Source: a virus. Taken from it: a stretch of 27,539 nucleotides of DNA. Below, one piece after another: positions 1-27,539 of the stretch (position 1 is the stretch's first letter; the number at the start of each line of letters is the position of its first letter). The notes beneath the pieces were generated by a model. The model was not told the DNA's origin. It did not search any database and saw only the letters and a program-made list of their open reading frames with translations. The DNA lies in the IMG/VR virus record IMGVR_UViG_3300036801_000200, positions 1 through 27,539 of that record; one strand, 5' to 3'. The translations under genes and the position numbers were made by a program.

Positions 1-807
1 CAGGGTATTGCTGGGCGTGATGGTGAGCTCGGCCGCGACGGCCTAAACGGCGAGCGCGGAGAGCCTGGCCTGCCGGGCCGCGACGGCGTTGCCGGCGAGC
101 GCGGCGAGATGGGAGTGCCCGGCCGCGACGGGATAAATGGCGAGCGCGGCGAGCGTGGAGAACAAGGGCCGACTGGTCTTGCTGGAGAGCGGGGCGAGGT
201 TGGACCGCAAGGCGAGCCAGGTCGGGACGGCGTCAGTGGAGAGCGCGGCGAGCATGGGCAGCCAGGGGCAGTTGGTCGAGATGGATCTCGGGGCGAAGTC
301 GGCCCGCAAGGCATGCGTGGCGAGCGTGGCGATGCTGGGCGCGACGGCCGGTGGATCGCCAAAGCATGGATAGATGATGAGGGGATGCTCCGGGGCGTCT
401 ATTCGGATGGAGTCGAAGGGGTATTTGGTCGCGCTGTCGGGGCGCGGGGTCCCCAAGGCGAACGCGGCGAGCCTGGCGCGACGGGAGAGCGTGGCGAAGA
501 AGGCGTGCGCGGAGCTCGGGGCGAGCTCGGCATTGCCGGGCCGCGCGGCGCTCAGGGCGAGCCTGGGCCTATCGGGCCATCGGGCGCAGAAGGCAGGCGC
601 GGCGAGCGTGGGCTCCGTGGCGAGCGCGGCGAGGCTGGACCGCAGGGCCGAGATGGTGAGCAAGGGCCGCCGGGCAGCGATGCAGAGATATTCGTGCTCG
701 CCGATGCTGTGTCGATTGGCGTCCGCCAGTCCGATCTGTCTCGAGTGCGCTTGCGGCGGATCTCCGCCGATGGTCAGCAATTCTATGTCCTAACCCTCGA
801 CGAATAA
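1..807 (+). CDS. Collagen-like (Gly-X-Y repeat) protein, 5' end missing
   Basis: The frame is open from base 1, so the start lies upstream; 268 codons are visible. Most of the protein is uninterrupted Gly-X-Y, rich in charged GER, GRD and GEP triplets, which are typical of bacterial and phage collagen-like triple helices. The repeat breaks once (about 349-438) for a non-collagen segment containing WIAKAWIDDEG, then resumes. From about 673 a non-repetitive C-terminal tail of roughly 40 residues follows (AEIFVLADAVSIGVRQSDL), possibly a trimerisation or capping domain. It ends 9 bases before the prohead protease start and reads in the same direction. Collagen-like phage proteins are usually fibres or head/tail decorations; that role here is inferred from composition and position. 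An internal ATG at 109 exists, but the repeat extends upstream of it, so it is not the true start. Confidence 0.85.
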   Translation, partial: QGIAGRDGELGRDGLNGERGEPGLPGRDGVAGERGEMGVPGRDGINGERGERGEQGPTGLAGERGEVGPQGEPGRDGVSGERGEHGQPGAVGRDGSRGEVGPQGMRGERGDAGRDGRWIAKAWIDDEGMLRGVYSDGVEGVFGRAVGARGPQGERGEPGATGERGEEGVRGARGELGIAGPRGAQGEPGPIGPSGAEGRRGERGLRGERGEAGPQGRDGEQGPPGSDAEIFVLADAVSIGVRQSDLSRVRLRRISADGQQFYVLTLDE

Positions 808-816
808 GGTTGAACT

Positions 817-1521
817 ATGCCTGGCGTCACTCCGCTTGTGAAAAATCGTCAGCCGACCGCGGCAACCTATCGGATGGAGAAGGCGAGCGGTTCTGATGCC
901 GCTGAGATATTCGTCTATGATTTCATCGGCAGTGGCGGGTGGATGGGCGGTGGAATATCGGCAGACACTTTCGCCAAAGACCTTCGGGCGCTCGGCCCAG
1001 TAAAGACGATTGGCTTACGGATCAATTCGGACGGCGGCGACGTCTTCGACGCCAAGGCAATGTATTCGCTGCTGGTCGCGCACCCGGCGAACATCGTCGT
1101 GCACGTCGACGGCATTGCCGCATCGGCCGCCTCCTTTCTCGCGATGGCCGGAAACGAGATCCGCATCGCCGAGGGCGGCTTCATGATGATCCACGACGCC
1201 TATGGCGGGACGCTCGGGAATGCGGATGATCACAGGAAAATGGCCGATCTGCTCGATTCAGTAACCGGAACTATCGCTGAGGTCTACGCGGCGCGCAGCG
1301 GGACGCCTGTCGACGAAATCCGCGGCTTGATGGCGGTCGAGACCTGGATGTCGGGCAAAGACGCCATCGACAAAGGCTTTGCCGACGTGCTCGTCGAGAA
1401 CCGAGGGAAAGTGGCGGCTCGCCTTCGTGAGCCGCGGATGTTCCGGAACCTGCCACGGTCATTACAGCCTAACCGCGCGGCCTTGGCTGACCGCATCGCC
1501 GCGCTCCGGCGCGCTTCGTAA
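817..1521 (+). CDS. ClpP-like prohead maturation protease (S14 family)
   Basis: 234 residues. Serine protease of the ClpP fold, expected to cleave the scaffold/delta region of the capsid protein during prohead maturation. The ClpP core is clear: INSDGGDVFDA at residues 70-80; GIAASAASFLAMAG at 99-112 with the nucleophile most likely Ser103; and MMIHDAYGG at 123-131 with catalytic His126. The third triad residue would lie near ETWMSGKDA (175-183), where an acidic residue is present, but I cannot assign it with confidence. The C-terminal 45 residues are basic and outside the fold. The gene lies immediately upstream of the HK97-type capsid gene, the usual order in this family. The start ATG follows the collagen-like gene by 9 bases. 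Confidence 0.93.
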   Translation: MPGVTPLVKNRQPTAATYRMEKASGSDAAEIFVYDFIGSGGWMGGGISADTFAKDLRALGPVKTIGLRINSDGGDVFDAKAMYSLLVAHPANIVVHVDGIAASAASFLAMAGNEIRIAEGGFMMIHDAYGGTLGNADDHRKMADLLDSVTGTIAEVYAARSGTPVDEIRGLMAVETWMSGKDAIDKGFADVLVENRGKVAARLREPRMFRNLPRSLQPNRAALADRIAALRRAS

Positions 1522-1572
1522 GATCCCGTCCCGGTAACGGGGTCCTAGGCGCCGCCTTCTGGGCGGCTTTTT
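1522..1572 (+). terminator. Double hairpin with T-run before the capsid gene
   Basis: Two stem-loops lie between the protease stop and the capsid start. The first pairs GATCCCGT (1522-1529) with ACGGGGTC (1537-1544), including one G-T pair. The second pairs GCCGCC (1551-1556) with GGCGGC (1562-1567), has a 5-base loop and is followed by five T residues (1568-1572). The second has the form of an intrinsic terminator. Because the capsid gene directly follows, it may be a partial terminator or an mRNA-end stabiliser rather than a full stop. Confidence 0.6.
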
Positions 1573-1579
1573 CATTTTC

Positions 1580-1585
1580 GGAGGG
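1580..1585 (+). promoter_or_regulatory. Strong ribosome binding site of the capsid gene
   Basis: GGAGGG lies 5 bases before the ATG at 1591 and fixes the start there rather than at the in-frame ATG at 1651. It is one of the strongest Shine-Dalgarno matches in the window, as expected for the most abundant virion protein. Confidence 0.75.
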
Positions 1586-1590
1586 TCAAG

Positions 1591-3033
1591 ATGTTAGATG
1601 CGAGCGCAGTGGCGCTTGGTAGGGCCTTTTCGTCGCCGGGTATCGTCTTTATGGCCGCGCCATCGGTCGAAAGCTTGAGCTCGCGCCGAGATGCTTTGGT
1701 AGCTGAGTTCGATGCCATAGAGGCAGCCGCCAACGAGGACGACCGTGATTATACCGAAGAAGAAGCTCGGCGCATGCCTGATCTCATCAATGAGATCAAT
1801 CGGTTAGCCGACCGCATCCAGTTGCGCAGGCAGGCCGACAATCTCCAGCGGACAGAGAGCCCGCCTCCTGGCGCCAATAGGCGCACCACAGAGGATGGTG
1901 GCAGCCGGCAGCCGGGGAATGGCGGAAACCTGACCAATGGCCGCCCCTCGGTTCCGGCTCAGCCGCGTAGCGGCCCCCCAGGCATGTGGGGATGGCGCAA
2001 CGGCGGTGAATTCGCTCTAGCGGTCCGCAACGCGGCGCTTGGCGGGCAGCCGGACAATCGGTTGCGCGGCAGCATCGAGAATGCGGCGGCATCGACCTAT
2101 TCACAAGAAGCCGTCGGCGCCGATGGCGGCTATGCCGTGCCCCCGGACATCCGGGCTGATATCGTCCAGCGCGTCATGGGCGAGGGATCGCTGATGTCGC
2201 TGACTGACACTATCCCGACCTCATCGAACTCCGTCACCATCCCGGTCGACAACACGACCCCATGGCAGACCACAGGCGGTATCCAGGCCTATTGGGTATC
2301 CGAGGCTCAGACGAAGACGCAGAGCAAGCCTGCGCTCGAACAGGTGACGGTCCGCGCCAATACCCTGGCCTGCTTGGTGCCGATCACCGAGGAGCTCCTT
2401 GAGGATGCGCCGGCGCTTGACGCCTATATCCGCCGCAAGGCGCCGGAGAAGATGGACTTCGTAGTCAGCAACGCGATCGTTCGCGGTGATGGGATCGGCA
2501 AACCATTCGGTTTCCTTAACTCGGGATCACTGCTTACTGTCGCGGCCGAGGGCGCCCAGACCGCCGACACCATCGTTGCGGCGAATATCGCCAAGATGTA
2601 CGCAGCGATGCCTGTCGCCTCTCAGCGTACTGCCGTTTGGCTTATCCATCCTACTGCGACAGCGTTCCTGCCCCTTTTGGTGATTGGCACGCAACCGGTG
2701 TGGTTGCCGCCGAGCGGATTGCAAGCCAACATAGGCAACGGGACCCTTTTGGGCCGTCCGGTCATGGTCTCCCAGACCACTGATATCATCGGCAATGTCG
2801 GCGACATCATCTTCGTCGACCTGGCGCAGTATATGACGCTGATCAAGACCGGTCAGGGTCGCGACGCGAACAGCCTGCGAACCGACGTCAGCATCCATCT
2901 CTGGTTTGACCAAGATCTGGTCGCCTTCCGTTTCACTATGCGGGTTGGTGGGCAGCCCTGGTGGAACGCCCCAGTTACCGGCCGCGACGGCGCCTCGACG
3001 CTATCACCATTCATTGTCTTGGCGGCCCGGTAA
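1591..3033 (+). CDS. Major capsid protein, HK97 fold
   Basis: 480 residues. The layout is that of HK97-family capsid precursors: a charged, helical N-terminal region (about residues 27-85, including SRRDALVAEFDAIEAAA) matching a delta/scaffold domain, a Pro/Gly/Asn-rich linker (about 90-135), then the shell domain from about 140. Typical capsid-core features are GADGGYAVPPDIR (about 176-188), a TSSNSVTIPV strand segment, an EELLEDAPALDAYI helix segment and a GDGIGKPFGFL loop. The upstream ClpP-like protease would remove the N-terminal region; the cleavage site cannot be read directly from the sequence. A strong GGAGGG ribosome binding site and a preceding hairpin suggest high expression. The catalogue entry is safe at the fold level, but the subfamily is not determined. 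Confidence 0.93.
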   Translation: MLDASAVALGRAFSSPGIVFMAAPSVESLSSRRDALVAEFDAIEAAANEDDRDYTEEEARRMPDLINEINRLADRIQLRRQADNLQRTESPPPGANRRTTEDGGSRQPGNGGNLTNGRPSVPAQPRSGPPGMWGWRNGGEFALAVRNAALGGQPDNRLRGSIENAAASTYSQEAVGADGGYAVPPDIRADIVQRVMGEGSLMSLTDTIPTSSNSVTIPVDNTTPWQTTGGIQAYWVSEAQTKTQSKPALEQVTVRANTLACLVPITEELLEDAPALDAYIRRKAPEKMDFVVSNAIVRGDGIGKPFGFLNSGSLLTVAAEGAQTADTIVAANIAKMYAAMPVASQRTAVWLIHPTATAFLPLLVIGTQPVWLPPSGLQANIGNGTLLGRPVMVSQTTDIIGNVGDIIFVDLAQYMTLIKTGQGRDANSLRTDVSIHLWFDQDLVAFRFTMRVGGQPWWNAPVTGRDGASTLSPFIVLAAR

Positions 3034-3058
3034 GTAAGCCGGATCAGAGGAGTATCGC

Positions 3059-3592
3059 ATGCCCAATCTCTTGAGCACCGAGGAATTCCAGATCGTCTCT
3101 ATGGCTATCCCAGCTGATCTAGCCAGCGGGGCGACAGTGGGCGCATGGGTCGATATGCGCGGATATGGCCGCCTGAGCATCGTCGTCTTGAAAGCGGCAG
3201 GGACCGCCGGAGAGAACGTGAACTTCACGTTACAGCAGGCGACCGACAAAAACGGCGGATCGGCCAAGGCCCTCGCGTTCAATCCGCATGGGGTCGATTA
3301 CAAGCGCGGGACCTTGATGGCGAGCATCGGTGGGACCTTTGCCGGCGTCCAGCAATTTGCCAACACCGCGCTTGCTGCGGGGGCGACCATCTGGACGGAT
3401 GCGACCAGTTCCAATCAGCAGGGGATTTACGTGTTCGATGTCCTGCCGAACATGCTCGATAGCGCGAACGGCTTCAACCACGTGAACATTCTGCTTCCCG
3501 ATGTCGGCACGGGCGCGCAGCTCGCGTGCGTGATCGGAATTCTCAGCGAGCCCCGATATCGCAGCGGGCCGCTGCCGAGCGCGATCGCGTGA
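3059..3592 (+). CDS. Putative virion protein next to capsid (unknown family)
   Basis: 177 residues. I do not recognise the family with confidence. The protein is rich in small and beta-forming residues (SIVVLKAAGTAGENVNFTLQQ, IYVFDVLPNML, LACVIGILSEPRYR), with no signal peptide or membrane segment. An AGAGGAG ribosome binding site at 3046-3052, 6 bases before the ATG, supports translation, and the stop overlaps the next start by one base (TGATG). Its position directly after the capsid gene is where head decoration or head-stabilising proteins are often encoded, so a capsid-associated role is a reasonable inference only. Confidence 0.72.
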   Translation: MPNLLSTEEFQIVSMAIPADLASGATVGAWVDMRGYGRLSIVVLKAAGTAGENVNFTLQQATDKNGGSAKALAFNPHGVDYKRGTLMASIGGTFAGVQQFANTALAAGATIWTDATSSNQQGIYVFDVLPNMLDSANGFNHVNILLPDVGTGAQLACVIGILSEPRYRSGPLPSAIA

Positions 3593-3867
3593 TGAAACTC
3601 AAATTCGTCAGAGACACGCGGCCGGAGGAATGGGCGATGCCATTCCGCGCCGGCGAGGTTCACGACTTCCCCGACGATTTCGCGCAGAAGTGGCTGAGGC
3701 GAGCGGCGGCTATTGTCGTCACAGACGAGCCGGAACCCCAGAAGGCTGAAGAGACAGTGAAGGCGGAACCGGCTCGCCCAAAAGACATGCAGCCCGCGCT
3801 GGGCTCTGGCGGCGCGCCGAGTCCGGCCGGCGAAGCGCGCAAGGTGGGCCCCGACCGCAAGTCATAA
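3592..3867 (+). CDS. Small head-module protein with Pro/Glu-rich tail
   Basis: 91 residues. The start is the ATG that shares its A with the preceding TGA stop; a longer in-frame reading from 3526 would overlap the upstream gene by 66 bases and is not favoured. The N-terminal half is a compact domain (about 1-43) with FRAGEVHDFPDDFAQKWLRR, followed by a hydrophobic strand AAAIVV. The second half is a low-complexity Pro/Glu/Lys/Ala tail. A similar arrangement (G-acidic-hydrophobic motif, DFA helix, acidic Pro-rich tail) recurs in the gene at 14907-15170, placed before the tail tube. This suggests two related small accessory proteins. Function unknown; perhaps an assembly factor. Confidence 0.7.
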   Translation: MKLKFVRDTRPEEWAMPFRAGEVHDFPDDFAQKWLRRAAAIVVTDEPEPQKAEETVKAEPARPKDMQPALGSGGAPSPAGEARKVGPDRKS

Positions 3868-3870
3868 TCT

Positions 3871-4617
3871 GTGTATCGCTCGACCGTCGTCACCGCCGCG
3901 GCAACGGCCTCCGGATTAACGACGCTGCGCAACCTGAAGCTCGATCTCGACGTCACTGACACAGCCACTGACGTCTATTGGCAGAGACAGATCGCCATCG
4001 CATCGAGCCTGATCCAGCAATATTGCAGCCGGGTCTTCGCGCGGCAGACCTATCGCGACGACTTCCATTCGTCGATAGGCATCGGGTGGGCATTCCGAGC
4101 TCCGGATGTTCAGGCTCCGGCGTGGCCGATGGCGCCGGCGGGAGCGGGTTTCGCGATAGCGCTTCAAAATGTGCCGGTCATCACCATAGGCCAAGTTCTG
4201 CTCGACGGAGCGGCCATCGACCCCGCGCAGTATTCACTCGACCTCACGGCGTCTGGCCAGTCCGACTCCGGATTCCTCTACCGGCTCGACGGCGACCTTC
4301 GCCGCGTGCCATGGGATTTCACGGATTGCTCGGTCACTTACGATGCCGGCTACGACCTGCCAAGCGCTGATGTTCAGGCCAATCCATTGCCGCCTGAGAT
4401 CGAGCACGCCGCAGTCATGATGGTGATCGCCAACCGCCAGGCGGGCCGGCTCTCGTTCTCGACGCGGGACCCGTATCTGCGGGCCGAAACCGTCGAAGGG
4501 GTCGGCTCTATGCAATACGCGCAAACGCCGATCGGCGGTGGCGGCGGTCCGGTCGGGACTATCCCGCAGGCTGTGATGCAGATGCTGGATCCGTTCGTAA
4601 TTCCAGTCGTCGCTTAA
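3871..4617 (+). CDS. Head-tail connector protein, gp6-like
   Basis: 248 residues. This would be the adaptor ring that docks below the portal and starts the neck. The N-terminal part has the pattern of the HK97 gp6/SPP1 gp15 adaptor family: TTLRNLKLDLDVTD, then a helix with WQRQIAIASSLIQQYCSRVF (a semi-conserved I-x-x-Y-C-x-R motif), followed by beta segments including VPVITIGQVLLDG and SVTYDAGYDLP, and a C-terminal helix EIEHAAVMMVIANRQ. The start is GTG three bases after the previous stop, without a good ribosome binding site, so translation may be coupled. The other neck genes normally adjacent are 8 kb downstream, beyond the sugar-enzyme cargo. Confidence 0.83.
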   Translation: MYRSTVVTAAATASGLTTLRNLKLDLDVTDTATDVYWQRQIAIASSLIQQYCSRVFARQTYRDDFHSSIGIGWAFRAPDVQAPAWPMAPAGAGFAIALQNVPVITIGQVLLDGAAIDPAQYSLDLTASGQSDSGFLYRLDGDLRRVPWDFTDCSVTYDAGYDLPSADVQANPLPPEIEHAAVMMVIANRQAGRLSFSTRDPYLRAETVEGVGSMQYAQTPIGGGGGPVGTIPQAVMQMLDPFVIPVVA

Positions 4618-4634
4618 AGGGGCAGCGTAATTTT

Positions 4635-5795
4635 ATGGGATGGGCGGCAATCTGCCGGCTTGGCGGTATCGGCGATAATCTGATCGCTACCAGCGTCTTA
4701 CCAGGGCTGAAGGCGAAATATGGGAAGGTCGAGGTCATCACCGGTCGAGGCCCGAACGCCTCGGTCTTCGAGCACAATCCTCATATCGACAAGCTGACCT
4801 TTAAGGACGACGGCGATTTCCCGGGGACCGGCCCAGATGATTGGCAGAAATGGTTTGCAATTCGGGCCAAAGAGTACGACGCATTCTATCACCTCTCGCA
4901 TTCCTGTGAGATGATCCGCGCCTTGTTCACGGGGCAAACTCAGTTTTTCTGGCCGGACAGCATGCGCCGCAAGCATTGTTTCCAGAATTATTTGGAAACG
5001 GTACACGATATATGCGAGTTGCCTTATGCGCCGATCGGGCCGGAGTATTACCCTACGGACGAAGAGGTCGGCCGCGCCAAGCAGGACAAAAACGAAAAGA
5101 TCCGTCAAGGCCGCCCAGGCCCCGTCATCGGATGGGTGTGCTCAGGAACGCGCATCGATAAACGTCATCCGCGCGGTCACATCGCTGTCGCGCGCCTCAT
5201 CGGCGAATTAGACGCGACTGTAGCCCTCTTCGGTGGCCCGGATAAAGAGCAGGCCATCGCAACAGAGATCGACCGCCAAGTCCGCCATCATCACGGCACT
5301 GTCGATGGTTTGCGGACCTGCATTGATCCCAATCGAGAGGTGACGAATTGGCCGATCCGGCGCAGTCTGGCGCAGCTTCGGGAATGCGACCTCGTCGTCA
5401 CGGTCGATACCGGTCCGATGTGGGCGGTCGCGATGCTTCCGATCCCCAAGATCGTCATCCTGTCGCACGCCAGCGCCGAGAACATCACCAAACGTTTCGT
5501 CAATGCGACCACGCTGATCGCCGATCAGCAGAGGGTGCCGTGCTGGCCTTGCCATCGGCTGCACAACGATAACACCTGGTGCAAGCCCAACGCCGAAAAC
5601 GACGGCGCCGCCTGCGTGTCTGACGTCACTGTCGAGGCCATTGTGTCGACTGCGCGAGCGTGGCTGCAGAACCCGGCGCGTGCCCGGGAGAAGATCGCCG
5701 GCGTCTTCACGTCGGAGGATGTGATAGCGGCATGCAAGGCGCTCCACTCTCCTCGCGCCGATGTCCTCGGCAGCGCGGCGTTCAAAGTGGCATGA
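4635..5795 (+). CDS. GT9 family glycosyltransferase (heptosyltransferase-like)
   Basis: 386 residues. GT9 enzymes move a sugar, classically ADP-heptose, onto lipopolysaccharide core or another acceptor. The N-terminal motif CRLGGIGDNLIATSVLPGLK (residues 7-26) matches the GT9 G-D-x-L-x-x-x-x-x-L signature, and the C-terminal donor half carries LVVTVDTGPMWAVAML. The usual family motif there is DTG-x-x-H; here Trp replaces His, which may alter donor choice or activity. Near the C-terminus is a Cys-rich segment (VPCWPCHRLHNDNTWC) that could bind metal or form disulfides. It is the first of the cargo genes; its stop overlaps the epimerase start (ATGA). Acceptor and donor are unknown; a role in virion or host-surface glycosylation is inferred. 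Confidence 0.87.
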   Translation: MGWAAICRLGGIGDNLIATSVLPGLKAKYGKVEVITGRGPNASVFEHNPHIDKLTFKDDGDFPGTGPDDWQKWFAIRAKEYDAFYHLSHSCEMIRALFTGQTQFFWPDSMRRKHCFQNYLETVHDICELPYAPIGPEYYPTDEEVGRAKQDKNEKIRQGRPGPVIGWVCSGTRIDKRHPRGHIAVARLIGELDATVALFGGPDKEQAIATEIDRQVRHHHGTVDGLRTCIDPNREVTNWPIRRSLAQLRECDLVVTVDTGPMWAVAMLPIPKIVILSHASAENITKRFVNATTLIADQQRVPCWPCHRLHNDNTWCKPNAENDGAACVSDVTVEAIVSTARAWLQNPARAREKIAGVFTSEDVIAACKALHSPRADVLGSAAFKVA

Positions 5796-6832
5796 GGGTT
5801 TACATAACCGGCATCGCCGGGTTTCTCGGATCGCACCTGGCTGATCACCTGGCGGCGGCAGGGCACACGGTTTTTGGCTGCGACGATTTCTCGACCGGCT
5901 CGCTGGACAATCTGACCGGTCTAGTGGGGTTTGCGTGGCGAAACATCATTGATCTTGTCCCTGAAGATCTCGAAGGGTTCGACGTTGTCTACCACTGCGC
6001 TGCCGCCGCTTATGAGGGGGCGTCGAATTTCTCGCCAGCCTTCATCAGCCGCAACATCTATGCGGGCTCGGCTGCGGTGTTCTCGGCGGCCATTGCGTCG
6101 GGCGTCAAACGCGTGGTCTTCACCAGCACGATGGCCCGCTACGGCGAGCCTTACGTGAACCTGCCGTTCATCGAGGATCAGTCGAATTCCGCCGGCAGCT
6201 GGCACAGGACCGTCACGCCGGTAGACCCATATGGGATCGCAAAAGAGGCGGCCGAGCGACTGCTGATCAACCTCGCGCAGACGCATGGCGTCGAGTGGTC
6301 AATCGCGGTGCCGCACAACATCTACGGCCCGCGTCAGCGATACGTCGACCCTTACCGCAACGTCGCGGCTATCTTCGCAAACCGGATGCTGCAGGACCTG
6401 CCGCCGCAGATCTACGGCGACGGACGCCAGGTGAGGTGCTTCTCTTACATCGACGACGTCGTTCCGGGACTGGCCCGCATGGGTCTCGACGACGTAACCA
6501 GAAGCCAGATCATCAATCTTGGCCCCGATAGCGGGGAGGTCTCCATCGTTGAATTGTCGGCATTGCTGGCCGAGATTGTCGGATATCGAGGCCCGGCCGA
6601 ATATCTCCCCGGGAGGCCGCGAGAGGTACGGCGCGCCGTCTGTTCCTCGAACAAGGCGCGCCAGCTTCTGGGCTTCGAGCAGAAGACCGAGCTTCGCCAG
6701 GGGCTCGAACAATTGGTCGACTGGATCCGCGCACGCGGGGCGCGGCCGTTCGAGCATCACCTTGCGATCGAGCTGAAAGACAGTCCGCTGTTGCCGGCTA
6801 CCTGGTATAGACCGCTGAAAGGATTCCGTTGA
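5792..6832 (+). CDS. NAD-dependent sugar-nucleotide epimerase/dehydratase (extended SDR)
   Basis: 346 residues, the usual size for GalE/UDP-glucuronate epimerase/dTDP-glucose dehydratase relatives. The Rossmann motif G-x-x-G-x-x-G is at residues 7-13 (TGIAGFLG), an acidic NAD-ribose site at DDFSTGS (31-37), the Ser/Thr catalytic region at FTSTMARYGEP (110-120), and the Y-x-x-x-K pair at Tyr147/Lys151 in DPYGIAKEAAE. Downstream, VPHNIYGPRQRY, FSYIDDVV and the sugar-nucleotide-binding GRPREVRRAV are family features. The start ATG overlaps the GT9 stop; a longer reading from 5660 lies inside the GT9 gene. It probably makes the activated sugar used by the adjacent transferases, but the exact reaction (epimerase, decarboxylase or dehydratase) cannot be decided. 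Confidence 0.9.
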   Translation: MRVYITGIAGFLGSHLADHLAAAGHTVFGCDDFSTGSLDNLTGLVGFAWRNIIDLVPEDLEGFDVVYHCAAAAYEGASNFSPAFISRNIYAGSAAVFSAAIASGVKRVVFTSTMARYGEPYVNLPFIEDQSNSAGSWHRTVTPVDPYGIAKEAAERLLINLAQTHGVEWSIAVPHNIYGPRQRYVDPYRNVAAIFANRMLQDLPPQIYGDGRQVRCFSYIDDVVPGLARMGLDDVTRSQIINLGPDSGEVSIVELSALLAEIVGYRGPAEYLPGRPREVRRAVCSSNKARQLLGFEQKTELRQGLEQLVDWIRARGARPFEHHLAIELKDSPLLPATWYRPLKGFR

Positions 6833-7227
6833 TGTCGAACGTGGCCACTTATGCCGCGCGCGCGATGCTGGACTATGTCAATCGCGGCTCGACGAACAAT
6901 AAGCCGGCAGCTTGGCTTTGCGCGCTCTCGACGGGCAGTCCTGGCAATGCCGCCTTCGTCGGAGAACCGGGAACTGCATCCGGATATTCCAGGCAAAGCT
7001 GCACCTGGGGCGACAGCACGGGCGCGAGCGCCTTCAACGTCAACGCGATGACGTTCGGCCCGTTTTCGTCGAACTGCAACATATCCGGGATCGCGATCAT
7101 GGATAGCGCGATGGCAACGAACGCCGGCAACGAGTTGTGGTACGGACTTCTTGCGACGGCTCGGGCGATCACTTCGGGCGACTCTCTGATAATCGCGGGG
7201 AGCGCATTAACTTCTCAGGTGACGTAA
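6832..7227 (+). CDS. Gp80-like putative tail/fibre protein, copy 1
   Basis: 131 residues. The start ATG shares a base with the epimerase TGA. The pattern is that of the small phage Gp80-like family, often annotated as tail fibre: an N-terminal helix (AARAMLDYVN), a strand with PAAWLCALSTG, a GYSRQSCTWG segment, a central FNVNAMTFGPFS strand, SGIAIMD, WYGLLATARAITSGDSLII and a final short strand. The gene at 11922-12359 shows the same order of motifs and is probably a distant paralogue. It is translationally coupled to the sugar enzymes, so it may be a virion protein that evolved or travels with them. Family assignment rests on pattern recognition. Confidence 0.68.
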   Translation: MSNVATYAARAMLDYVNRGSTNNKPAAWLCALSTGSPGNAAFVGEPGTASGYSRQSCTWGDSTGASAFNVNAMTFGPFSSNCNISGIAIMDSAMATNAGNELWYGLLATARAITSGDSLIIAGSALTSQVT

Positions 7228-7229
7228 TC

Positions 7230-7613
7230 GTGGCGATCGAAGAAGAGTTAGCCGCGCCGCCGGCCGAAGATCTGCCGCAGGGCGCATGGGGCGATCTTCC
7301 GCCGGCCCCTAGCATGGTGACGCTAGGGCTGCCGCCGGCTCCGTTCGGGCCCGAGCACGTCGGGCTTTGGTATCACGAAGCGCTGCAGCTCCCGGAAACG
7401 CGCGTTACGGGCTGGTTCGGATGCGCGATCGGCACCGGTGGCGCTGATGGCGACGGGGATGTGCAGCTGTTCTTCTACAACGGCAACCATCTTGAGCCGA
7501 CGATGCGGCTAGTCGTCAGTCAAGCGGACTTGATGCAGATCTTCGCCGGCCTTGGGAAGCTGCTCCACGAGCGCACGCCATTTCTCAAAGAGTGGAACCT
7601 GCGCCAGATATGA
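7230..7613 (+). CDS. Hypothetical protein, 127 aa
   Basis: The start is taken as the GTG two bases after the preceding stop, with CAGGTG just upstream; an in-frame GTG/ATG region further upstream lies inside the previous gene. The N-terminus is Pro/Ala-rich (LAAPPAEDLPQGAWGDLPPA), followed by a domain with VGLWYHEALQLPETRVTGWF, a Gly/Asp-rich loop (GTGGADGDGD), QLFFYNGNHLEP and a helix. No signal peptide or membrane segment is apparent. I do not recognise the family. It overlaps the following putative glycosyltransferase by four bases (ATGA), so the two are very likely translated together and may act together. Confidence 0.68.
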   Translation: MAIEEELAAPPAEDLPQGAWGDLPPAPSMVTLGLPPAPFGPEHVGLWYHEALQLPETRVTGWFGCAIGTGGADGDGDVQLFFYNGNHLEPTMRLVVSQADLMQIFAGLGKLLHERTPFLKEWNLRQI

Positions 7614-8329
7614 GCCTCAAGCTTCCGATAGCGATGGTCGCGATCGACAACGTGGCCCACGAGCTGACGCGGATGGCGATCGAGGACTCGCTGAGGCAGA
7701 TCGAGCCCGAGCAGATCATCATCCTAACCGACGCGCCAAACATGGTCAGGGTTTCTGGCGCGGAATATCATTTCTTCGACGGCGGATACCCGGCGGCGAT
7801 GGCTGCATTGTGGCACCAGGTGCCGCCTCTGTTGATGGCGCCGCACATGATCTGGCTGCAGTGGGATAGCTGGGTCCTCGACGCCGGGCAATGGGCCGAC
7901 GAGTTCCTGCAATACGACTACATCGGCGCGCCGTGGCCGTGCGGCGAAGGATCGGTGTGGCATCAGCTCGGCTATCGCCCGGGCAGCAATGTCGGCAACG
8001 GTGGCTTTTCGCTGCGCTCCAAGGCTCTCGCGGAACGGCTCGCGACAGAAGCATATCCGCTAAAATTCCCGGAAGACGATGCGATCTGTCGCCTTTATAG
8101 AGGGCGACTGGAGATGGACGGGTTTGCTTGGGCGCCTGAGCATGTAGCGCAGCGGTTCTCCGTGGAATGCGCGCTGGTCACTGGGCCCACATTCGGGTAT
8201 CACAACTGCGCGCACTGGCCGCGGATATTGCCGCGCGAGGCTCTTGCAGAGCGGCTTCGGGCGGCTTCGCCATATGCGCTTAAAAATCCGGCTCTCCGTA
8301 GTGTCATGGATTGGATGGCCCAGAAATGA
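7610..8329 (+). CDS. DUF5672-like putative glycosyltransferase
   Basis: 239 residues; the start ATG overlaps the previous stop. The sequence carries the blocks I associate with DUF5672 proteins, thought to be GT-A-type glycosyltransferases: WLQWDSWVLDAGQWADEFL (82-100), YDYIGAPWP (102-110), NVGNGGFSLRSKAL (127-140), FPEDDAIC (153-160) and FAWAPEHVAQRFSVE (172-186). GNGGFSLRS and PEDD are the most diagnostic. Such genes are common in polysaccharide clusters; in phage they are rare cargo. With the GT9 enzyme, epimerase and methyltransferase it forms a plausible glycan-building set. Substrate unknown; catalytic function is inferred from the family, not shown by the sequence. Confidence 0.83.
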   Translation: MSLKLPIAMVAIDNVAHELTRMAIEDSLRQIEPEQIIILTDAPNMVRVSGAEYHFFDGGYPAAMAALWHQVPPLLMAPHMIWLQWDSWVLDAGQWADEFLQYDYIGAPWPCGEGSVWHQLGYRPGSNVGNGGFSLRSKALAERLATEAYPLKFPEDDAICRLYRGRLEMDGFAWAPEHVAQRFSVECALVTGPTFGYHNCAHWPRILPREALAERLRAASPYALKNPALRSVMDWMAQK

Positions 8330-9000
8330 GTGGTTTCCCGAGGCCGGATGGGGCGTCCGCGATCTACTCTCCGACATATTGGGCAGGTGTTTTCGACAGA
8401 CCGTCGATGGACGATGCCAAGGGCATCATCCTGACGCCTGACAGCGTGCGGTCGACCAAGCAGCGCTGGGAGACCGAGACCCCGTACCTCATGGGCCTGA
8501 TCCGCGAGCATATGCCGCGGCTGACCCGTGGGGCTCGCTGTCTCGATTACGGATGCGGGATAGGCCGCTTGGCGAAGCCGATGACGCAAGACGGCTGGCA
8601 TGTTATGGGCGTCGATATCAGCCCAGCGATGATAGGCTTTTCGCTGCAATACGTCGCTTCGGACAACTTCCTGCCGTGTCTCCCCGGCATCTTCGATCAG
8701 CTGCTCGGATTTGGGATCCAGGTCGAGGCGGCGGTGTCGGTATGGGCTCTGCAACACGTCGCAAAGCCTAGAGAGGATATCGCGCGTATCAAGGCTGCGC
8801 TCGTTCCTGGCGGCAAGTTGTTCGTCATGAACGCGTCGCGGCGGTTTGTGCCGACGACTGTCGGATGGGTCGACGATGGGTTCGACATTTGGGGCGAACT
8901 CTGCACGCAGCTCTCGTCCATCGATTTCCAGCAAGCCGATCTGGCTTTTGTCTCAGGGACGCCGACGGCGTACTGGGGCTTCTTCGAGAAGACCGCCTAA
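8326..9000 (+). CDS. Class I SAM-dependent methyltransferase
   Basis: 224 residues, starting at an ATG that overlaps the DUF5672-like stop (ATGA). Motif I is clear: RCLDYGCGIGRLAKPM at residues 71-86, the glycine-rich S-adenosylmethionine loop. An acidic residue after strand 2 (GVDISPAM, Asp97) would bind the ribose. Later motifs include AAVSVWALQHVAKP and VPGGKLFVMNA. The N-terminal 45 residues (SPTYWAGVFDRPSMDD) lie outside the Rossmann fold and resemble class I enzymes that act on small molecules or sugars. In this setting O- or N-methylation of a sugar or glycan is the best guess, but a protein or small-molecule substrate is not excluded. Confidence 0.88.
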   Translation: MSGFPRPDGASAIYSPTYWAGVFDRPSMDDAKGIILTPDSVRSTKQRWETETPYLMGLIREHMPRLTRGARCLDYGCGIGRLAKPMTQDGWHVMGVDISPAMIGFSLQYVASDNFLPCLPGIFDQLLGFGIQVEAAVSVWALQHVAKPREDIARIKAALVPGGKLFVMNASRRFVPTTVGWVDDGFDIWGELCTQLSSIDFQQADLAFVSGTPTAYWGFFEKTA

Positions 9001-9020
9001 AAGGGAGCAACGAAACACAG

Positions 9021-9395
9021 ATGGCCACGCTACAGTCCCAGGCCGTGCAAATGGCCAACGGTTTGATCAGCGTCGGGCAGGCCTTAGCCGCCGCCAAGGT
9101 GCAGATCGACCAGCTGTCTGCTCAATACACGCAGTTGACCTTGGGAACGACGTTGGCCGCGCTTGCTACCGCCGCGGTGAATTCCGACGGTTCTCTCGGA
9201 ACGCAGGATGGTAGCCCGACTAGCGGGCATGTGATTGACATTCGAGCCATTACTGGACTCTCGCGCGCGATCTCCGCCAGCGACCTCGGATCGTTGCTGT
9301 CGGGGTTGCAGGCAGTCTCAACGCTGCTGTCGGGCTCTTCTGTGAGCCAGCAAGGTCAAATGCCGCAGATATTGGCGAAGATCGTGGGCGGCTGA
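9021..9395 (+). CDS. Hypothetical small helical protein, 124 aa
   Basis: The start ATG is preceded by AGGGAG (9003-9008), though with a long spacer. The N-terminal 45 residues look helical and perhaps coiled-coil (QSQAVQMANGLISVGQALAA, KVQIDQLSAQY); the rest is Ser/Gly/Leu/Ala-rich (SDLGSLLSGLQAVSTLLSGS). There is no signal peptide. I recognise no family. It sits between the sugar-modification enzymes and the run of fibre-like proteins, in the same operon, 20 bases after the methyltransferase stop. A structural or assembly role is possible, but nothing in the sequence proves it. Confidence 0.62.
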   Translation: MATLQSQAVQMANGLISVGQALAAAKVQIDQLSAQYTQLTLGTTLAALATAAVNSDGSLGTQDGSPTSGHVIDIRAITGLSRAISASDLGSLLSGLQAVSTLLSGSSVSQQGQMPQILAKIVGG

Positions 9396-9396
9396 T

Positions 9397-9852
9397 TTGG
9401 GCTTCGCCGCCGCCGCATCTTTCCCGCAAGCACAGTCCCTCCTCGGCCTCCCGGCAGGCTGGGCGCGCGGCCTGGGATATGTGGGCGGCGATGCATATCT
9501 CGATTATTGGTGTACCATCTCGTTGGCGACCGGCGCGCTTATCGACCCGGCCGGCTCGCTGGTGCTCTATCTGGCGATCGCGCAGGATCCGCAGCACTTC
9601 ACGGACGGGATAGATCCGAATTCTCCGCTCGATCAGTCCGCGATGATCGGCGTCGCCACACAAACGAACTTCGTGCAGCGCCTCGGCGGCGTCGGTCTGC
9701 TGCCGAATACGCGCTATAGCTTCAACGATTTTTCGATCAAAGCCGCCCTCGGCGGCACGCCGACATATTGGGCCCCGCTGGTGCTCAACCTCTCCGGAGG
9801 CCCGCTGAGCATCTCGATATCGCCTTACGCAACCTACACACTGCAAACCTGA
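9397..9852 (+). CDS. Hypothetical putative virion protein, 151 aa
   Basis: The best start is TTG one base after the preceding TGA; no clear ribosome binding site is seen, so reinitiation is likely. The protein alternates aromatic and small residues and appears beta-rich (YLDYWCTISLATGALIDP, GSLVLYLAIAQDP, NTRYSFNDFSI, ISISPYATYTL). No transmembrane segment or catalytic motif is evident. The family is unknown to me. Its composition and neighbourhood (glycine-rich adhesin-like and Gp80-like genes) make a receptor-binding or fibre-accessory role plausible, as inference only. Confidence 0.6.
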   Translation: MGFAAAASFPQAQSLLGLPAGWARGLGYVGGDAYLDYWCTISLATGALIDPAGSLVLYLAIAQDPQHFTDGIDPNSPLDQSAMIGVATQTNFVQRLGGVGLLPNTRYSFNDFSIKAALGGTPTYWAPLVLNLSGGPLSISISPYATYTLQT

Positions 9853-9856
9853 CCCC

Positions 9857-10267
9857 ATGGCTGTTGGGCTCATTTACGGCAAGGGCTACGGGCGCCTGCG
9901 CGCAGTCGTGACAGGTGGAGATCCGGTGCCGCTGATGGGGCAGGGTGAAGCTGTCCTGACGATCGATGATGCGCAATATGCCGTGGCAGCTGGGCTCGCC
10001 GGCCTTCAGCAGCTGGTCAACGCGGCAACCAGAGCTGCCCCGTCTGGCGATCGCGCGGCGATGGTTGATGTCGCCGGGAGCGTCGTCTCGGTGCACCAGA
10101 TCGATCCTGGATGCGGCGATATGGCTTTCTCGGGTCAATCGCTGGTTCCCAATGTCATGGCCGAACCCGGGTGGGTATTCGCGGCAGGCAATCTGTTGAG
10201 ATTTGCCACGGGCGCGCGCCGGCGCGCATTCCGCGGCCGACTAAGGGGCAGGATGCCAGCGTCGTAA
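9857..10267 (+). CDS. Hypothetical protein, 136 aa
   Basis: Starts at ATG 4 bases after the previous stop and ends directly against the ATG of the glycine-rich gene (TAAATG). The central part contains LTIDDAQYAVAAGLAGLQQL, a helix-like stretch, and SVVSVHQIDPGCGDMAF. The C-terminus is strongly basic (ATGARRRAFRGRLRGRMP), which could contact nucleic acid or an acidic partner. No family recognised. It is part of the tightly packed fibre-like block; a chaperone or structural accessory role is speculative. Confidence 0.6.
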   Translation: MAVGLIYGKGYGRLRAVVTGGDPVPLMGQGEAVLTIDDAQYAVAAGLAGLQQLVNAATRAAPSGDRAAMVDVAGSVVSVHQIDPGCGDMAFSGQSLVPNVMAEPGWVFAAGNLLRFATGARRRAFRGRLRGRMPAS

Positions 10268-11245
10268 ATGACGACGATTTATTTGACCTCTGGGACGTCT
10301 TGGACAGTTCCGAACGATTGGTCGAGCATCAACACCATCGAGTGTATTAGTGGTGGCGGTGGCGGAGAAGGCCCTGGTCATCACACAAATTGTGCTGGCG
10401 GCGGCGGCGGCGGCGGCTATTCGAAGATAAGCAATCTGGCGCTTTCAGGTGGCGCCTCTATCACAATAGCGATAGGAGCAGCCGGATCCGGTAGCCAAAA
10501 CGCCGCGGGGGGCAACGGAGGCGACACCTGGTTTAATGGCGCCTCTTTGGGCGCGGCATCTGTTGGGGCGCAAGGTGGTCGCGGCGGCGGTGGCGTAACG
10601 CAAGGCACCGGCGGATTAGGCGGCTCTACCGGGTCCGGCGTAGGTACGACCAAATTCGCTGGAGGCAGCGGCGGGACAGGTGCGAGTGAGGCAACGTTCG
10701 GCGTTGGCGCCGCTGGCGGTGGTGGAGCTGCCGGTCCAAGTGGTGCCGGCCGGGCTGGTGGTAGCAATGTGAACTATGGCGGCTCCGGCGGCGGCGGCAA
10801 TGGCGGAGGGTCTGCAACCGATGGTGCCGTAGCCTCAGGCGTGGACAGCAACGGAGGCGATGGCGGCAAAGGAAACGACAATACAGCTGGCGGCGCAGGC
10901 GGCACGGTAGTTACTGCTGGCGGGTCTGGCTCTCACGGCTCGGGCGGCGGCGGCGGCGTCGGCGATGGCAGCGGTGGCGAGGCCGGTGGGGATGGCGGCA
11001 ACGGAGTTGAGTGGGATTCGAGCCATGGTTCCGGTGGTGGCGGTGGTGGCGGGGGCGGCGACAACAGTTTCGCATATGTGAACCCCGGCGGCCAAGGTGG
11101 CGCAGGCGGATTATACGGCGGCGGCGGGGCTGGGGCTGGATTTAGCGCGGCGCCGGGCGGCTTCGGCGGCGCCGGCGCTCAAGGGCTGATCATCATTACG
11201 TACACGCCGATCCATGGCAATTGGATTATCTTGAAGGGACCGTAA
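10268..11245 (+). CDS. Glycine-rich adhesin-like protein
   Basis: 325 residues, roughly half glycine. The N-terminus (LTSGTSWTVPNDWSSINTIE) and the C-terminus (GAQGLIIITYTP) match the start and end pattern of the glycine-rich domain found in phage tail and fibre proteins. Between them are many GGGGGG, GGSGG and GGAGG runs, which in known glycine-rich phage adhesins such as gp38 of T-even-like phages form polyglycine-II sandwiches. The DNA is GGC/GGT-rich as a consequence; these short simple repeats are coding, not a CRISPR or satellite. The likely role is host-receptor contact or a fibre tip. It directly follows the previous gene, and the next gene starts one base after its stop. Confidence 0.8.
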   Translation: MTTIYLTSGTSWTVPNDWSSINTIECISGGGGGEGPGHHTNCAGGGGGGGYSKISNLALSGGASITIAIGAAGSGSQNAAGGNGGDTWFNGASLGAASVGAQGGRGGGGVTQGTGGLGGSTGSGVGTTKFAGGSGGTGASEATFGVGAAGGGGAAGPSGAGRAGGSNVNYGGSGGGGNGGGSATDGAVASGVDSNGGDGGKGNDNTAGGAGGTVVTAGGSGSHGSGGGGGVGDGSGGEAGGDGGNGVEWDSSHGSGGGGGGGGGDNSFAYVNPGGQGGAGGLYGGGGAGAGFSAAPGGFGGAGAQGLIIITYTPIHGNWIILKGP

Positions 11246-11246
11246 G

Positions 11247-11921
11247 ATGCCCGATGGCGATGCGATCTTTTCAGGCGCTGGGGGGCTCGATGGCGCCGCG
11301 GTCGTAAGCCTGGCTGCGATATCAGGGTTTGCCGCCGGCGGTGGGTTTGTGCCTGCGTTCGTGCTCAATGAGCAGGCTGGAGCGAGCTTCGCTATATCGG
11401 GCGGGTTTGCCGCTGTCGCGTCGCGTGGCGATACCGCAGCGTTCGTCGGGGCTGGCGCCTTTACGATCGACACGCGGTTCGACTACGCGAGCAACCCAGC
11501 GGGCATCGCCGCGCAAGGCGGCCTCATTGCGAACAGCGACGTCGGGCGCATCTCGCGCACGCAGATCCCGTTCGACTCAGGCGCGGTTGATCTGCAGTTG
11601 CTCGCCGGCGACGATTGCGAGCTCGATGTCAGCTTGTTCGATATGGGCGGCGGGGCGCTCAATCTCACAGGCGCCTCGGCGCAGTGGTTTCTCGCCGACG
11701 CCTACGACCGGTCGAGGATCTTAATCACAAAAACGTCGGCTTACGGAGGCGGCATTACGATCGCAAGCCCGACAATGGGAACGATGGTCATAGCCATAGC
11801 GCCAGCCGATACCGCTGCACTCGGCGGACAGCCCTACTATCACGAGCTGAAGATAATCCTCGGATGGCGGAACACGACGCTTTCCGGATCCGCAACGATC
11901 GAGAAAACGACGGCGCATTAA
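11247..11921 (+). CDS. Fibre-like protein with 20-residue F-x-G-x-G repeats
   Basis: 224 residues. The N-terminal 75 residues contain four imperfect repeats centred on Phe8, Phe28, Phe48 and Phe66 (IFSGAGGLDG, GFAAGGGFVP, SFAISGGFAA, AFVGAGAFTI), spaced 18-20 residues. The C-terminal part looks like the beta-sandwich domain of phage baseplate/fibre proteins: CELDVSLFDMGGGALNLTGA, then TMVIAIAPADT and YYHELKIILGW in the order usual for that domain. The same repeat style recurs at the start of the tail-tip gene at 25891, suggesting a common module. Probable minor tail or fibre component; partner unknown. Confidence 0.68.
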   Translation: MPDGDAIFSGAGGLDGAAVVSLAAISGFAAGGGFVPAFVLNEQAGASFAISGGFAAVASRGDTAAFVGAGAFTIDTRFDYASNPAGIAAQGGLIANSDVGRISRTQIPFDSGAVDLQLLAGDDCELDVSLFDMGGGALNLTGASAQWFLADAYDRSRILITKTSAYGGGITIASPTMGTMVIAIAPADTAALGGQPYYHELKIILGWRNTTLSGSATIEKTTAH

Positions 11922-12359
11922 ATGGCTGGCTTCAGTGACTCGGTCGAAACTTCCATCATGGCAATGATCTTCACGGCGACCGCGTGGGCGAATTACGCCG
12001 ACAATGCAGCCTCATCGCCGCAGACGCAACTCGCGTGGGGGTTGCACACTGGCGACCCGACCGACGTCGGCAATATGCTCACAAACGAGATCGGCTACAC
12101 GTCGTATGCTCGCGCCTCGACGAACCGCGCGACCGGGGCCGGCGGCATGGTGGTGTCCGGGAATTCCGCGTCGCCGGTCTCGGACATCAATTTCCCGCTG
12201 GGCACCGGCGGCACAGGAACGGCGAGCTTTTTCTCGGTGGGGAAAACCGGCGGCGGCTCGGCGCCGATATTGATGGCTGGCGTCTTGTCGCCTTCGCTGC
12301 TCTGTGGCAACGGCGTGCAACCGGTCTTGACGAACTCGACGGTCCTAACGATTGACTGA
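11922..12359 (+). CDS. Gp80-like putative tail/fibre protein, copy 2
   Basis: 145 residues, with the ATG directly after the previous TAA. It shares the plan of the gene at 6832: an N-terminal helical stretch (SIMAMIFTATAWANY), QLAWGLHTGDPT, a GYTSYARASTN segment, a central VSDINFPLG strand, SFFSVGKTGG, ILMAGVLSP and a final NSTVLTID strand. The Gp80-like family is commonly annotated as tail fibre, though its function is not well established. It closes the fibre-like block, immediately before the neck genes. The next gene begins within its last codons. Confidence 0.7.
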   Translation: MAGFSDSVETSIMAMIFTATAWANYADNAASSPQTQLAWGLHTGDPTDVGNMLTNEIGYTSYARASTNRATGAGGMVVSGNSASPVSDINFPLGTGGTGTASFFSVGKTGGGSAPILMAGVLSPSLLCGNGVQPVLTNSTVLTID

Positions 12360-12780
12360 TCATTCGGCCGATGTGCGTCGCTGCCTAGAGGAAATAGATA
12401 TTGAAGGCATCCAGCGGCTCTGGTCGGTGATTGCGCCGGGCGCGCCGCAGCCGGCGAGCGACTCCGCTGCGCTGCTGACAATCCACATGGCGCGCGTGAG
12501 ATGCCAGGCCATTAACGCAAGGCAGCGCGACTATTCGCGAGCCTGGCTCGGCGAACGTGAGCGGCAGCAAAAGGTTTATGCGGTCGGAATAGCCGTGCTC
12601 GCGGCAAATCCAGCGCGTCGCGACGAGGCCTCCGATGTCCGCGCCGCGATGGCAGAAAGCGTCTCGGATAGTATCCGGGCTGGGATCGACATCGAGACTG
12701 AGGGCGATGAGATCCGTAGGCGCATGTTAGCGGCCCGGGCGAAGGCGCGCCGGCACGATCGCGCGGCCAGCCCAAGATGA
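12352..12780 (+). CDS. Hypothetical helical protein, 142 aa
   Basis: The reading starts with a TTG overlapping the previous gene by 8 bases; a GTG a few codons further in is an alternative start. The protein is almost entirely helical and charged (RCLEEIDIEGIQRLWSVI, INARQRDYSRAWLGERERQQ, AESVSDSIRAGIDIETEGDE), ending in a basic tail (RRRMLAARAKARRHDRA). I do not recognise the family. Its stop overlaps the head-closure start (ATGA), placing it at the head of the neck module, where it may be an assembly factor. Start uncertain. Confidence 0.62.
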   Translation: MTDHSADVRRCLEEIDIEGIQRLWSVIAPGAPQPASDSAALLTIHMARVRCQAINARQRDYSRAWLGERERQQKVYAVGIAVLAANPARRDEASDVRAAMAESVSDSIRAGIDIETEGDEIRRRMLAARAKARRHDRAASPR

Positions 12781-13103
12781 GTCCGGAGTCGGCAATAGCG
12801 ACGCTGGACCGGCAGATAGCAGCGCACGGCGAAGCCACAACCTTGGTTTTCGTGGATACCGGCGCATCTGTCGAAAAGCCGCGCCGCGCGTTCGTGCGGG
12901 GCTACAGCCCGCAGGAACTGGTCGGTGGTATTCTGCAGGGCGACAGTTTGGTCATTATCTCGCCGACCGGCGAGGAATTGCCCCGTCTGCCGCGCCGTAA
13001 CGACAGGGTCATAATCGACGGCGCGACCCGCCATGTCGAGAACGTGATCCCGGTCCGGCTTAACGACGAGCTCGTCCGCCTGAGTCTGCAGACCAGAGGG
13101 TGA
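12777..13103 (+). CDS. Putative head closure (stopper) protein
   Basis: 108 residues, the usual size of head-completion/stopper proteins of the SPP1 gp16/lambda FII type. The protein is mainly beta: ATTLVFVDTGASV, AFVRGYSPQELVGGILQGDS, LVIISPTGEELPRLPRRNDR, VIIDGATRHVENVIPVR. The last block, with a G-D-x-V-x-I-x-G-like turn and strand, is typical of stopper-like folds. The assignment leans heavily on gene order: it precedes a tail-completion-sized gene and a tail-terminator-sized gene. The start overlaps the preceding stop (ATGA). Confidence 0.66.
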   Translation: MSPESAIATLDRQIAAHGEATTLVFVDTGASVEKPRRAFVRGYSPQELVGGILQGDSLVIISPTGEELPRLPRRNDRVIIDGATRHVENVIPVRLNDELVRLSLQTRG

Positions 13104-13104
13104 G

Positions 13105-13728
13105 ATGGCACGGCCGCAGGTATTCGAGCGAGAACTCCGCGTGGCGTCGGCTGACTTGGGCCAGGATGCTATCGCGACGTTGCTCGCCAAGACGGCGCGA
13201 GAGGCGCTTGCGGCCGCTCAGGGGGCTGGAGAGTTCCCGAGCGGGTATACCCGTTTCGTCAATGGCCGCGAGGGTGCGCAAGAGCAAACCGTCGTGCCGC
13301 CAGGCCCGATAGTCTATGTCGCGAGCTGGTGGCCCGAGATCATCTCCTACGGCCTCGCCTTCGCTGAACAGCGATCGCCGGTGAGGTCTGGGCGATACAA
13401 AGCTTCGTGGTTCGTAATGGTCAACGGATCGCAGTTCATTGGCGACCTCGATGCGGTTCCTCTGGACGCCGAGGTGATCATCACCAACGATCAGCCTTAT
13501 TCGCGCAAGATCGAGATTGGCGCCGAACGGGTGGCCGTGCCGCCGGGCATCGTCGAGGATACCGTCTCGGCTCTGCGGCGGCGCTTCGGCAACATCATCG
13601 CGGCACGCAGGCGGTTCATAAACCTGGAAGGCGCTTATCATCTGAGAGGTTCGAGCGGACGGGCCCGACGGCGCCAGGGCCACGCGGTGACCTATCCGGC
13701 CGCCGTCGTGACGATGAGCTCCGGATGA
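13105..13728 (+). CDS. Putative neck/tail completion protein
   Basis: 207 residues, preceded by AGAGGG four bases before the ATG. It contains a charged N-terminal helix, a central region with ISYGLAFAEQRSPVRSGRYK (the P-x-x-S-G-x-Y/L-R/K element is typical of HK97 gp10-like/minor tail Z-like completion proteins), a strand EVIITNDQPYSRKIEIG (N-x-x-x-Y-x-x-x-x-E is common in this family) and a basic C-terminus. Such proteins complete the tail and mediate head-tail joining. Order between stopper and terminator genes supports this call. A four-base overlap joins it to the next gene. Confidence 0.72.
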   Translation: MARPQVFERELRVASADLGQDAIATLLAKTAREALAAAQGAGEFPSGYTRFVNGREGAQEQTVVPPGPIVYVASWWPEIISYGLAFAEQRSPVRSGRYKASWFVMVNGSQFIGDLDAVPLDAEVIITNDQPYSRKIEIGAERVAVPPGIVEDTVSALRRRFGNIIAARRRFINLEGAYHLRGSSGRARRRQGHAVTYPAAVVTMSSG

Positions 13729-14144
13729 GTCTCGACACTGTTTTCGCTGCGATACAGGCGAGGATAGAGGCGGCGTGGCCGACGATTGAGCCGACGGTGC
13801 CACTGGCTTATCCGAACGCGGTATCGCGTCCCGAGGCGTCGGAATTCTTACTAGTCGACGTGACTTGGGTAGGCGGCATTCCGACAACTATCGGGGCCCC
13901 AGGCGCAAACCGTGTACGCCGCGACGGCTATATCTGGCTGCACGCGTTCATCACTGCGGGCACCGGGAACCAGGTGCGGGCATTTCAGATCGCTTCCCGC
14001 GCGGCGACGATCTTCGAGGAGCAGAATTTCGCCGATGTCGTCTGCATCGCGATGGAGCCAGGTGGCGGACAGTCCGGAACAGAAGACGGTCGCTGGTATG
14101 GTCAGTCTGTAGCGATCCCATTCTGGTTCGATGAAGACGCCTGA
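13725..14144 (+). CDS. Putative tail terminator protein (DUF4128/gpU-like)
   Basis: 139 residues. The ring protein that ends tail-tube growth. Evidence: N-terminal helix DTVFAAIQARIEAAWP, then VPLAYPNAVSRPEASEFLLV (the Y-x-N-x-x-x-x-P element of gpU/DUF4128-like proteins), a strand YIWLHAFITAGTG, the helix VRAFQIASRAATIFEEQNF, and a terminal strand YGQSVAIPFWFDE. Size and position between the completion gene and tail genes match. The start is the ATG overlapping the upstream stop; an in-frame reading from 13407 would lie largely inside the previous gene and is rejected. The stop shares a base with the next ATG. Confidence 0.74.
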   Translation: MSLDTVFAAIQARIEAAWPTIEPTVPLAYPNAVSRPEASEFLLVDVTWVGGIPTTIGAPGANRVRRDGYIWLHAFITAGTGNQVRAFQIASRAATIFEEQNFADVVCIAMEPGGGQSGTEDGRWYGQSVAIPFWFDEDA

Positions 14145-14587
14145 TGGCGAATGTTTGGGACGGCACGAATTTACTCGTCGACCAGGCTGGCAATCAGATC
14201 ACCGATGGCGTTGCGCCGAACGCCGCCTTTGGTGTGGCGAACGCGGCTTCGGCTGTCGCCGGCGTTGCCCGAGCGCTGGCGCGAGCGAGGGGAACCGCGG
14301 CTGCCACTAGCACTGGCTTCAGTGGCTTCGCCATCGTGCTCGGGCGCGGAGCGGGAAACGATGTCGCGATCAGCCTCGGCACGATCAAGGTAGATCAGGC
14401 TAGGCACATCTCATTCGGGTCGGATGCGCCTCGGTTCAGGTCGACGATCGGCGCGGACATTTTGTTAGCCCAGCCGGCCGCGGTTGAGGCTCCTCGGCAT
14501 AGGGCGACATTGACAGAGACTAACCTTCATGCCGCGGCCGTGATTGGCGAGGTCGCGCTCCATACCGCAGTCAGCAGCGAGAGATAG
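14144..14587 (+). CDS. Hypothetical protein, 147 aa, in tail module
   Basis: The ATG shares its A with the preceding TGA. The protein is Ala/Gly-rich with alternating beta-like segments (WDGTNLLVDQAGNQITDGVA, GFSGFAIVLGRGAGNDVAIS, TLTETNLHAAAVIGEVAL). No membrane segment, signal peptide or catalytic motif is seen. I do not recognise it. Its location between the tail terminator and tail tube genes suggests a minor tail protein or decoration; nothing more specific can be supported. Confidence 0.65.
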   Translation: MANVWDGTNLLVDQAGNQITDGVAPNAAFGVANAASAVAGVARALARARGTAAATSTGFSGFAIVLGRGAGNDVAISLGTIKVDQARHISFGSDAPRFRSTIGADILLAQPAAVEAPRHRATLTETNLHAAAVIGEVALHTAVSSER

Positions 14588-14896
14588 ATGGCCGCGTATG
14601 AAGTGGACACACTGGTTCGGCTGACTGTGACATTCACCGCCGTACAAGGCGGAGCCGCAGTCGATCCGAGCGACGTCAAGCTTTACATCAAGCCGCCGAG
14701 CGGCGCAGTTCAGACGCTCTCCTTTAGCTCAAGCCAGATTACGCGGCAGTCGCTGGGGAATTTCTCTTACGACCTGCTGGTAAACGCAGTGGGCAACTTC
14801 AAATACAAGTGGCAGGGCACCGGGGCGGTGCAATGCACGACACCAGATGGGACGGTAAGCGGCAATGCTACGGATTTCCAGGCGCAACTCACGTAA
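14588..14896 (+). CDS. Small Ig-like/beta-sandwich virion protein
   Basis: 102 residues, beginning directly after the previous stop with GAGAGAT just upstream. The strand pattern LVRLTVTFTAVQGGAAVDPS, DVKLYIKPPSG, QSLGNFSYDLLVNAVGNFKY and KWQGTGAVQCTTPDG is one I recognise from many siphophage genomes: a single immunoglobulin-like beta-sandwich in which D-P-x-x-V, P-x-G, G-x-x-x-Y-x-L and Y-x-W-x-G-T-G recur. Such proteins are thought to decorate the virion. Here it lies between tail terminator and tail tube genes. Role inferred; the domain type is more secure than the function. Confidence 0.72.
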   Translation: MAAYEVDTLVRLTVTFTAVQGGAAVDPSDVKLYIKPPSGAVQTLSFSSSQITRQSLGNFSYDLLVNAVGNFKYKWQGTGAVQCTTPDGTVSGNATDFQAQLT

Positions 14897-14906
14897 GGTT
14901 AGGCCA

Positions 14907-15170
14907 ATGTATGCCATCGTTGTCCAGCCGATTACGCTGCCGCACCGGCGGCTAAACATTGGCGATACGGTCACGCAGGAAGATTTCGCCGAGTCTCATC
15001 TGAAGATGCACGACTATCTGGCGAAGGGCATGATTGAACCAGTCAAGCCCGAGCCTCCAGCGGAGCCCATCGAGGCTGCGCAGGAGCAGGGGCAGCCGAC
15101 AGAGCCTGCGGCCGAGCCGATGCCGGAGAAGGCAGCCGATGGCCAAGCCGAGGACGCTGCCGGGCCCTAA
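14907..15170 (+). CDS. Small tail-module protein with acidic Pro-rich tail
   Basis: 87 residues. AAGGTTAGG lies just upstream of the ATG. The N-terminal half has RRLNIGDTVTQEDFAESHLK followed by a helix and a short strand (KGMIEPV); the C-terminal half is low-complexity Pro/Glu/Ala (EPPAEPIEAAQEQGQPTEP). The layout parallels the gene at 3592-3867: a G-E/D turn, a D/E-D-F-A helix, then an acidic tail. Each of the two lies 1 gene before (connector) or directly before (tail tube) a ring-forming virion protein, so they may be related assembly factors. Function unknown. Confidence 0.68.
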   Translation: MYAIVVQPITLPHRRLNIGDTVTQEDFAESHLKMHDYLAKGMIEPVKPEPPAEPIEAAQEQGQPTEPAAEPMPEKAADGQAEDAAGP

Positions 15171-15198
15171 ATAGGCCCTACTTTCGTTTGCGAGCGAT

Positions 15199-15221
15199 GG
15201 CCGCCTCCGGGCGGCCTTTTT
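15199..15221 (+). terminator. Intrinsic-terminator-like hairpin before tail tube gene
   Basis: GGCCGCC (15199-15205) pairs with GGCGGCC (15210-15216) around a TCCG loop, followed by five T residues. After it come TATTTT and the ribosome binding site. The arrangement closely resembles the one before the capsid gene. Confidence 0.65.
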
Positions 15222-15228
15222 CTATTTT

Positions 15229-15235
15229 GGAGGGG
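15229..15235 (+). promoter_or_regulatory. Strong ribosome binding site of tail tube gene
   Basis: GGAGGGG lies 7 bases before the GTG at 15243 and supports that non-ATG start. It is preceded by a T-rich segment exactly as in front of the capsid gene. Confidence 0.72.
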
Positions 15236-15242
15236 CTAGAAA

Positions 15243-16703
15243 GTGACGGCAACCAATAGAGTTCAAGTGACGATGGTACGCGAGGTGACGGCCGGCGTCA
15301 CTCCGAACACGCCCCGCATGCGGACCGCTCGCGTCACCGACGAGCGTCTTACTTTCGCGCCCCAATACATCGACTCGAACGAGTTGCGGGCCGACCGCAT
15401 GACGGCGGACCCGATCAAAGTCCTGCAGTCCGCCAGCGGGTCTATCAACTTCGAGATGTCATATCCCGACGCTGACTCGCCGCTGTCGGATATATTGCGG
15501 TCGGCCGCTTTCGAGGTATGGACGAACACTCCGACGTTTTTTAACGACGGGTCGGCCGACAGCGTCATCACCGATGCCGGCACAACCTCAGACACTTATA
15601 CCGTCGCATCAGGCGGCGCCGCAGCGGTGCTGGGTATGCTTGTTCGGGCGAGCGGCTTCACAAACTCTGCGAACAACCAAGTCTTTCGGGTAGCGTCCTC
15701 GACGGGGACCACGATCGTCGGTTCTTCGCTGAGCCTGACCGCAGAGACCGCCCCTCCAGGAAATGCGAAGCTCAAGGTCGTAGGCTTTGCCGGCGTCAGC
15801 GGCGACATCACGGCATCCTCGACCGGGCTCGCTTCAACCACTCTCGATTTTACGACGCTCGGTCTATCGGTCGGGCGCTGGCTCAAGATCGGGGGAACCG
15901 CCGCCGGCGACAAGTTCGCCACTGCGGCGCTTAATGACTGGGTCCGGATTACCGTTATCGCTGCCCATGCGCTCACGCTCGACAACCTGCCGTCGGGGTG
16001 GACCACAGATACCGGCACCAGCAAGACCATTAAGGTCTGGGTCGGCGATTACATCAAGAACGGCGTTACTGCGACATCTCTCAGCACCGAGGTCGGCTTC
16101 CTCGATCAAGTCACCCCGACCTATGTCCAAAACGTCGGCATGCAGGTCAACACACTCGCGATGAGCATCACATCGCGGCAGGTCATTACGGGCTCGGCCA
16201 ACTTTACGGGGCTCGGCGGCCAGCAGGTGACGACATCTCTGGACAGCGCTCCGGATGCGGCGACCACGGGTCGCGTCATGGCGGCGAATTCGAATGTCGG
16301 CAGGGTGGCTGAGGGCGGCTCGCCGTTAATCGCGCCGAATTGGGCACGCAGTCTGACCTTTCAGGTCAACAACAATCTCCGTACCGTCGATGATTTTCAG
16401 CTGCCGAACCCGGTTTCGGTCAACCCCGGCGAATGCACGGTCACCGGCAAGATCGAAACCTACTTCGGCGACAATACGCTGCTCGCGAAGCTCTATACGG
16501 GCACCCCAACCGCGATTTCCTCCCGGTGGCAGAAGGACAGTCAGGCGATCATCTGGCAGTTCCCGCGCGTCACCTTTACCGGAGGCGATCCGCAGGTGTC
16601 AGGGAAAAACCAGGACGTGACGATCCCACTCGACTTCAAGGCCGCGATCGATGTCGCCACAAACGCGCACTTCCTGTGCGATCGCCTGCCTTACTACGAA
16701 TAG
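15243..16703 (+). CDS. Major tail tube protein with beta-rich inserts
   Basis: 486 residues, starting at GTG. The N-terminal part is typical of siphophage tail tube proteins: RTARVTDERLTFAPQYIDSN, then RADRMTADPIKVLQSASGSI and NFEMSYPDADSP. The C-terminal part resumes the tube fold: EVGFLDQVTPTYVQNVGMQV, ITSRQVITGSANFTGLGGQQ and VTGKIETYFGD. Between them, at about 15600-16060, lie beta-rich segments (MLVRASGFTNSANNQVFRVA and LSVGRWLKIGGTAAGDKFAT) that look like inserted surface domains and account for the large size. It forms the tube channel; the inserts would decorate the tail exterior. High expression is suggested by the ribosome binding site. Confident at family level. Confidence 0.87.
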   Translation: MTATNRVQVTMVREVTAGVTPNTPRMRTARVTDERLTFAPQYIDSNELRADRMTADPIKVLQSASGSINFEMSYPDADSPLSDILRSAAFEVWTNTPTFFNDGSADSVITDAGTTSDTYTVASGGAAAVLGMLVRASGFTNSANNQVFRVASSTGTTIVGSSLSLTAETAPPGNAKLKVVGFAGVSGDITASSTGLASTTLDFTTLGLSVGRWLKIGGTAAGDKFATAALNDWVRITVIAAHALTLDNLPSGWTTDTGTSKTIKVWVGDYIKNGVTATSLSTEVGFLDQVTPTYVQNVGMQVNTLAMSITSRQVITGSANFTGLGGQQVTTSLDSAPDAATTGRVMAANSNVGRVAEGGSPLIAPNWARSLTFQVNNNLRTVDDFQLPNPVSVNPGECTVTGKIETYFGDNTLLAKLYTGTPTAISSRWQKDSQAIIWQFPRVTFTGGDPQVSGKNQDVTIPLDFKAAIDVATNAHFLCDRLPYYE

Positions 16704-16737
16704 GCTATGCGGCGGAAACGAGCGGCGGGCCTAAAAT

Positions 16738-16929
16738 ATGAAGATCGTACCATCCGACAGCCCCAGGAATAAGCGGCGATGGAAGATTGTACGTACCGAC
16801 AATTACGCCGACGTTCCGGGAGAAATCGTCACGGCTGACGAGGCTACGGGCGAATGCATGTTGCGGGTTGGCGGCGAAACCAAGCAGTACACTTTCCCGT
16901 GCGGAATTCGGATAATCGGGAAACGGTAA
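16738..16929 (+). CDS. Small hypothetical protein, 63 aa
   Basis: A short ORF between the tail tube and chaperone genes. Basic N-terminus (SDSPRNKRRWKIVRTDNY) and a beta-like C-terminal half (GEIVTADEATGECMLRVGGE). It resembles a small barrel, but I recognise no family. There is no good ribosome binding site; the coding signal is modest. It may be a genuine small gene, because this space in the operon is otherwise empty and the composition is protein-like. Confidence 0.45.
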   Translation: MKIVPSDSPRNKRRWKIVRTDNYADVPGEIVTADEATGECMLRVGGETKQYTFPCGIRIIGKR

Positions 16930-17137
16930 GTGATTCTCGGCGCCAATCAATTGATCGTATTCACGACCCCTCTCCGGATGGATTTTTGGGTCGTCTGGGC
17001 AGCCGAGTCGGCTAGCCATTAAAGCAAAGATTTTATTTTCCCGAATTCTCCTCGGCGCCCGGCAGCGACGAGGATACAGAGCCTCGGGCCTTCTGTCGAT
17101 CGGTGTCGGCGAGGGTCCAAGGGCGCGGCGCTGCAAC
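16930..17137 (+). other. Intergenic region without a recognisable gene
   Basis: About 200 bases with no convincing ORF on either strand and no tRNA. It holds a short A/T-rich island (about 17018-17040) in a G+C-rich window, which could carry a promoter for the downstream tail genes, but no clear -35/-10 pair is seen. It ends in the terminator hairpin. Confidence 0.5.
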
Positions 17138-17171
17138 GGCCGAGTGATCTGCCGGGGTCACTCGGCCTTTT
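17138..17171 (+). terminator. Strong intrinsic-terminator-like hairpin before tail chaperone
   Basis: A perfect 10-base stem, GGCCGAGTGA (17138-17147) with TCACTCGGCC (17158-17167), a 10-base loop, then TTTT and, after CC, a second T-run (17174-17179). This is the best-formed terminator in the window. Being 28 bases upstream of the next start, it would separate the tail tube transcript from the chaperone/tape measure genes unless antitermination or a new promoter acts. Confidence 0.75.
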
Positions 17172-17198
17172 CCTTTTTTGACACCGAAAGACACCGAA

Positions 17199-17651
17199 AT
17201 GGCACTCCAACTGAAGAGCCTAAAGCGCGACCTCGATAAGCAAAACGAGGGGGCATGGATTCCGCTCCCGGAATTTGTCGACCCCGACACCGGCGAAGTC
17301 CCTGAACTCCTCGTCCGCGGCATCAATTACAGCCACTTCCAGACAGCCAGGGCTGGCATGCTTCAGCGCTTCGCCCGGAAGTATCAGATGCGTCCCGTCC
17401 CACACGAGGAAGCCCACGAGGCCGACGGTAAGCTCCTCGCCAAGTTCATCCTCCTAGGCTGGCGCGGCATCGCGGAGCCCTATTCCAAGGACTTCGCCGA
17501 GGAAATGCTCTGCGACCCGGCGAGCCCGATGCAGGACTATGTCCGGCGCTGCTCGATCGAGGTCGCCGAGATCGATGCCGAATATGCCGCGAGTGCGGAG
17601 GGAAACTCGTCGCGCTCCTCCGATGGCATCTCGAAAGCCAAGGCGGCTTAA
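17199..17651 (+). CDS. Tail assembly chaperone, gpG-like zero-frame product
   Basis: 150 residues from the ATG at 17199; an in-frame TTG at 17178 is possible but overlaps the terminator T-run. The protein has an acidic, helical character typical of lambda gpG-like chaperones that coat the tape measure during tail assembly: LKRDLDKQNEGAWIPLPEFV, then INYSHFQTARAGMLQRFARK, FILLGWRGIAEPYSKDF and a Ser-rich tail. The position, directly before the frameshifted extension and the tape measure, is the diagnostic one. A slippery heptamer GGGAAAC at 17600-17606, 45 bases before the stop, lies in the correct frame for a -1 shift. Confidence 0.82.
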   Translation: MALQLKSLKRDLDKQNEGAWIPLPEFVDPDTGEVPELLVRGINYSHFQTARAGMLQRFARKYQMRPVPHEEAHEADGKLLAKFILLGWRGIAEPYSKDFAEEMLCDPASPMQDYVRRCSIEVAEIDAEYAASAEGNSSRSSDGISKAKAA

Positions 17652-18034
17652 TTCCGGCTTGGCTCGAGGAATTAGCCGAAGAGGAGCCCGATGCAGCCGC
17701 GCTGGGCCTCGCCGACAAATCCCGACAACCCGATGATGCGTTTGTCCCTCCAGGCGCGGACTCTGCCTGGCATGCGTTCTGGGCCCTGCATGGTGATCGT
17801 CAGATGGCCTCTCAGGGCATCAGCACGCCGATGGGCGGGACCGTCATCGAGCCCATTCCCCAGCGTATCCCCTTCGTATCGATCGACCGGTATGCGACCC
17901 GCATGGGCATCTCCGGAGAGCGCTTCGATTTTTTCCTGCGGTGGATCTCGGCGCTCGACCGGGAGTTCCTGCGGTTTTCCGCCGAGCAATCCCGGAGTCG
18001 CTGGGAGAAGATGCAGGCCAGATCAGCGGGCTAA
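17199..18034 (+). CDS. Tail assembly chaperone, gpGT-like -1 frameshift fusion
   Basis: Predicted 278-residue fusion made by a -1 slip at GGGAAAC (17600-17606). Zero-frame codons are GAG GGA AAC; after slipping, reading resumes at 17606 in the -1 frame. That frame is open without interruption from upstream of the slip site to a TAA at 18032-18034. The added 142 residues include WHLESQGGLIPAWLEELAEE, AWHAFWALHGDRQ and RYATRMGISGERFDFFLRWI, with the aromatic WxxxxxLHGDR pattern typical of gpT-like extensions. Lambda uses GGGAAAG at the same point. The gpT-like half has no good start of its own (first ATG at 17804, well inside the conserved part), which supports frameshifting over an independent gene. 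Confidence 0.83.
17600..17606 (+). promoter_or_regulatory. Programmed -1 ribosomal frameshift slippery site
   Basis: GGGAAAC in register G-GGA-AAC, a perfect X-XXY-YYZ heptamer. It joins the gpG-like and gpT-like frames. Both frames are open around it, and no -1 frame stop lies between it and the zero-frame stop. Strength of slippage cannot be judged; a downstream stimulator was not identified. Confidence 0.8.
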
Positions 18035-18466
18035 GCGCTGCAGCTCGACCGGCAGCGGCTTCGGCTTCGCGTTGAGCCCTGAAATACAGAGGTCTGCGGT
18101 CGCCTTTACCCAGCTTGCTGTTATCGCAATGCGCTCCGCCTCGTTTTGGGAGTGTAGCGCCGATCTCTGCCAAAGCTGTCGGATCTGGTCTTCGTTGAGC
18201 TTGCACTGCTGGACCGACAAGTCTTCGAAGCTGGAGAATTGCTGGATCTCCGGCGGTGCGGCCCGCTGCAGAAGGATCGCGACAGCCAAAAATGTGCCGA
18301 GCAGCACGAAGAGAAATGCCGCAGCCCTACGGTTTATATTTCCTCCCGCTTCGCGCCCGGCTCGACCATGCCACCAATCCAGTGCCATTTCCCGATCTAA
18401 AGGTGAAACGCCGGCCGCATCCATAATCTCTCGCATTCGCATGATTTGGGCGGCTTTCTGCGCCAT
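18023..18466 (-). CDS. Single-pass membrane protein on the opposite strand
   Basis: 147 residues from the ATG at 18466 to a stop overlapping the gpT-like stop by 12 bases, tail to tail. It exactly fills the space between the chaperone and the tape measure, which has no + strand gene. Protein layout: a charged N-terminal region (about 45 residues, with Arg46-Arg47), one hydrophobic segment at about 48-66 (AAAFLFVLLGTFLAVAILL), then a hydrophilic domain with two Cys (88 and 127), consistent with an N-in, periplasm-facing anchored protein. No family is recognised. An upstream in-frame start (18619) would overlap the tape measure; internal ATGs are alternatives. No clear ribosome binding site. 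Possibly a moron such as a superinfection-exclusion protein, but this is speculation. Confidence 0.62.
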   Translation of the reverse strand: MAQKAAQIMRMREIMDAAGVSPLDREMALDWWHGRAGREAGGNINRRAAAFLFVLLGTFLAVAILLQRAAPPEIQQFSSFEDLSVQQCKLNEDQIRQLWQRSALHSQNEAERIAITASWVKATADLCISGLNAKPKPLPVELQRLAR

Positions 18467-18469
18467 AAC

Positions 18470-18475
18470 AAGGTG
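18470..18475 (+). promoter_or_regulatory. Ribosome binding site deciding tape measure start
   Basis: AAGGTG followed by a 6-base spacer precedes GTG at 18482. It favours that start over the in-frame ATG at 18446 and the GTG at 18473, which is inside the site itself. Confidence 0.62.
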
Positions 18476-18481
18476 TCGATC

Positions 18482-21400
18482 GTGGCCGTAAGCCTGACGC
18501 AGATAAAAATTCAGGCCGACCTTGACGCCTCGGGATATATCGCCTCGGCACAGAAAAAGGCCGCATCCGATCAGCAAATGATCGATTCCGGCAATAAGTT
18601 GTCCGGGACCCTCGACCAAACCGAGAGAAAGCTTGGCACTTCCGGCTCAGCCATAACTCGGTTCATAAATTCAAACGACGCTGCCGCCAAGGCGACGGCA
18701 ACTTATGAGGATGGTGTAAGACGGCTGCAGGCCGCCCTCGACCGCGGCTCAATTTCTCAAGACCAATTCACCCGGCAATCGCAGCTTCTCTCCGACCGCT
18801 ATATAATCGCGAGTGCATCCGCTCAAAAACTCCAGCAACAGAACGCGTCTCTCGCAGCCTCATTGCAGACAGCAGGGAGCGCCGCGAATGCCTCCGCTCA
18901 ACAATTTCAGCAACAGAACGCGTCTCTCGCCTCATTGCAGACAGCCGGGAGCGCCGCGAGCGCCTCCGCTCAACAACTGCAGCAACAGAACGCGTCTCTC
19001 GCAGCCTCATTGCAGTCAACCGGGAGCGCCGGGAGCGCCGCGAGTGCCTCGGCTCAAAAGCTGCAGCAACAAAGCGCGTCGCTCGCAACCGCATTGCAGT
19101 CAACCGGGAGCAGCGCGCGGCTATCGTATACCGAGCTCGAAATCTTGCGCTCCGGCGCGATCAATACCATCCAGTCTCTAGCCTCGGGAGAAGGCGCTTT
19201 CCGAACATTGACGACGCAGCTGACGCAGACCGCGCCGGCGTTTGGCGGCGTTTTACGTTATCTCGGGCTTACTTCGATTGCATTATTGCCGATCGGCGCG
19301 GCCATCGCTGTGGTAGTCGCGGGGCTCGGCACTCTCGCGTTCGCGGTCGGCCGGCTTGCCGAGACGCAACAGCAAATCAAGGATTTCAACCTTACGCTGC
19401 AGTCACTCGGATCCAACGGCCAGGCGTCCGGCGCCGATCTCCAAAAAGCTTTTGAGCAGATACGCGACAGTGGAACCTCGGCCTCACAAGCTTTGGCGTC
19501 CGTAAAGAGCGTAACGCAAAACCCGCTGATCAACCAAGCGCGTGCCGCTGAGTTGATATCTCTTGCCCGCGATATCGCGAGTGTCACAGGCGACACCTTG
19601 CCCGAGGCGCAGCAAAAGCTGACAGTCGCGCTCACCGGCGGCGTCGACGGTTTTACAAAATATGCCTTCTCGCTCAACGCGATCACGGCCGATCAGGCAG
19701 CGCTAATCCGGCAGACTGGGAACCTATCGATCGGGCTGCAGGCGCTGCATCAGCGGTTCGACGGCGATTTCACGGCGTCGCTTACGACGACGCAAAGGGC
19801 TCTCCGCGATGTCGCTGCGGCGTGGAATGGCTTCCTTGATGCGCTGGGCAATAACGGCGTTATCCAGAGCGTCGTCAATGCTTTTAAGGCTTTGGGGTCT
19901 GCCATCGCGCAGGGCACGTCCGGCATGCTGCAAACTGGCGCGGAGCTCCTCGGCGGCGGCGCGCCTGGCGCTTCGGCGCCGCTGCCTCCGAAGATCACTG
20001 GATTTTATGGCTCTCTGTCGAATTTGGAGAGCGGTGGCCAGAACATTACTCAGCGAGTTTCCGACATCAACAGCCAGAGTGGAGTGCCTGGCCAAGGGTA
20101 TTTCCAGATAACGGATCCGACGTGGCGGCAATTCGCCTCGCCGGACATACTGCGTCAGTGGCCCAGCGCTCTGCTGGCGCCCTACGCTGTACAGGAGGCC
20201 GTTGTGGCAAACATCCCGCTGTCGCGGTTTGGCCCCCGCACAGTGTCTGGCCTTCAGTCGCAATTCGGCACTCTCAATACATCATCGACTATCGGCCAGC
20301 TTGCCGGAGATGGGAATAATATCGCTTCCGGGCAGACGGCGGCCCAGCAGACTGACGCGCTCAATAAGCAGGCCGAAGCTTTCAGCAATGCGAATAAGGC
20401 GGCTGCGGCTTTCGGGGCGACATCTCAGGGGATCACTGCCTATTACGAGACTTTCACGCGGGCGTTGGCCGATGGGGCAGATAAGACCACTGCGGAGACG
20501 TTGGCGACCAACGCTCAGCGCCAGGCTCTCGCGGCTGCGGGCGTTGAATTCGGCAAGGAGAGCGACCTCGCCAAACAGGCCTCGCAGGGCGCCCTAAACA
20601 TCGCCGATGCCTTCATCGCGAGCGAGGCGGCCGGGCTCCGGGCTACCGCCGCCGTGCAGGCGACCCGCGATGTGCTCGAGAAGTTCGGCGATACGGCGAG
20701 CCATACCGCGCAGATCGAACAGGGAATGAACGACATCCTGCGCGACCAGGCCACGACAGCGATATCGACATCGCAGCAGCAGCTCGACGCGCTGACCCGC
20801 ACCACCGCGGCCAATGACAACCTCGCCGCGGCCAGTGAGCGCGGCGCCGCCGCAGTCAGAGATGCGCAAATCGCCAATCAGGCCGCCCAGGAGACGCAGG
20901 ACACTCTCGCCAAGGCATACGCCTCCGGTGACGCCGCGCTGATCGCTCGCGCTGAAGCGCTGCGGCAGCTGACCGAAGAGCAATTAAAGGCGAACGAGGC
21001 CGCTCAAGAGACGACACAGCTAAACCTGCGGACACAGTCGACCAAGCAGGATACGCAGCTTCTACAGCTTCAGCTCGACCTGCAGGGGCAGACATCGGAG
21101 CAGATCCAGGCGCAGACGATACTACTGCGCACCAAGCAGGATCTGGAGACCCGCTTCGCCAATGCCAGCGACGACAGTAAGACGAAGATAACCGCTGCCG
21201 CTCAGGCCGAGGCCGACCTCGTCATCAAGGTGGGCGAGGCGCAGGCGGCGCAGGGGCGATTAAACTCGGAAGTCCAAGAGATCGCAAACACCATCGAGAA
21301 CTCGATTGGTGGCGCTATCGACGATGTGCTGAGCGGCAAGAAAATCACCGACTGGGGATCCCTGTTCAAGCAGACGCTGATTTCGATCGCCGAGACGGTG

Positions 21401-24400
21401 ATTTCGAGCGAGTTGATCAAGCCGCTGCTCGGGTCTCTCGTCTCTGGCGTATCGCCGCAGAATGCGCAGCAGCTCGGCACATTTGGCGCTGGCGGCGGCT
21501 TGGTAAGCCAGCTGTTGGGGATAGGGCAGTCGGCGGGAGGTGCGGCGACCAGCACGCTCGGGGCCTCTACGACCGGGCTCGGTGGATTTATTAATACATC
21601 AATAGGCCCAACTCTGGGCTTTGCGAATCCTGCTTTGCAGGGCCCTACCCTGTCAGGGGCGGCGCTGGGCGAGGGGGGGCTGTTTGGCTCTACGACGCTG
21701 GGTTCGGTGCTGCCGTTTGCCGGGCTCGCCATAGGCGCCGCTGGACTGCTGGGCAGCCTGTTCGGGAACAAAACGCCGCCGACGAACGCGAGCGGCGGCT
21801 CGATCGATCTATCCACTGGAATTGCCGGCGGTATTTCCACATCAGGATCTGGGGTAAACGCCTCCGCGGCGGCTGGGCTCATCAAGGGGCTGTCGACAGC
21901 GCTGCAAAGCTTGACGCAAGCGACCGGAGGCAGTCTGCCCGAGGGCGGGATCTCTGCCCAGGTGTTCACGAACAAGGCCGGGCAGGCTGTCTATCAGCTC
22001 GATTATTCCGGCCCTCTCGGCAAGGTAACGCAGCAATTCTCCTCCGCGGCGGATGCTATAGCCGCCGCCACGCAGGCCGCCGCGCAGAACCTCACCGGTC
22101 TATCCTCGACGCTGACGATGGCATTGCAGCACATCAGCGATCCGAGCCAGGTCCAGGCCGCAGTCGCGTTCGCGAAAACCTATGATGATCTGGGCAAGGC
22201 GCAGAATTCCTTCAGCGCCGCGCTAAGCCAGATCTCGACCGACACGGTAGAGAAAACCGGGCCGTTCGAGACGGCGCTCGGCGCGATCAACGCAACATTC
22301 ACTTCGCTTAGCCAGAGCGCTCAGCAGTTCGGCCTATCGCTCGATCCGATCAATCAGGCGTTGGACAGCGCTACCAACAAGCTACGCCAGGACTTCAAGA
22401 CTGCGCTCGATGAAGGCATAGCTGGAACATCATCCGTAGCTCAATCGGTGCGCTCCCTCACGCAGTCGTATCAGCAGAACGTCGCCGCGGCGTCGGCGCT
22501 CAATTTGACCGACGCCGACACATTGCAGAAGATAGACCAGCTGCGCGACAAAAATCTCGGGTCGATCGTCGACCAGATATTCTCCGGCGTCGGGGAAGAT
22601 CCGGCAAAAAAGACCGATGTATTCACGCAGGCGCTTACAAACCTGCAGGGCGTCTTCGAGGCCGCGACCGCCTCGGCGAGCCAGCTGGGGCTGTCGATCG
22701 ACGACATCTCGGCGCGTCAGGCGGCGGCGGTCGAGCGGCTCGCCAGCGATCTACAGACGAACCTGACGAACAACGTGGCGGCGGTGTTTTCGTCCATAAG
22801 CGGCGATCCATCTGCGAAGACGGATAATTTTACGGCGGCGCTGCAAAAGCTGATGGCGGCCTTCGATTCCGCGACCGCCGATGCGGCAGCACTTCAGCAA
22901 AACCTCAACATCGATCCCCAGCGGACCGAGGCCTTGGCGCGGCTGTATGCGGATTTCTCCTCTAATGTCTATGGGATTGTGGCGAGCGCGGAGGGGCTCA
23001 CTCAGTCATCTGATCCGCTCACTCAGGCGCTGGCGCAAATAGCCGATGCCGTACAATCGTTTGCCTCGACGGCGGCAAGCGCCGGGCAGGACATCCGGGG
23101 GATTGCTGCCCTCGGCGAGACCGCCAGGGCTCAACTCGCGGGGGCGTTCAATTCCCAGATCTCCGGTCTGCTGCAGGCTATCACCGATCCCGTGCAGTCG
23201 GCAATCGATCAGGAACGCGCGGCCGGGCGGCGGCGACTTGACGACGCGCAAGCGCTCGGCGCCGACCTCGATCAGGTTGCGAATTACAACGTCGCCAATC
23301 TGCAACGGGTAACGGACGCCGCCAAAAGCTCCGTTCAGACACTTCAAACCGCCGAACAGGTCGCGGCCCAGGCATCAAGCACACTTGCCGACGCGATATC
23401 GAGCGTCACCGGAACCGGCGTCGGGCAGTTTGCGATGGCGCTGAAAAACCTTGGCGCCGCCGAAAGCAGCCTTCTAGATGCGGCCGGGAAAGCCAACCCG
23501 AATTTCAATCCTCAGCCGATCCTCCAGTCTTATGGAGACCAGGCCAATCAGCTAAGGATCGCGTTCGATAATAGCATCCAACAGTTGATCGTGGGAATTA
23601 ACGATCCCGTACAGGCCGCGCTGAATGTTGAGCTCGAGGCGGGGCGCCGGCGCGTCGCCGAGGCGGAGGCCGTCAGTGGCGATCTCGCCGCGGTCGACCA
23701 ATACAATGCTGCCAACCTGATCAAAGTCGCTCAGGCTGCGCAACAGGCGACGACGGCGATCACGACCACTGCGGCGTCGTTCAATGATCAAATCAAGCAG
23801 TTGCTTGAGGGGATCACGGATCCGGTGCAGGCCGTCATCGATGCGGAACTGCAGGCCGGTCAGGATCGCGTGACCCAGGCCCAATCGATTGGGGCTGATC
23901 TCAACCAGGTCTATGAGTATAACCGCGCCAATCTAATCAAGGTCATCCAGGCGGCTCAGGGCGCCGGCGATGGGATAGCGGATTTCTCCTCGCAACTCCA
24001 ATCGCTCCAATCGGCGCTGCAGCAGCTCACTACCGGCCCGCTATCAGGGCTCACGCCGGCGCAGCAGGTGATCCAAGCCAAGGCACAATTTCAGAGCGAA
24101 CTCGCTCTCGTGCAGGCGGGCAACCTCGGCGAGATCCCCAACCTCACGGCATCGGGAATTGCCGCCGTCCAGGCGTCACAATCTGCCTATGGAAACTCGA
24201 AACAGACGGCCGACCTGCGCGACCAGATCACGAATTCGTTGCAGGGCGTGGCGATCTCGACGGGCAAACAAGCGGTCGAAGCAGCGAGCACGACAACCGT
24301 AACGGCGTCCAATCGAGCGCAGCTTCAAACGACGCTCCGGGCGGAAGACGCGGCGGCACACTCGATATTGAGCTATCTGCAGGTGCAGGCTGACCTTCAA

Positions 24401-25894
24401 CGGCAGACTACCGGCTCGGTAAATCAGCAGTTGCGGGACCAAATCGCGGCACAAACGAGCATCGCTGATCAGCTCGATAAGCAGCTGGCTCAGGTGTCTC
24501 AGACGGTTTTTGCCGAAGGCTCGATCACGACGACGCTGCAGCAAGCTCAGGCGAACCAGGCTGACAAGCTCAGGGCGATCTCCGCTCAGCTCCAAATCCA
24601 AGCAGACATCGAGACTGCCCGCACGGGGATCAAAAACAACGTCTATCAGATAGAGGCAACGGGCGCCCAAAACCTCGCGAATCTCCTCGACGTTCAGTCA
24701 GGCGTGCAATCGGACCAGACGGTAAGCCTCAAGGCCATCGCCGATCAGTTGCAGGTGCAGGCGACCATCGAGGCGGCATCAACGGGCGTCAAAAACAATG
24801 TCTATCAGCAGGAAGCTGACAACCTCAACGCGGTCATCGCGCAACTCACGGCCCAAGGCCTGTCGCAGGGGATTACGAGTGACTCGCTGAAGGCCGAGGC
24901 GCTGGCCGCGCAGGATCTGTCCAATCTATTGCAGGCGCAGGCTGATGCGGAGCTAAGACGAACCGGTGTAAAGAACACGACGTTGCAGGACGAGGCAAAT
25001 TTTGCCGCCGAGCTATCGCGCCAACTGACGGCGCAAGCCAGCAGCCAGGGGCAGCTGACTCAGCTCGATGCGAGCCGCGCGCAGCTCGCGGTGGCGTTGC
25101 TGCAGCAAGATACTTCGGTGGCTGCTCAGACAGTGCAGCAATCGACTGCCGGAGGTGCGACGGCCCCGTCAGCCGCCCTTCTCGCGGCGCAGCAGCAGCA
25201 GGCGTCCGAGGTGGCGGCTCGTATCGGACAAGCGCAAGCAGTGGCCGCTCAGGGGGCACAGACGCAACAGCAATTCACGGCTCAGCAGCAGCAACAGCAA
25301 CAAACCTCCCAAGCGTATGTCCAGCAGCAGCAGACGCTGGCCGCGGCGGTGCAGATTTTTACGACATGGTTCGACCAGTTTGTTGCGAGCTTCGGCTTTG
25401 GGAATGGGGATGCGTCGCTGCTCGAGCGCATGCTTGCGGCGGTCGTGCGCGGCCAAACAATAACGCAGGATTTTCAAACGACGCCATATCTGGCCCGCAA
25501 CTTTCAGAGTCAGGCTGCGCTCTTCGCCTATAATTGGCAAACAGCCGGACCGCCTGGCGTCTCCCTCGATGAGGTGTTGCGGTCTCAAGGTTACGCCACC
25601 GGCACGGGGTCGACGCGTCCGGGCTGGATACTCGTCGGCGAGAGCGGGCCGGAATGGATGTATCAGCAGGGCGGCAATAAGGTCCTCCCGAACGGCGTCA
25701 ATCCGCCGTCGCCGGCTAACAACAATCTGGCAGCCAAGATTGATACTCTGCAAAACACCGTGGCCGCGCTCCTCAAGCAGACTCAGGGAGGTCAGGTCGT
25801 AATGACGGCGTTGCAGAAGGCGCAGCTCGAGCAGGCGACATCACTCAATCGCAAAGTGCAGCCAGGCGCGCCGCTTAGAAGGAACGTCGCCTGA
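18482..25894 (+). CDS. Giant tape measure protein with lysozyme-like insert
   Basis: 2470 residues from GTG 18482. It sets tail length and is ejected with DNA. In order: N-terminal coiled coil with four 24-28-residue Gln-rich repeats (18815-19120); a hydrophobic segment near residues 260-290; a lambda gpH-like core (QIKDFNLTLQSLGSNG, LTGGVDGFTKYAFSLNA); a lysozyme/transglycosylase-like insert with NLESGGQN (Glu516 the likely catalytic acid) and GQGYFQITDPTW (537-548); coiled coils; the gpH-type SGKKITDWGSLFKQTL block; a Gly-rich hydrophobic region (near residue 1074); about 1200 residues of helical repeats; a poly-Gln stretch (about 25190-25350); and a terminal WILVGESGPEWMYQQ block. At about 0.15 nm per residue the tail would be near 370 nm long, unusually long. 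Confidence 0.93.
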   Translation: MAVSLTQIKIQADLDASGYIASAQKKAASDQQMIDSGNKLSGTLDQTERKLGTSGSAITRFINSNDAAAKATATYEDGVRRLQAALDRGSISQDQFTRQSQLLSDRYIIASASAQKLQQQNASLAASLQTAGSAANASAQQFQQQNASLASLQTAGSAASASAQQLQQQNASLAASLQSTGSAGSAASASAQKLQQQSASLATALQSTGSSARLSYTELEILRSGAINTIQSLASGEGAFRTLTTQLTQTAPAFGGVLRYLGLTSIALLPIGAAIAVVVAGLGTLAFAVGRLAETQQQIKDFNLTLQSLGSNGQASGADLQKAFEQIRDSGTSASQALASVKSVTQNPLINQARAAELISLARDIASVTGDTLPEAQQKLTVALTGGVDGFTKYAFSLNAITADQAALIRQTGNLSIGLQALHQRFDGDFTASLTTTQRALRDVAAAWNGFLDALGNNGVIQSVVNAFKALGSAIAQGTSGMLQTGAELLGGGAPGASAPLPPKITGFYGSLSNLESGGQNITQRVSDINSQSGVPGQGYFQITDPTWRQFASPDILRQWPSALLAPYAVQEAVVANIPLSRFGPRTVSGLQSQFGTLNTSSTIGQLAGDGNNIASGQTAAQQTDALNKQAEAFSNANKAAAAFGATSQGITAYYETFTRALADGADKTTAETLATNAQRQALAAAGVEFGKESDLAKQASQGALNIADAFIASEAAGLRATAAVQATRDVLEKFGDTASHTAQIEQGMNDILRDQATTAISTSQQQLDALTRTTAANDNLAAASERGAAAVRDAQIANQAAQETQDTLAKAYASGDAALIARAEALRQLTEEQLKANEAAQETTQLNLRTQSTKQDTQLLQLQLDLQGQTSEQIQAQTILLRTKQDLETRFANASDDSKTKITAAAQAEADLVIKVGEAQAAQGRLNSEVQEIANTIENSIGGAIDDVLSGKKITDWGSLFKQTLISIAETVISSELIKPLLGSLVSGVSPQNAQQLGTFGAGGGLVSQLLGIGQSAGGAATSTLGASTTGLGGFINTSIGPTLGFANPALQGPTLSGAALGEGGLFGSTTLGSVLPFAGLAIGAAGLLGSLFGNKTPPTNASGGSIDLSTGIAGGISTSGSGVNASAAAGLIKGLSTALQSLTQATGGSLPEGGISAQVFTNKAGQAVYQLDYSGPLGKVTQQFSSAADAIAAATQAAAQNLTGLSSTLTMALQHISDPSQVQAAVAFAKTYDDLGKAQNSFSAALSQISTDTVEKTGPFETALGAINATFTSLSQSAQQFGLSLDPINQALDSATNKLRQDFKTALDEGIAGTSSVAQSVRSLTQSYQQNVAAASALNLTDADTLQKIDQLRDKNLGSIVDQIFSGVGEDPAKKTDVFTQALTNLQGVFEAATASASQLGLSIDDISARQAAAVERLASDLQTNLTNNVAAVFSSISGDPSAKTDNFTAALQKLMAAFDSATADAAALQQNLNIDPQRTEALARLYADFSSNVYGIVASAEGLTQSSDPLTQALAQIADAVQSFASTAASAGQDIRGIAALGETARAQLAGAFNSQISGLLQAITDPVQSAIDQERAAGRRRLDDAQALGADLDQVANYNVANLQRVTDAAKSSVQTLQTAEQVAAQASSTLADAISSVTGTGVGQFAMALKNLGAAESSLLDAAGKANPNFNPQPILQSYGDQANQLRIAFDNSIQQLIVGINDPVQAALNVELEAGRRRVAEAEAVSGDLAAVDQYNAANLIKVAQAAQQATTAITTTAASFNDQIKQLLEGITDPVQAVIDAELQAGQDRVTQAQSIGADLNQVYEYNRANLIKVIQAAQGAGDGIADFSSQLQSLQSALQQLTTGPLSGLTPAQQVIQAKAQFQSELALVQAGNLGEIPNLTASGIAAVQASQSAYGNSKQTADLRDQITNSLQGVAISTGKQAVEAASTTTVTASNRAQLQTTLRAEDAAAHSILSYLQVQADLQRQTTGSVNQQLRDQIAAQTSIADQLDKQLAQVSQTVFAEGSITTTLQQAQANQADKLRAISAQLQIQADIETARTGIKNNVYQIEATGAQNLANLLDVQSGVQSDQTVSLKAIADQLQVQATIEAASTGVKNNVYQQEADNLNAVIAQLTAQGLSQGITSDSLKAEALAAQDLSNLLQAQADAELRRTGVKNTTLQDEANFAAELSRQLTAQASSQGQLTQLDASRAQLAVALLQQDTSVAAQTVQQSTAGGATAPSAALLAAQQQQASEVAARIGQAQAVAAQGAQTQQQFTAQQQQQQQTSQAYVQQQQTLAAAVQIFTTWFDQFVASFGFGNGDASLLERMLAAVVRGQTITQDFQTTPYLARNFQSQAALFAYNWQTAGPPGVSLDEVLRSQGYATGTGSTRPGWILVGESGPEWMYQQGGNKVLPNGVNPPSPANNNLAAKIDTLQNTVAALLKQTQGGQVVMTALQKAQLEQATSLNRKVQPGAPLRRNVA
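18815..19120 (+). repeat. Four tandem Gln/Ala/Ser-rich repeats in tape measure
   Basis: Units at 18815-18889, 18890-18961, 18962-19045 and 19046-19120 (25, 24, 28 and 25 codons) each encode ASAQ-x-x-QQQ-x-ASLA-x-x-LQ-x-x-GS. The DNA is nearly identical in places (CAGCAACAGAACGCGTCTCT in three units), indicating recent duplication. The units differ in length by whole codons, so the reading frame is preserved. Confidence 0.88.
23150..23955 (+). repeat. Three diverged 57-residue repeats in tape measure
   Basis: Copies at about 23150-23322, 23570-23742 and 23783-23955 encode I-x-DPVQ-x-x-x-x-x-E-x-x-AG-x-x-R followed by an acidic Asp-Leu/Ala segment, then Y-N-x-x-NL-x-x-V-x-x-A. DNA identity is low but the protein pattern is clear, indicating an old duplication. 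Confidence 0.8.
24377..25030 (+). repeat. Four helical repeats with LQ-x-QA-x-x-E and TG-x-KN motifs
   Basis: Units begin at 24377, 24590, 24749 and 24929 (spacings 213, 159 and 180 bases). They encode a helix L-Q-x-Q-A followed by TG-(S/I/V)-(K/V)-N and a second helix ending in a Gln/Leu-rich segment. The middle units share TG-x-KNNVYQ exactly. They extend the rod-like C-terminal half of the tape measure. Confidence 0.78.
25877..25882 (+). promoter_or_regulatory. Ribosome binding site upstream of CTG start
   Basis: AGAAGG ends 8 bases before CTG at 25891, inside the last codons of the tape measure gene. No ATG, GTG or TTG in the frame lies within the next 36 codons, so this site points to CTG as the start. 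Confidence 0.55.
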
Positions 25895-27539
25895 CCGCAT
25901 GGAGCGGGGCAGCCGGCTTCGCCGGCGCTGGCAGCCTATCGCTCCCTTGGACGGCTATCCTTGCCGTCGACCCAGTTTACTATCATGGCGCCGGCGCTTT
26001 CGTGGCCGACGTCCGGAAGACCATCAAATATCCCGACTCGGCCTCGTTCGCCGGAGCCGGCGCGCTCAATGCTGCGGCTCGGATCAGCGCGGTGCGCGCT
26101 GCCGCCTCGTTTGCTGGGGTCGGATCGTTCGTCGCCGTCGGTCGTGTGGCACCAATCCGGGGCTCGGCAAGCTTTGCCGGCGCTGGCAGTTTCGCGGTGC
26201 CGTTTCCGCGGGTCACCTCGCGGATCAGACTCGCCTTTGCTGGGGCCGCCGCGCTCGTTGCGCACGAAATCGTTCTCCGGCCGACGCAGCAGGTTGCGCC
26301 GCCGCAGGATATTCAGGTCGCGGTCGAGTTCGACCTCTATGATGACGTCAGCATGACCATACAGACTTTGCGGCTATGCAGCTTCGGTCCGCTGTTCTCG
26401 CGTTCTATGCCGTCCGAGAACTATCTCGCCAAGCTGTTCACGCCTATTCAGCTGGGCACGGCAATCGCGGTGCAGACTTACGGCCAACCGCAGCGAGCGC
26501 TGTCAAATCAGGGATCGATCGAATTCGCCCTCGACGAGGACGTGCTGCCATACTTCGGGAGTCGCTATCACTGGATCGGCAGGACATTCAAGGTTTACGA
26601 GGGGCCGCCGCCGCAGGGCGGGTTCGTCGATGATCTCGAGCTGATCTATGTCGGCAGGGTCGCGGACCTAACGCACGATACGATCAAGGCGACTGTGCGC
26701 ACCGGCGACACCTCGACGGACATAGATCTTCCTTTGGTGTCAGACCTCTATCCATCAGATGCCCTCGCGGACATTGTAGGAAAACCCCGACCGCAACTCT
26801 GGGGCACCGTGTTAAGCATTGAGCCGTATCTGGAAGATTCAATCAACCTGGTCTATCGGATATCGCGCGTCCCGATCCAGGAAGTTACACAATTGAGGGT
26901 TGGCGGCATCCCTTGGGTCGCGTCTCTTACGTCGTCTCCTGCGGCCGGTGAATATTGGGTGGACGCGGCAGCCGGGACCGTGACCCTAGGATCATCTACT
27001 GCGGGTGGGCAGGTCCGTTGCAACGCAATAGGAACGGCGGTGTCTGGCATCGGCGGGCTACTGACAGCGCTGGCGCAGGCGGCGGATGTGCCCATGTCCG
27101 TGGACACAGCTGCGATGGGCGAAATTGACAAGCTTAATATCCCGGTAGGCTATTACGCGAGAGAGCCAGTTAATCTACTGACGGCATTGGACGATGTTGC
27201 GACCGGTGCCGGCTGCTGGTGGGGCATAACGTCACTCGGGTTGCTAACCGCCGGGCTCGTGGCCGCTCCAGCAGAGAATCCGACCGTGTCGACGCTGGCA
27301 AATCAAGTAAACATTGCTGGCGCTTCGCTGTCGCAGACGATACCGCCAGCCTGGCGGATTTCGGTTGAATATAACCGGCGCTGGCAACCATCGAGCCAGT
27401 TTTTTGGTGCCGTTTCCGATACCGACAGGCAGCGCTGGGAGGCCAACGGACTGAATGTATCGGGAGAAGACAAGGCGACCCTGGTGGCGGAACCGCGCGC
27501 ATTTGATGTTCCGACAATAAGATCTGTCGTCGCTGGGCC
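25891..27539 (+). CDS. Tail hub/tip-like protein, 3' end missing, probable CTG start
   Basis: An uninterrupted frame from 25879 (after TAG at 25876) to the window end, about 549 codons from CTG 25891, which overlaps the tape measure TGA (CTGA) and follows AGAAGG. The next conventional start in frame is GTG at 26002, inside the repeat array. The N-terminus has six 21-22-residue repeats of the form A/S-F-A-G-A-G-x-F/L (glycines at residues 12, 33, 55, 76, 97, 118). After them the sequence resembles siphophage tail-tip or baseplate-hub proteins: EFDLYDDVSMTIQTLRLCSF, GRTFKVYEGP, VADLTHDTIKATVRTG, WGTVLSIEPYLED and GGIPWVASL. Following the tape measure is the expected place. The C-terminus is unknown. 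Confidence 0.8.
   Translation, partial: MTAWSGAAGFAGAGSLSLPWTAILAVDPVYYHGAGAFVADVRKTIKYPDSASFAGAGALNAAARISAVRAAASFAGVGSFVAVGRVAPIRGSASFAGAGSFAVPFPRVTSRIRLAFAGAAALVAHEIVLRPTQQVAPPQDIQVAVEFDLYDDVSMTIQTLRLCSFGPLFSRSMPSENYLAKLFTPIQLGTAIAVQTYGQPQRALSNQGSIEFALDEDVLPYFGSRYHWIGRTFKVYEGPPPQGGFVDDLELIYVGRVADLTHDTIKATVRTGDTSTDIDLPLVSDLYPSDALADIVGKPRPQLWGTVLSIEPYLEDSINLVYRISRVPIQEVTQLRVGGIPWVASLTSSPAAGEYWVDAAAGTVTLGSSTAGGQVRCNAIGTAVSGIGGLLTALAQAADVPMSVDTAAMGEIDKLNIPVGYYAREPVNLLTALDDVATGAGCWWGITSLGLLTAGLVAAPAENPTVSTLANQVNIAGASLSQTIPPAWRISVEYNRRWQPSSQFFGAVSDTDRQRWEANGLNVSGEDKATLVAEPRAFDVPTIRSVVAG
25918..26265 (+). repeat. Six 63-bp protein repeats (F-A-G-A-G) at tail-tip N-terminus
   Basis: The repeat period is 21 residues with one of 22. 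Recurring core peptides are GFAGAGSL, YHGAGAFV, SFAGAGAL, SFAGVGSF, SFAGAGSF and AFAGAAAL. The third, fourth and fifth sit in SASFAGAG-like contexts. The DNA has diverged except for GCCGGCGCTGGCAG in the first and fifth units. Confidence 0.82.

Follow-up and report, generated by a model that had tools for sequence, protein, structure and literature searches.

A glycosyltransferase gene cassette in a phage head-tail operon and its linkage to a Gp80-type virion gene

Layout of the locus

The window, i.e., the whole stretch of viral DNA that was analysed (27,539 nucleotides, IMG/VR record IMGVR_UViG_3300036801_000200), carries six tightly coupled genes at 4635-9000, in the order GT9 glycosyltransferase, NDP-sugar epimerase, Gp80-like gene, 127-aa gene, DUF5672 gene and SAM methyltransferase. 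A six-gene cassette in the head-tail operon had been predicted at this position, and all six genes are indeed present, with Pfam families scoring above the curated cut-offs. However, the inserted material does not stop at 9000: the cassette makes up the left-hand half of a block of 8.2 kb that runs on to about 12776. The features are as follows; handles beginning with L denote other contigs.

4618-12776, no strand: inserted block, 8.2 kb, flanked by the genes for the head-tail adaptor (3871-4617) and for head-closure Hc1 (12777-13103)
4635-5795, + strand: GT9 glycosyltransferase (heptosyltransferase superfamily, GT-B), 386 aa; PF01075, 9.8e-8
5792-6832, + strand: NAD-dependent nucleotide-sugar epimerase/dehydratase (extended SDR), 346 aa; PF01370, 6e-38; phrog_540
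6832-7227, + strand: Gp80-like virion (fibre) protein, 131 aa, candidate glycosylation substrate; PF23140, 9.2e-20
7230-7613, + strand: 127-aa protein, GTG start; a 51% identical homologue occupies this position in L015
7610-8329, + strand: DUF5672 protein, 239 aa, putative GT-A-like transferase; PF18922, 4.8e-16
8326-9000, + strand: class I SAM methyltransferase, 224 aa; PF13489, 2.2e-13; PF08241, 6.1e-12
11922-12359, + strand: second Gp80-like gene; PF23140, 9.3e-7, above cut-off
12352-12780, + strand: 142-aa gene after the second Gp80 gene; 44% identity to a gene at the matching place in L013/L014

Overlaps had been claimed for nearly every junction, and four of the five inner junctions do overlap, through ATGA at GT9/epimerase (5792-5795), 127-aa gene/DUF5672 (7610-7613) and DUF5672/methyltransferase (8326-8329), and through TGATG at epimerase/Gp80 (6830-6834). 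The exception is the Gp80/127-aa junction, where the Gp80 stop codon (7225-7227) is followed without overlap by the GTG start at 7230. Measured against L015, each of the six genes shows purifying selection, with pN/pS values of 0.34-0.51 (0.41 for the 127-aa gene) and synonymous sites near saturation. Given this constraint and the recurrence of the identical order in a second contig, the arrangement is not due to chance.

The genes flanking the block are assigned to phrog_442 (adaptor) and phrog_161 (Hc1), and the neck/tail completion gene to phrog_169. In the relatives L045-L047 an Hc1 homologue directly follows the adaptor, so the block separates genes that normally abut; in L040 the adaptor is followed by a homologue of the neck gene. 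At the right end of the block, the second Gp80-like protein has a 56% homologue encoded directly 3′ of the GT9-Gp80 pair in L013/L014. Capsid relatives were also considered as carriers of the cassette and rejected, as none of 58 such contigs, many of them short, has the GT9, epimerase, DUF5672 or 127-aa gene. The corresponding region in capsid relatives is occupied by hexapeptide acyltransferase and MptE-like genes. The connector-gene insertion site appears to be a place where such surface-chemistry genes get swapped.

The encoded proteins

The GT9 protein matches PF01075 with 32.0 bits (curated cut-off 22). Most members of the GT9 family act as LPS heptosyltransferases. The AlphaFold2 model (pLDDT 76.9, pTM 0.80) shows a GT-B two-lobe fold related to WaaC/WaaF. 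In a Foldseek search the model matched WaaF (1psw, E 8.9e-13), WaaC and TibC, with a slightly closer fit to WaaF/WaaC than to TibC, an enzyme that modifies a protein. The GxGD, D-K and DTG motifs and four cysteines, which form a CxxC-x9-C-x10-C finger, are invariant across 12 phage GT9 homologues. The phage enzyme thus has the family, the fold and the conserved GxGD and DTG motifs of WaaF/WaaC, whereas the identity over the model is only about 13-17% and the phage proteins constitute a virion-gene-linked subfamily that is phage-restricted in what was searched. No member of the subfamily was found among the cultured phages (INPHARED) and bacterial genomes searched; the GT9 matches in the bacterial genome scan were all distant, and a similar cysteine cluster was found among them.

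The epimerase (PF01370, 131 bits) has intact GxxGFxG (GIAGFLG, residues 7-13) and YxxxK (YGIAK, 147-151) motifs, and its closest solved structure is UDP-glucose 4-epimerase 4zrm (E 2e-47). The Gp80-like protein scores 71.7 bits against PF23140 (cut-off 27), belongs to phrog_240 (head protein) and matches the "virion-associated phage protein" of PDB 8jou with an E value of 0.0023. The 127-aa protein gave no match in Pfam, PHROG, NCBIfam or PDB.

The DUF5672 protein scores 59.3 bits against PF18922 (cut-off 24.4), and its motifs QWDSWVLD, YIGAPW and VGNGGFSLR, together with the gene context, point to a putative GT-A-like transferase. A search of solved structures returned no relatives, and the predicted structure (pLDDT 40) is unusable as fold evidence. 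The methyltransferase (Methyltransf_23, 50.7 bits) retains an intact motif I, LDYGCGIG. A reading of the cassette as a defence system was dropped, as the check returned just one generic methyltransferase match.

Recurrence and linkage to Gp80

The set recurs most completely in L015, which has all six genes in order plus three extra ones on a backbone without detectable sharing; its DUF5672 and methyltransferase homologues are 57% and 47% identical, respectively. Among 17 other GT9 contigs, L015 is the only one with the epimerase and DUF5672 genes. A partial set, TPR-GT9, epimerase and DUF5672 (39% identical, after the epimerase), lies between terminase and portal in L089. The DUF5672 and epimerase loci were found by alignment scans; single-sequence scans found none. 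The search of cultured phages (INPHARED) gave no matches to the cassette DNA, the GT9 or the methyltransferase, and for DUF5672 only weak ones, from cyanophages plus a few records of uncultured or marine viruses.

Methyltransferases accompany GT9 in several other forms. A 39% homologue of the cassette enzyme adjoins GT9 in L004, an FkbM gene adjoins GT9 or Gp80 in L002, L006-L008/L016 and L010, and L012 encodes a natural FkbM methyltransferase-GT9 fusion in one gene. Separate GT9-methyltransferase-GT2 blocks lie 3′ of the capsid gene in L018/L019. Enzymes carried singly and scattered by homologous phages would have counted against the earlier interpretation, and the picture is mixed: the full ordered set was found once (L015) and the GT9-epimerase-DUF5672 trio once (L089), while in the other contigs GT9-Gp80 alone is constant and the partner enzymes are exchanged.

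The GT9 genes lie among head, tail or fibre genes at the loci examined, and a Gp80-type virion (fibre) gene follows GT9 in all 16 contigs of the subfamily, which represent 11 distinct phages. Among capsid-related control contigs the corresponding figure is 1 of 38, and this one contig (L050) itself has a transferase-type block. In addition, the GT9 and Gp80 distance matrices of the 11 phages are correlated (Mantel r 0.56, p 4e-4). The linkage might go back to a single ancestral arrangement that was passed from phage to phage. Gp80 has no need of a neighbouring glycosyltransferase, as its genes occur in cultured phages with none annotated next to them.

Proposed virion glycosylation and the alternatives

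With a probability of roughly 0.6, the cassette is best read as a mobile virion-glycosylation module whose GT9 acts on Gp80 or on another virion protein encoded nearby. Since the block travels with a fibre-type virion gene in other viruses, the phage probably attaches a methylated sugar to its own particle. Expressed late, alongside the particle genes, GT9 would move a nucleotide-activated sugar onto a virion protein, most likely the co-encoded Gp80-type fibre/surface protein. The epimerase, judging by its family, would make or tailor the sugar donor out of host nucleotide sugars, the DUF5672 protein may attach a further residue (the weakest step), and the methyltransferase would O-methylate and thereby cap the glycan. 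The likely benefit would be an altered or shielded particle surface or receptor-binding part. The predicted modification of the virion draws support from the GT9-Gp80 linkage in 11 of 11 distinct phages found, and the natural fusion supports the pairing of a methyltransferase with GT9. For the target, a fibre or a collagen-like protein had been suggested; the Gp80 linkage favours the fibre type, whereas nothing points to a collagen-like protein.

The target of the enzymes might instead be host lipopolysaccharide or a different surface glycan, modified in lysogens or towards the end of infection, with Gp80 a bystander in the late operon; progeny would then escape sticking to debris, or rival phages would be excluded. 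The LPS heptosyltransferase family of GT9, with WaaF as the best match of its model, fits this reading, as do temperate phages known to have LPS-modifying transferases, one of them predicted in a rhizobial prophage (PMC5537653), and the acyltransferase and MptE-like genes of the capsid relatives could also target surface glycans. It is nevertheless less likely than virion glycosylation: GT9 is closely linked to and co-diverging with a virion fibre gene, and the cassette proteins include no match to a gtrA/gtrB-type flippase or bactoprenol transferase. Genes for lysogenic conversion are usually located outside the structural operon, and a head-connector placement would be unusual for them.

The GT9-Gp80 linkage might also mean no more than that gene order is conserved at an insertion hot spot in the late genes, with enzymes that share no pathway and act on separate things, e.g., DNA bases, or with nothing co-selected. 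The partner enzymes do vary strongly among phages, and DNA is the substrate of some viral glycosyltransferases (cited in PMC12619734). However, the order is kept on two unrelated backbones and the trio on a third, and the methyltransferase-GT9 fusion, the overlapping coupled genes and the purifying selection on all of them speak against this reading, which is improbable. Nucleotide-modifying enzymes were not found among the window genes scanned, and GT9 is not known to be a DNA glycosyltransferase family. Least credible by far is that GT9 is a phage member of the autotransporter heptosyltransferase family (TibC/AAH), heptosylating a fibre. TibC is among the fold matches of the model, and the phage finger resembles the iron finger of TibC (Cys 339, 342, 358, 370; PMC4358343). 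However, similar clusters occur in bacterial GT9s, so the four-Cys finger is not diagnostic and was dropped as a TibC-type marker, and WaaF and WaaC fit slightly better. Assignment to the BAHT family was rejected: the N-terminal β-barrel of about 97 residues (residues 1-97 in TibC; PMC4358343) is absent, and the catalytic domain of the phage GT9 begins at residue 3.

Virion glycosylation, the preferred reading, places the cassette in a known kind of system, phage virion glycosylation, with a previously undescribed gene set. The earlier suggestion of a system without described counterparts was too strong, as mycobacteriophages (Che8, clusters O and F) are reported to carry tandem glycosyltransferases plus an O-methyltransferase through which capsid and tail-tube subunits are modified, with the glycosyltransferase genes of a cluster F1 relative near the genome 3′ end (Freeman et al. 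2023, as cited in PMC11600133 and PMC11256854). Both systems combine phage-borne glycosyltransferase and methyltransferase genes; modification of virion proteins is reported there, whereas here it is predicted from the genes. In contrast to the mycobacteriophages, GT9, the epimerase, DUF5672 and a class I methyltransferase here lie between head-tail connector genes and are coupled to Gp80. Of the mycobacteriophage-type tandem of at least two glycosyltransferases and a methyltransferase, GT9 and the methyltransferase are present, and a second glycosyltransferase only if DUF5672 counts. TibC/AAH offers another likeness: it too is a GT-B enzyme of the heptosyltransferase superfamily that has a four-Cys finger and whose gene neighbours that of a surface protein (PMC4358343); the phage GT9, however, lacks the β-barrel, and its partner is a phage Gp80 instead of an autotransporter. 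The gtrABC serotype-conversion cassettes are also phage-borne glycosyltransferase systems, but the present cassette has no GtrA flippase or GtrB bactoprenol glucosyltransferase (no matches among its proteins, the window being a genome fragment) and lies inside a structural operon.

Few phages have been proved to glycosylate their particles, and the targets of this modification are difficult to guess. A GT9 subfamily whose genes, wherever found, adjoin those of a single small virion protein family leads directly to an enzyme-target hypothesis, and the GT9-Gp80 pair serves as a marker for finding phages that may alter their own surface. It is tentatively suggested that the two are a dedicated enzyme-substrate pair moving as a unit between unrelated tailed phages, TibC-like in action but outside the TibC family, and that the final glycan is set by exchangeable genes for the methyltransferase, the epimerase and the DUF5672 protein. 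The Gp80 partner is of the type of gp80, a fibre protein of Ralstonia podophage GP4 (PF23140; PDB 8jou); in L009/L017 the gp77 type (PF23148) is represented too, and GT9 sits between the Gp77 fibre-tail adaptor gene and the Gp80 gene.

The cassette and its place in the late operon

By gene and family calls, the linear IMG/VR virus record of 27.5 kb that forms the window carries a siphovirus-type late operon in the order collagen-like gene, ClpP-type protease, HK97 capsid, head-tail adaptor, the block containing the cassette, head closure, neck/tail completion, tail tube and tape-measure-like ORF. The six genes at 4635-9000 (GT9, epimerase, Gp80-like, 127-residue gene, DUF5672, SAM methyltransferase) are present with the families named in the original prediction, and the overlapping junctions it described were found at four of the five inner junctions. 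The GC and GC3 of the cassette are like those of the surrounding genes.

Other features of the window
1-807: collagen-like gene, open at the contig start, so that its true start lies beyond the window
10268-11245: very Gly-rich gene, 325 residues, in the right half of the block, with a weak tail-fibre-assembly PHROG match
18446-25894: tape-measure-like protein, 2482-residue open frame, identified by look

An inner stretch of the tape-measure-like protein (NLESGGQN...GYFQITDPTWRQFA) resembles, by look, a lysozyme or transglycosylase domain.

The adaptor and head-closure genes of the window lie 8.2 kb apart (4618-12776). In L045-L047, contig stretches encoding a similar capsid protein, the head-closure and neck genes come straight after the adaptor, with overlaps of 4 bases. 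In L040 the adaptor lies close to the neck gene, and the connector region is compact too in a Bradyrhizobium prophage whose capsid is related. Several capsid-related phages carry other putative surface-chemistry enzymes in this same region, as listed below, so the region looks like an exchange site for genes of this type.

Connector-region enzymes in capsid-related contigs
L048, 6718-8638: hexapeptide acyltransferase, GT8-like gene (by eye only) and MptE-like gene, upstream of the adaptor
L050, 8258-11009: a similar set, of which Pfam confirms the acyltransferase only
L042, 12795-14217: methyltransferase and MptE-like gene
L053, 6370-8706: weak MptE-like match

The cassette in other phages

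The six-gene order, which the original prediction proposed to seek in relatives, was recovered in IMGVR_UViG_3300046747_000764 (L003, L015, L020 and L026 are one and the same place in it); it was not found in the capsid relatives: GT9, epimerase, DUF5672 and the 127-residue gene occur in 0 of 58 capsid-related contigs, many of them short, searched with profiles that do detect the positive control. Identities to the window are 61% (GT9), 65% (epimerase), 54% (Gp80), 51% (127-residue gene), 57% (DUF5672) and 47% (methyltransferase), with pN/pS of 0.34-0.51 between the two copies. Three extras are inserted, i.e., a Methyltransf_24 gene, a small ORF and an HNH-looking gene (L015 13154-13816, 220 residues, between epimerase and Gp80, no Pfam match), the last of which suggests a homing-type invasion. 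Since the rest of the fetched 21 kb shows no resemblance to the window beyond the cassette, and the 60-kb record lacks a PF05065 capsid, the set was probably transferred in one piece.

Taken by itself, the epimerase is widespread among viruses (at least 561 related stretches); among the best 80 of these loci, only L089 has another cassette homologue inside about 6 kb.

L089, 3646-7299: TPR-GT9 fusion, nucleoside-deoxyribosyltransferase-like gene, epimerase (57% identity to the window) and DUF5672 (39%), between terminase (by eye) and portal

Gp80 linkage and the predicted target

A phage-GT9 profile search gave 17 loci. Gp80 lies just downstream of GT9 in all 16 close-subfamily contigs, window counted (11 distinct phages once near-identical contigs are merged), either directly or with a methyltransferase or epimerase between. 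Only one of 38 capsid-related contigs has Gp80, namely L050 with its own transferase-type block, a contrast that serves as a guide rather than a formal test because the two samples were picked in different ways. Pairwise GT9 distances are correlated with those of the Gp80 beside it (Mantel r 0.56, p 4e-4, n = 11 phages), which could also stem from common phage ancestry. In L009/L017, GT9 is flanked by a Gp77 fibre-tail adaptor gene on one side and Gp80 on the other, and a CBM60 gene lies upstream. L013/L014 also have counterparts of the window's second Gp80 (56%) and of the next gene along (44%). In cultured phages, Gp80 is present without such neighbours too.

Methyltransferases also stand beside GT9 in several phages. 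The L012 open frame appears to encode a natural fusion protein, with an internal start as a possible alternative, and the L019 block also holds a B12-binding radical SAM gene and a Methyltransf_24 gene.

L012, 8699-11092: one open frame, FkbM methyltransferase domain at residues 216-365 and GT9 from residue 434; Gp80 gene downstream
L018, 7434-11786, and L019, 5157-10876: GT9-methyltransferase-GT2-GT9 block just 3' of the capsid gene, in unrelated phages

From its fold and motifs, GT9 is predicted to be a sugar-nucleotide-dependent GT-B transferase, and the products of the cassette's transferases (GT9 and, putatively, DUF5672), epimerase and methyltransferase would fit a short methyl-capped glycan. 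We place the probability that the target is Gp80 or a neighbouring virion protein at about 0.6. That the enzymes instead alter host LPS is considered less likely, since the gene that always accompanies GT9 encodes a virion protein, the cassette lies among late structural genes, and its enzymes suit a methyl-capped glycan.

No description of the enzyme set, its insertion site or the Gp80 linkage was found in the open-access papers searched. The kind of system is already known, since phage-encoded transferases and an O-methyltransferase reportedly glycosylate the virion in mycobacteriophages (PMC11600133); the cassette activity here is predicted. Membership of GT9 in the family of TibC, the autotransporter heptosyltransferase, was ruled out because the phage enzyme differs in lacking the beta-barrel. 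By analogy, it may nevertheless work in a TibC-like manner.
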